From positions 70,726,523-70,790,522 of the forward strand of contig OY997589.1 in NCBI GenBank assembly GCA_963921825.1: a stretch of DNA of 64,000 bases, given 5' to 3'. Position numbers and translations under genes: made by a program. Under the pieces are notes generated by a model. That model was not told the DNA's origin. It saw only the letters and a list, made by a program, of their open reading frames with translations, and made no database searches. This stretch comes from Erodium maritimum (taxonomy: Eukaryota > Streptophyta > Magnoliopsida > Geraniales > Geraniaceae). Positions 1 through 64,000 of the stretch are shown here, piece by piece. Every line of letters starts with the position of its first letter. Position 1 is the first letter of the stretch.

Positions 1-605
1 GCTGCTAGGTGCCCCGATCGGTTTGGGGAGATGTCGGCCCCACGACCACAACAGTCGCAAACTGGGCAGTCACCGCAGTTCCAGCAGCGTCAGGCTCAAG
101 CGCAGAGAGCTCCGCGGCAGGCAGCGAGCGCGCCAGCGCCGAGGCAGCGAGCGCGCCAGCGCCGAGGCAGCGAGCTGCACAGCAGGTGGCACTTCCACCA
201 CTCCCGAGAGGCAGACCACAGGCACCGTAGGGCAGGGTGTACGCGGTCACCGACTCTCGAGCCGAGGGACGTCACTCCGGTCATGAGGCTACTCAGGGTA
301 CGTGCTTGCTTTACAATTCATGGGCGTTTTTCTTATTTGATACTAGAGCATCACATTCTTTCATCTCTTCTTCTTTCGCTGGTATGTTGGGGTTGAGGGT
401 AGAACCTGTAAGTTGACCTTTATGTCTTGACACCCATGTTACGGGAGAGGTAGTTCTAAGTACCGTATGTCGTGCATGTGAGATTAGAGTGGCTGATTGC
501 CCTTTTTATGGTGATTTGCTTGTGTTGGACATGACGACATTTGACGTGATCTTGGGGATGGACTGGATGACGAGGTACCGGGATTCGATCGACTGTTATC
601 GGCGA
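1..605 (+). pseudogene. gypsy gag C-terminus and aspartic protease, degenerate
   Basis: The first 250 bases encode a Gln/Pro/Ala-rich stretch as found between gag and protease, with a short internal duplication at about 118-170. The retropepsin-like domain follows: LFDTRASHSF near 331-360 and MTTFDVILGMDW near 530-570. The catalytic motif of this family is DTG; here it reads DTR, so the active-site glycine is lost. Stops (for example after VEPVS near 410) and frame changes also break the frame. The assignment is firm from the two flanking family motifs; the product would be inactive. Confidence 0.75.
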
Positions 606-610
606 TAGTC

Positions 611-2055
611 TTGGGCTGTAGGAGCGGAGTTCTCCTGTCAGCGTTGACCGTGGGAGATGAGGTGGAGACCGTGCAGAGTAGAGAGCTACCGCGGGTAGTG
701 TGCGAGTTCCCAGAGGTCTTTCCAGAGGAGTTGTCGGGATTACCGCTGGCGCGCGAGGTGGAGTTTAGGATAGACTTGATACTGGGTAAGGCGCCGATAT
801 CCATGGCCCCATACCGGTTTGCACCAACCGAGTTGGTCGAGCTGAAGCGACAACTCGAGGAGCTTCGGGAGAAGGGATTTATCTAACCGAGTGCTTAGCC
901 ATGGGGAGCACCCGCCCTCTTCGTGAAGAAGAAGGGTGGATCACTGAGGATCGATTACTGGAAGTTGAACCGGGTCACTGTGAAGAACCGCTACCCGATG
1001 CCGATGATAGATGACTTGTTCGATCAGCTGAGAGGAGCGAAGTGCTTCTCGAAGATTAATCTACGATCCGGATACTATCAGTTGTGGGTTCGGGAGGAGG
1101 ATGTGGCGAAGACCGTATTTCGAACTCGGTATGGGCACTACGAGTTCTTGGTGATGTCGTTCGGGCTGACGAACGCGCCTGCAACGTTCATGGATCTAAT
1201 GAACGAGATCTTCCGACCGTACTTGGACCAGTTTGTCGTGTTGTTTGTAGATGATATTGTGATTTATTCGCCGAGTGAGGAGGCGCACGAAGAGCATCTG
1301 AGAATAGTTTTGACATTGTTGCGCACTCACCAGTTGTATGGCAACCTAGAGAAGTGCGGGTTTTGGCTCGCTGAGGTGAAGTTCCTCGGGCATGTTGTGT
1401 CTCGAGACGGTATACTCGTCGATCCGGTGAAGATCGACGCGGTCTCGAAGTGGGCAATGCCCAAGAGTGTCTTCGAGATCCACAGCATCCTAGGCTTGGC
1501 AGGATACTATCGACGGTTCTTCCAGGACTTCTCACGCCTGGCCGCGCCGATGACTGCCCTGACACGCAAGGGAGCCGAGTTTGTGTGGATTGATGAGTGT
1601 GAGCACTCCTTTACCGAGCTGAAGGCTCGTCTGACTACCGCGCTTGTGTTGATAATGCCGGAGCGCGGGGTCGGATATGATGTGTATTGTGATTCATCCG
1701 ATGAAGGACAGGGGTGTGTGCTGATGTAGTCCGGGAAGGTAGTTGTTTATGGCTCCAGACAGTTGAAGACACATGAGCGCACTACCCTACCCATGATCTA
1801 GAGTTGGCAGTAGTCGTCTTCGCATTAAAGAGCTGGCGACACTACTTGTATGGAGAGCGATTCCAGGTGTTCTCGGATCACAAGAGTCTCAAGTACATCT
1901 TCTCCCAGCGCGACTTGATTATTCGCCAGAGGTGGTGGATGGAGCTACTTGAGGAGTACGACTTCGAGCTACTCTACCATCCGGGAAAGGCGAACGTTGT
2001 AGCCGATGTCCTGAGTAGGAAGTCGACTCACTGCCTTGCCGTGATATCAGTCTAA
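611..2055 (+). pseudogene. gypsy reverse transcriptase and RNase H, degenerate
   Basis: Residues in the main frame give the RT palm, including the core FVDDIVIYS near 1240-1270, [17 protein letters not shown] upstream, and [11 protein letters not shown] in the connection. RNase H begins near 1675 ([11 protein letters not shown]) and continues to [16 protein letters not shown] near 1972-2020. In-frame stops after KGFI (886), after CVLM (1729) and at 2053-2055, plus a frame change near 1790, break it. The catalytic aspartates of RT are still present. It would convert element RNA to DNA inside a virus-like particle if intact. Confidence 0.9.
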
Positions 2056-2185
2056 GAGTGGGACATGATGGAGGAGTTGAGCACGTTTGGGCTCGAGCTT
2101 GATGAGATCACCGATGGCGTGGCCTTGTGTTCGCTAGTGGCTCAGCCCACACTAGTTGCTCATGTTCTAGAGGCATAGGCCGAGG

Positions 2186-3578
2186 ATGCCGAGTCGGCAG
2201 AGATCCGGGAGAGGATTATCAGCGGTGTTGGCACCGAGGGCTGGGGGTAGGGTACTGATCTGGGTCTACGATACCGAGGAGGGATGTTTATGTTGCGCGG
2301 TTGTAGAGAGGATGTGTTCAGAGAGTCTCATCACTCCCGTCTTGCTGTGCACCCGGGTGGCACCAAGATGTATCGGGATATCATACCACAATTCTGGTAG
2401 AGCGGGATGCGGAGAGCAGTCGCGGAGTTCGTATCGAGATGTCTTATTGTTTGCAAGTGAAGGCCGAGCATCAGCGTCCCGCCGGTTTATTACAGCCATT
2501 GCCGATTGCGCAGTGGAAGTGGGAGAACATCACGATGGACTTTGTGTGTGGCTTACCGAGGTCGCTGAGAGGGCACGACGCAGTTTGGGTAGTGGTCGAC
2601 CGACTGACCAAGTCGGCACATTTCTTAACCATGAGGATGACTAATATGGTTGACACTTTGAGCCGTCTGTACGTTCGGGAGATTATCCGTCTTCACGGGG
2701 TGCCGGTGTCGGTTGTGTCCGACAGAGATCCTCGATTCACCTCCAGGTTTTGGGAGAGTTTGTAGAGAGCGATGGGGACCGATGTCTTGCTTAGTACGGC
2801 GTATCACCCACAGACCGACGGTCAGTCAGAGCGCACGATTCAGATTCTAGAGGATATGCTGCGAGCATGTGTGTTGGACTTCCGAGGGTCATGGGAGGAC
2901 AACTTACCATTTGCCGAGTTTGCCTACAAAAATAGCTTCCAAGCCAGTATTGGGATGGCACCGTTTGAGGCGTTGTATGGTAGGCCATGCAGATCGCCCG
3001 TGTGTTGGGCAGAGGTGGGAGACGAGAGTTTACTTGGTCCGGAGCTTGTCCGGGAGACGACCGAGAAGGTCGCGCTGATTCGGGAGCGGTTGAGGACCGT
3101 GCAGAGTCGACTGAAGAGTTATGCAGATAGACGGCGCCGACCTCTTGAGTTTACAGTTGGTGATCATGTGTTTCTGAGGGTGAGCCCGAAGAAGGGACTA
3201 TTGCGGTTCAACCGCGGCGGAGGAAAGTTGGCCCCGCGGTTTATCGGACCTTTTGAGGTTTTGGGCAGAGTTGGAGCAGTTGCTTACCGCCTTGCACTGC
3301 CACCGCAGCTTGGGAACGTTCATAACGTCTTCCACGTGTCCCAGCTGCGGAAGTACACTGCGGACCCCTCCCACGTTATCGAGTGGACGAACACTGAGGT
3401 AGCTGAGGATGTTTCGTATGAGGAGCAGCCAATCAGGATTCTGGATACGCGAGAGCAGGTCTTGCGTGGCAAGACTATCCCACTGGTACGGGTGCAGTGG
3501 AGGCACCACGGAGCAGAGTCGACCTGGGAGCGCAGGGATGAAGTTCATGCGAAGTACCCCAGCCTGTTCGACCCTTGA
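2186..3578 (+). pseudogene. gypsy integrase with chromodomain-like C-terminus, degenerate
   Basis: The HHCC zinc-finger part (about 2340-2470) is scrambled by frameshifts. The catalytic core is clear: [13 protein letters not shown] near 2520, then TAYHPQTDGQSERTIQ near 2797-2845, and YKNSFQASIGMAPFEALYG near 2925-2980. After an in-frame stop at 2763 the frame is open to the natural end at 3578. The C-terminal part has GPFEVLGRVGAVAYRL, VFHVSQLRKY and a chromodomain-like region with QWRHHGAESTWE. Chromodomains direct chromovirus insertion in plants; that role here is from the family, not from this copy. Confidence 0.9.
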
Positions 3579-3600
3579 GGTATGTCCGTCTAAAATTTTG

Positions 3601-3629
3601 CGGACGAAATTCTTTTAAGAGGGGTAGAT
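3601..3629 (+). other. gypsy polypurine tract before 3' LTR
   Basis: The purine-rich AAGAGGGGTAGAT sits directly before TGTAAGAACC, the LTR start. This is where plus-strand DNA synthesis is primed in LTR retrotransposons. It fixes the LTR start at 3630. Confidence 0.7.
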
Positions 3630-6069
3630 TGTAAGAACCGCCCCGACCAATCCCGGTCGAACCGATAGTTTTTTGGCGAAAGTTGACTTTTGCTGGAAAA
3701 GTCAACCGATGACTCCGGGAGTCATTCGGGACCTTTCCGGGGCCCAAAAAGCTTAGTCGTCGTTACAATTAGCTTAATTGGGTCGTTTCCTTTCAAATGG
3801 CTAATTTTACGAAAAAGTCAAACTCGGGTCAGACTTCGCTTAATTAAGGACTAAAACTTTGTGTTGGGACACATTTCAGCCCCAAAACTTTGTGTTGGCC
3901 GAAATTCACCAAAGAGGAAAGAAGGAGGAGCTCCAAAACTTGGAGAAGAAGAAAGGAGGAAAAAGGGTAGGTCTTGAACTCATTTTCTTCCCAAATCTTC
4001 CCAAAATCACTAGTTTCTTCCTCTATTCTCCATTCTCAAGGTAAATCTCCAACCCTTTTTCGTTTTTTGTTGAAGTTAGTTCATGGGTATTGAGGAAAAA
4101 GGATGAACATGATTGGACTGCCATGGGTTTTGAGTTATAAGCTTAGATGATGTTTTTGGAGAGAAAAAGCAGATGGATGATGGTTTTTAATTGGATTGTT
4201 GTGGTTTTGATGAAGACCCATCATGGGTTTTGAAGTAGAGACGTTTTTAGGACTAATTTGGATGTTGGGAAGGTCAAAAATGGAGGTTTTGGGGTTTATT
4301 TTCGTGAAATCAGAGCTGGAGGAAGAAGAAGGACGAAGTTGTCCAGACCCGTCACGGATCCGAGACGGGGACCGTGACGTAGGACGTCACGGCTCCGTGA
4401 GGGAAACCGTGACGACGCTAGTCACGACTTTGTGAGGAGAACCGTGACGGTGCAGACCACGGGTCCGTGACCCGAACCGTGACATACCAGAGTTGGGCCT
4501 TTTGGGCCCATTTTGTTGGATTTCGAGTAATTGGGACGGTTATCTATAACCGAGTCCTTTTGGGGTTAATTGGGAATGTTTTCCTCTTTAAACCAATTGT
4601 GAATTACTCTTGATTCTAGTCTTTAATTGTGATCCTAGACTTTGGACCCGAGCTTGGCGGAGGAGGAGACCTTTGGACCTCGTGAAGTGACTGAGCGTTC
4701 AGAAAGCGATCAAGGTAGGGAAACTAGCGAATACCGGTTTAATTACGGAAAGTTACTAGTATGCATATAGGATGCAAATACTTGATATGATGATAGAATG
4801 CATGTAGGATGTGAGGAACGAGTGAAATGAGGGATAGCTTACGAGCTAGGTCGAGCCGTATGTTTGGGAATTGTCGTGCTGTATAAATGCATGTGGGCAA
4901 TGTCGAGCCCTTAGGTTTGTGTGTTGATTGTGATGCCATGATCTATGATTGTGATGCATGATGTGTGGTTTATTTGTCGTTAGATTGAGAATCACGATAT
5001 GGTCTGCCCTTGTGATGTGTGTTATGTTTGGCAAGTGGGTTACGATTGTTATGACGTGAACCAATGCTTGTGATATGATCGGGTGAGTGATAGACCGATG
5101 TGACGTATTGTGGTAAAATTGTTTGGCTTGGTATGTCGTGAGTTGAACCATGGCATGGTGGTATGCGTGAGACTTTATTGATGCATGTTCCAAGAGGAGT
5201 TGTATTCTGGTATGGTACTTACACCGAGGGGGTACGCCGGTGTAGGGTGGTATCTAGGCCGACGGTGTGGTCCCACGTATGCGCGGTCCCCCGGGGTGTG
5301 GTTCCGGTACGATACCTACCTCGAGGGGGTATGCCGGTGTAGAGTATCTAGGCCGACGGTTTGTGATTCAGTATGATGTGTCGAGATTGTGCCCCGACGG
5401 ATTCCCGGGAAGACATCTAGGTCGATGCTGTGTGTGCTGGTATGATGTATTGTGACTCTGCCCCAATGCGGTTCCGGGAAGATATCTAGGCTGATGCTGT
5501 GTGTTCCGGTACGATATGATAGAGTCGGGTTGTGTACAGCCGGTGGAGTTCGGGGACTACGGTACGGGACGTGTGATTGTTTTACTGGGTATTGTATGCT
5601 TGATGATCGGATAAATGATGTGAGTACAGGGTGGTAGTGGTCATGTAAGTGTGTTTGTGGTTATGTGCTCTCCGTGGGTGTCTTTAGTGTTGTGGTTTGC
5701 TAGTATGCCCTAATTGGATGGTTACTCATGGTGGTGAGCGGATACTCATCACCTTAACTACTTTTCCTATTGAGCGTAAGCTCACCCCTTTACTTTATTG
5801 TTTTACAGGTTTTGAGCGGGATGTGGTCTAGCGGGATTCTCGATGCTTGGGGACTAGCGAGGGTCTTAGGCTAGCATGGTCTAGAGGCGTACTGTTTAAT
5901 TGCCACTAAACTTATTTATTATTTGATTTTGTCGAGCTGTTGACTCGTGTTGTTACTTGGATCTTTTAAACTGTTATTCGAGGCTCATGTTGGTATTAAA
6001 ATTGCTTTTATTATTTATTATTTTAGTTCTCGTCTCGAGTCCGGTCAAAACCGGATTTGGGGCGCGACA
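3630..6069 (+). repeat. gypsy 3' LTR, about 2.44 kb
   Basis: Bounded by TG (TGTAAGAACCGCCCC) and CA (GGGGCGCGACA). Its first 12 bases match the start of the reverse-oriented solo LTR at 59030-61405, so the two are related families. Two tandem-repeat tracts lie inside: about 4340-4490, with repeated CGTGAC/GTCACG units, and about 5215-5540, with repeats of a roughly 85-90 base unit containing TATCTAGGCCGACGGT-like sequence. Open frames inside it have no recognisable product. Confidence 0.85.
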
Positions 6070-7020
6070 GAAAGTCCCGGTACGAAGATCCTTCACACAA
6101 AATCCGTAGGGATCAAATTCAACAGAACAATTATTATCACGAGTAAATTTACAGACAGAAACAAGATTTTTAACAATGTTTGGACTAACAAGAGTATCAC
6201 GCAATTCAAAATTTTTGTGAGAGGTAGGAATAAAATGTTGTCCAGTAAAATGCACGGGTAAAACAACACTGTTACCAATAATAATCTAACTAGAATTCGT
6301 ACAAGGTGCAACATTAGAAAGTGTATCTAAATGAGAAGAGGTGTGGGATGTGGCGCCGGTGTCCATATACGATCCATTGTCCGATTGCTGGAGAGTCATG
6401 GTAGAATTTTTTTTGAGATCTGTATGCTGAGTAGGTTTAATAGGGCCAGAGGGTTGGGTTGTGTAAGGTGCGATTGACGAATTGTTGGCGTGAGGGAGCT
6501 ACTGACCATGCGGTTGAATACGTGAAAAAGTTGATGTTGTTGCTGCTTGTTGGCCCGTGAGGGATAGATGGGTTGCTAATGAAGTTGGGCCTGGTGAGTG
6601 TGGCCCAAGGGATGTTGAGAACACATTATTGGCTTGCTGTTGAAAAGAGGATGCTGCTGAATTTTGCTGCATAAGTCGATGGATATCTGAGAGTCCAATT
6701 TGATGATTTTGAAGTTGCTGTTGCGAGATTGAGTTTTCTGACGCCGCATGTGCTGGAACATGATGTTGGAAGTATTTTCTACAAGTAAAAGCATTGATTT
6801 AACTGTGAGAAAAGAGGGAAAATGATTTTGATACTGAATTACCACGACAATACTATTATATGTCTCAGGTAGCCCATGCAAGGCCTGTAATACAAGCTCG
6901 TGATCTGAGATAGGATGATCGACGTCCGCTAGAGATTCCGAGAACACTTTAAGCTTCTGAAAATATTTTGAGATTGTAAACGATCCTTTACGAAAGAATC
7001 GAAGCTGTTGTTTATAATGG
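6070..7020 (-). pseudogene. Ty1/copia gag-protease remnant
   Basis: Reading from right to left, the gag (UBN2) part gives VDHPISDHELVLQALHGLP near 6850-6920 and FPSFLTVKSMLLL near 6780-6815. The protease follows with MDTGATSHTSS near 6330-6370, with the DTG motif kept, then the GAG-pre-integrase part (VCKFTRDNNCSVEFD near 6110-6150). Stops and frame changes are present. It ends abruptly at 6069 where the gypsy LTR begins. Confidence 0.85.
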
Positions 7021-7030
7021 TAAGTCCCGA

Positions 7031-7192
7031 CACATGCGTCATCAACATAACAACATACGACAACTACTTTCTAATGGGATTATCACACTAGACTATGTTA
7101 AGTCAAAAGATAATATCTCAGATCCATTAACAAAATGTTTACCTAGAGAGAAAGTTGAAACCTTATCGATGGGAATGAGCTTAAGGCCGTAA
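7031..7192 (+). pseudogene. Ty1/copia RNase H C-terminal fragment
   Basis: The plus strand encodes HMRHQHNNIRQLLSNG and then LDYVKSKDNISDPLTKCL, the standard end of copia polyproteins, closing with a natural stop. It is in the opposite orientation to the copia remnant just left of it, so the junction near 7021-7030 marks a rearrangement or a separate insertion. Confidence 0.8.
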
Positions 7193-7748
7193 CTTAAACA
7201 AAAGATTTCCTTCCGCGGATACCTAACCTAGTTGATAGAAGATCCCAAGATCTAGGTTTAAAAGGAAACACGAAGCGTTGGAAAACGTCGAGGCACTAGG
7301 GAGTAATCGATTCCTTCTCATTCTTCTGATAAGTTAGTGCACCATCCGCCGCGTCAGGATAAGTTGAAACACTTTTAATGATGTCTATACTATATATGCT
7401 TAAGACACATTGGAGTATTTGGAGGATAAGTTAGTGCACCATCTGCCGCGTCATGAGCCAAGCAGGTGTTCATGGCCAAAACGAACACATACAGATATCT
7501 AACACCGATTTAGAAGGTTACTGTGTGTTGTCTATTGTCTAGGCTTACACTCATAGCTTACAGTTCAAAGACAATCAAGTCTACTGATTTGCTAGTAAGT
7601 CTGATAGGCTGTCATTAGGAAAGTTCAAGGCCTCGAGCTACTTCACCCGATGTAGTAACTTTCTTTCATTGTACTCAAACCAGTCAACTGTCTGTCAACA
7701 TAAAAGTTCGAGGAGGAAACTACTAATATCCATTCAATGTGGGGGGAT
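7193..7748 (+). other. copia 3' untranslated spacer
   Basis: No coding capacity seen. It lies between the copia stop codon and a polypurine tract (GTGGGGGGAT, 7739-7748). A phrase of about 27 bases (GATAAGTTAGTGCACCATC, then C/TGCCGCGTCA) occurs twice, near 7329 and 7424, a short direct duplication. Confidence 0.5.
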
Positions 7749-8588
7749 TGTTGGACAACTTACTTTTCGACATCCATCCCGTCTTGTTTCGATCATCAAT
7801 TTCGACAACATATATATCCGTTATGTTCATATCATTGCGAACCTGAATGTAAGATGTATATTTACGGAAATACGTTGAATATTAAATGAGATAATAGCAT
7901 GCAAAGTTGTAGAAAAATATGGATTAATGACATGCATTAATGACATTTAATGTAAACCCACATTGCTCACATTACAGTTTCCCATACACTTCATAAAGTT
8001 TAATAATTGGTGTAAAGGCCGTGGCCTTGTGTCACCACTAATGTGTAATGGAGAGAGCCTACACGTGCTCAGCCGCCGTTGTCTGTCAGGTCTAGGCATG
8101 GGCTTTGAGCTTCGAGAAATTCTATCTTTTTGCATGCAAGACTCAACAAATTAATCCTCCCAACTTTATGTCAAGATTCATTATCTTGCATTAGGTCAAG
8201 TTTTGAACAGACATGACCCTTGGTTAAAGAGTTGCAATCTTTCCGAAGGGTCACCTTGTCTACTATTCAAAGGGTGTTGAGGGGACATAAATTATCACTT
8301 CGTTTTCGATTCTTCTTCTCCTCTGACTATATATAGTTTGAGTGCAAGCCGGTTATAAGTCGCCAGACTCCATTAGTTGAAGCACTCGCTAGTGGTTTAG
8401 GTTCGTTTTATCTTGGGAGACATTTGCTCATTCCAACCTTCAGTGTCGTAGATGGGACAATTTTTTCTTAAGGAAACAGCCTTCTGCTGGACTCGGACAT
8501 CCTACTACACAAGCAACCGATCGATTTGGTACTGTAAGTATATTGTTTTTCTTTTGTGTTTACATTGTTCTTGATTCAGTTTCCTACA
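7749..8588 (+). repeat. copia 3' LTR (right end uncertain)
   Basis: Starts TGTTGGACAAC right after the polypurine tract. A TATA-like CTATATATAG is near 8328-8337, as expected for the promoter inside an LTR. The right end is placed at CCTACA (8588) because recognisable gypsy integrase sequence starts just after, but another CA nearby could be the true end. Confidence 0.55.
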
Positions 8589-8599
8589 TACATTGCACA

Positions 8600-9310
8600 A
8601 AATATCTCTTCGGCTTATCACCCACAAACCGATGGTCAAACAAAGATTGTGAACAAGGCCCTTGAAACATGCTTGCGTTGCTTGGGTTGGATTGTCCCCG
8701 TGACTAGTCCAAATGACTGCCATTGGCCGAGTTCTGGTATGATACTTCGTACCACACGACCATTCAAACCATTCCTTACCAGGTTCTATACGGTTAGACG
8801 CCACCAACTCATCTTTCTTATTTGTCTAAGACGTCTTCCATGAATGTGGTAGATCACAGTTTATCTGCACGGGAAGAGACTCCACGAATGCTCAAGTTCC
8901 ACTTACAACGCTCCATGGACACAATAAATATTCAGGCAGGCCGCAAATTTGTGGGTTGGGACTTTTAGGTCGGAGATTTAGTCTATGTGAACCTTCAACC
9001 TTATCGGCAAAGCTTGGTTGTGGTCTGTTCATCACTGAAGCTCAGCCCCAAATATTTCGACCCGGTCTAGATTCTACAAAAAAGTTAGCAATGTATCTAA
9101 CAAGCTCGAGCTCCCGACTTCCTCTCGCATCCAACCTACATTACACGCGTGTCAGCTCAAATCCCACGTGGTGGTTACTCAATCTCAATCTTCCCTCCCT
9201 CCTACAAACTCAGACAGCATCAAATCCAACTCTTCATCCATTGACAATGCTACATCGGAGTTGTTGTTTGACCGGGACAAATGTTTCCCTAAGAATAATA
9301 CTCCCGTAAG
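8600..9310 (+). pseudogene. gypsy integrase C-terminal remnant
   Basis: SSAYHPQTDGQTKIVN near 8606-8655 is the conserved integrase core motif of gypsy elements. After frameshifts, further matches are FWYDTSYHTTIQTIP and, near 8960-9000, VGDLVYVNLQPYRQ, the usual C-terminal linker. Many stops. It belongs to a different gypsy lineage from the element at 1-6069. Confidence 0.75.
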
Positions 9311-9967
9311 AATGTATATTAGCTAGTAGGGTTTGACTTTTATTTTCCGCGTTTTAAATTTATTTCCTATATTTCAAACGACACTCTAAACAATTTCCTA
9401 AGCCCTGTTATAGAAACAAATAGACAAGTCCGGAAAATTATCATATTTTAATTAAACCAATTACTATATATAGGTGTTTCTCACACTAAATAAGATTATC
9501 CGAGTATTTAGGCAAGGAATTCCGAGATTTTCACACAATTTAAGCATGATCAGATCCAGAGTAAAAAAAGGCATGTGTGAATATAGCAACACAGTATCTA
9601 GCTAATTACTACTGTACAAATAAATCAAAATATTATTTTAATTACTTTTTTATGATTGAATTTCTATTTTTTTTTTGTCTAAATTAGATATTTAAAAATA
9701 ATCATATACCAATGTTTGATAATCTTTTCGAATTAATTAATTATAAACATGTGCAGATAATTCGAAAAGAAAACTTATAATTCATTTTAATCTTTAATTT
9801 TTCAAATTTAGAGGGTGATATTATTTAGAAATATAGAAATTGGTGTTTCCTCAAATCTCGCTCAAAAGAATTTAAATGCCTGATTTTGGACCTCCAATCA
9901 ACCTATAATTTCGCGTGATTAGAATTGGTAATAAATTATACAGGAAATCACAATGATGATTTTTTTT
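9311..9967. other. AT-rich intergenic spacer upstream of the SKS gene
   Basis: No coding signal, RNA gene or recognisable transposon end was seen. It presumably includes the distal promoter of the gene at 10174. Confidence 0.5.
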
Positions 9968-9977
9968 TTATATAAAT
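9968..9977 (+). promoter_or_regulatory. candidate TATA box of SKS gene
   Basis: TTATATAAAT sits about 200 bases before the start codon at 10174, behind a T run. Spacing would give a 5' leader of about 165-175 bases, normal for a plant gene. No transcript evidence is available. Confidence 0.45.
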
Positions 9978-10173
9978 CGAGTAAACCAGTCTAACCGTTA
10001 ACTGGCCGATTTTGTGTTTGTCGCCGGAAAGCGAAAGTCATCCTCACGCGCCGCCCCTCACTTCGTCCCTCGAAACAGAAGAAAGCCAAGTAGTACACAG
10101 AGCCGTTTCTCTCTTAAAAGAACACTCGCCTTGTTCGATTATGTAAACCCTCTTCACAACCAGAGATCAAGTC

Positions 10174-13100
10174 ATGTCTCTCTTTCGATTCCTCCTCTTT
10201 GCTCTGATCCACATTGCTCTGCTTTCTGGCTCCTCTGTTGCCGAAGACCCGACCATCTTCTTCGACTTGAAGCTCTCTTACATCACTGCCTCTCCTCTCG
10301 GTGCTCCTCAGCGGGTTTGTTTCTTCGCCTCTATCACTCCTTCACTTGGGTTTTGATCTCTGGAGTGTTCAAGTTTTGATCTTTACATCGTTTAATGGTC
10401 TAATGAGTTTTTTTTTTGTCTCTGGAGTGTCAAAGTTTTGATCTTTATATGTTGGGTTGTTTTGCTTCATCGTTTAGTGGTGTCATGTGTCATATTTGTA
10501 TGTGGGGTTTGTGTTTATGTATGTATATTTTGAGTTATTGATAATTGTGTTGTCCATTAGTAATCAGATTATGACCTAGGTCTTGAAGAGTTTGTTTCAG
10601 ATTGGGTTTTGTGTTTTGATGAAAGTATTTGTTGTTTTCAGATTTCATATCTTATTGTTTATAGTTGAATCATCAACCATTTTTATCAATTTTTTAGGGT
10701 TTTGAATGATGTTCAAGGATCAGATTGGTGAAGGTTTAAAATGTATTCTCATCATTATTTGTACTGATCACATTGCAGATAATCGCAATAAATAACAAGT
10801 TTCCAGGACCTCTCATCAACGCTACTACCAACAACAATGTTGTTATTAATGTGCATAATAATTTGGATGAAGATCTCTTACTCACTTGGTAGGTCTTGAC
10901 CAAATAAATGTTTTATTTATTTATTTTGATGTGTTTGTTTGATGAATGTGCAATGCTATGTTGTTAAAGGGCTGGGATCCAAATGAGGCGCAATTCCTGG
11001 CAAGACGGGGTTCTTGGCACAAACTGCCCAATCCCTCCTAAAAAGAACTGGACTTACCACTTCCAAGTTAAAGATCAGATCGGCAGCTTTTTCTACTTCC
11101 CATCCATCAACTTGCAGAGAGCTTCCGGAGGCTTTGGCCCATTTGTTATAAACAATCGCCCCGTTATATCAATTCCTTTTGACCGCCCTCACGATGATAT
11201 CATCGTCATGATAGGTGACTGGTATATCCGCAGTCACAAGGTTAGCTTGTTTCTCATGTTTGAATTCTTGTTGTAATCATAGTCGGTGTGTTAGGAAATA
11301 GGTTTGAGCTCTAATCATGTGCGTGGCTTGCTTCACTTAATATAGGAGCTGCGGACGACCCTTGATAAAGGTTCATCTCTTGGCATGCCAGATGGAGTTT
11401 TGATCAATGGGAAGGGGCCTTACCGATACAACACTAGTCTTGTACCAGATGGCATTACACATGAAAGCATTTCGGTTGAGCCTGGTAAGAGAATACTTCT
11501 TTTAGTTGGTATCTATGCTTATCCGACAATACTATTTCTATATCCATAGGAACGGTGTCATGCAGGTAAAACTTATAGATTTCGTGTACATAATGTGGGA
11601 ACATCAACCAGTTTGAACTTCAGAATTCAGAATCACACTCTGCGCTTAGTGGAAACAGAGGGTTACTACACCATGCAACAGAACTTCTCAAGCTTTGACA
11701 TACATGTGGGCCAATCTTATTCTTTTCTGGTCACCATGGACCAGGATGCAAGTTCAGATTACTACATTGTTGCCAGCGCTAGATTTGTGAACGAAACAAT
11801 TTGGCAGAATGTTACTGGTGTTGGCATCTTGCACTATTCGAATTCTAGAGGTCCTGCAACTGGTCCTCTCCCTCCCTCAATTGATGATCAATGGGACAAG
11901 ACTGTTTCAATGAACCAAGCCAGGTCCATCAGGTTTGTTCTCAACACCAAGCCTTGCTATACTGTATGCAAGTGGCAATAGACTGAAGTATCTGGTTATT
12001 GTATTGATTAGGCAAAATGGATCTGCAAGTGGAGCTCGTCCGAATCCACAAGGGTCTTTCCACTATGGACAAATAAATGTTACCCAAGTTTATGTTCTGA
12101 AGTTTTTGGCGCCTGTGAAGATAAATGGGAAATCTCGTGCCACCATAAATGGAATCTCGTTTAAGAAGCCCGATATACCATTCAGGCTAGCTGACCTACA
12201 AAACTTGAAGGGAGCTTATAAGCTTGATTTCCCCAACAATCCTATGAACCGACCACCTCGTATTGATACGTCCCTTATCAATGCTACGTATAAAGGGTTC
12301 ATTGAAATTATAGTTCAGAACAATGACACCAAAATGCTGAGCTTTCACGCAGATGGGTACTCGTTCTTTGTTGTTGGGTAAGATTTCTTTCATTTTCTTT
12401 TACTGTTCCTTTTTATACTCGAAACATGAAGCATTGTATTCAAGTGGCTTCATGACTACAGAATGGACTATGGTAATTGGACGGAGGACAGTAGAGGGAC
12501 GTACAATAGATGGGATGGAATCTCTCGCAGTACAGTGCAGGTATGTTATTTTAACAAGATATCTTCTTTTTTATCGTCCAAATCACCAAACGGTTTTTGA
12601 TTCTTTAAGAACTTTATAAGATTGATGCATCAAGCAAGAAATGGGATTATGGGAAGAGATAAGAATTGAGATATCATTGTTGTTGGGACTTGAACCTTTG
12701 TCCCCAAACCCAGTTCAACAAGAGTATCTATATGTCTTTGAAGTAATTTATTCCAAACTTGGGATGTTACTTTAAGCAACAAAATATTTTGTTTGTATAA
12801 CTTTTTTTCCTTCATTATGTATGAGTTTAGATTTATATTTGTTCTTTCAATCCTTTTTAGGTGTTCCCTGAGGGATGGACGGCAATCCTCATATCTTTGG
12901 ACAATGTTGGAGTGTGGAACCTTAGAGCAGAAAATCTTGATAGATGGTACATGGGCCAAGAAACATACATGAGGATCATAAATCCCGAGGAAAATGGTGA
13001 AACAGAGTTTCATGCCCCGAGTAATCTCCGGTACTGTGGTGTCCTCAGTAACATGCATAGGTATGTATCCGAATCCATTGTGCCAAACTTCTTTTGCTAT

Positions 13101-13249
13101 TTAATATTTTACTGAGTCGGCCCATCGTTGTGTTCGTGTTTTGTATCTGCAGACAGGAAGGTGGTTCTTCCTCGGCAGCAGGTGGATGCAAATGGAGTCT
13201 TGTTGGATCTTTGATAATTGCAGTATTCTTCTGGAGCCTTTTCTTGTAG
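10174..13249 (+). CDS. SKU5-similar (SKS) multicopper-oxidase-like, GPI-anchored
   Basis: Nine exons fit the reading frame and GT/AG rules: 10174-10314, 10779-10888, 10970-11240, 11346-11484, 11566-11932, 12012-12377, 12462-12540, 12861-13060, 13153-13249, giving 589 residues, the usual length for the GPI-anchored SKU5/SKS1/SKS2 group. An N-terminal signal peptide (MSLFRFLLFALIHIALL) precedes three cupredoxin domains. Family phrases are GIQMRRNSWQDGV, LNFRIQNHTL, ARPNPQGSFHYG, and WNLRAENLDRWY near the end. The C-terminus is a Ser/Gly/Ala stretch followed by a hydrophobic tail (SLIIAVFFWSLFL), as in GPI-anchor signals. The oxidase HWHG-type copper ligands are absent (LTWAGIQ in place), as in this family, so it is probably not an oxidase. 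SKU5 acts in directional root growth at the plasma membrane and wall; that role is from the family. No break is seen. Confidence 0.93.
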
Positions 13250-14683
13250 TCATTTCTAGCAGTGGTAGCTTTGTGCGCAGTTGCATATTTTATGTAGGCG
13301 CAGGTTGATTTTTTGAGTCTTGGTACAAAGTTTTGGGATCTTCTTCATCTTATGCTCGGCTTTACTTGTAATTTATGTCTTTTGCTAGAAAAGGAACGAA
13401 GATGTTCTTTTTTTGGATTCATTTTCATAGTGCTGATGATTGTTAACCTATTTATAGTGCCAAATATATTAATGATGGATATATTACTTTATTTTTCATC
13501 TTTTTAATAGGATCGTCATGAATTTAAGTGTTGCTCCCAATCTAATAGCTACAATTGCAAAAATGATCATCAAAAAGTCCTAGTGATGAATCCTAGCAAT
13601 ATGTACCCTTATATTTTCCTTAATTTACTCCATCATCATATATGTTAATAATATAGAAGAAGACCCATTTGCTCTCACATTAGAGAAAATACCCCGTGTA
13701 CCCTCAATTAAAAGTTTTTAAAGTATTATACTTAGAAAGTCATTTTCCGCAAACATATACTACCAAAAACAAACATATAATACTTGAGAGTCATTTTCCG
13801 CAAATATATAATACCTGTTGGGGTAACACCATACAGCAACAACAAACTTCCGTATACCATCACAGATCACAAGAGGAGACGAGAACCTGATGGAATCAAA
13901 CAAAAAGATGGAACAAGAGGACACAAGCTCTGACGGCTCCTAATCTTCCAAGAAGGAATCAAATGATCTGTTGGCAAGTGGACGAGCTATATAGGTATCG
14001 CAAGGGAAAGATTTTTTTTTTTGAAAGAGAGGTACATCGACTAGCTCTCAATTCATATTCATGTATTCGTTATCGTTGGATTTGTCTTATATGTTAAAAT
14101 TGTAGAATAACAACCCTGAATTTAAATTCTTATTCTATCCTTGTTGGCAGTTATTGTAATGATCAGATCTAATTATTTGTACTTCAACTTCTATGTGCAT
14201 CTAACTAATAAAAGTCTTTGACTATGCCTAAATGTTAAATATATTTTCACCATTGGAAATCATATTGTCAAATTTATTTATGTTCATAAGAATAAGATAA
14301 ATATTAGACATTGCAATAAAGCACATGTAGAAAGAGTATGCTAACCAAACCTCATCTATTTTTTTCTTTTCCGTGTTGGCTTTGACAGAAATACATCTAG
14401 TATCGGTGTCAATCTGTTTCATTGGTTTTGGCTGTTATTGCCACCCCTAACAATGGTTTTTACTTTGTATTTTTTATACCATTATTTAATTGAATGAAAA
14501 CTTTAAAAAATTCGATCACATGATGAAACTATTAAGAAATGGTTAAAAGTGTGCAAATGAATTTTATGGAACTCTTCGATGCCATGATTCTACCCATTGA
14601 CTATGTAATATAGAATATAAAAAATTTGGAGTTTAAGGTAATTCAAAATATAGAATATTATTTGCACCACTCGATCAATATTT
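13250..14683. other. SKS 3' flank and AT-rich spacer
   Basis: The first few hundred bases should hold the 3' untranslated region. A short imperfect direct duplication containing AGTCATTTTCCGCAAA lies at about 13735-13805. No coding sequence or transposon ends recognised in the rest. Confidence 0.45.
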
Positions 14684-15476
14684 ATAAATGATCACACTGT
14701 TGGCCTATGACGGGTTGAACTAGGTCTTTAGGCCTTAAAAATCGAGAAGTCCTTCTTTCGGGTTGTGAGTTTCGGTGTTTTTTACACCGTTTTATCTCTG
14801 CCGTTATGCGATGTTGGTCGTCGGCGTGTCGGTATCTTTTAACTCGCTGAGTTTGGGTGCCGATGAGATACAATTTTCTCCTCAAGTTAGGGTAAAGTCT
14901 TTGGTGATTACTTTGGAAGACGACTAGCTTATCTGCGCTTTATGATTGGCAAATCTGGGTTTGAGACCTTGTTTGTGCTTCATGGTGGCTATATTTGGGT
15001 GTGAGTCTCCTTTTTTAGCCGCTTTTTTTCTTTTTTCGGGTCTGCGTACCCCTTCTCACCTCAGGGTCTGCGTACCCATTCTCTTCTAGGTCTGCATACC
15101 CCTTCATTTCCGGGTCTGCGTACCCATTCATTTTCGGGTCTGCGTACCCATCCATTTCAGGGTCTGCGTACCCATTCTCATCAGGGTCGGCGTACCCTTT
15201 CTTCATCAGGGTATGCGTACCCTTTCATCATTAGGGTCTGCGTACCCTTTCATCATTAGGGTCTGCGTACCCTTTCATCATCAGGGTCTGCGAACTCATT
15301 CATCATCAGGGTCTGCGTACCCATTCATGCTACCTAGGTTGTAGCCGTTGTGATGGCCTTTTTTTTGTTGGAGAGTCTGTAGCTAGATGCTCTTTGTTGT
15401 ACCCATCTTCCTCCTTGAGAGAGGTTTAATTTAAATATGCTTTGCTGATAAAAATAAATAAATAAATGATCACACT
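14684..15476 (+). mobile_element. short retroposon (LINE-derived type) with 15-bp TSD
   Basis: A perfect 15-base direct repeat, ATAAATGATCACACT, flanks the unit at 14684-14698 and 15462-15476. The insert (14699-15461, 763 bases) ends in an A-rich tail (TGATAAAAATAAATAAAT), as left by target-primed reverse transcription. No RT or other protein is recognised, so it is a 5'-truncated LINE or a non-autonomous relative. Most of its second half is a minisatellite. Confidence 0.75.
15037..15330 (+). repeat. minisatellite, GGGTCTGCGTACCC-based, about 12 units
   Basis: Units of about 24-27 bases each contain GGGTCTGCGTACCC, nearly its own reverse complement (GGGTACGCAGACCC). The spacers vary around ATTCATCATCA. 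Single-base variants exist between units (for example GGGTCGGCGTACCC and GGGTATGCGTACCC). On the minus strand the array reads as a repeated GYADPE peptide, a by-product of the unit length and not a supported gene. Confidence 0.85.
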
Positions 15477-16312
15477 TAAAATGTACCTGTTTTGATTTAT
15501 AAAGTGTATAAAAGTAACGCCGTGATTTATAAAATGAGAAAGATAACAATTGTAATCAATAAGAACTTAATAACATCTGAGAGGTTTCTAGAAGTGTTGC
15601 AATTAAAAGTTGTGACAAGTAAAACCTCTCTTCTTTTTTTGAGCGAAATGAACAATATTATTACTACATACGACAAAGAGAAGAATAATGGGAGAGTAGA
15701 CCATTTCGAGACAGATTTACAACTAATCCTCTATGAAATACCCGAGGCATATACGGGTACTTGAAATCAAATAGGAAGTTAGAAATAAACTATGTGAATT
15801 AAGAACAAAAATATAAAAATAACCAATTGCGGCTCTACTTGAGGCCAACCATGATCGCATGACTGCTCCTGAATCCACCTACGGTGTGGTGGGCTGCCCA
15901 TCCTTCAAAGCAGCCAGAGGAAGTGAGCATGCATGCCTCATGGTCTTTAACATGGTTGCTTGCCAACCCTCGTCTGAACCACTTCAAACCGATCGTCATA
16001 TAGATTTGTCACTTGTATTCATCAACTTTTATGTCACTTGTGCCTCCTTGATGGGTGGAGTATTATAAAAGAAGAATGGTCATGCATGTGATTTGTCACA
16101 TACAATCCGAACTCAACATCAGGAGAACAATGGACTAAATAGAACATGGATGATCTTTCTATGCCATTTTGTTCAATAAAAGACGTCGCCAAAATGATAT
16201 ACGATAAGATCACTTATAGCAACATGATTTGACAAAGATAAAATCAATTGTTCGTATGACTTGGGTAGTTATGGGTCGTGCTAGAAGTTACCCATATAAC
16301 TTGTGGAGGAAA
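15477..16312. other. spacer with probable minus-strand LINE 3' end
   Basis: At about 15630 a T run followed by GAGCGAAATGAACAATATT reads, on the minus strand, like the AT-rich 3' end and poly(A) of a plant LINE. The body would run right to about 16080, but no domain is recognised and no TSD was found. The rest is featureless. Confidence 0.35.
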
Positions 16313-17250
16313 TGTTAATTTCTGTCTCACTACCAACATCATATGAATCCTATACGTCACACACAATAGAGTAAAGACCACAACGAAGTGAAAAATAGAT
16401 GTTCGATTAGATAAATCAATAAAGTTATATTTGATATAACATAGCTTATTTATTTAATCAATTGCTCATAGAATAAAATTTGTTATTTATATTTAATTAT
16501 TGTCTTGCATAATAATTAAATAGAACAAATAAAAGGGCCTAAATATATAAAACATAGGGTTTGGCCGAACATCCCTATTTGAATAGGGGTATTCGGCCAA
16601 CCCATTGATTTATATATAATTAATATGTTTTGTTTATCAAATTAGAATTAAGGAAAATTTTAATTATTCTAGAAGGTCTAGAATTAAAGGGGGTTATGTT
16701 CTGACTAGGTAAAAAGGAAAGAAGACACCTCATTTCCTTGTGTTTCATAATTCTATTCTATGTGGATTGGTTTAGGGTAAATCAAGGCTTATAAATATAA
16801 CACTATGGGGTGCATGAAATTTAGAGCTACATGGCTGCAAATTTCGACAATCGAGAGCAAGTGAGTTTCGTTCAAGGGCTCCTAGCACGTCTAGTTGTGG
16901 ATTAATTATCTTTCTCGTGTAGATACCCTTAAAGAAAAAAAAATACTTGGATACCTCGTCTTGTATTTTCAAAGGTCCCCTTCTCGAACCAACAACTTCC
17001 AAAGTAGTGTATATCGAGGTAAACCCGTTTAGATTTATGCATATATTAGCTTTAATCGATATATATGATCTAGGCATTTTTAAAATTACCGAAAAAGATG
17101 AAATATTTGTTTTCCAACTTGCTAACGTAACACGTAATCCTATAGTTGTTACAGAAGCACCAAGGTTCTTCCCGAAGCACCTATTACATCGCCGTCTAGG
17201 ATTCAAAAAAGAGACCATATACCCTCGGGGATATGTCCTTGATTACCAGC
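16313..17250 (+). repeat. probable old copia-type LTR
   Basis: A purine-rich stretch (TTGTGGAGGAAA) precedes TGTTAATTTCTGTCTCAC, resembling a polypurine tract plus LTR start. A TATA-like CTTATAAATATAAC lies near 16779. The right edge was not found and there is no second LTR in the window, so this is a tentative call. Confidence 0.35.
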
Positions 17251-17498
17251 CCCTCGACCGAGGTACCTCATGCCTTGATGACCACCTAGAGCTTCTGGTC
17301 AGACGGGGGGAGGGTGGGGAAAAAACCCGGCCAACCATGCCAAACTACATGCACACCGGAGAGGGTTGTAGGACCTGGGATGTAGGGATCTTGACGACCT
17401 CGTCCTCATTTGGCATAATAGAACACGCCGCCACCGAGTTCTCAATGTCATTGAGGGACGAGGGAGTGGTCGTGATTACTGCTGACATCCCTTCCTAG
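16947..17498 (+). other. 183-codon open frame, no recognised product
   Basis: The frame is open for 183 codons but its first half overlaps the probable LTR, and no family motif or plant-like exon structure is visible. The stretch right of it (17499-17661, joining to 22284 once the copia insertion is removed) also stays open for some codons around the insertion site. It may be a gene relic; I do not assign a function. Confidence 0.2.
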
Positions 17499-17661
17499 GC
17501 TTCCTAGGCTCCCGTCGTCGATTGAAGAACCTGAGGAGGATTCGAGAATAGATCCCACAAGGCGCATGCTAATTTTGTCCCACAAGAGAAGAGACGAAGG
17601 AGCTAGGAGTCCTAATGATCATCATCAGGGGTACGCACAAGGGCACCGAGGATGGTGGTTG

Positions 17662-17900
17662 TGTTGCTGGAAACAGAGTATAGAAAATGAATAATGCATT
17701 GAGAGATTAAATATTTGGAAACCCGATACATTCAGGGTCTTTGTAGAGTCTTATTTATAGTAGAAGACTAAACAGAAAAGGAAGTAACAACTGAGTGATC
17801 TCATGCCTATAAATCAGACACAAGATCGTTACAATCAAAAATAGCAAATAGACTTATTCAACAAGTATTAAAACGCAACGGACAAAGGTTAAGTCCAACA
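17662..17900 (-). repeat. copia 3' LTR
   Basis: 239 bases; on the element strand TGTTGGACTT...CCAGCAACA. It contains a TATA-like ACTATAAATAAGAC on the minus strand. A polypurine tract (ATGGGGGTGAA on the minus strand, about 17901-17911) lies directly inside it. Confidence 0.95.
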
Positions 17901-19531
17901 TTCACCCCCATTATCTTTGTTCCGTTCGATTCTTTTAAGCCCGACTTTGTTCCTCAACTCTTTGAACATGATCTTGCTCAAAGGTTTCGTTAGTATGTCC
18001 ACCTTCTGTTCTTCAGAGCAAATGTGATAGATATCTACCTTGTTCTTTTCAACACATTCACGAATGAAGTGGTACCTGGTATCGATGTGCTTGCTTCGTT
18101 CATGGTACACATGATTCTTGCTCAATAATATTGTTGATCTGTTGTCGACCATTAGCTTCCATGTGCCTGCCTTCTCCCCGAGTAAATCGGCAAGTAAATT
18201 GCTCAACCATGTCCCTTGACACGCTACTGAAGCTGCAGCGATGTATTCTGCTTCGCAAGATGACAGGGCAACAGTCTTCTGCTTCTGAGAACTCCAAGTG
18301 ATTGGATTGTCCCAAGGAGAAATATCACCCCGTTCGTGCTCTTTCGGTCATCTATGTCACCAGCTAAGTCACTGTCACAATACCCTGTCAGTGCTTCAAC
18401 CTCGCCTCGCCTATAGTGCAGCCCGACATCGATCGTTCCTCTGATGTACCTCAAAATATGTTTAACTGCTGCCATATGCTCGACTTCCGGAGCTTCCATG
18501 TATCGACTTGCAATTCCTACAGAATAAGTAATGTCAGGACGAGTATTTACCAAGTACCTTAAACCACCGATCAAACTGCGATAGACAGTGGGATCGACAA
18601 GCCTCCCGCTCATGCTTTTGCTAAGTTTCAACTTGTGTTCCATGAGTATCTGACATGAGTTGCTCTCCTCAAGGCCGGCGATCTTCAGGAGCTTCAGAGC
18701 ATATCCGGCTTGATTCAAAGTTACGCCCCCAGTTCGTTGAGCCACTTCTATTCCGAGATAGTAAGTGAGGATGCCCAAATCACTCATCTCGAACACATGC
18801 TTCATCTGTTCTTTGAACTCGTTTATGCTTTATGAATCTTCTCCAGTGATGAGAAGATCATCAACATAGACGCCCACTATGAGAATTGGCCTTATCTCTC
18901 TTCTGGTATAGACATCGTGCTCGTATTTGCTCTTCTCAAAACCGAGCTTGGTAAGACTATCATCCAACTTGGCGTTCCATGCTTGCGGGGTTTGCCTCAG
19001 TCCGTACAGAGCCTTTCGCAATTTCAGAACACCAGAAGGATTAGAACAATCAACAAATCCAAAAGGGTGTGACACAAATACTTCCTCCGACAGCTCGCCA
19101 TTCAAGAAGGCCGACTTCACATCCATGTGGTGAATCCTCCAAGTCCGTTGAGCTGCAATTGCCACGATCAGTCTTACAGTCTCTATTCTGGCAATAGGTG
19201 CAAATACCTCTTCAAAGTCAATACCCTCCCTTTGCACATATCCCTTCGCCACCAAACGAGCCTTGTATCTGGTGGCGTTTCCTTCTGGATCCTTCTTTGT
19301 TTTAAACACCCATTTGAGGCCGATTTGTTTCTGACCTGCAGGAAGATTGGTTATGAACCAAGTATCATTACTTCTAATAGAATTTATTTCTTCTTCCATG
19401 GCTTTCTTCCAATTTGGGTCCTTTATGGCTTCTTCAGGGCTTCGTGGATCCTCAGCTGCAAAAAGACAGTGATCTTCCAGCTCCACAAACGGAGCTTCTT
19501 CATAAATGCCTGAGAGTTTCCTAAACCTCAA
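17889..19531 (-). pseudogene. copia reverse transcriptase and RNase H
   Basis: RT starts around 19460 with [16 protein letters not shown], then [32 protein letters not shown], and the catalytic YVDDLLITG near 18845-18870. One stop codon (18830) follows GEDS; the same domain then resumes with MSDLGILTYYLGIEV. RNase H is at about 17889-18420, with GYCDSDLAGD, then a frame change near 18300, then SKHIDTRYHFIRE and the C-terminal DILTKPLSK. Catalytic aspartates of RT are intact. One stop and one or two frameshifts inactivate it. Confidence 0.92.
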
Positions 19532-19862
19532 TGGTTGCTCGGTTTCAGGGCTTCGACTCCCAACTCCTGTTTGTTATGTTGGAGTAGTTTGCTCTGTGGT
19601 TGCAGGTTGGGATTGGACTGGAGTGGCGGGTTCATCGCTGGTGCTTGTTAATTTTTGCTTCTCAGGTTCATCTTCCCAGCATACTTCAAAAAAGTTCTGG
19701 CTTGCGTGCACTTCTGGTTGCTAATATTAGTCCCAGTCCCAGCCTTGTTTTTCTTCGAACACAGCGTCTCGATGGATCACCGGCTTCCTTGTGTTTGGAT
19801 CAAAGAAACAGTACGCTTTCGACCCTGTTTCATAGCCAACAAATACTACAGGGGTACTACGA

Positions 19863-21091
19863 TCATCCAATTTTTTTTAAAGGAGTCGTTACCTTCAAGT
19901 GAGCCAAGCATCCGAAGACTCTGAGATGATAGACTGAGGGTTTTCGTCCATGCCAAGCTTCATACGACGTCATGTTCTTGAGGCTTTTGGTTATGGCTCG
20001 GTTGAGCAAGTACACTGTTGTAACCACCGCCTCGCCCCAGAAGTGCTCATGCATATTTTTTCTTTTGAGTAGGCTTCTTGCAGTTCCTACTATCGACAGG
20101 TTCCTTTGCTCAACAACTCCGTTCCGCTGAGGTGAATTTGGGGCTGTGTAGAAGTGTTTGATCCCTGTCATGTTGCAAAAATTCTCAAATGGCTTTGATC
20201 TGAACTCGCCTCCCCGATCACTCCTGACACCTCTGAGGTTCTCATCAGCGTCCACCTCAGCACGCCTCATGATCTTTTCAAAACAGGTTAGAGCCGCGTC
20301 TTTTGTTTTCAATAATGCAACCCACATAAATCTTGATAAGTCATCCACGATCAATATGAAGTACCTGTTACCTCCGATGTTGGCTGGTGTGATCGGACCA
20401 CACAGGTCGGTGTGCACAAGCTCCAATCGTTTCTCAGCTCGGAACAACGTTTTCTTAGGGAAACTGAGTCTCCTCTGTTTTCAACAACGCATGAATCGCA
20501 CAGTTTTTTAGGTGCTACAATCCTCGAAAGACCTTTCACCAGGCCTTCCTTCGACATGATCTCCAATGCATTAAAATTCACGTGCCCACACCGAGCATGC
20601 CACAGCCAATGATCTTATTCCAATCTAGCAAACAAACTTACAGGCACAATGCAATTTAGTTTCAAAGCATATAATCTATTTCTAGCTTTTCTGACCTTGA
20701 ACATGAGGTTGCTCTGTTGATCGAAAACGCTGAGTGTGCCCTTTTCAATTTCGATCCTGCAATCGTTCTCGTCGAGCTGACCCAAGCTGATGATGTTTCT
20801 TCTTAGCTTGGGAATTAAATAGACCCCTGTCAGAACTCTATGATCGTCATTTAACCCTTCAAACAAAATGGATCATCGTCCTTTAATTTCAACAAGTGAT
20901 CCATCCCCAAATCTCACGGCTCCATGTACCTTCTTGTCTATGAATGAAAACGCTTCTTCTCTTCTGGTCATGTGGTTACTGGCTCCGGTATCCAAATACC
21001 ATATATCTACTCTTCCCTGTTTCGTTTCATTCTGCACAGGAATCACACTTTCCTCATTAAGCATTACATACTCACTACCTGTGACTGCCAT
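19863..21091 (-). pseudogene. copia protease, GAG-pre-integrase and integrase
   Basis: Protease: IWYLDTGASNHMT near 20970-21010, active-site DTG intact. GAG-pre-integrase: about 20500-20866, containing NIISLGQLDE and, across a stop, LWHARCGHVNF. Integrase: core from about 20410 with LVHTDLCGPI, then SDRGGEF and PQRNGVVEQRN (catalytic D, D, E pattern). Breaks include stops at 20615 and in the SVSLRK region near 20450. It would cut and join element cDNA into the genome. Confidence 0.9.
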
Positions 21092-22024
21092 GAACAGGGC
21101 AGGTTCATCGTCATCGATTTGCTCAGTAGAAAAATTCGCTTCCTCACGTCGACCCCTTTTTCACTCAGACGCAAAGTGTCCAAGTTCTGAGCAGGTATAT
21201 CACCTCACTCTACTTCTGTCAACCCTCGGCCTTGGAGACGACGTGCGCCAAGGCTGGTTTCTTCTTCTTCCTCGCGATGGACTTGCCCATCTTCCTTGAT
21301 TCTTAGGTGGACTTTCCCACCTCCTGTTCGACCCTTCTCCGGTTCTCCCCTGTTTCGACATTGCCTCCCATTGTGTCCTTGTGAGTAGAAGCTCTCCTCC
21401 TTCCGATTTTGACTTTCTTCCTTTGAGTTAATACTCGAAGGCTTTCAGTCTTCCTACTGCTTCAGACATGGACATGCTTTCCACGTCTCCCCACTGCTGA
21501 ATTGTTCCAACAATTGGCAAGAACTTGTCAAGAACAGATTCAAAAAAAAAATCGACGACCTGGGAGTCAGGCAGCTCCAAGTCAAGGGCTCTCATCTCAC
21601 TTACGAGATTCGACAATTTTCCACTGAAACTGGAAATGGTTTCATCTTCTCCCATTTCAAGTCTGTTGAAGTCCTTCTTCAAACACTTGATATTTAATTT
21701 CTTCACCTGGTCCTCTCCTACGTGCATTTTTTCCAAAACTTCCCACGCCTCCTTGGGCGTCTTAGTGTGTTTTATGGACTTGAGAACCAGTTCAGGGACA
21801 GATTGCGCGATCACAGCTAAGGCGCCTTGATCCCTTTCTTCTCCGACTGATTCGTCGCCTTCGACCGCTCCCCACACTCCCAGTGCCTTCATCATCGCCA
21901 TCATTTGGAAGCTCCAGATCCCATAGTTAGTCTCGGTCAACATTGGGTATGCCAAACCCATACATCCCCTTGTTGGTTTCGCAGAACTTCCACTGGTGAG
22001 TTTCTTCGGACTACTTTCTTTCAT
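21090..22024 (-). pseudogene. copia gag with damaged zinc knuckle
   Basis: Starts with ATG at 22024, only a few bases after the primer site. The gag/UBN2 core shows LTETNYGIWSFQM near 21900-21940 and then EAWEVLEKMHVGEDQVKKL. A TAA at 21428 ends the frame after 198 codons; homology goes on past it. In the CCHC knuckle near 21170-21215 (TCSELGHFASE) both the first and the last cysteine codons are now TGA stops. It would be the nucleocapsid precursor. Confidence 0.9.
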
Positions 22025-22039
22025 GGCTCTGATACCAAG
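22021..22039 (-). other. copia primer-binding site (initiator Met tRNA)
   Basis: On the minus strand, TTGGTATCAGAGCCATGA follows the 5' LTR directly. TGGTATCAGAGC is the standard complement to the 3' end of plant initiator-Met tRNA. The ATG of gag lies at the end of this motif. Confidence 0.9.
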
Positions 22040-22278
22040 TGTTGCTGGAAACAGAGTATAGAGAATGAATAATGCACTGAGAGATCAAATATTTGGAAAC
22101 CTGATACATTTAGGGTCTTTGCAGAGTCTTATTTATAGTAGAAGACTAAACAGAAAAGGAAGTAACAACTGGGTGATCTCATGCCTATAAATCAGGCACA
22201 AGATCGTTACAATAAAAAATAGCAAATAGACTTATTCAACATGTATTAAAACGCAACGGACAAAGATTAAGTCCAACA
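22040..22278 (-). repeat. copia 5' LTR
   Basis: 239 bases, about 95% identical by eye to 17662-17900. It carries the promoter for the element and is followed on its strand by the primer site. Confidence 0.95.
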
Positions 22279-22283
22279 GGTTG

Positions 22284-22555
22284 GGACTTCTTATTGAAGC
22301 TTGGGAGGAGACACATGGTTGGAACATCGGTATCCCGACAGTATCGGTCAAAATAGGATGCCCGTGAGGAGTAGCAATAGCAGAGGTGCACCGTGGACGG
22401 GGGCGGATGGAGCACTAATAGCTTCGTGGTTCGGGCCACACGCTTAGACCTAGTAATTTTGTGTGAAGGCCGCGACGGAGGGAAGAAGGATGGAGCTCTC
22501 GGATGATCCGATGCCGGAATCAAATTCGGTGAAGAGGAAGAGCCGCTGATGCTCT
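22284..22555. other. host segment between copia and PIF insertions
   Basis: Unique sequence left between two insertions; removing them joins it to 17657-17661 on the left and 24699 on the right. A short open stretch (WWWLGLLIEAWEE across the copia site) is seen, with no family match. No firm feature. Confidence 0.35.
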
Positions 22556-22558
22556 TTA

Positions 22559-24695
22559 GAGCATGTACAACGGGCCGGCCCTCGCCCCCGACCCGCGCGC
22601 GCGGTCTGCAGCCCCTGGTCCGCCCCGTTGTGGGCTGGAAAAAACGCGGTCCACGACCCTGAAACACGCGGCCCTCGGTTCGTTCCTCGCCCCTCGCTCC
22701 TCGATCACGGTTCGGGCTCGCGCTCCCTGCTCCGCGGCCCTGCCTGACATCCCTCCTATCGCCAGCCGACACGTGGCAAGCCGACTGTTGTCAAACGGTC
22801 GACAACGGCTATAGTTTTTTTAATTAAATCAAAACAATTTAAAACCTATAAATACCCCAACATCATTTTTTTCACACCCATTCTTCAATTTCACTCTTTC
22901 ATTCTCACTTTCTACTCTCTAATTTCCAAAATGTCCGACGATGAGGTTATGTCCGACGTTGAGGTTCCGACATACGAGGAGCTGGCTACCCGAATGCCGA
23001 CGTATGAGGAGATGGCAGCCCAACTGCCGACATATGAGGATATGGAAGCCCGAATGCGGCCAATTGAGCGACGACTCCGGTAGAGGATTGAGAGGAGCAT
23101 GCAGAGAGCAATGCCAAGGATCGAGAGGGCCATCCGTGGGGAACCAATGCGGCAAGAGATTAGCAGAGGTCGTTCTGAACCCCACAACCAATTGATGATG
23201 AACTATTTTGTCGAGCAACCCGTGTATGGACCTGATATGTTTAGGTGTCGGTTCCGTATGTGCAGACCACTTTTTCAATGGATTATGGACGCGGTCAAGG
23301 CTCACGACAAGTACTTCGTTCAGAGGCCCGACGCGGCCTCACGGACGGGCTTATCAACGGAACAGAAGTGCACCGCCGCGATACGGATGCTTGCGTATGG
23401 GTCCTCAGCTGATTCATTGGACGAAACTCTACACATTGGGGTAAGCACCATACTTGAATGTTTACGTAAGTTTTGCAAGGCCATCATTGAGGTATTCGAA
23501 GCCGAGTATGAGCGTACACCCACACCGGCTGACATGCAACGCTTACTCCGAGAATGGTACAGCCGAGGGTTTCCCAGAATGACGGGGAGTCTTGACTGCA
23601 TGCATTGGACGTGGAAGAACTGCCCAACCGAAGACCAGGGAGGCCATGGACGGGGAAGTCACCATGGGGACAAGACGGTTATGCTTGAAGCTATAGCGTC
23701 CCGTGATTTATGGATTTGGCATGCGTTTTTCAAGATGGCTGGCTCGAACAACGACATCAATGTCCTCAACCACAGCCACTTATTCCAAGACGCTTACTAC
23801 GGCTGTGAGCTAGCTGTGGAGTACGAGATCAACGACCATCAGTACGAGCGACCTTATTACTTGGTGGACGACATTTACCCAACATGGGCACAGTTCGTGA
23901 AGACTATTCGGCATCCCTCCGAGCCCAAAGAGAAGTTGTTTGCTAAATGCCAAGAAGGTGTTCGGAAAGACATTGAAAGGGCTTTTGGAGTACTTCAAGC
24001 AAGGTGGCACATCATTTCCCGTCTCGCTCGTTCTTGGAGCCCACACCTTTTTGCTGATATCATGCACACTTGCATCATTCTACACAACATGATTTTAGAG
24101 GATGAGTGCGACCGGCACGAGTATGGGGATGAGGAGTTGTTGTACCTGCAACCTCCAGAAATGCCGAATTGGACACCACCGGAACGATGGCACCACAGAG
24201 GGCCATTGGAATACCAGCAACGAGTTTCTTGCCAACAAAGTGTCACAAATCATGAGACCCACCATCAACTACAAAATGATCTTATGGAGCACTTATGGGG
24301 TCTATATGGAGCTGGTTTCCTTGACGACGAGTAGTCGTTTGTGCTCTTGGAGCTGGTTTTTTGTGGGTTGTATTACAAGGGGATCAATAAAAGTTTAACT
24401 TACTTTTTATTCGTGTTCAATTTTTTAATTGTCATTAATTATTTTTTTTCCAAAATTGTTTAAATTATAAATAATTTAAACGGTTTCTGATAAAGAATTA
24501 AATAAAACAGCAAAATATCAATTAATAATCCAGTCAGCATCCAGTCAGCACAGGGCCTCAGCCCCAGGGCCTCAGCAGGGCGTCTCCATTGCAAAACACC
24601 CACTATTCTGCAGCCCCATGGCCTCACTTTTGTCCAGTCAGCACAAGGGTCTCAGACCCAGGGCCTCACTCAAGGCCTTTCTGTTGTACATGCTC
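22559..24695 (+). mobile_element. PIF/Harbinger DNA transposon, TSD TTA
   Basis: Terminal inverted repeats GAGCATGTACAAC (22559-22571) and its complement (24683-24695) are flanked by TTA on both sides (22556-22558, 24696-24698), the target choice of PIF/Harbinger. The 2137-base element holds one transposase gene; no second (Myb-like) gene is seen, so movement would need that partner from elsewhere. GC-rich subterminal sequence is on the left, and GGGCCTCAG repeats lie near 24550-24680 on the right. Confidence 0.95.
22931..24334 (+). pseudogene. PIF/Harbinger DDE transposase, one in-frame stop
   Basis: From ATG at 22931 the frame stays open except for one TAG at 23081-23083 (residue 51), giving 467 codons overall. 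The N-terminus has three copies of a PTYEE/D-type repeat. The DDE nuclease domain shows LDCMHWTWKNCP (first Asp, near 23590), AGSNNDINVLNHS (second Asp, near 23740-23780) and RKDIERAFGVLQARW (Glu, near 23965-24005). All three catalytic residues are present. The next ATG after the stop is 23099, so a shortened protein could be made. Its role is cutting and pasting this family; the single stop suggests recent decay. Confidence 0.93.
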
Positions 24696-24698
24696 TTA

Positions 24699-25010
24699 TG
24701 TACCTTCCTTGTTCGTCCAGGCTTTATGGAGGCCGTGAGAGGGCACATAAAGAGTATCAATTGAATGGAGGACAAGGCACGCTGATGTATTGGTGTTCGA
24801 CAGTGGCAACAAAGGAGGGTGTTGGAAGTGTGTTCGTCATTAAGACAACAAAGGAGGAAGATGAGGAGCTCTCTTTAAACGATGCATATGTATCCAAAAC
24901 CAAAGAAAATTAGTACAGACGATCATATATTTTAGTAACAAGAAACTGAAGTTTCAGGAGATAAGAAGGAGTATCAGGGTTATGGAAGTTAAGTAAAATC
25001 TTGGAGAGAT
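24699..25010 (+). repeat. repeat H, left copy
   Basis: About 270 bases, clearly similar to 33092-33372: both begin CCTTCCTTGTTCGT, share GAATGGAGGACAAGGCA and end around AATTAGTACAGACGATCATA. This copy reads as one frame to KTKEN-stop (24913); the right copy has stops. It could be the last exon of a lost gene or the inner end of a retroelement. The copies flank the LTR and CACTA element between them. Confidence 0.6.
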
Positions 25011-25229
25011 TGTTAGAATTAGTCACTCTTTTACCTAATCTTTAATAACAGCTGAATAAGTCTTAGTTTGTTACTTTTTGTTAAGTTTGTTTCCTAATTT
25101 ATAGGCCTTTTTTGTTGTAATCTTGTTACTCTTTTTCCCTATAAATAAAGAGTTGCAGTCCTCTCACAAAGCACGGGCTTTCAAATACATTGTTTCAGTT
25201 TCATCCTCTTTACTTTCTCAATTATATCA
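25011..25229 (+). repeat. probable short copia-type LTR
   Basis: Begins TGTTAGAATTAGTCAC after a purine-rich GGAGAGAT, contains CCCTATAAATAAAGAG (TATA) near 25138, and is followed by ATATCAGAGG, close to the initiator-Met primer site core. The exact end (25220 or 25229) and a TSD are not settled. The CACTA element starts 22 bases further on, so any internal part is lost or displaced. Confidence 0.5.
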
Positions 25230-25251
25230 GAGGAAGAGCCGATAATGCTGT

Positions 25252-25720
25252 CACTACTGCAGAAATGGACTTGGCACATGGATAGAAAATATCCGTCACT
25301 GCAGTTTTAGAACCTTAGCCACGGATAGGCACATCCGTCAGCCAGGTTATGACTTGCCTGACGGATGAGAAATCCGTAGCTGAGGTGTTCTCACCTGGCT
25401 GACGGATAAAAAATCTGTGGAAAAGGTCTCTCGTATCCATCATCCAGGTGAACACTTGATTGACGGATACAACATCCGTAGGTAAGGTTTTCTCACCTTA
25501 CTGACGGATATAAAATCCGTGGAAAAGGTCGCCCGTATCCGTCAGGCAAGTGAGGAAACCTTACCTACGGATGTTGTATCCATCAGTGAAGTTTGAAAAG
25601 CCTAGCTACGGATATTATATCCGTCAAGCAAGTGGGAATCCTTACCCATGGATGTATTATCTGTCAGTCAAGCTTCTTGTATCCGTTGGTAAAGTGAGCC
25701 AATGTACAAACTATTTCCGA
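25252..25720. repeat. left subterminal ACGGAT palindromes of CACTA
   Basis: Many copies of ACGGAT and ATCCGT, often paired as imperfect palindromes spaced 3-8 bases apart (for example TGACGGATAAAAAATCTGTGG and TACGGATATTATATCCGTCA). In En/Spm elements such subterminal motifs bind the element protein TNPA; binding here is inferred. Confidence 0.85.
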
Positions 25721-25938
25721 AATCATTTATAGTCATCCAGATGAAAATATCGACATAATACATGAACTTGTATTATACAAGAGGTATATAAGCACATCAA
25801 CATTTAATAGATAATGTGTTTTGTAACAGTACATTGTTTTAATAACCGATTAATCATCCGAAAACTTAAACAACAAAATACATAAACGAGTATCAGTTCT
25901 TCTAAAAAAACAACATACATAAACGCATAATGATAGAG

Positions 25939-26330
25939 TTACGAAGCGAGCAGATTTCTGATAACACGCTCTTGCATTGCCTTAAAATCTTCCATCCATT
26001 CAACAAAACGTCTAAACCAAACAGACTTCTCTATAGCTTCAAGGTCATTCTCCTAAACCTCGTCCAACAACGGAGGCCTCTGCAGCGGGCCTACACCATC
26101 AGGGGGTGGAGGAAGGTCATCACCTTTCTCACGCATCAGGCGTTCAATGTAATCGAATCGTTGATGTCCTTCCTGCACTATGCGATCATACTGTTGCAGC
26201 CACGTTGGGGCAGCTGCAGCGTTGGCTCTTTGTGGATCAGGTATTGGTACTACTGTTCCTGCATTTTCACGACGACGCCACCTATGCTCGAGTCGCGAAT
26301 TAAAGTTTGGTTCTATCCTGACTCAAACAA
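25939..26330 (-). pseudogene. CACTA minus-strand gene, 3' coding part
   Basis: On the minus strand the frame reads RLEHRWRRRENAGTVVPIPD, then APTWLQQYDRIVQEGHQRFD and DLPPPPDGVG, with one TAG in the middle (near 26056) and a natural stop at 25939-25941 after RNLLAS. The charged, helical sequence suggests a real coding exon. It probably continues the frames at 26535-26960 through introns. I do not recognise the family. Confidence 0.5.
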
Positions 26331-26534
26331 CAAATTACAATTATAACTAATCCCAAAGAATTAAGACAAAGCATACGGAAGTAGTATTCATAAAAACTAA
26401 CACTTAATTAATGAAGTAAAGAAAAAGTAAAACATTCGTTAAAACATAGTCATATAAAGTGATATTTAAACAAAAGTTATCCTTAATTAACACAATAGTT
26501 AAGTACTACTACAATAATATTCTAGCAAGGGCGT

Positions 26535-26960
26535 CTAGTCTTCGAACTCGCGCTCCGCGTTGTCTTTCAGCCACTGCACGTACACCCTTGCGTCATGCTT
26601 CGGGCCGCGCATGGAGGTGGCTCTATCAGATGTACGAGACTCAGCAACCCTTGCATAAACATGCCTAGCTCTTTCCTCAAGCCTAGCTCTTGCAGCAAGT
26701 CTTTCAGCGGCTCTTTCAGCAGCAAGCCTTTCTCTTTCAGCAGCTCTTTCAGCCGCAATCCTTTGTCCCTCTCGGTTAATGAGGCCCCGTAACCTCATCT
26801 GAGCTGCTGCTACCATTCTCGTGCATGGCAACGACTCTCTTGGAATGCTGTTGAACAATCACATCATCTCACCATGCAAATCAACCTCCACACGTTGTGG
26901 TCCATCATATTCGTCCTCTGAGACTATCTCGTTTTCCCCTACGCTACTTCTGTCATCCAT
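26535..26960 (-). pseudogene. CACTA-encoded AAER-repeat protein 1
   Basis: From ATG at 26960 (MDDRSSVGENE) the frame is open apart from one TGA near 26859, and ends at 26535. Around residues 60-105 it carries tandem AAERAAER-type repeats predicted to form a charged helix or coiled coil. Its start and its helical part resemble the neighbouring 27166-27486 frame, so the two arose by duplication. Function unknown. Confidence 0.45.
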
Positions 26961-27165
26961 GACTAAATGAAAGCAAACCTTAGTACTATATCAAAATGAA
27001 TATACCAGAAACAAATTTAAATCAACCACAGCCACTCAAAACATAATAACCATACAAATATTACCATTCATCACAAGTATTAGCATGAGATATTAATTAC
27101 CGAGTCATACAATTCATACTTAAATATAACCTAATTTAAACATCGTTCATATACTAAGTAGTAAA

Positions 27166-27486
27166 CTAGTCTCGGAACGGGTGCTTGGAAGTCAATCCCA
27201 CAGACGGAGTCCGTCTTGCGCTTTCAGCAGACTGTCTCTCAGCGGCGAGCCTATCTCGTTCTGCCCTTTGCTTTCTAAGTCTAGCTCCTTCTGCTGAAAT
27301 CAGACGCCTAATATACATGTGAGTCTCTGCCTCGCGAAGCGAAGAAAGTCCCCTAGGCAATTTGGTCATGACTAAATTCATTGATTTCTCCCAGTCTACA
27401 TCCCTCACTACTGGCACTTCTTCAGCAATGGGATCTGCCTCAGTTAGGTTGTTGTCCCCAACACTACTGCTATTGGTTTCATCCAT
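27166..27486 (-). CDS. CACTA-encoded AER-repeat protein 2, hypothetical
   Basis: 106 codons, starting MDETNSSSVGDNN, with a charged helix (RKQRAERDRLAAERQSAES) near the end. Related to the frame at 26535-26960: both begin MD..-SSVG-N and end in Arg/Glu/Ala repeats. It may be an exon or a small protein. It lies in the minus-strand gene group, divergent to the transposase gene at 30531. Confidence 0.4.
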   Translation of the reverse strand: MDETNSSSVGDNNLTEADPIAEEVPVVRDVDWEKSMNLVMTKLPRGLSSLREAETHMYIRRLISAEGARLRKQRAERDRLAAERQSAESARRTPSVGLTSKHPFRD

Positions 27487-27659
27487 CGAAATGAATACCT
27501 AATACATGCAGTCATGAACTTGTTTTTCAGAATGTTAATTACTCTAATAATTGTAGTTTTGCAGAATACAAAACTAATAATTGCAGATTCCTTATGGATG
27601 CTAAGTTTACGATGCATGTTCGAACCAAAGGGATTATTGCATAAATTTCCGAAGTTCAA

Positions 27660-28215
27660 ACCCTAAAGATTCAAATTTATATTACAACATAAACATATCG
27701 TATTATATTAAACCTAAACCTTAATTCCTATTGGAGTATATGTTTCTAAATTTCAGAAACTATTTCTAAACCTTGATTAATTTTTGAAACTATTTCTAAA
27801 ATTTTGAAACTATTCTACATTTCTGAAACTATTCTATTTCTCAAATTCTGAAACTATTCTAAATTTCTGAAACTATTCTATTTCTACATTTCTGAAACTA
27901 TTCAAAATTTATGAAACTATTTCTAAATGTTTGATTAAACCCTATAAATTTCTACAACAGTACACAAACCCATAAAAATGAATAACAAACTAATTGAAAA
28001 TTTTGTACAACATTATTGAAGTGATTAAACCCTAAATTATTTCCTGATGTTACGAAGTGAAAGGGGGAGCACGTCGGAGCAGAGGGAGCACGCTAGAGCA
28101 GCGGGAGCACGCTGGAGCAGCGGGAGCACGCCGGAGCAGCGGGATCAAGCCGGATGACGCCGGAGAAGACGGAGGACGCTGGAGAAGCCGGAGGACGCCG
28201 GAGCAGAGGGAGAGG
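27660..28215. repeat. AT-rich TTTCTGAAACTATTCTA repeats, then GC-rich 18-base repeats
   Basis: At about 27745-27935 a unit containing TTTCTGAAACTATTC recurs about eight times with variation. At about 28065-28215 units such as AGCAGCGGGAGCACGC recur with GC-rich content. The abrupt change of base composition within one transposon is notable. No coding call is made. Confidence 0.7.
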
Positions 28216-28279
28216 GTTCGGGGAACGGGTTGAAAGAGAGGGAGGCGCAGAAATGAGGGAAATTAGGGTTCAGGGGTTA

Positions 28280-29225
28280 TATACAGCTTTCAGCTTACCA
28301 ACGGATGCGTATCCGTCGGTACAGGGTATTAATGAGAACAACACCGTTTTGCCCACGACACTTAGCGAGAAGTTGGAATGAGGGAAATTAGGGTTCAGGC
28401 CTACCGACGGATGCACATCCGTCTGTGGACACCCATTGACTGGTTTGACCAACAACCCGTCATCCTCCCCGACCCTAGTTGTATTCGTAATGGACCGTTA
28501 TGTTCACCGGTCATGTATGCCACACATATTTTGTAACTATGCATAATAATATGAAAATCTCCTAGTTGGACGACACACGTTCGTATTTCATAGTACGGTA
28601 TCTAATCATTGAGCAGTGTAAAAATGATCATTTCAATCAGTACATCCGTGTTTCGTTGTAATATTATGTAATCAACACCGTTCATGTTGTATGTAATGTT
28701 ATAAAGATTATCCTTATGCCCAAAATCATGTGATCGAACGGTTCAAACCTCTCGAACATTGTGGTCAATGAGGTCGGTGAAGTTTGGTCAAACGGCTTTA
28801 CCTACGGATACATGAACCTTCAGCTACGGATACAGTATCCTTAGTGTAAGTATTGCTATACGTACGGATCTAACCCTATCCGTAGGTAAGGAATTTAATA
28901 AATATCAAATTGAAACATATGGTAGACATAATTAAATTATTCATCACAAATATGTTTCTAATATGATAAAACAATTAGTGATGTACTTAAGTTTCCAAAA
29001 ACATGTTTGTTTGATGTATTTATCGAATGATTTGTAATAAAAACAGGGGAATTGCTCTCTGTTCTTGGGGGGTTTATCCGTCGGTAGGGTGTTAATCCTT
29101 ACCGACGGATGTAACCCTATTCGTCGGGTTGATGAACATATATTTTTCAAATAAATTTCATTTTCAAATTTATTTAATTGATATTTATTCCTTACCGACG
29201 GATGTACGTATCCGTCGGGGTACCC
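28280..29225. promoter_or_regulatory. internal ACGGAT/ATCCGT palindrome cluster of CACTA
   Basis: Palindromic motifs as in the element ends occur again mid-element, for example CCAACGGATGCGTATCCGTCGG near 28299-28320, CGACGGATGCACATCCGTC near 28404, and ACCGACGGATGTACGTATCCGTCGG near 29193. They lie between the divergent gene groups, where a shared promoter would be. A regulatory role, such as self-control by a TNPA-like protein, is an inference. Confidence 0.5.
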
Positions 29226-29412
29226 ATACAGCTGTATTAATACCAGCCACGCAAATGGCTTTCCTTTTATCTCTTTTTCCATTCCTAAACCCCCTTCTTC
29301 CTCCCCCAACTCATTCTTCCTCCCCCAACTCATTCTTTCTCTCACAACTCATTCTAAACCCCTTCTTCCACTGAATTTGTTCCACAAAACTCTTCCTCAC
29401 ATGTCCGTATAG

Positions 29413-29924
29413 GTGAAATTTGTGGATCTTGAGATGAGTGGAGATAGGGAAGTGATAATTGTAGTTGTAGTGTTAATTGTATTGAGTAGCGATAGTGATA
29501 ACATAAAGGGCTCGCTAGGAGCTGTCGTCTCTGTAATTGGGGTTCCATTTCAATCAAAGTTTGCTGAGTTATCATTTGGGTATCATTTGGGCATTATGGC
29601 TTTGGGATTTACATGTACATCTGTTACATTCCATTTTGTATATGAACTTCAATCGTTCTTGGGTAGAGACCAATTTTGTAGATTGAGCTATGGGGGGAGA
29701 TTTCGGTGAAATTTGTGGAATTGGAGATGATTGGAGATATGGAAGTGATAATTGTAGTTGTAGTGTTAATTGTATTGAGTAGCGATAGTGATAACAAAAA
29801 GGGCTCGCTAGGAGCTGTCGTCTCTGTAATTGGGGTTCCATTTCAATCAAAGTTTGCTGAGTTATCATTTGGGTATCATTTGGGCGTTATGGCTTTGGGA
29901 TTTACATGTACATCTGTTACATTC
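29413..29924 (+). repeat. tandem duplication, about 219-base homology, period 293
   Basis: The block from GTGAAATTTGTGG (29413) to CATCTGTTACATTC recurs from 29706 with only a few changes. Both copies keep the same frames open on both strands, so the coding strand cannot be told. The high similarity shows a recent duplication inside the transposon. Confidence 0.85.
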
Positions 29925-29959
29925 TTGTGGGTGGATTTGGGGATGTAGGGTTACAAGTT

Positions 29960-30155
29960 AAGGGATTGATGGATTTAGGATTTGAAATGAATTAATGGAT
30001 TTAGGGTTTGAATTGAATTGAGGGATTTAGGGTTTGTATGGATTGAGGGATTTAGGGTTTGAATTGAATTAAGGGATTTAGGGTTTGAATTGAACTGAGG
30101 GATTTATGGTTTGTATGGAATGAGGGATTTAGGTTTTGAATTGAATTAATTGATT
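29960..30155 (+). repeat. 22-base repeats containing telomere-like TTTAGGG
   Basis: About seven units of roughly 22 bases such as GAATTGAGGGATTTAGGGTTTG. Each contains TTTAGGG, the plant telomere heptamer, but heptamers are not in direct tandem, so this is an interstitial minisatellite, not a telomere. Confidence 0.75.
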
Positions 30156-30530
30156 GAATAGATATTAAGACCTTGCTTATTAATCTGGTCTAGGTTGAGG
30201 TTAGTCTCAGTCTGTTGTTGTACTTTGATTTCTTCATGTTTGTAAAATTTGGATATATGATTGTTAGAACCATCTTTAATTTGGTTGTATTTGTTGATCA
30301 AAAAAAGAAAAGAAGAATTCTGGTATCTAAGTTTGAGTAATTCCATTTATGCAATCTCTAAAGTATCGTTTTACTAGTTCGTATGCATTTTTTTGTAATG
30401 CTTTCGATGATTCAGATATTTTTTTGTTCGATTGATAATTGACGATTCAAAAAGTGAAATAATCTGCTGATATTCTACTCAATGACAATTTGAATGCCCA
30501 ACCTTTATTTGTTATGGGAGTTTGCAGGAT

Positions 30531-32310
30531 GGGAAGGAAAAATAGCACCCGGTTCTTCACCCGACTCCAATTCCTGTTCAACCCTCATACCCCTCAATAG
30601 CCATCAGAATCGGGAGACAATACCATCGCCTCTTCACAGTCTACTACTTGCGCTCCTCCCAATCGGCGCATAAGAGACTGCCGGACCCCTGCGAGTAGTG
30701 TGGATGAGGCAGCCTCCACAACAAGCAACAGTCCGCCTGCACCGAGCATCCGGTGTCCTCAGGAAGTCATTGACGATGATGATGTGGCTGCAATGTTGGA
30801 GGGAGAGGGGTCTCTGAATCAAAATAAGGCAAAGACGGGGAAAAGAGGAATGGTTACGAACAAAAACCTCCAACGTTGCCTGAAGGAGATGGCTGATGGC
30901 GGGAAATTCAAATTGGGGCATAACGGGAAGGAAGTAACCGGCAGCTGGACCGGGGGGATGTCGTGAGGGTCATTGGCGCAACCATTCGCACGTACATGCC
31001 AATGGACAAACCTAATTTCGACAGTTTGCCTGAAGATGATCAGGAGTTTCTGTTTCACCAGTTAACCGTAAGTATAGTATTAAATTTTTCTTCTCATTAC
31101 AATTTTTATTTAGGTTTCGTAGTTTATTTCTGATTGTTTGCCTTTTGTGTAGTGTATGTTTGAGTTCTGTCCTGGGGAGCACCATGGGGAGCTGCTGCAG
31201 TTCATCATGTCAACGACCAAAAGCCGTTTTAGGGAGTGGAAGTATGAGATACACAGGTGGGTCCTTAAATGGAAGAAGAAGAACCCGGGTATAGCAGTGC
31301 CCACACCGTTCGAGTTTCAACAACGTCCGGAGCAGTTCGCGTGGCTAATCCAACACTTTGTATCCACGAAATTCAAGGTAACAAATTTGATTGTAAAGCA
31401 TCATTATAATAGTTTTGTTTCATAATTTTCAGTTTTATGTTTGAGTTTTTTACATGTTTGTTATAGTAACTAACACATAATTGCAGTTATTAAGCGATTG
31501 TGGGACTGCAAATCGGAAAAAGAATGTCCACGCTCACCACGGGGTAGTATGGCATTCAAGAAACGGGCCAAATTTGGCTTGCGCGAAAATCCCTTCTTCC
31601 AAGCCTTGACGCATTCATAGAGGCTTACACGAAGGAAAATGACAAGAACGAGCACTACATAAAACGCGTGGTAAGTTTCTTGAATTTTTGAGCAGAATAT
31701 TATCTTTAGATTACATATTTTTTATTTATGGCATAAATTCATACAATATTACCACATATTTGTCTAATGCAGACTTCCTGCTGTATTTTTCATTAGGAAG
31801 AAGCCAAAATCATTGTGGAAGCGGCTCGGGAGAAGGTGTGCGAGTCACAGATGACCGAGTGTGAGGATTCATCCCCTACCGTCTTCACACCGTTGACTGT
31901 GGAGGAAGAGCTACCCATCATGCAGCAAATCGTCAAGAAGCCTCACAAGGTTAGATTCTAACCCGGTTTTGGTCATGCGGTCATCATCCCAACTGTGAGG
32001 GATAGGCACGACGGTTAATGCTCCAGTGCGCGGTCTACAAGCTCATCTGAGGAGCTAGAAGAGTTGAGGGCCCGCATGGTGCAGCAAGAGGCCATGTTCG
32101 CACAATGTTTGGAGGAGCAGCGCCAAGCCATGATTGCTAAGCAGCGCAAGGATATGGATGCCAAGTTTCAACAAATGATGGCAATGGTTGCCTCCCAGCA
32201 AGCTGCCGTCCCTTCCACAGTGACCACGTCTTCAGTACCGTCATCAGCCCCACTCTCTGCAGTTCAACAGACTTCTGGCCCACTCTCTTCAGCAGCAAAC
32301 CCCGAGTAGT
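30531..32310 (+). pseudogene. En/Spm-type plant transposase (Transposase_24-like), broken
   Basis: Likely exons are 30700-31067, 31153-31377, 31487-31670 and 31797-32310, each bounded by GT/AG. The family core reads CMFEFCPGEHHG, STTKSRFREWKYEIHRWVLKW and FAWLIQHFVSTKFK, then NRKKNVHAHH, as in plant Ptta/En/Spm proteins. The C-terminus is a Gln/Met-rich coiled coil (EELRARMVQQEAMFAQCLEE) with a Ser/Pro tail. Frameshifts near 30955, 31545 and 31610, and stops near 31960-32020, inactivate it. In the family this DNA-binding partner acts at the subterminal repeats. Confidence 0.75.
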
Positions 32311-32554
32311 AACATTATCCCCCAAACTTTTATTCAGTTTTTATAACTTTTAAATGTGTTTGTATAAACAGATTTTGCATGACTTTGAACGATGTTGTAT
32401 GTTGGAACAATTTTATTTTATGGATGCAATGCAGTTTGTAGAATAATTTATACAGGTTTACAGGTTTGCACAGGTACCAGACCCAGTTTAGGGTATATGC
32501 ACGATTGGGTGCAACATATTTCAAATGTTTTTTTTGTTCTGGTAATAACAGTTC

Positions 32555-33087
32555 ACCTACGGATGCAACCCGTAGGTAAAGACACGAAGCTACGTTACGG
32601 ATATCATCTGTGACTAAAGTTTTGTACTTTACCTACAGATACAATCTGTAGGTAAAGTGTCAAACCTTGGCCACATATACCATCCGTAGCCAGGGTATCC
32701 GTAGGTACAGTCAAAAGCCTAGCTACGGATCCAATCCGTGGCAATGGTATCCGTAGGACAAGTAATATACCTTACCTACAGAAAATATCCGTGGTTAAAG
32801 TATCCGTAGGAAAAGAATAAAAACATAACCTACGGATACAATCCAATGACAACTTGATAACTTGGCCTACGGATGCTATCCGTAGGAGTGGTTGTCAACC
32901 TTACCTACGGATAGTATCCGTAGCTGAGGATATCTCCTCACAGACGGATAGAAGTGTCCGTCTTCCAAAAAGTTCCCCGAAGAGACCTGGTCGACGGATA
33001 CATCCGTAGGCGAAGCCCCATACCGACGGATATGATGACATAGCCTACGGATCGTATGCGTTTGTAAAACCCCTTTCAACAGTAGTG
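32555..33087. repeat. right subterminal ACGGAT palindromes of CACTA
   Basis: Dense CCTACGGAT...ATCCGTAGG units run to the right terminus at 33087. They match the left block in motif and mirror its orientation, confirming the element limits. Confidence 0.85.
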
Positions 33088-33091
33088 TCTT

Positions 33092-33372
33092 TCTGTAGCC
33101 TTCCTTGTTCGTACAGACTATATGAAGGTCGTGAGAGAGCACAGAAGGAGTGTCAACAGAATGGAGGACAAGGCATGCTCACCGTATTGGTGGCCGACAG
33201 TGGTTAAAAAGGAGGGTGGTGGAAGTGTGTTCATCATCAAGACAATAGAGGAGGCAGATGAAGAGCTCTCTTTATAACGATGCATACTTATACTCCTAAA
33301 CCAAAAATTAACACCAAAATCTAAAACCAAAGAAAATTAGTACAGACGATCATAGACTTTAGTAATAAGAAG
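33092..33372 (+). repeat. repeat H, right copy
   Basis: Similar to 24699-25010 but with extra bases (ATACTCCTAAACCAAAAATTAAC inserted near 33290). Similarity ends where the 3' flank of the pectin methylesterase gene begins. Confidence 0.6.
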
Positions 33373-33485
33373 AAAAATATATCAATCTTTGGCTGAAGAA
33401 TATAATGGAAACAATAACTATTCCGGAGCCTAACAAGGTATCCCATGTACAAAAATTAGAATTACATATATCCTATATGGATGAT

Positions 33486-35665
33486 TTAAAGACCAGCGGT
33501 GTATGGAACACCGGTTGCTGGCAACCAAGAGCGGCCGGCAATGAGGGTGGTGACGGTAAACTTAGAGGCCTCGGTGGAGCTGGTAATAACCTTGTACCCT
33601 TTCCACTTGATCCTGTACCTCGTACTCGAACCCGGACCCGTGTTCTTGTACTCTCCGTAGTAGAGCGTGTCCTGAGCAAAACTAGTGTTTCCCCACGGGG
33701 ACCACCCAAGCGGGCTCACCAACGCATCCATGTACGTCTTCAGGAACACCGTGCGCGAGTACTGCTGCCAGGGCCGCCCCAGGTACGTCTTGAACGCCCG
33801 CACCACCGGCTTCAGGTCCGCCGCCGCCAACACGCGGCTGTTGTGGATTGCGATGCCCGTGTTCTGGAACGGGTCGTTGCGCCCCTGCGCCGTGATCATG
33901 TTGGCCTGACCCTTGACCGGCCGCCGGGCGTAGATCACGCAGTTTTGGAACACCACTGCGGCGTTTCCGAAGATGAAGTCGACTGTCCCGTAGATGTAGC
34001 AGTTGCGGTAGAACTGGCGTTGCGAGTGCACCATGAGTGTGTCCTGATACCCTATGAAGGCGCATTGATAAAATACCGAAAGGTCAGACCCGGACCGGAG
34101 CGCCACCGCCTGGCCCCTCAGGGGACCGGCGGTGTTCCTGAATGTGATCCCACGTGCCATGAAATGGAGCCCATCTATCCCTGTCAATACACACTATAGC
34201 TAGTTAACAATCACTTCATTTTTTTATTTTAAAAAAATAACTTCATTTCCACATTTATTTTAATGAACTTATTTTTTTATATATATAAGATCGTAAAAAG
34301 TTCAATTATGGAACTATTAAAGTAGTTAATTAAGGTTCTTGATATTATACTTTGATTTTCAATAGGGGTCCCTTCTAAAATAGGTTGAGTGGCCAAAATG
34401 AGAACTTTTATATCTCATGACCAAGAGTTAATTTTCAATTCTTATTCTTTTTTTAATTAGTAATACATTATTTTCGGTACCTAGCTAAAGTTTAAAATGA
34501 TAAGTAAGAGTTTTCTCATTTTAATAACATATTATTTTATTTTGATAACCAAAATATATCAAGAAACCTATATGACAGAATAGTCACATATTATTTGTTG
34601 TCTCCTATGTAATATTACTTATGAATTGATCACATATTATTAAAATATATTAACCTATATATTATCAATACTAAAAATGTGTTACTAATATACAAGAAAT
34701 ACTAAAATAAATAAATAAGCCATATATTAATATCTTAATCTTAAGCTAGATTTGAAGTAATTACCTGCGGTGGCAGAGTTGTAGGTGGTGTAGCCGGCCT
34801 TAACGTTCCTGTTACTAGTAATGATGGTGTACTTGACGCCATCGCCGACCAAAATAACATTGTCATTATTATAAGCCACCTCAATATTTTCCTTATAAAC
34901 CCCTTTCTTTACATGGATAATAAACCTCCCGGACGTCTCCTTCCGCTTTGCCGCCGCGTCAATCGCCGCCTGAACCGTCCCGTAGTTCCCCGACCCGTCC
35001 TTAGCCACCACAACATCGGCCTCGGCCGTCAACGCCGTGGAGGCCAACAGCCGCCGCTCGCTCTCCCACAGCCAGGTGGGGAAATAAGTGTGGTTCTCAA
35101 CGGCCAGCAGGACGCCGTTGACGGCGAGGCTGTTGCTGATGAGCTGGGACACGTTGTTGGCGACGATGGGGGCCATGAAGCCGGTGAGGTTGAAGTCGTC
35201 GGAGCCTTGGGTGCAGGTGTGGATGTTGGTGAGGGCGGTGCTGAGCCACGTCTGGGCGTCGAAGGTGGTGCACGTCTTGTTGAGGCTCTCCAGGGTCCGG
35301 TTCAGGTGGAAGACGGTGTGCTCGTATAGCTTCAGGCAGTCGGACCAGGCGGCTCTCTGTTTCGGGTTCTCGCAGCTCGGCCCGTACTGGACGACCTCGC
35401 GCCGCGCGTTGAGCGTACGCTCCATCGCCAGCTCAACCATCATGTTCCGGAACTCGGACCGGTGGTTCGGAGCCAAACGGTGCCCGTTTTGGCTCATGAA
35501 GAAGTTGCATGCGTCCGGGTGCGGCGTCTTTCTACACCACCATGTTATGTTGCCCCGGTGGTGAGCCCTGACGACGACGGAGGAGTTGGAAGCTACAGAA
35601 CAATAACACAAGGTTGTGAATATTATTGTCACCAACCTCAATGTTGCGGCCATGTCCGTAGACAT
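33486..35665 (-). CDS. pectin methylesterase, type I (PMEI-PME), secreted
   Basis: Two exons on the minus strand: 34765-35665 and 33486-34180, joined by a 584-base GT/AG intron; 531 residues, normal for type I enzymes. A signal peptide is followed by a PME-inhibitor-like domain (about residues 40-200) with its conserved cysteines, then the processing motif RRLL and the catalytic domain. Signature regions are GYTTYNSATAG, QAVALR, GYQDTL, DFIFGNAAVVFQ and YLGRPWQQYSRTV; the catalytic Gln, two Asp and Arg are all present. It removes methyl groups from homogalacturonan in the wall; subtilase cleavage at RRLL in the Golgi frees the enzyme (family knowledge). The intron position in the GYTTYNSATAG region is typical of the family. 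No defects seen. Confidence 0.95.
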
Positions 35666-36029
35666 TATTATGTGTTTCTTTGGATATTTTGGTTTGCGTT
35701 ACTATGGATGATCTGACATATAAAGGTCTTGGATCATCAAGATATTTAGAACCTTAATTGTTAAGCTGTGTTTTGACTAATGGATTTGACAAAATATAAA
35801 ATGCAAATGCAAGTTATTAATTACCAAGGTTTGGGCAATGTTGTACCTTTACTTGTTTCCAAACATTGCTTAGCATGCGTATGTTTTCATGTCCACACAT
35901 GCAAAATTGTTTATTTGGTTTTCGTTGAAATTATGATATCCTCCAAATCCAAATGTTCACACGGTGAAACAATCAATTAATGCATCAAAACCGCATTTAA
36001 TGTATCAAATTTGATCTGATTCATCTTTA
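35666..36029. other. PME upstream region
   Basis: Read on the minus strand, a TATA-like CCTTTATATG lies at 35718-35727, about 55 bases before the start codon. No other motif can be supported. No other gene seen. Confidence 0.4.
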
Positions 36030-37870
36030 GCTTTTTTTTATCCGTAAACAAACTTAAATTAAACATCCTTAGAGGATAAAGAGCCGTTACAAGGTTACAA
36101 GAACAGCCAATAAGAACAAACATAGAAACAAGAAACAAAACAACCAAAAAAGCCCAACCCAAAGGGAATCACCTCGCTTCACATAGGAAGCCAACCACTA
36201 AAGGAAATCAAAAGCTGAACCACACTCCGCTTCACGCAGGAAGCAAACATAAAAAAACGGATCTAATAACCAAATTTAGCAACCATGAAACGCAAAGAAA
36301 GACAAACAAAGATCTAAAAATCCAGATATAAGCAACTACAAGCACAAAAAGGCAAGGCTTCCTGTAGTGAAGTGAATGAACCGATACCAAACGATGGAGC
36401 GCGAACTCAGTCCACCATAACCCAATTCTGGTCAACACCGGGAAAAGGCCAAAGGAGGAGGACCGGTATATCTACCGAGTACGAGCTCAGACCTCCAAGC
36501 AAGCAGTCACACAAATGATCCGGAGATCTGACGCTGGAACTCGAGCTGAGCGTTCCAAAACCGAGATCAGTATCCCCTCGCAGGCCAACACCAAGCGAGG
36601 ACCCAAAGGAGAAGGCATGTGATTATACCGAGCTCGAGCCAACACTTACCCAGACTGAACTGTCACCAACCGCTGTAGAGAGGGGCAACGACACACCAAC
36701 GGCCGCACTGAACATGTTATGACTCTAAGTAAATAGTAGCCCAAAGGGAATAGAATCTGGGGACTAAGGAAGGCTTGTAATTATAACGACCACAAACGGA
36801 CCCCAGCCCGAAAAAAACTGAAACCAAAGCTACCACCCGAGACAAGCTTGACGGAGGCCACCGGCCGGCCAAAACAATCCTTCCTAACCACGAACAAGAA
36901 GCTGCCACGCGCACCCACGCACCCCCACTTTCGTCGGAGAGTCCCAAACAATAGGACTCTAACACCTAGAAAGGCTTCCCCTAAAAAGCGAACAACCGAT
37001 CATCGGTCAGCACCGAACGAACCATCAACAACACACACAAATAACGCAAGAAAAGGGGGGAAACAACATGAGCAGAGAGACGACCGAGTTTCTCTCCAAC
37101 CCGTCATGGTGCAGGTAGAGGGAGACAAAGAACACGCGAAGAAACTGGAAAAACAAACTAACCGATAAGCGCCTAGGAGGAAGGAGGAGTTGCTGACCAG
37201 GTTCAAAAACGACCCGACCCATACCAGGCCCAACCCGACCTAGAACTGCATAACAGACCCAACTCAAATTTGTATGACCCAGACATGTCCAACGCAAGAC
37301 AGTCTGACAAGGCCCAACCGAGACAGGCCCAACCCGGCCTTGAAGAATGCTACCCGGTTCAAAGACCAGCCTAGGAAAATTCCCGCCGCCCTTGCCAGAA
37401 GAACGATGCGCTGGAGTAGAAACGAAGATGTGCCATCTCTGAGCTGAGGGAAGCGATTGGACTTGGCTTCAAGATCTGCCCACGCAACGAGCCCAAACAG
37501 CAGCAACACAGACACCAGAGAGACTAGGAGTACGCCTGAACAGGCCGAGCCTCAAGCACGCCGGTGAGCAGAACCCACGCTTTCTCGAGCACCCGAGCAT
37601 CAGAACGTTATCTACAACCCAAGCTTTGAGCAGGCCGGACGGTAGAGACTCCCTACCAAACAAAACCGAAGCAGATCTACTGGAGAACAGAAGAAAAAAA
37701 TAGGGAAAAGAGACGAGGAGAAGAAGGGAAGAGGGGAGGGGGAGGAGAAGCCGCCACCGACGACAATCTTGACCGGAGGTCAGATCCGTCGTCGGTGGAT
37801 ACGGGCGGCGACCGAGAAAGGAGGGATAGGGTTTGGGGTTTTGGGGGGGAGACGAGAGAGTATTTCTGAT
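36030..37870 (-). mobile_element. non-autonomous LINE-type retroposon, minus strand
   Basis: On the minus strand it opens with a C/T-rich leader (CTCTCGTCTCCCCCCCAAAA), as in plant L1 5' regions, and closes with GTTTACGGATAAAAAAAAG, a poly(A)-like end at 36031-36040. Open frames in between are Ser/Leu/Arg-rich with no RT, endonuclease or zinc-knuckle motif. The likely reading is an internally deleted LINE. No TSD was found. Confidence 0.45.
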
Positions 37871-37929
37871 TGTACACACATTATATAAAACACATGCCTT
37901 CAACTATATATAATCCCACTTATTATTTC

Positions 37930-39700
37930 AGTTTATATAGCTCTGCTTGGGTTTAGGTTCTCTACTGGGGTTTTGTGTTTCCGGCTTCCTTTTCACGCAC
38001 GAACATGTCTGCGGCATCGTCTGAGGGGAGAACGGTATCGGCGGGACTTGCCGGTGATGCACCAGGTGAGTCTGGGGTGGGGTATACTGGACCGGGGAGC
38101 CCGCGATCGGAGAGGGTACCGGAGTGGATGGTAGGTGACTGCTTGGTCCGGAGCACTACTTGACCCATGGGGGTACGGGTTATAACCTGTTCGGATCACG
38201 GGGAAATGATGGGTATCGATCGGGAGATCAGCTGGGTGATCTGGGTTCCCAAATGGGGTCGATGAAAATCAGGGAGGTGGTGGTGCCGGTGCAGGAGGTC
38301 TCGGGGCGGGGGTAATTTGTATCGCTTTGTGTTGGCAGCCAAGGTACTGACATCTAAGAAGATATATTGGAAGTCAGTGGTAGACAGGTTGGAAGATGCC
38401 TGGGGGATGAAAGTGGAGGCCAAACCTCTTAAGGGGGGTCTTATAGCTTTCTTTTTTAGGACATCAAAGGAAATTGAGAGAGTCCTTCTGGGAGAGCCAT
38501 GGTCGTTCTGGGACTCACTGGTATTATTTACTGATATACGGGCCCACATGCAGGTCCAGGACCTAGAGTTCCATCATTTCTCAGTCTGGGCGCATGTATC
38601 GAATTTGCCAGTATGGGCATGGATGAGGGATGTGGGATTTCGTGTGGGGAATGCCCTGGGTGTTTGTCAAGGAGTGGATGTTGATAAGGATGGTCTATGA
38701 TGGGGAGATTTTATGAAGGTCAAGATCAGAGCAGACATCAGAGTTCCTCTGTAGAGCCAACTTTGGTTTCGTCTATCAGTCTCTCAGGTATGTATTCGAC
38801 TGGTGATTTCATATGAACATCTGCCTGAGCACTATTTTGGATGCTGTTGTGCGGGACATTTGTTCCCTGTATGCCATGTGGTGGGAGGGAAAAGGGGCCC
38901 ATCGCTGAAGGCACCGACGGATCCCAGATCTGGGATGGAGAGGGCGAAACTTGGGAAGGCGACGCCAGGAACAAACTGGACGTATATGAGAGGATGGGGT
39001 AATGGGGGTCCCAAGGAGGTTGGGACGAGAACTCCTCAAAGGACCCAAGGAACACAGGAGCAGGGGAGACAATCTTTCCACAGGGAGGAGGAGGCTCCGG
39101 TCGGGTGGCTCCCACAGGAGATGTTGCCATCCCTTTCTGGATAGAAACGTGGCGAGAGGGAGGTGGAACCTAAGGAAGAAACAGGTTCGTCAGCTTCGGA
39201 GGGAGCATCGAATGTAGTGGCGGGGGGAGATAAGCACCCCCGCCTCCAAGAATGAGAGCTTGGAGACACAGGAAGGGTTTGGTCGACTGTAGTCCCTTCC
39301 TGGCAGTTTGGTGGCAGTGGTTCTGCCAACAGTCGACGAGATGCTCCCCTACCACTTTGGGGTCGACAATCCCGCGTTCAGGAGCCTTACATTTATCATT
39401 TAAGGGAGGACGACGCACGCTTACTTACCGGGGGAGTTATCGGTCCACCACTGTTCAGTTTTCACCTGGTCTGCTCGATCAGTGTTTTATGGTTGGAGCA
39501 TACTGTATCGGTATCCATGGATGCTACCACAGCCAACCCCCCGACCGCCTCTATGCATATGGGCACAATTTATTTCTCAGCATTTATGTCTCAGTTTATT
39601 TACCTTTAGTTTACTGGTTTGTAAGGGGTTTGTCGTCAGACGAACACCTATTTACTTTATTATCTTAATAAAATTGTCATTTCCTCTCAAAAAAAAAAAC
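37930..39700 (+). mobile_element. LINE (L1 type) keeping ORF1 only
   Basis: ORF1 homology (38000-39150) is followed directly by a LINE-like 3' end (TTATTATCTTAATAAAATTG) and a poly(A) run at about 39690-39700. The endonuclease/RT ORF2 that should lie between is missing, so this is a deletion derivative. TSD not found. Confidence 0.7.
38005..39144 (+). pseudogene. LINE ORF1 (DUF4283 and zinc knuckle), broken
   Basis: Residues from 38317 on give the DUF4283 RNA-binding core: KGGLIAFFFRTSKEIERVL and GEPWSFWDSLVLF, then FSVWAHVSNLPVWAW. After a stop at 38698 a damaged CCHC knuckle follows, YEHLPEHYFGCCCAGHLFPVC near 38808-38870, in another frame. The protein would bind LINE RNA. Several stops and frameshifts lie on both sides. 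Confidence 0.75.
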
Positions 39701-40321
39701 AAAGATTACTCAAATAGAACAGATTAATTGTTATTGTATTCCATTTCATCTAAACGTTAAATTGATAAATTCAATAGTATTGTTATAAATACAAATTGAG
39801 AACGTTAAATAGAATGTGTTTTGGGGGTGAGTAGTTTGATTACAAATCATAGATAAGTAGATTGAAAGCAACAGTAGCTTTAAAGAAAGAAGAATATAAG
39901 GTCGTATCTTTGATCTGCCCATTAAATATACGGATTCAAGCTGAATATGCATCCAGCAATGCCCTTAAACTCTGGGTTATCCATGTGCTATGCTTAGTTT
40001 GTCTACGTACTAAGCTGTCATTTTTATTTCAATCATTGAAATTTCGATTCTAAGTACGATACTGAAATGTTCTTTTAACTTTTTTAATTACGATTTAGAG
40101 AAATTTCCTGCGTGAGATCAAAATTTAAAACCCAAAAATCCATCTTGAAGACTAAGCTATTTTTTTTAACTCCATTGCTTTAATTTCAACGATGAAGCTT
40201 AATTAGAATATATGCTTTCAAAAGAACTCCGTGGCTTGTGATTTGGTCATGTTATGGCAACATATATGTTGATAATTCTTTATGATATTTCCATGTAATG
40301 TGTTTCCAGTAAATAAACATA
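39701..40321. other. AT-rich spacer
   Basis: No coding signal or transposon end recognised between two retroposon tails. Confidence 0.5.
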
Positions 40322-40735
40322 TTTTTTTTTGAAACAAGTAGATGAGGTATTGTATTACTATAAAATGTTAACCTTACAGGTTAGGGCATAACTGTCCAGG
40401 ATTCCAGATATTTGTCCCAAGCGACCGTAGTCCACCAGACGCTCATGGATCCGTAGAAATAGTCTGATTTTTCTTGCAGAATCAAACTCAAGATGAGTTC
40501 CCCTTACCGACCTTTCAAAAGTACCAAACAGAAAAAAAAACTAGTCCAACAATCGAAAGGACCTAACCAAACCAAACTAGAAATGTAAAAGACATAAAGC
40601 AAGCTTGAAATGAGTGCTCTAATTACGGCTTTCCCGAGACTTCCCAGCACTAGCAATCCCGGGTCTGTGGGTATAGACCGTAATCGGACCCTCCCACCCC
40701 GCTGGGTCTTCTCATGCTTCCATAGGAGGCTGTGC

Positions 40736-40913
40736 AACACCCCGCCGTGCCAGACCCGGGCCCCACGCGCGGCGATGTTAGGTCTGCAGCCCAACACACC
40801 CCAACCCCTCAGGTGTATTGTCCACAGACAAATACCAATCTAGGTTGTTGGTGAGACTTGAACCCAAGACCTCACCCTTTATAGCATTTCCTTGAGTGAT
40901 GCTATCACCAATT
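40736..40913 (-). mobile_element. tRNA-derived SINE, reverse copy
   Basis: Reverse complement of the unit at 40914-41107, sharing AATTGGTGATAGCATCACTC and the box-B-like GGTTCAAGTCTCACC. It abuts the forward copy head to head at the stem-loop ACCAATT-AAGCTC-AATTGGT (40907-40926). Confidence 0.7.
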
Positions 40914-41107
40914 AAGCTCAATTGGTGATAGCATCACTCAAGGAAATGCTATAAAGGGTGAGGTATTGAGTTCAAGTCTCACCAACAACCTAGGTTGGTA
41001 TTTGTCTGTGGACAATACACCTGAGGGGTTGGGGTGTATTGGGTTGCAGACCTAACATCGCCGCGCGTGGGGACCGGGTCTGGCACGGTGGGGTGTTACA
41101 AAAAAAA
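40914..41107 (+). mobile_element. tRNA-derived SINE, forward copy
   Basis: AAGCTCAATTGGTGATAGC resembles an RNA polymerase III box A and GAGTTCAAGTCTC (40968-40980) a box B, spaced as in tRNA. The body ends GGGGTGTTACAAAAAAA, an A-rich tail. A third copy lies at 58815-59004. Promoter activity is inferred from these boxes. Confidence 0.72.
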
Positions 41108-41546
41108 GTGCACTTTTTTGTTACAAATATGAGGGGGCACACTTGAAGTCCAAAGCACCGAGACGAAAGAATGATGGAAGTCCGAAAGCAATTTGAAAAT
41201 AGATGGGGCGTGAGGCATAAAATCGCCCAAGACTGACGAGTCTGGAAATAACGGACATGAGCCAGATAGAGATTTGCAAAGACGAACTTCTCAAGAGATC
41301 CTGAAATAGGAAAAGAGATGTCTCGGTCCCCACAAAGACGACCATATCTCTTGTCCATAAGGTGGCGTCCATGACCAAGGCCTACATGGAGGTAGCCATG
41401 ACAAAGGCCCACGTGAAAGCGACCATTGACAAAATTAGACGATACGACCATACTTTCACATAGGCGACGGTGGAAACGACAAGGTAAGACAAGAACAAAG
41501 ATATTAAGTACACCTAACGGCCCAGAACTTTCCGGTAACCTCCAAA

Positions 41547-44447
41547 TGTGAAGACTGTCTCATTAAAATTTCTTGTTTTAGTTGTTTTCGTTCGATCAGA
41601 GCATTGAAGTCGAAAATCGGTTTAATTCTTCGTTCGTTCAAAAAAAAAAGGTTTTTGAATCAGTTTAAAAAAAAAGAAAAAAAAGGGAAGTCAGACCCGG
41701 TCGAGCAGGCCCAAGCCAGCTTTTCCTTTTGGGCTGTGCGGCTCATCTTCGCCAAGCCCGTGTGTTCGGCCCGTTTGAGGGCTTCGTGTATAAAAGGGTA
41801 AATTTAGGTCTGAAACCCTAAATTGTTTTCGATCCTCCTCTTCTCCAGCAGCCGAACCCGACCTCCCTCTCTCATCTGAGCTCGCCGACCCCCACCTCAC
41901 CTCCCTCGCCCGACCCTTCCCGACCACCTTCGCCACCGCCCCTCTCCCCATCGTTCTCTATCCCGTCTCCACGCCGTCCTTCCCTCACGCCATCTCCTCC
42001 TCTTCCCCGTTCAGACGTGCCGCCGCCGTTGACCTCGCCTCCGAGCCACCATCGTCCCCAACCTCTCCCTTGTTCCGATCACATCCTCCGTCAAGCTCCG
42101 TTCTCCGGTCCGTCCCGCCCACGACCCGAGCTCCTTTCGCCTCTCTCCCCCGAGCCTCCATCGCCGGCCTCACTCGGATCTGAGCCACCACCGCCGCCCT
42201 TGCTTTTCCCCCTACGGTTAGCCCTTACCACCGTGCGACCCTGGTCGGCCGGAATAAAACCCGAGCCCTTTTTCCTCTTTTGTTTTCTATCCGAGATTTG
42301 TGTTGGATCTGAGCAAATTTGTGCAACTGGATTTTGAACCTTTGGGTTTCAGTAAGAATAGATTTTGTATTGAAAATAAAATGAAAAACGGGACTAAAAA
42401 CTAACCGGTTGAAAGACCAAATTTTGGTTTCGAATATGTTGTAAATCAATTTAAAAACGGTGTAAAACCTGGTTTTTGGAACGAATCAGAACGATTTTGG
42501 GACTGAAAACTTTGGATCTGTTGGTTTGGAAACAAAAGTTAAGGTTTTTATCAGAAAAGATCTAAAAGAGGGTTTTGAGAACAAAAAAATAGTTAACCAG
42601 AAGGGGATTTGAAGATCAAAACTGTTTTAAATAAAAAAAGGGTTAAAATTAGTTTTAAACGAAAACAAGTGTTTTGAAAAGGACTAGTAAACTGAAAGGT
42701 GAACAAAACAAATTTGTGCATTGGGACCGTGCCTCGGGGAAACGTGCACCGGTTTCGGTGCTCGGGTACTCGAACCCGATTCGTCGTAATCCCGTTTTTA
42801 GCCCGCTCGAGTCTAAAAGACAACTTTTGAATTTAAAGCGAAACCATCGTAACCTTTTAAATCAATTTGTGAAACCGGTATTAATTGTAACTTTCTGTGT
42901 AAAGTAGAGTGCGACTTCGGTCGAAGAGAAAACCGGAGTTACACCCAGACGCGGACTTCGCCCTGGAAGATGGCGTTGGCCCGGTCGTCAACAGCTAGGA
43001 GACGCTGCTGTGGTTTCGTCGTGAGGTAGGGAAAAGTAGCCGGATCTCGGCCCTGATTAGGGAAAGTTAACAGTAGAATTGCATGTGACACCGGGGTGTT
43101 GTGGGTTGAGTAGGTTTATTTAAATATTAGAAAAGCATGATACGGGAACGTAGCATTTATGAGAAAAGCATGTGACACTTAGTAGTGTCGTAGGAACAGA
43201 GAACTTAGCGATATTAGAATTACTGGAGGCATATGACCATGCCCGGAGGTTGACTGTTTAATTTATGTCTTGGGTGGCCATGAGAGCCCGTATTTGATTG
43301 TTGGTGTCTTGGGTGGCCATGAGAGCCCGTGTCATTTAAATTGGTGTCTTGGGTGGCCATGAGAGCCCGTATTTGATTGTTGGTGTCTTGGGTGGCCATG
43401 AGAGCCCGTGTTATTTAAATTGGTGTCTTGGGTGGCCGTGAGTGCCCGTGTTTTACTGTTGGTGTTTTGGGGTGGCCGGGAGTGCCCGTTGGGTTGTTGA
43501 ACCCGAGTCTTGACCGTTGGTGTGTCTTGGGTGGCCGTGAGTGCCCGTGGGGTTGTTGAACCCGAGTCTTGACTGTTGATGTGTCTTGGGTGGCCTTGAG
43601 TGCCTGTGTGTTTGAACTTGCCTGTGATTGTGATTGTGGTTACCTGAAGTTGTGAGTTCGAAAGGTCGACAGCCTGATCTGACTTGGTGTCGATGAATTG
43701 CGATAGGTCGACAGCCTGATCCGACTTAGTGTCGATGAATTGCGATAGGTCGACAGCCTGATCCGACTTGGTGTCGATGAATTGCGATAGGTCGACAGCC
43801 TGATCCGACTTAGTGTCGATGGATTGCGATAGGTCGATAGCCTGATCCGACTTCGTGTCGAGGAATTGCGATAGGTCGATCCTTGACCTGATTGAGATTG
43901 GTTACTGAGCAGCTGGTGTGCGATCCTTTGTGATCTTGTTTGGCGTTGTGTAGTCTTTCTGTGGTGTCCTTGGAGGAGGTCGTCGATAGTTGTGTCGGGT
44001 CTACGTTACGTTATCGAGTGTTGGGTCTGTTGAGGAAGTATCAGGTGGTATGTCAGTTGAGTTACTTGAGTTGGAAATTATGTTCCCGGTTTTGGGTTTG
44101 GTTTTGGTGTTACTGGCTTTATCTACTAATTATGCCATAGTCAGTCTGTTATCCGTGGAGGTGAGCAAACGCTCACCCCTAGCTGCTTTTCCTACAGGTA
44201 CTGACCACCGGACAGACTAGGTTAGCTCTTGAAGCTTGTGGAGCTAGGAGCGGAGTCTGGTCTTTATTTTGTTGAGTCTAGTGACGGATACTGTACCTTG
44301 TCCACTTGTTGGGAAGTTTGTATTGTAAATATTATTTTTGCTAACTAAATGGAAATTCCTGAGTATTTATTCAAAACAGGTTTCAAGTGTTTTTATGTTT
44401 TAAATGTTCGCGTCCCGAGTTCGCTTTACTGAAATTGGGGCGTGACA
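41547..44447 (+). repeat. gypsy solo LTR 1, 2.9 kb, TSD CCAAA
   Basis: TGTGAAGACTGTCTC (start) and TTGGGGCGTGACA (end) are flanked by CCAAA on both sides (41542-41546, 44448-44452). A TATA motif, TGTATAAAAGGG, is at 41788-41799. No internal domain follows, so the element was removed by LTR-LTR recombination. The right part matches the reverse LTR at 59030-61405 (GAGCAGCTGGTGTGCGATCC region and TCTTGGGTGGCC repeats), so both are one family. Confidence 0.88.
43255..43885 (+). repeat. tandem repeats inside solo LTR 1
   Basis: First block (43265-43615): about nine units around GTGTCTTGGGTGGCCATGAG, 50-60 bases each. Second block (43665-43885): about five units of 42-43 bases around GATAGGTCGACAGCCTGATC. 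Such arrays often vary in length between LTR copies. Confidence 0.85.
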
Positions 44448-44802
44448 CCAAATCTGGCGATGAAAAAAGGTGGAGGTAGAGAAGGGGACCCGATCCGACA
44501 CCATCATCATCGGCGAACGCCCATCGTAGGAGGAGGCGAACGGTCCGTTCGTGCAAGGACAAGAGGAAGCCAGCAAGGACGGGCCGGAGAAGCCACCGCA
44601 CGTCAAACCCATCCACACGACTGGAGAGGAAGGAAGCACTGGCAAGATTTAGATGACGAGGCTTGACGATCCGGGGTTTACAAGAGCCAAGACCGAGGCA
44701 AGCGGACCGGACAAAAAAAACAAGAAAAGGAAGGATGAAAACGTGGGGGCTAAGGCTGGGAGAAGGTTGGGAATAGAGGAGAAGCTACCCAACGACCTCC
44801 AT

Positions 44803-47800
44803 TGTAAAACCCCACTCCTTTACGAAGGAGTAAGTTTGTGAAATCTTAAACATGGGGGTGGAAAATTGCAACAAGTTTTATTGGAAAAGAAAAAATTCAA
44901 AAAAAAAAGAGAAATGGGAAATCTGGACTGAATAGGGGATTGGGCCAGGCTGGGCCCAATCTGAGACGCAGGCCCGGTTCGTTGAGGTGCGAGGCCCAGC
45001 CCAATGGGCACGGTTTTAAGGGTCAAACCCTAGTGAGGAGGGGTACTGTTCACCCGTCCCTTCCTTCACGCCTCTCTCTCTCTCTCTCAACGGGTCTGAA
45101 GGTCGCCGTCGTCGACCGTTCAACGAACCCGACTTCACCTTCCTCTTTCTTCCTCTGCAACCTCTTACCTGCACCTCCCTCTTCGCCCTCTACCCCGCCG
45201 TAGTCTCCCTTTCTTCTTCTTCTCCGTCCGTTTTCGGAACCGCGCGAGACGAAGCTCGCCGGAGCTGCTGAAGCTGGTTCGCCCTTCGCGAGACCAAATC
45301 GAGCTTCTTCTCCCTCCTTTCCTTCTTCTTCGTCCTCTCTAGGTCCGAAACCCCATCGAAATGGGTTTGTTTGAGGTGGTTTCAGAGTGGGTCGTCGCCG
45401 GTGACTCTCAACCCTAGATCTGGACGGGACACGGTTTCTGAAGCCGTGTCCGGAAGCCTCGAACTCGTCCAGCCACAGACGAACCCCACCACCACTTTCC
45501 GAGCTTCGCCAGCGCTTTTGGGACGAGTTCTGGACCTCATCGCTGCCGGAGACGGTGGCCGGAGAGCTCGAGCCTCGCCGGAATTGTACGACCTCGGAGA
45601 CGGGCCTGAACCGGGCCTTGGGCCAAGCCACGTTGTGGGCTAGCTGGTCCTGCGCCGGAACCCGAGCTCGGGCCAGAGTCTGTGTTGGACGTGGATCAGG
45701 CCCAAATCTTTGGATTGGGTTCTGATCCGGGTCTGGACCAGGCCTGGGTCGGGTTTGGGCTCGGATCCGGGTCAACCCGGTTACAAAGAAAAATATTTTA
45801 AATTCAGATTTAATTAATTGATTTAATTAATTCAAGGTGAGAATTTAACGGACAATTTTTGTTAAATCAGTGGACCTCCGGACTTTTACTGGTTTTGATT
45901 CGGACATTTTGTTTGTCAAATCTAGACGAAACTTTGCCCGAGATCAAGGGTTTGGAACCGAGCTAGAAGAACGAAGATCACGCCGGAACCCGTGTGAAGA
46001 ACAGAGTGATGACCACTCGAGCGTTTCATCAGAGTTTTATTAGAGGAAGACCGCAAGGTAGGGAAAGTCTTAATTTCTTAATTAACGCTTAGTATGCATG
46101 ATTAGGATAATAAAATCGGAAAGGTCCTAGAATTGCCTATAGGATGCGAATAACTAGAATAATCGTATTTCAATTACTAATAAATGGATAAGTCTAGTAT
46201 GCATGCTTAGGATGATGATGATTAGTGCAGCTTGCTTTCAATACTTGGGAATTGATTTACTAGTAGAGAGGCTGTGAAGAGCTCTCGGATTAGTTGTGTG
46301 TTAGGTTCACATGCTTGATTGCTAGTTATTATGATAAACAAGGAGCCTAATGAAACTAGTTACTTATATGATTGAATGCTTAATTGATCGTTCACATGAT
46401 TGTTGATTGGTTGATTGCTTACTCAATTGATTGAGTGATTGTGTTGATATAATTGTTGATTGAACGGATGATCGAGTATGACTGGTTGTGCCACGGGGTA
46501 CAATCAGGTGATCGATGTACCGCTGGTTCGTGACAGGTAAGTATGACGGTAAGTGTAAATGTGGGTATGAATCCCGAGTGTTGTGTGTGGATGAACGTGT
46601 ATGCTTCTAAGATTGAGGATTAAGTGAACGTCTTAAGTATTTTGTGGTGAAAGTGTGGTTCGATGAGTGTTGGGTGATGGACGTATTATTGTATGTTTCC
46701 CTTATTCTTATTCTTGAATGTTAATGCTTGTTCCTTTAATTCTTAATCTTGAACTGTATGTTTGTTTGTTTGTTTGGTTCGGTACTACATCGGGGGGGGG
46801 GGGGGGGGGGGGGGGTAATCCGGTGCCATTGTGGTGGTTGGAGTTTGACAGATACAGTGAGATATTGATTGAGTATTGGAGCCTGACGGCATTGGTTACT
46901 GGATATTATGAGACTCGATTACTGGCAGATCCTGCGGGATATTTATTGATTATTGGCAGATCCTGCGGGATATGGATTGATTATGAGCAGATCCTGCGGG
47001 ATATTAATTGGATTACTTCTTGAGAGATTGTTACTGAGGTTTCACCCAAGGACGTGCGTCCTAGTGGAGCACTACCTTGGTCCCCTATGACATATGGTCC
47101 TTTGGAGGCATTTCTGGGAATCCCGATGATAAGCGCCCATTTGGGATTGTTTCCGGTGCCCCAACGCATGTGCTTCCTCTGGACCGAGGGAAAATCTGAT
47201 ATGATATGGATACTATGGTGGATCGGAATATGGGTACTGAGGTGATCCCAGAATCTATCCATGGATCGGAGGCTTGAGAAAGCAAGTGGTTGGCAAGATA
47301 TTGATTACTCCCATTTTACTCTTATTGATCCGTTAAAGTAATTATTATGAACTTCTTTTAAGTTACTGTTATCTTGGAAAAAAGAGATACTATTTCCTTA
47401 TCCGGATTCCATAACATTTCTTTGAGGTATAAAATTTACTCGTTCTCGTTGTGTCGATTTTCTATGTTAGTATAATGTTCTCTGTTTATTCTCTGAGAGC
47501 TTATCGTTATCCTCGAGAATGTGTTATTGTTATCGTTGCTTCGTATTCGTTTATTATACCTTTTGGTCTATAGGTTTTAAATACTTTTGTGACATCGATT
47601 TAAAGCAGCTTTAATATTAAACTCGAAGACTAAAGTTATTTACGATTTTCCCTACTGAGCGTAAGCTCATCCCTATTTGTTTATTTATTGTGTGTACATG
47701 TGTGCTTGGGATCTGGGAATTTCGAGGCTCGGGAGCTTCCGGATGTCTTGAGAGTTGTATTAGAGATGTGTTGGTCCACACTGTTGAACCTTATTTACCT

Positions 47801-47971
47801 TTTGTCACTTATCTAGTTTTGGCACTATATTTGAAGTTTAGATTGAATTATTGAGGAATACTTTAGACTCGTTTTCAGCTTTAAAAGAATTTATTTCAAT
47901 TGTACTACTTTTACCTCGTTTGGTTCAGGTCACGTCTCGAGTCTGGCCAAAACAGGATTTGGGGCGTGACA
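44803..47971 (+). repeat. gypsy solo LTR 2, 3.2 kb, TSD TCCAT
   Basis: TGTAAAACCCC (start) and TTTGGGGCGTGACA (end) are flanked by perfect TCCAT copies (44798-44802, 47972-47976). The end is near identical to other Tekay-type LTRs here, but the body differs from solo LTR 1, so it is another subfamily. It contains a CT-rich leader near 45060-45310, a 24-G run and GGCAGATCCTGCGGGATAT repeats (46920-47005). Confidence 0.9.
46792..46815 (+). repeat. uninterrupted run of 24 G
   Basis: A pure G24 tract inside solo LTR 2. Such a run can form quadruplex DNA and is prone to sequencing and assembly length error, so its true length is uncertain. Confidence 0.9.
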
Positions 47972-48059
47972 TCCATAGGTAGGAGGTTGACGGTGGTTGC
48001 AGGGTCAGAAGAGAGGGGGCGACGGTTGTAGAAAGAGAGTTCTCTATAGGTTTTTATTT

Positions 48060-48680
48060 ATTTATTTTAGAGGTGTCTTTCTTTGCCTTCTTGATTGCTT
48101 TATTGGTGTCCTTTAACCTGAGTGGTGCTCTTTTCTGGCTAGAATGTCGTATGTACCCATCTTTAGGTCCAACTTCTTGAATATGATTGGAAAACTTAAT
48201 ACTTTCACGCTTCAGTATGTCTTCCTCTTGTACCAGTTCATTAGCCAATTCATTCACTACACATTATTCCTTAATGGCGTCATAATGAATTTGGAATGAC
48301 AAATTCTGAAGAGGAAATGTACTTAGGATGAATTGGGCGAGAAATCATTCGTTCACTATTATTCCGATATTTCTTAATTTAGCCGTTAGGTTGGTTATTT
48401 CAATGCAATATCCATGCGTAGACCGTATGCCATCAAACTTTATGGTTGTAAGATTTGTCATAGGTTTTTCTACAGTCCTAAACCGTTCTTTCATGTCTTC
48501 TAGACAATCTTTAGTGTTCTCTAGTGGTAAAAGAGAACTCTTAATGTTCTTTAGAAATGTCATCCTTACGAAATAAGCTCAATCTGTTCAATTTCTTCCA
48601 AACATAATGGAAAATCCCTTCAACCTTAGTACTAGATAAAGTAAGTGGAGATGACATTTCTAAATGAAATGTTAGATCCA
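48060..48680 (-). pseudogene. Ty1/copia gag (UBN2) remnant
   Basis: Minus-strand reading gives FRTVEKPMTNLTTIKFDG near 48430-48490 and YCIEITNLTAKLRNIGIIVNE near 48345-48410, then, across frame changes, MNELANELVQEED (48220-48257) and a Lys-rich tail. This is the usual copia gag series. No protease or RT follows. Confidence 0.75.
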
Positions 48681-48855
48681 AATCAAGTACTTCTGAAGTG
48701 AATTCAACTTTTTCTCTCCATTATAAGAAGTTGGTAATAGTCAGGATTGGAACAATGAAGATGAAGGATGCCTAATTACCAGGTAAAAAAACTATAATTT
48801 ATAGAGATACAATAAGCATTTAAATAGGCAACAAACACAAATAACATAATTTAAA

Positions 48856-49763
48856 GGGTAAACTTCACCTCACTACCATAAAAATACTTGTGTTTCGTCT
48901 CACTACTCTCCGCCGTCAACTTGACATCCATTTTTGGATGAAAAATGGTAAAAATTCCAAAATAGCCCTCACTAACACTCAAATTTTCAAAAGCATGCCA
49001 TTAATTTTCAAAAATTCTTTCTTTTTATTTATTTATTTTATATAAATCGGTTTTTCATTTAAAAAAATTCAATTTATTTTAAAATAATCAGATTTTATTT
49101 TTTAAAATTTAGTTTGTATTTTCAAAAGTCAAATTTTATTTCTAAAACCATTTTTTAAAAATCATATTTTATTTATTTTTTCAAAAAAATCAGTTTTTTA
49201 AATTTTTTTTTTCTAAAGAAGGGACATATTTGAAAACTGTTTTTTTAAATAATCATTTTCAAAAAATAAAATCTGAAATTTTAAAATAAAAATTGATTTT
49301 AAAAAATATAAAATGTGATTTTTAAAAATAAAAGCTAATTTTTTTAAAAAAAATTGATTTTTAAAAATAAAATCTAATTTTTTAAATAAAAACTAAAATT
49401 TAAAAAATAAAATATGATTTTTTTAAATAAAATATTAATTTTTAAAATAAAAACTAATTTTAAAAAATAAAATCTGATTGTTTAAGAATAAACTGATTTT
49501 TTTAAAAAAAAAAACTGATTTATATAAAATAAATAAATAAAAAAGAATTTTTGAAAACCAATGACATGCTTTTGAAAATTTGAGGTTTAGTGATGGGTAT
49601 TTTGGACTGTTAACTATTTTCCATCTAAAAATGGATGTCAAGTTGACAATGGGTATGAAAGTGCAATTAAAAGTTTCGTTACGGTAGTGAGGTGCAACAA
49701 AGTTTGGTTAGGGTAGTGAGACAAAACGCAAGTATTTTTAGGGTAGTGAGGTGAAGTTTACCC
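48856..49763. mobile_element. Mutator-type foldback MITE, TSD TAATTTAAA
   Basis: Begins GGGTAAACTTCACCTCACTACC and ends with its complement; perfect 9-base TSDs TAATTTAAA at 48847-48855 and 49764-49772, the Mutator hallmark. Complementarity continues inward over more than 200 bases per arm (including TTTCAAAAGCATGCCATT and TATTTATTTATTTTATATAAATC), so the 908-base unit can fold almost end to end. AT-rich, non-coding. Related to the larger element at 52216-58146. Confidence 0.93.
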
Positions 49764-49772
49764 TAATTTAAA

Positions 49773-50540
49773 CATTACAACAACAAATCATGGTGCTCCC
49801 GTGGGCAATAAACATATTTATTCATTATACCAAAGTCGTAATATTTAAAATTGACTTAATTGAGTGATGTACTATTAGTTAGTTAGACTATAAAGTTATC
49901 TATGGATATCCTGGTCTACGTGTATACAAAACTCCATAAGGTATTGACTCAATCATATGTTTATAATCTACATGTGGGTAACTACACATTGATCATTTTC
50001 TCACAAATAATTATGGTGGGAACATGCAAATAGGAAATCATTATAGGGTAAATCCACTGTGGTGATCTCTAACTAAATGTTTTCTATAACAATTATACAA
50101 CATACAATAATTGTTACAAAAATTATTATATCTTAAACATCGTGTATGTCATTATATTCATGAAAGCTTAATAGAACTTTTATATTTAATATAACATGCA
50201 ATTGACAAATAGTTACAGGGTAAGATCATTGTGGAGATTCTTCACCTGAATTTTGAAATATCAATAACAATTAAACAACATACTATAATTGCTACAAAAA
50301 ATAAACATGATGTTTAAAATATCATGTGTGGGGTGAATGTCTTTATATTCAAGAAAGCTTTAAAACTTTTCAAGTAGGAATTTTTTTTACCAAATTCTTA
50401 ATTTTGAAAAAGTTAAGACTCAAATCATAAGTGCGGAAACTTTAGAGAGTCATGTATATATTTTTTTAAAAAATGTGCACAATCATAAGTTTAGAAATAA
50501 AAAAATCAAGTAATTTCCAAAATAAAGATTGGTATTCTCT
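49773..50540. other. AT-rich spacer with an old tandem duplication
   Basis: Two diverged copies of about 150-170 bases (about 50043-50190 and 50218-50365) share GGGTAAATC/GGGTAAGATC, AACATACAATAATTGTTACAAA-like sequence, and TTTATATTCA-GAAAGCTT. No gene is seen. Confidence 0.5.
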
Positions 50541-51008
50541 ACAAGGTTGGTTCCCTCCGGTCGGGTTCTTCCTTTTCTGATTGAAGTTGGCATCCGGATT
50601 CGTGTCTTCAACCAATTAACATGTTTTGGACTTGTAGGTTCGGTGAGTTATGTTCGGGAGACGGGCTAGGCTTCGCTTGTTCTCACTTGAGTCTGGTGAG
50701 TACCCATCCGGGTGGTCTTTATGGGGTCGATCTGCTTTTGGCAGAGGGGCGTGGATTACTTAGTCCTTCTGGGACCAAAGGATCATCCCTGATCACCATG
50801 AGGTACTGTTCATCGGTTCGGGTGAGACTCTTAGTCGGGTCTCTCGAGAAACTGTTCACTAGTCTATGTGTGTGCTCGTTTTAAGTTTCGGGTTGTGCCC
50901 CCTTAGCTCTTTTAAAAATCCCTTGTAATCTTTTTGTTTACTTGTCCCTTTCTACCTTGGAAATCGATATTTTTTCTGATAAAAAATTTTGAGCTTATAA
51001 AAAAAACG
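50541..51008 (+). mobile_element. 5'-truncated LINE 3' end, plus strand
   Basis: GC-richer block ending TCTTTTGTTTACTTGTCCC... and CTGATAAAAAATTTTGAGC then a short A run (50999-51006), like LINE 3' tails. An 87-codon open frame (50621-50884) has no certain match. TSD not found. Confidence 0.45.
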
Positions 51009-51012
51009 TTAG

Positions 51013-51264
51013 AGGACCCCCAATAGAAGTTTATTTTCCAGCAATTGTTGCACAATAGAAAAAATTAAAGTTAATATTATATGAATGCAAAATAAAATAC
51101 AAAAGAAAAGTAAAAGATATGTATAAATGTTATACTATCATCCAAAATTTGAAATTTGTCAATCTCAAACTCCAAAGGAACCGTGAAGAGGAGTATTGGT
51201 GAACTTTTCAGCACCAAATGGTAAAATAGTAAGCACATACCAAACACATTCAAAACATCAAAAG
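51013..51264 (-). pseudogene. hAT transposase C-terminal end, first copy
   Basis: The minus strand reads LKSSPILLFTVPLEFEIDKFQILDDSI, parallel to LKSPPTLLTTVALEAKMEKLQILDDGI in the hAT copy at 58364-58660. It continues into similar 3' untranslated sequence (GAATGCAAAATAAAATAC). It serves as an uninterrupted comparison for the site of the MITE in the second copy. Confidence 0.65.
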
Positions 51265-51334
51265 AAAACCACAAACGGAAGTTGATTTTTAAGAAATTGA
51301 TGCACAATATAAAACTTAAAGTTAATATCATTAT

Positions 51335-52005
51335 TTTTATTTTTTGATAAGCGATAAATTTATTAAGGCAAACGTTCTACAAGACAGTAAAACGTTGCAA
51401 AAACGATCCTAAAAAAGGATCATTTTTCAGACCATAACAACTACAAAGAGCAAACACAACCAAATAAACCTAACCCAGGAAGAGAGACACAGGTCACGTC
51501 CTCCTTGTCTGCAGCCTATCTGGGTTTAAACATAAAAACCGATTGGAAACCACAATAGGGGATAAAGCTTTTCCTGAAACTGCAGGGTCATCTTTGTCTT
51601 GACTAACCCCACCATCCTCCTCTACCTCTAGAGAAGTAAAATGAGTGAGTGCCAAGGAGCAAAAGTCAACAGAATTTTTCCCAACTTTCTGGTGATAACT
51701 CAACTCGCCCAAACTATCCTTCTTAGCGATGTCAACAATGAAGCTTCATGGAATACGTCCTTTATCAGTAGATTTCTTTGCTCTTGTCCGATAAATAACA
51801 GTTGGAAGGGCACTCACCTTTGACTGTCTTTTTTTTGGGCGTCCACGTTTTTTAGGTTGAGCAGATACACAACTTTGAAGAGAAGGCCAAGCAATAATGG
51901 ACAAAGTATTATTGGAAGCAACGTCGGTTTCCTCCTGCGTTTCCATACCCGAGCCCGATTGTCTAAACCCATGCGAATGGGATGAAAAAGGAATTGGGCT
52001 ATGCA
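51335..52005 (-). mobile_element. 5'-truncated LINE, minus strand, AT-hook-like tail
   Basis: Minus-strand 3' end TTAATAAATTTATCGCTTATCAAAAAAT. The frame 51746-52006 carries PKKRGRPKKRQ, an AT-hook-like motif found near the end of plant LINE ORF1. The remaining sequence lacks RT motifs. It sits in the 3' region of the hAT element. Confidence 0.55.
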
Positions 52006-52439
52006 TACGAATGCAAATACAAAATAAAAGTTAAAGTTATGGATACATTTTAGGGTAAATTATGTTAACATACTCCGTACTATACGAGTTTAACGAATAA
52101 ATACCCCAAAGTTATTTCTTAACGAAAACATTCCCCGAACTAACACTTAGTAACAACATCCTCCATTTCATCCATTTTCCGCTCATTTATTATTCATTTT
52201 CCATAAATTACAAAAGGGTAAACTTCACCTCACTACCCTAAAAATACTTGCGTTTCATCTCATTACCCTAGCCATACTTTGATGCACCTCACTACCCTAA
52301 CTATCATTTAAATTACACATTAGTACCCACCGTTATTTTTTGGATGGAAAATGGTCATGTGCTTCGCACATGACCATGCTTTTTCTTAAAATGACAAATA
52401 TACCCTCTCTAATACCATAATTTCAGATATAGCATGAAT

Positions 52440-52770
52440 GATCCATCTCTAACTTCATTCTCATCAAACCCTTGAAGTCATCTCATCGAGTCAGACGTAG
52501 AGCTCACCAGATTCACGGCAAGACTCCTTCTTTCTCTGTCTTTGCCATCTATGGGTGATCCCTCCTTCTCCAGGAGAGGCTTGTTTGGTGTGATCTCCTC
52601 CGATTCGAGCTAGATATGGGTTTTGGCCTCATGTACTGCTGGTGCTATGCAACCTGTTGACGAGCGTGGAGGGTCGGCGGAGGTGATTCAGGTGGTGGAG
52701 GAGGAAGGGAGGGCCCAACGCTTCTCCACTGAGCAGATCCATCTCCGGCGAGGTCCTCTTCATCTCCCTA
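52440..52770 (+). other. GC-rich non-TIR segment of MULE B
   Basis: Higher GC than either flank, with a leader-like C/T-rich start and an open frame (MASCTAGAMQPVDERGGSAEV, 52623 on) that runs into the retroelement. It continues beyond the retroelement from 57260. It may be a captured host exon, but I do not recognise the protein. Confidence 0.35.
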
Positions 52771-52775
52771 GTCTC

Positions 52776-53224
52776 TGTCAGGATTCAAAGTATTTCTTGG
52801 CCACTAATTAAGCCATGTGGGCTTAAGTTCACCAGCCCAACTCTGGAGAATCCGGCCCAAAGAAGAGAGAGACATCGTTTCGGAAAGAGGGAGCACGCCT
52901 TCTTCATGAGTATGACGTGCATGCTCGAGAAAGGGACATGGAGGACAAATGCAGCTAATGGGTATAGAGCTCAGCCATTCACAAGAGGGCATCTGAGGGC
53001 ACAAAGGGGACCATCTTTTCTTGTAGAGGTATTTTTATTGTATGAGGTCTTGTTTTAGGGTTTAACGAGAGTATTGTAGTGAGGAGGCAGACCTTGAAGC
53101 AAGGTGAGGTGAAGCTTGGAGCAAGCTCACGCTCTTTCTGTAATTCACCACTTATCGTTCAATTTCAAATTTAGATTCAGTTGTTCTTTCATATTTGTTT
53201 GGGTTTATTTTCGGAATCCTTACA
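52776..53224 (+). repeat. 5' LTR of gene-carrying retroelement
   Basis: 449 bases, TGTCAGGATTC...GAATCCTTACA. By eye about 30 differences from the 3' LTR (about 93% identity), so the insertion is not recent. Confidence 0.93.
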
Positions 53225-53225
53225 A

Positions 53226-53237
53226 TTTATCAGAGCC
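53226..53237 (+). other. primer-binding site (initiator Met tRNA type)
   Basis: TTTATCAGAGCC follows the 5' LTR by one base and matches the initiator-Met primer site TGGTATCAGAGC at its last ten bases. Confidence 0.8.
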
Positions 53238-53252
53238 TACGATTCAACCACC

Positions 53253-54002
53253 ATGGAGGAGACGAAGCTGATTTATCAAATTTCATGGATGGAAAGGGAG
53301 ATTGAAAGGTGTAACCGAATCCAGGAGGATTTGATTACTCATTTTGGAAAGAAGGAGCAAGAGATTGGAATAGTTCCTTGGTAGCGGGAACGAGGTGTCC
53401 GAGACAAGTTGAACACCATCGTGAATCGTATCGACGATTGGCGTTCGTATGAGTATACAATGAGAGGAGCTCTTGAGGTAAAGAAGCAGCGACAATCTCT
53501 AATGGTGGCTAGACTCAAAGCAAGGAGGGAGGCTGAACTCGAAGTAAAGAGGGAGGCTGAACTCCGGGCAAAAATGGAGACGAAAATGGAAGCCAAGTTA
53601 TTGGAAGAAGTACAAGCGAAGTTTGAAGCTAAAGTAGAGAAGAGTAAGTTGCATCAACAAGAAAGGGAGAAATTGATGGAAAAGGATCGAGTTTTATCTC
53701 CACTCCGAGACTTGTTTGTAGTTGAACCACAAAACAATGGCTACTACATGTATTTATACGGTCTCACCATTTTATTTGACAAAGAGGGAAAGCATGATGA
53801 GGATTTAGGGATATTGGAGGAAAGGGGAATGGAGGTGCTAATACGCAACTCTGGTAAAGGGCTTGAAAATGGAGTGAATGAGTACTGGGTTAGTATACCA
53901 GTGGTTGGATTTCTTTATGAATATAACCTGTTCAACTCAAGGTCTAAGAGAGTAGCAGAGACAACAAAACGAGGTATCATCATTTCAATTCTTCATGAAT
54001 AG
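53253..54002 (+). pseudogene. coiled-coil frame, first ORF of the retroelement
   Basis: From ATG 53253 the frame covers 249 codons with a single TAG at 53382-53384. Residues about 85-150 are a Glu/Lys/Ala-rich helix with ARREAELEVKREAEL-type repeats, predicted to coil. The C-terminal third is globular-looking, with no known motif. By position it could be a gag relic or a further captured gene; neither can be shown. Confidence 0.4.
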
Positions 54003-54206
54003 AAATTTACATTGTGAGCTTCAATTTATTTTACAAGCTTTGCACATCTGTTTTACTGGAACTATGAAATTGCCTACTGGAATTGGGACATTATGTTTTG
54101 TGGAAGTATGGAGTGGGAGAGATGGTATTTGTAGGTTGGAAAAATTATCGGGGTTATTAAAAGGGGCTGAGTATGAGTTCTTGAATCTAGTTAAGGAAGA
54201 AAATGG

Positions 54207-54881
54207 GTGTCAGTGAGGAATTTGTTGTATACTTGTCAAGGAATTGATGAAATTTATTTCAAAATTGGTAAAAACGTTGATGGGTGCAATTTTACTTATT
54301 TGTTGGAAGTTGGTGGTGACAACTCGGATTTCATAAGGGCTAGAGAGATTGATAGCCAGTTGGTAGCTACTGGACTTGTTCCAAATCTATTTCAGGTTGC
54401 TATTATGTATCCTAAGAAGAAGTTGATTTCCAAGGAGAATAGGGAGGATGTTAGGAGGGAGATCCGAATAATGTATCAATTGATAGGTCACAAGAAAATT
54501 GTGAATATCAAAGGAGCTTATGAGGACCCTCTATATGTTCTTATTATGATGGATATGTATTGTGGGGGTATGAATAGTGATTTTAAACCTATGAATTTCT
54601 TGTTGGTTGACAAAGGAGGGGTTCAGTTCTTGAGGAGTTATTGGGTTTCAGTCTCAATATCTGCTCCTTGGAATTTTGAAGTTGTTGTTAAGCTAATGAG
54701 GCACTTGGTTCCTTGCCTACTAGTAGCTGAAGCCATTCTTTCATATGAGTTTATACATAAACTAGTTGGTGTGCTGAACTGTGATGTGTTAGGGGTTAGA
54801 ATTGAAGCAACTAGAACTATTCATGAAATGGGAGTTAGTACCAAAAAGAAGAAAGAGAGTGGGGAATGTGGGTACATCTAA
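54207..54881 (+). pseudogene. captured calcium-dependent protein kinase fragment (plus ARM-like tail)
   Basis: Open for 224 codons. Residues about 70-120 match the CDPK N-lobe: KKKLISKENREDVRREIRIM (alphaC region), then GHKKIVNIKGAYEDPLYVL. The sequence then jumps from MDMYCGG to SDFKPMNFLL, the counterpart of RDLKPENFLL in the catalytic loop, so about 35-40 residues are missing and the catalytic Arg-Asp is changed to Ser-Asp. Residues 155-224 (for example VLGVRIEATRTIHEM and ESGECGYI) resemble an armadillo-repeat protein; this part is tentative. Not a functional kinase. Confidence 0.7.
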
Positions 54882-55364
54882 TCTGATTTAATAAGCTTCC
54901 AATGGGCTGTGGAAGAATTATGGTTATAATGCTTTATGAGTTCGGGTGGTTGTTTAGAAAAAAGGGAATGTATAATGAAGAAATGGTCTTGAAATTGAGT
55001 AACAATGGTTCTAATGGAGGGGCTGAGAAGACATGTGGGTTTGTGATGTTTGTGAAAATTATGACTTGTTGCATTTTGAAAGGGGGTGGGTGTCTATAAG
55101 GAAATATGAGATGGTGGATAAATTGACAGTGGTCGGTGAGGGTGTAGCCGAAGTGTAACCCATAAATGTGGGAGTATGAGGTATTTTAATATGAAATTGC
55201 AAGAGAGCTTGGCACTCCAATTGTACCAGACCTTATCGGAGGGAAAGTTGAAGACTGATAGGCTGGGGCCAAACCAGATGTTTTATAGAGAAGAAGATGG
55301 TGTTGTAGGGACTGATACTGAAACTTGTGAGAATTTAAAGGGAGGAACTAAGGAAGCAAATATT

Positions 55365-56090
55365 GAGAAACAATCCTGGGAGGTATTGGAGAATGTTGTA
55401 GCCATATATTGTGGGAGGCCGGTTGGTACAGTGGCAACCAAGGATCCAAGAGTCAATCAGCCGTTTAATTATTATCCGAATTGGAGGAAAACAGTAGACT
55501 GCTACAACCTAGGACAAGAGTTGATATCTGCAAGTTTTAAAGCTGGAAGTGTGTCTCATGATGGAAATAAGTATGAAGAAGTTCTTGGTTAGGATTTTTG
55601 GGAGCAATCTATAGGTCATGTTTTTAATGGTTGTGGCGGATCATCCTATTGAGGGCTTATGGAAAGATCATTGGTGCCTACTATGCATTATAAGGAAGGG
55701 TCGTTATTCAGATGGAACATAAACTGAGTGTAAGCTTGTATTTGGCTGATGAAATTCATATGTTTTATATTCTCTTTGTTATGGGTGGTCCTTGTACGAT
55801 AAACCAGTGCATAGGGATTCATGGTCACCCTATTGAGATCCTAAATTTAGTTCAAGCAACTCTTGAGAGTTCTTACAAGAGAGTAACGGTCAATGGAGGC
55901 TCAAAAGATTTTGTGATAACTATCACTAATAGAATGAGTGCTCTGCTCTTCCATATCAGAGAAAATTGTTAGGTATATATAAAGAAGATCAATGAAGTAT
56001 ACTGGTACAAGACAAAAGAATATTCAATGGTTGTCACCAACCAGTTCAATATTTACCTAGAGCAAATTCCTCTTTGGCTAATGGATTGGG
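55365..56090 (+). pseudogene. captured alkaline/neutral invertase fragment
   Basis: EKQSWEVLENVV, YCGRPVGTVATKDPRVNQPFNY and, after a deletion of roughly 35 residues, WRKTVDCYNLGQELISASFK are plant alkaline/neutral invertase (GH100) sequence. After frameshifts follow ILLRAYGKIIGAYYAL (55650 on), GIHGHPIEI (55817 on) and [15 protein letters not shown] (55981-56028), all collinear with the enzyme. Stops at 55590 and 55970 and frame changes kill it. The cytosolic or organellar enzyme splits sucrose. Confidence 0.85.
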
Positions 56091-56584
56091 CTTTCGATGA
56101 AGGATTTGACAAGCATAAGCAACTTGATGCTGAAGTTCCCCGAAGGTATATTTATAATGGCCATGTTGATGTATACATGTGTTTGTGGGTTGAAGATGAA
56201 CCTGAGAAGTACCAATCTCAGTTCACTCAAGCATTCATGCAAGGTGTTGGGGTTGGAACTGATGTTACCCAAAAGGAGAACCATGCCAACAAAAATGGTA
56301 AACTTAGTACTATTGCAGCTACAAGGAGCCATGTTATTATTATTGGGACAAGAGAGCATGGGAATGAGTTTGAAGCCTTTGATGTTAACCCAATTGTTAG
56401 CAAAAATCTGGGAAAGAGAGATTGGCTTGGTTTTATGGAAAAAAAAAATCATGAAGTTGTTACAGAAGTGAGCGCTGCTACAAAGACGGGGCTTAAGGGT
56501 CATAAAGATGGATTGAGGATACCAAAAGTGCTACACTTACTGCCATTAATTTTTATGCTAAGGAGGAACATGTCCATGAAATGA
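56027..56584 (+). CDS. chimeric frame: invertase tail, RPL5 and SRP54 fragments
   Basis: One 185-codon frame without stops spans three host proteins. Residues 1-21 ([19 protein letters not shown]) are invertase. Residues about 24-74 ([30 protein letters not shown]) are 60S ribosomal protein L5/uL18. Residues about 86-145 ([41 protein letters not shown]) are the 54-kDa subunit of the signal recognition particle, GTPase-domain end. After residue 150 the sequence is not recognised. Whether it is translated is unknown; an open junction of three genes is at least striking. Confidence 0.75.
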
Positions 56585-56591
56585 CCAAAGA

Positions 56592-56804
56592 GATCCATAA
56601 GGAGATAGCAGCCAGGGAGAAGTAATTGTTCAATCCAATGCAAAAGTCTGGGCATCCTTCTTTAGCATATTTTGTTTAGGTGATAAGAGCTTCAGATAAG
56701 CCTGAGGAAGCTCTTGTGCATATTCTTGTGGAAGATCCAACTTATGATGTTTCAGGCATATGTAAAGAAGACTTGAGGACAAGTCTTATTGAAGAGGAGA
56801 GCAT
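56592..56804 (+). other. unassigned 3' internal part and polypurine tract
   Basis: Between the chimeric frame and the 3' LTR a possible further captured piece reads SDKPEEALVHILVEDPTYDV (56695 on), not identified. The run GAAGAGGAGAGCAT (56791-56804) is the polypurine tract right before the LTR. Confidence 0.5.
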
Positions 56805-57254
56805 TGTCAGGATTCAAAGTATTTTTGGGCCACTAATTAGGCCATGTGGGCTTAAGTTCACCCAGCCCAACTCTGGAGAATCCGGCCCAAAGAAGAGAAC
56901 GACATCGTTTCGGAAAGAGGGAACACGCCTTCTTCATGAGTATGATGCACATGCTCGAGAAAGAGACAGGGAGGAAAAATGAAACTCATGGGTACAAAGC
57001 TCATCCATTCACAAGGGGGCATCTGAGGGCATAGAGGGGACCATCTTTGCTTGTAGAGGTATTTGTATTGTATGAGGTCTTGTTTTAGGGTTGAACGAGA
57101 GTATTGTAATGAGGAGGCAGACCTTGAAGCAAGGTGAGGTGAAGCTTGGAGCAAGCTCACACTTTTTCTGTAATTCACCACTTATCGTTCAATTTCAAAT
57201 TTAGATTCAGTTGTTCTTTCATATTTGTTTGAGTTTATTTTCGGAATCGTTACA
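56805..57254 (+). repeat. 3' LTR of gene-carrying retroelement
   Basis: 450 bases, TGTCAGGATTC...GAATCGTTACA, followed by the TSD copy GTCTC (57255-57259). Confidence 0.93.
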
Positions 57255-58363
57255 GTCTCTCAGCCCATATATGCAAGCTCGAATCAGATTTAGAGTGTTC
57301 TCAAATTCTTGACTTTCTGCCAAAAATTCCAGTTTTAGCTTTGACAGATTTTCAATTGGGGTAGATGTAAGCCGAAAGATGAATAAATTATTAATGAATG
57401 AGAATTTTTTACTTTTGTTTATCAGATGAATTTTTTTCTCTTCTTCTACTGGTTTGGTTTGAGTTTTTGATGAAACTCTTTTGTACCTGTATAGTGTTTT
57501 GGATAGATAGGAAGCATAGATATGGTATAAATGCAGTATATTGAATTGGAAGAAGCTCGCTAGTGACGGGTTTTGTTTTTTTCCTTGTTAATAGGTCTTC
57601 TGGAATGTTTATAGCTGGAGTGTGAGATCGTCATCTGATAATGAATATAGTTTTTCATTCTATTGATAAATTTGGGTTCTCGTTATGATCTTCTCGTGTT
57701 CTTCGTCAAAAGAAATTTAATTACAAAAAAATTCAAAAGAACTCAGATTAAAATGATTTTTTTTACTGAAAAAATATAATTTATAAAATAAAATATGATA
57801 TTTATAATAAAAATAATTTTTAATAATTAAAATCTGTTTTTTTTTAAAAAAAACTGATTTTCTAAACAAAAAATCTGATTTTTTTTTAAAATAAATTCTG
57901 ATTTTTATAAAATAAAAAAATAAATTGAAAATCAATGGCATGCCTTTGAAAATTTGGCTGTTAGTAAGGGGTATTTTGGACTTTTAAAGTGTTTGGATGG
58001 AAAATGGATGGAAAATAGACATAACCTAATGGTAGGTACTAAAGTGCAATTAAAATCATAGTTAGGGTAGTGAGGTGCAACAAAGTATGGCTAGGGTAGT
58101 GAAACGAAACGCAAGTATTTTTAGGGTAGTTAGATGAACTTTACCCATTACAAAACTATCCGTAGTGTTACAATCCTAAAACCAACTTCAACCCTAAATC
58201 CAACCCTAAATCTCTCTCCAAACCTAAATCTAACCCTAAAAATGGATGAAAGGGGGATGTTATTACTAAGTGTTAGTTTGAGGTATGTTATTGTTAAGAA
58301 ATAACTTTGGAGTATTTATCCGTTGAACGCATATAGTACGGGGTATGTCAATGTAGTTTACCC

Positions 58364-58660
58364 TAAATTTTATACCATCATCCAGAATTTGTAATTTTTC
58401 CATCTTAGCCTCCAAAGCAACCGTGGTGAGGAGTGTTGGTGGACTTTTCAGCAAATCTTTAGTACAAATCAAGACTTGTACAATCTCCATAGCCAAGAAA
58501 CTCATGAAATCTATGAGTATCCTACTCCTACCACTAAAAGAACATTCACTTGAAACTATTGTAATTGGAATCGTTAGAACATCTCTAGCCGTTCTTGATA
58601 AAATGTGGTATCCGTTGGCATTCGCTGTCCACCAAGACAAGACTTTTTAAGAAGTATAAT
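58364..58660 (-). pseudogene. hAT transposase C-terminal dimerisation domain
   Basis: Reading the minus strand: SWWTANANGYHILSRTARDV, LTIPITIVSSECSFSGRSRI, then LICTKDLLKSPPTLL, the hATC dimerisation domain of plant hAT transposases. The end is cut by the MITE at 58363. It is collinear with the upstream hAT part at 61440-63000, so both belong to one element. Confidence 0.85.
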
Positions 58661-58814
58661 CATCTTCTTCTTACTCAAAGAGATATTTCTCTAGTTAAAA
58701 TTTAGGTGTTCTCTCTATCAAAGTTTTCAACCTCTTATATGCCCCAAATCTTTAGTGTTTAACATCTTTGTTGGTAACAACTTCTACTGGTGTGACACAT
58801 TGTGTTACCGACTC

Positions 58815-59004
58815 ACCAGTTTGGTGATAGCATCACTCAAGGAAATGCTATAAAGGGTGAGGTCTTGGGTTCAAGTCTCACCAACAACCTAGGTTGGTAT
58901 TTGTCTGTGGACAGTACACCAGAGGGGTTGGGGTGTATTGGGCTGCAGACCTAACATCGCCGCGCGTGGAGCCCGGGTCTGGCACAGCGGGATGTTACAA
59001 AAAA
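58815..59004 (+). mobile_element. tRNA-derived SINE, third copy
   Basis: Closely matches 40914-41107 from TTGGTGATAGCATCACTCAA to GGATGTTACAAAAAA, with box B GGGTTCAAGTCTCACC. The 5' box-A start (AAGCTCAATTGGT) is replaced by CCAGTTTGGT, so it is slightly truncated or mutated. It sits inside the split hAT element. Confidence 0.72.
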
Positions 59005-59029
59005 GTGCAGGATTGGCTTGGGGACAGGC

Positions 59030-61405
59030 TGTCACGCCCCAAATTCAGTGGAACCGAACCTGGAACGCGAACAGTAAAACAATAAAACCATTTTCAAACC
59101 TTTTAAATAAATCGCTTAAAATCACCATTTAGTTAATCAAAATAATAATTTACAACTCAAAGCACGACCAAACAAGCGGACCAAAGACATGGCGTACGTC
59201 GCTAAACTCAAAAGGAAACCCGGACTCCCGCTCCCAGCTCTTCAAGCTTCGAGAGCTCCCCTAGTCCGTCTCGCGACCAGTACCTGTAGGAAAAGCAGCT
59301 AGGGGTGAGAATTCGCTCACCACCACGGATACCAGACTGACTACGACATACTAGCAGACAATGCCGGAAACACCAACAACCACCCAAACGCCGGGGACTA
59401 CTATCCCCAACTCAAGTAACCCGACTGACACACAAACTGTTAATTTCACCAACCAACTCAACATTCGGACACGTAATGTAGACCCGACACAGCGGTTACG
59501 ACCTCCACCAAAGACTCAAAAGATAACCACGCAACACCCAAGATCACAAAGGATCGCACTCCAAACAAGATCACAAAGGATCGCACTCCAGCTGCTCAGT
59601 GCCGGTTGCTAACCGGCTGGGCTTGAGCCTGCCCCACGCAACTTCCCCCGGTCTCTGTCGGGCCAGGCGGTCGACCTGTTAGCGATATATAACACAATCC
59701 TTTTCCAATAGCTAGTCTGAAGGGGAACAACCCTCCATCGCCGAAGAATGCACAACTTTACCGGTGGTTAACCCGGAAGGTGAGCCAACCCCACGACACG
59801 TGGCCACATGACCCCTTTCTTGTCAGGTGGGCCCCCAACCTCGTCTGAAAAATGCACACGCGCGCGACCACGGGACCTCTTTCTTGTCAGGCGGGCCCCC
59901 AACCTCGGGCAGAGACAGTCCACAACCAAAGTTCAACAAACAGCAACAACACAGGTTCAACAACCCCACGGGCACTCATGGCCACCCAAGACACCAACAG
60001 TAAAACACGGGCACAACAACCCCACGGGCACTCATGGTCACCCAAGACACACCAACAGTAAAATACGGGTTCAACAACCCCACGGGCACTCATGGCCACC
60101 CACAACAATACAATCATCCTCCGGGCATAACCAAATGCCTCCAGTATTTCTAATATCAATACGTTCACTGCTTCTACGACACTACTAAGTGTCACATGCA
60201 TTTCTATTGTTCGATACGTTCCCGTATCATACGACACCACCTGGTGTCGCCTGCCTTTCTATTGTTCGATAAACTTACTTAACCCACGACACCCAAGTGT
60301 CACATGCATTTCTACTGTTAACTTTCCCTAGTCAGGGCCGAGATCCGGCTACTTTTCCCTACCTCGTACGCTTTCCGAAAAGTTCCAACCAAGCTCTGGC
60401 GTGCTCACGATCACTCGCCTAGCTTTCCCTTTCCTCTGTCGATGGCACGATCTAATAAGAACACAATTTAAAACACTTTTAAGTTCGCAGGCATAAATTG
60501 AATTTTAATACACTTGACGCTCAAATGCAACCCCGACAATGTCGATCACTCCCAAACTTCCCAATTACTCGACATTTCCGATAATGGACCCGGAAAGGCC
60601 CGATTCGCCCGGCTTGGCGAATCTGCCCGGGTTTTGAAAACGTCCCTCGGGGCTCCGAAAAATTCCATTTTCGTTTCCATCATTCCTAATTAAAATCACG
60701 AATTCCAACGTACTTGGCGGAATCAATTTCCGAATTCTCACGAATTACAAACCCTAATTCATCATTTCTCAATACACACGTGACACTCAAAACTAATCCA
60801 TCTTAAATACACTGAGTAGCATCTTAATAGACCAAAAAAAGAGGTAATACACCTCCTTATCCTTTTAGATTGTCTTGTCATTTTCCCCCAAAACTACCAA
60901 ATGGTGCCACTGCATCTCCGTGAAGATGGACCAATTGATGATCAATTCACAAGATGAGCGTCAATGCCATTTATGATGAGCAATCATTGCTTTATCATAA
61001 GTAAAAAGAGAATGGAACATACCTTCTCACACGGTGATGCTTTCGCCGACCAAAAACTATGCTTCCATTGTAATACCAAGTCCAGAACATTTTCAGCCGA
61101 GAACTCACCTCAAGAGCCTGAACAATCACCGAAAGAAAAGAAAAAACAAAGGAAAGGAAAGAGCTCTCTGCTCCAATTCTCACGGTGCCGCCACCCACCT
61201 CAAGTTCCTCTTGCTTTTATTTTGCTCAAATTACATAACACCACCACTTGTGTGAAAAGTGGCAAGTGGGTCGACATCGGGGTCAACTTAAGTCCGATAT
61301 GACCCTCGTGGTCAACTTTAGGTTCATTTAGGTGTCTGTCCAAAATTTTTAAATTTTCCTGTTTTTCGCCGATTTGACTGGCGTTGACCGGGAGCGGTTC
61401 TTACA
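59030..61405 (-). repeat. gypsy solo LTR 3, reverse orientation
   Basis: On the minus strand it runs TGTAAGAACCGCTCCC...TTTGGGGCGTGACA. Its last 600 or so bases follow solo LTR 1, including the GAGCAGCTG / GTGCGATCCTTTGTGATCTTG part and the GGTGTCTTGGGTGGCC repeats (here 59950-60105). No internal domain is present. Immediate flanks (CAGGC, ATTAT) do not match, so the TSD was lost or one end is rearranged. Confidence 0.82.
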
Positions 61406-61439
61406 ATTATATTCCCTACTATATTGAATAAACAATTAC

Positions 61440-63000
61440 TCCAATGATTGTTTTACTAATGGGATGAGTATGTTGGAGTTTTGAGTTACATACATGGTCT
61501 CAACAAGATAGTTCACATAAGAAAGTTTCTTTCGGGGATACAGAACGGGTGCAATGAATGTAAACTAGTTTAACATACTCAAATCCCCAAAATACTTATA
61601 AAACTTCACTCATCTTAGCAGCCATGTTTCGCATATCAATGTTCTCATGTTCAAAACCCATAGAAATAAATGTATGAATATCAGATATTTCATATAATAT
61701 CAAGCTTGATTTAGCATATTTTGAACCTGATATTCTAACTGTTATAATATTGCTCTAAGAAAGACATCACAGAATTGAACTCAACCTAAACCCTCTCACA
61801 TATCTTTTCAAACCTTACTATCCATTTCTAAATCCAAGGTAGGGTATAGGGGACAATAAACAACAAAGGCTTGTTGTAATCTACAAGTTGATTTTAGCAT
61901 CATATAAGTCGAAGTCCACCTAAATTGGAACATCTAAAGACAGTAACCTTGTTGTCTTATAACCACCTTTCTCAATAGTTATCTTGAATGTAGAAAGTCT
62001 CATGGGTGACAACTTGATGAACCTAACAACAAATATAATTCTTTCTACAAATTTCCTAATCAAAGTTATCCGATCTTTCACTGTTAAGTTCACGATGTGT
62101 GCAACACATCGCATATGCATAAATTTACCATCTAACATAGAGTTACACAACAAATTACCTTGTGAAATCAAGTGTCTTATGGCACCATCATTGGCACTAG
62201 CATTGTTAACCATAACAGACATAATCATATCAAGACCCCATGAATTCAGAGAAAACTCAATAGCTCTTCCAATGTGCCCTTTGTGGGAAGTAATTGGGCA
62301 GAAATTAATAATCTTTTTATGCAACACCCAAGTATCATCAATAAAGTAAATTGTGACGCACATGTAGTTGATTTGTTGGACACTTGTCCAAGTGTCCGTG
62401 GCAAAGGAGATTCTAGGGGTATATTTCTTAAAAAACTAATGCAGTTTGAGTTTTTCAGTTTCATACAAGTGACAAGTATCCCTCCGGATACTGTATAAGA
62501 AGGAAATTACAAACATTGGACATACATCTTTCATCAAGTACCTAAAAACCTTATACTCTACTAAGTTCACTGACAATTCATCAATGAGTATCATCCTAAT
62601 AACTACATCTCGACCAACTTGTTGATCGAAATGCCAACTTACAAGTTGACCATCACTACCCGATTCTAAAGGCTAGAATGATAAGATCAGTTCGGTAGGG
62701 TCAAATCTCCTAGGGTGTTTACGACACATTTTAACATGACCTAACAAAGTACTAATCTCACACCTATTCAAATTATATTTATATTGTTTAGCACAATTCA
62801 TACATTTAGAAAACTTCTCATCACCCACTTCAATAATATAAAAAATATCCTATACAGCGGAACTATAACAAGGAGGTTTAGAGTGCTTACATGAGGATGC
62901 AACGACACCACCACCAACAACTCCACTACCACCCACAGTAGCAACAACAGCTTATCCAACAGTTTCAAGTGTTTGAGGTGAATTGATATCTTCACTCACC
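61440..63000 (-). pseudogene. hAT transposase, BED finger and catalytic part, degenerate
   Basis: Minus-strand order: Ser/Thr-rich start, BED zinc finger (CMNCAKQYKYNLNR and HVKMCRKHP, about 62710-62815), then RISFATDTWTSVQ, TIYFIDDTWVLHKKIINFCP, MVNNASANDGAIRHL, FMHMRCVAHIVNL (about 62070-62110), then DVPTRWTSTYMMLKST after a frameshift, and YPRKKLSYVNYLV near 61500. This matches RICESLEEPER/DAYSLEEPER-type hAT transposases. Many stops and frameshifts. The C-terminal domain lies at 58364-58660, beyond a solo LTR and a SINE. Confidence 0.88.
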
Positions 63001-63299
63001 TCTATATTACTAGACACCATCACGCTCTAAGATCGAATTAAAATACAGATTAGTACACATTTAATCATTCATTTATATTACAATAAACATTTAAAAACAT
63101 ATTAGTACACATTAGGAACTAAAATTATGTTCATAAAACAAACTCATTTCATTTTACTTCATAACCCTAACCTAACAAATCAACAATTTATTACCAAAAT
63201 AAAATTATTCATACATTATTTTTGAAGAATTTATTTTCAATGAAAAACCGAGCTTATAAAAAAACAATTTATAACCAAAATATCAATTCATTTCATTTT

Positions 63300-63718
63300 G
63301 GGTAAATTACATTGAACTACCAAAACTTATACATGTTTCTTGAATACCTACCCTCACCTAAATTTTTAACAAATGCATACTCAAACTTACTGAAACAACA
63401 TCCATTTTTGTTAGTCTTTTTTGAAAAAAAAACGTCAAAAATACCCTTAACTACCATCCAATATTACACAACCCTACCAAATTTTTTTCATTAATAAATT
63501 AATCCTTTTACTTAATTATTTTAATCCTTTTATTTAATTTTTCATTTTTCAATTTTTTAATTTTTTTTAAATAATTTTGAAATTAATATTTAGACAAAAT
63601 AAAATATTTATAAATTTATAAAACTCGGTAAGTTTGGGAATGTATTTGTTAAAAACTTAGATGAGAGTAGGTATCCGAGAAACGCGTATTAGTGTGGGTA
63701 GTTCAATGTAACTTACCC
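63300..63718. mobile_element. MULE-type MITE, TSD TTTCATTTT/TTTCATTAT
   Basis: Ends GGGTAAATTACATTGAACTACC and its near complement (GGGTAAGTTACATTGAACTACC); about 80 bases of TIR, including GAATACCTACCCTCACCTAA. Flanks TTTCATTTT (63291-63299) and TTTCATTAT (63719-63727) agree at 8 of 9. Non-coding, 419 bases. The GGGTAA terminus links it to the other MULE-type elements here. Confidence 0.82.
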
Positions 63719-63905
63719 TTTCATTATAAAACTTACAACAATTCTAATCTAATAGTTCATTTCAGTTCATCTTAAACACTAAATATATTAACTCGTATCA
63801 TATCAAAACACAAAAAACAGTTTTCAATACACATCAATTTTTAAAACCTACAACCGATCTAACATAACAAATCAATCAGTTTATAAACCAAACTCATTTC
63901 TTTTT

Positions 63906-64000
63906 AGGTAAATTATGTTGATATACCCCGTACTATACGCGTTTAACGGATAAGTACCCCAAAGTTATTTCGTAACGAAAACATACCCCGAACTAACACT
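63906..64000. mobile_element. MITE A family member, cut by window end
   Basis: GGTAAATTATGTTGATATACCCC and GTACTATACGCGTTTAACGG match the left end of the MITE at 52054 over the available 95 bases. The right half lies outside the window. Confidence 0.75.

Follow-up and report, generated by a model that had tools for sequence, protein, structure and literature searches.

Within a 64,000-nucleotide stretch of Erodium maritimum DNA (contig OY997589.1 of assembly GCA_963921825.1; hereafter the window, in whose coordinates all positions are given), a 4,479-bp element at 52776-57254 raises the question of what fills an LTR retrotransposon that has no gag-pol, and of how that material came to lie between its LTRs. 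The element is a decayed plant LTR retrotransposon without recognizable genes of its own, and its interior, as judged from matches to known proteins, is in part a fusion of pieces from four or more ordinary plant genes (Table 1).

Architecture of the element and absence of gag-pol

Paired direct LTRs with TG...CA termini, each starting with TGTCAG and ending in TTACA, enclose a 3,580-bp interior. The two LTRs (449 and 450 bp) are 93.5% identical, with 29 differences over 449 aligned bases and one gap column (K2P, 0.068). A GTCTC duplication flanks both sides, its 5 bp being within the 4 to 6 bp expected of an LTR retrotransposon. In these respects the preliminary description of the locus was accurate. 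The primer site and polypurine tract that it also listed are present in poorer form: TATCAGAGCC begins 3 bp past the 5' LTR, but the site is imperfect and its terminal TGG is missing, and the polypurine tract GAAGAGGAGAG upstream of the 3' LTR is short, with 11 purines followed by CAT. The primer site is putatively of the initiator-Met type, whose motif includes the terminal TGG. Elsewhere in the window a primer-type site occurs only once, as a complete TGGTATCAGAGC on the minus strand at 22026, adjoining copia sequence. The inverted repeats that flank the element, at 52043-52342 and 58020-58373, were not counted as part of the finding: they show no clear outer ends of a single transposon, the compared stretches contain no direct repeat of at least 9 bp, and related pieces occur elsewhere in the window.

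No gag, protease, reverse transcriptase (RT), or integrase family was found by Pfam among the 18 sense pieces and 8 antisense ORFs scanned, as the preliminary description had led us to expect, and the same domain scan detected RT in two neighboring elements of the window. With gag and pol absent from the pieces scanned, the element is non-autonomous. Weak hits, among them DUF481 (0.084), PSMbeta (0.078), YgaB (0.078), and clathrin light chain (0.13), were all below cutoffs and were rejected. No match was obtained for one LTR pattern in viral contigs, for a second LTR pattern in prokaryote contigs, for the interior in plasmids, in Rfam, or in PHROGs for the two ORFs queried; two protein queries against viral contigs gave no confirmed relative.

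Table 1. Features of the element and its flanks, in window coordinates
Feature	Positions	Strand	Evidence
Target-site duplication GTCTC, left copy	52771..52775	.	sequence inspection
5' LTR, 449 bp, TG...CA	52776..53224	+	LTR pair comparison
Imperfect primer binding site, ATT + TATCAGAGCC	53225..53237	+	sequence inspection
5' open frame, ATG in ACCATGG, rich in charged residues, no accepted match	53253..54002	+	
Stretch preceding CDPK piece; best PDB match PPR10, E 0.014, not accepted	54003..54407	+	
CDPK kinase-domain fragment	54408..54620	+	PDB + Pfam
Stretch between CDPK and invertase, no accepted match	54621..55367	+	
Alkaline/neutral invertase (GH100), N-terminal part	55368..55622	+	Pfam
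Frame move 0 to 2 inside invertase (indel, placed only to interval)	55581..55645	+	
Alkaline/neutral invertase (GH100), central part	55643..56101	+	Pfam + PDB
RPL5 (uL18) fragment	56102..56254	+	PDB
SRP54 fragment, same frame as RPL5	56255..56461	+	PDB
Stretch after SRP54, no accepted match	56462..56790	+	
Short polypurine tract GAAGAGGAGAG, 3 bp upstream of 3' LTR	56791..56801	+	sequence inspection
3' LTR, 450 bp	56805..57254	+	LTR pair comparison
Target-site duplication GTCTC, right copy	57255..57259	.	sequence inspection

Host gene fragments between the LTRs

Four host gene fragments were recovered from the interior, all four on the plus strand, with E values from 3e-21 to 2e-11. The CDPK piece matched PDB at 1.5e-11 and Pfam Pkinase at 1.8e-5, the latter under the curated cutoff. 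For the GH100 invertase, two Pfam matches were above the cutoff (1.6e-11 and 2.8e-8) and one was just under it (9.3e-5), and the PDB match reached 3.3e-21 over a 156-residue stretch in which two stops were written as X. RPL5 (uL18) matched PDB at 9.8e-12, and SRP54 matched PDB at 2.1e-11 and Pfam SRP54 at only 0.1. The gene identities and the sense orientation proposed in the preliminary description are thereby upheld, each identity by a match far above chance (E of 2.1e-11 or lower). The idea that the protein matches arose by chance in an unrelated interior, or that the assembly is chimeric, has nothing to recommend it except the part of the interior without an accepted match; given four families at E values of 2e-11 or lower and an intact target-site duplication and LTR pair enclosing the whole, such an explanation is barely conceivable.

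The mapped cargo accounts for 1,287 of the 3,580 interior bases. To this extent the inside is host sequence, as had been claimed for all of it, but the remaining 2,293 bases gave no accepted match, and some of them could be remnant element sequence. Several candidates from these stretches were rejected, namely, a PPR origin of 54195-54415 (PDB E, 0.014, with no single stretch passing alone), a CREB-binding protein zinc finger at 55027-55155 (E, 1.4), and a small RNA degrading nuclease at 56680-56804 (E, 1.2). An ARM-repeat piece suggested earlier, at about 54633-54881, was likewise dropped: it had no Pfam match, and the ORF containing it gave kinases only in PDB.

Apparent in-frame internal deletions were seen in the CDPK piece (about 36 residues; second flank weak, at 2.7 bits) and in the N-terminal invertase piece (32 to 33 residues; second flank weak, at 3.8 to 4.4 bits). 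Alignment of the latter piece stops near 55580, and its remainder up to 55622 was assigned by position. Stops interrupt the mapped cargo at 55590 (a TAG in the N-terminal invertase piece), 55691, and 55970 (both in the central piece), and one further stop lies in the 5' ORF, an in-frame TAG directly before 53385.

Joins, introns, and the origin of the cargo

The alignments of invertase and RPL5 meet at codon 56102-56104, in frame and without filler, and the join of RPL5 to SRP54, placed to about 56220-56285, is also in frame. No intron-sized inserts were found in the aligned CDPK, invertase, RPL5, and SRP54 pieces, the invertase match running over some 150 residues with a single gap column. 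The intron-free character claimed previously is supported to the extent that the aligned pieces contain no such inserts. The interior contains no C/T-rich 20-mer (at least 17 C/T). Its sole A run of 7 or more sits inside SRP54, at 56439, and there is therefore no poly-A tail at any join. Among sense ORFs, the longest has 228 amino acids and the top four together have 786, against maxima of 150 and 389 in 1,000 dinucleotide shuffles. Antisense ORFs exceed the shuffles too (longest, 150 amino acids, P value of 0.001; top four, 410 amino acids, reached by 0 of 1,000 shuffles), so ORF length by itself is weak proof.

We consider it probable that this is a non-autonomous element that took up spliced mRNAs through template switching; the enzymes of a partner would then have copied it along with this cargo, and it is now dead. 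In an ancestor, reverse transcription within a virus-like particle would have switched from element RNA to co-packaged spliced mRNAs of CDPK, alkaline/neutral invertase, RPL5, and SRP54, perhaps along with those of other genes, and then back again. The fused cDNA pieces would have taken the place of gag-pol between the primer site and the polypurine tract. Such a chimeric element would have been transcribed from its own LTR and copied in trans, cargo included, by the proteins of a relative, and the copy in the window would be one later insertion that has decayed since. Template switching onto mRNAs, already put forward in the preliminary description, is a plausible mechanism, consistent with the sense orientation of all four pieces and with the lack of filler at the invertase/RPL5 join; we infer it, as we do trans-mobilization, copying with cargo, and the number of capture events.

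Two other routes were weighed against template switching. In serial read-through transduction, a route of capture described for plants in the available part of the source (PMC13317346), an element repeatedly inserts in or near genes and its spliced read-through transcripts are re-integrated, with one piece acquired each time. The identified pieces, being in sense and spliced-looking, agree with this, but several events would be needed, each placing an internal gene piece between the primer site and the polypurine tract, as the layout implies, and we regard the route as credible but unlikely. It is a good deal harder to believe that separate processed pseudogenes or DNA-transposon captures landed in an LTR element already without gag-pol. 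Pack-type captures are described in plants (same source, available part: PMC13317346) and the window is transposon-rich; however, the joins carry no poly-A tail, one of them is codon-exact and filler-free, a comparison of 51500-58500 placed no repeat pair of at least 25 bp, whether direct or inverted, inside the interior, and four of four sense orientations would arise with a chance of 1 in 16 if orientation were random.

The internal deletion in the invertase raises the question of exon skipping in the donor transcript. Judged by its sequence motifs, the invertase piece is putatively of the alpha type. Six exons, with intron phases 0-1-0-2-0, are reported for alpha-type plant invertases in the accessible portions of two studies (PMC6995568, PMC10661998). 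With these phases, loss of any one internal exon of the alpha type would break the reading frame; with a beta pattern of 0-0-1, exon 2 could be skipped in frame. Skipping of a single exon could account for the deletion if the piece were of the beta type, but not under the putative alpha assignment.

Age of the cargo relative to the insertion

The RPL5 piece differs at 17 of the 45 sites where two reference RPL5 chains agree, whereas decay since insertion would be expected to produce a difference of 7.4% (binomial P value, 9e-9); the comparison covers 45 residues and two chains from the PDB match list. We presume both chains to be plant RPL5. Such divergence of the cargo exceeds what the LTR pair allows, so gene capture seems to be older than this insertion. 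The argument would be weaker if the donor was a diverged paralogue.

A possible long fused reading frame

The interior of the element may once have been read as one long fused protein. Among sense ORFs, the longest has 228 amino acids and the top four together have 786, against maxima of 150 and 389 in 1,000 dinucleotide shuffles. Antisense ORFs exceed the shuffles too (longest, 150 amino acids, P value of 0.001; top four, 410 amino acids, reached by 0 of 1,000 shuffles), so ORF length by itself is weak proof.

More specifically, the interior could have been maintained as one in-frame chimeric ORF from the ATG at 53253, in the manner of Bs1, until the element died; this is compatible with capture by template switching, as an addition to it, and we think it doubtful. 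The 5' ORF, the CDPK ORF, and the first invertase ORF share a common frame, and the CDPK deletion, the invertase deletion, and the invertase/RPL5 and RPL5/SRP54 joins are all in frame, for which the chance is 1 in 81. The count becomes four of five, with a chance of about 0.045, if the frame-shifting invertase indel is included; moreover, the frame switches to 1 past SRP54, the open frames at 53956-54216 and 54887-55099 are other frames, the ORF-by-ORF search is biased toward in-frame neighbors, and the far flanks of the CDPK and invertase deletions score only 2.7 and 3.8 to 4.4 bits. Stops are also fewer than expected, with 3 in 429 mapped codons compared with 7.8 under neutral decay to the divergence that RPL5 suggests (K, 0.208; P value, 0.035), but the P value rises to 0.094 at a divergence of 0.17 and to 0.36 at 0.10. 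The segments of this test include about 14 codons past 55580, beyond the printed alignment, and one of the 3 stops counted falls there; its result is taken as a hint only.

Going further, gag-pol may have been traded for a chimeric frame of about 1,180 codons, drawn from no fewer than four host mRNAs and perhaps from six or more; the element would have been copied for a while with this frame open, and a fusion protein made and selected before decay. We rate this as more doubtful still, its odds being slightly lowered by the one indel out of frame and by a search that favors in-frame neighbors.

Comparison with known gene-carrying elements

Taken alone, the element is one more, cargo-rich, case of a known class. 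If sister copies exist, it would offer a datable record of mRNA capture with four identified donors, ordered joins, and a cargo seemingly older than the insertion, and both one-burst versus one-by-one capture and selection on chimeric ORFs would become directly testable. A limited literature search found no paper on the combination of CDPK, invertase, RPL5, and SRP54.

LARDs are large LTR elements without gag-pol, with LTRs of several kilobases and non-coding interiors. The element shares with them the absence of gag-pol but differs in its 449/450-bp LTRs and its partly gene-derived interior. The unusual novelty originally claimed for it was too strong, since multi-gene capture by plant LTR elements has already been published, as the accessible parts of four reports attest (PMC13317346, PMC4717578, PMC3726574, PMC7264820). 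According to these parts, maize Bs1 carries a chimeric gene formed from fragments, exons only, of several host genes unrelated to one another (PMC13317346, PMC4717578), the three genes being those for an H+-ATPase, a xylan endohydrolase, and a beta-1,3-glucanase (PMC13317346), and transduced sequences usually lie in the sense of gag-pol (PMC7264820). Several unrelated host gene fragments lie between the LTRs in both Bs1 and the present element, but here there are four other genes in place of the three described for Bs1, and they are interrupted by stops and by a frame shift. The soybean TRIM GmaRetroS15, as far as its account was accessible, has LTRs, a 5-bp target-site duplication, and pieces of three host genes that lack introns (PMC4717578), and it resembles our element in LTRs, duplication length, and the presence of several host gene fragments. 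The gene-carrying TRIMs in that text measure 1,172 to 1,449 bp (PMC4717578), in contrast to the 4,479 bp of the present element, of which the interior makes up 3,580 bp. Host genes inside LTR elements, as in the window, are also known from rice and sorghum, where 672 and 1,343 captured genes are given for full-length elements in the section available (PMC3726574). The kind of element is thus already known, and its cargo is one gene larger than the three genes described for each of Bs1 and GmaRetroS15 in those accounts.

Structure and insertion age of the element

The LTR retroelement is bounded by two direct repeats that start with TGTCAG and finish with TTACA, and GTCTC adjoins it on either side as a target-site duplication, in line with the preliminary description. 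The LTRs are 93.5% identical, with 18 transitions and 11 transversions over 449 aligned bases and one gap column. The resulting K2P distance of 0.068, with 1.3e-8 or 7e-9 substitutions assumed per site and year, dates the insertion to about 2.6 to 4.8 million years ago. No further LTR copies were detected within the 64-kb window by blastn.

The priming sites initially proposed were recovered only in part. The 5' LTR is followed by ATT and then by TATCAGAGCC, which we take to be the inner part of the initiator-Met primer site; the terminal TGG of that site is missing from the element, leaving a candidate site. The candidate polypurine tract consists of only 11 purines, followed by CAT, directly 5' of the 3' LTR. 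The only complete TGGTATCAGAGC in the window adjoins copia sequence, at 22026 on the minus strand. The neighbouring pectinesterase gene with its PMEI domain and the Plant_tran transposase, together with the cargo, point to a plant host.

Features of the element and its surroundings
Feature	Position	Strand	Remarks
ORF with copia-type gag domain	6579-7070	-	Retrotran_gag_2, 2.9e-8
Copia-type sequence	17892-22790	-	RVT_2, rve; contains TGGTATCAGAGC at 22026
416-aa ORF, apparent transposase	23084-24331		Plant_tran, DDE_Tnp_4; apparently PIF/Harbinger-like (presumed)
Pectinesterase gene	33489-35698	-	PMEI domain; two ORFs
180-190 bp repeat	40733-41112; 58821-59009	both (first position)	94-96% identical
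Imperfect inverted repeat arms flanking element	52043-52342; 58020-58373		84-87%
Pieces related to these arms	within 48852-49764; 63902-64000
5' LTR	52776-53224	+	449 bp, direct repeat
3' LTR	56805-57254	+	450 bp, direct repeat
Predicted tRNA-Ala (AGC)	59566-59645	-

Coding content of the interior

Pfam scans covering part of the interior's ORFs of at least 50 aa (8 sense ORFs, 10 further sense pieces, and 8 antisense ORFs) revealed no retroelement domain, consistent with the reported lack of gag-pol. Non-cargo families were weak and all under cutoff, while the antisense-ORF scan recovered, as a positive control, reverse transcriptase in both neighbouring elements (4.8e-31 and 1.5e-65).

All four host genes originally named were identified, each in the sense orientation of the element. 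The CDPK piece matched calcium-dependent protein kinase 3 (PDB, 1.5e-11; 26/57 identities in the printed alignment); the remaining chains among the 43 listed were other kinases at 4e-4 or weaker, and Pfam Pkinase scored 1.8e-5, below its curated cutoff. A further collinear stretch, of 2.7 bits only and with the frame unchanged, suggests an internal deletion of ~36 residues. Invertase (GH100) was found in three ORFs (Pfam, 1.6e-11, 2.8e-8, and 9.3e-5, the last just under its cutoff), and 156 residues with X at two stops matched all four listed invertase chains (3.3e-21 to 2e-18; 50/145 identities with CINV1 in the printed alignment) with no intron-sized insert. In its N-terminal part, 32-33 residues appear to have been deleted in frame, the second flank scoring 3.8-4.4 bits. 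RPL5 (9.8e-12; 30/51 and 29/51 identities) and SRP54 (2.1e-11; 33/79) were matched in the PDB, identities again being those of printed alignments. Mapped cargo covers 1,287 of the 3,580 interior bases; the rest gave no accepted identity in the pieces searched (Pfam, PDB), and a suggested ARM-repeat piece found no supporting match in sequence searches.

The interior (53225-56804) is strongly depleted in C (12.9%) and enriched in G (26.1%), giving a GC skew of +0.34, with CpG at 0.34 of expectation. When 303 sliding windows of 3,580 bp were compared, each of the 12 with the strongest skew overlapped the element, and the LTRs reach +0.17 and +0.18, versus +0.34 for the interior. Coding-strand bias alone may be insufficient for this skew; strand-specific C loss during copying is possible.

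Joins, reading frames, and capture of the cargo

The invertase and RPL5 alignments meet at codon 56102-56104 with zero filler, and the RPL5-SRP54 join was placed to within ~20 codons. The longest sense ORF (228 aa) and the top four together (786 aa) exceed the maxima of 1000 dinucleotide shuffles (150 and 389 aa), as would be expected of a cDNA origin. The shuffles are likewise surpassed by the antisense ORFs (longest, 150 aa, P of 0.001; top four, 410), which makes ORF length an unspecific measure.

The 5' ORF is read in frame 0, as are the ORF of the CDPK piece and the first of the invertase ORFs; the frame changes to 2 inside invertase between 55581 and 55645, and to 1 downstream of SRP54. 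Between the mapped segments, four joins or deletions preserve the frame (chance, 1 in 81), recalling the hybrid ORF of maize Bs1, though this count is small and post hoc. Counting the out-of-frame invertase indel, however, four of five are in frame (chance, about 0.045), and ORF-by-ORF searching is biased towards in-frame neighbours. We consider it unlikely that the interior was once one long in-frame chimeric ORF; this indel and the detection bias slightly lower the odds. That gag-pol was replaced by such a multi-gene frame, its fusion protein made and selected before decay, is somewhat more doubtful still.

At 45 positions where two RPL5 chains, presumably from plants (8azw and 7qiw), agree, the element deviates at 17. 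Since decay after insertion would change only ~7.4% of residues (binomial P of the excess, 9e-9), capture probably predates insertion in the window, the element having been copied together with its cargo, unless the RPL5 donor was a diverged paralogue, which would weaken this argument. Mapped codons contain 3 stops, versus 7.8 expected at the RPL5-implied neutral divergence of 0.208 (P of 0.035; 0.094 at 0.17 and 0.36 at 0.10).

The sense orientation, aligned cargo pieces free of intron-sized inserts, the filler-free fusion, and the absence of A-tails at the joins (the single A run of at least 7 falls inside SRP54) fit template switching onto spliced mRNAs, which would have joined the pieces within the particle. 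Abnormal switching between unrelated co-packaged RNAs is described in PMC13317346, as is transduction via read-through, and transduced sequences are mostly oriented as gag-pol according to PMC7264820. We rank serial read-through after template switching because internal parts of four genes lie inside both priming sites.

Comparison with known elements

No LTR element with captured SRP54, RPL5, invertase, and CDPK was found in the literature searched, in which this gene set thus looks undescribed, though the kind of element is already known. Maize Bs1 (PMC13317346) and soybean GmaRetroS15 (PMC4717578) are reported to carry three genes each, whereas four are confirmed here.
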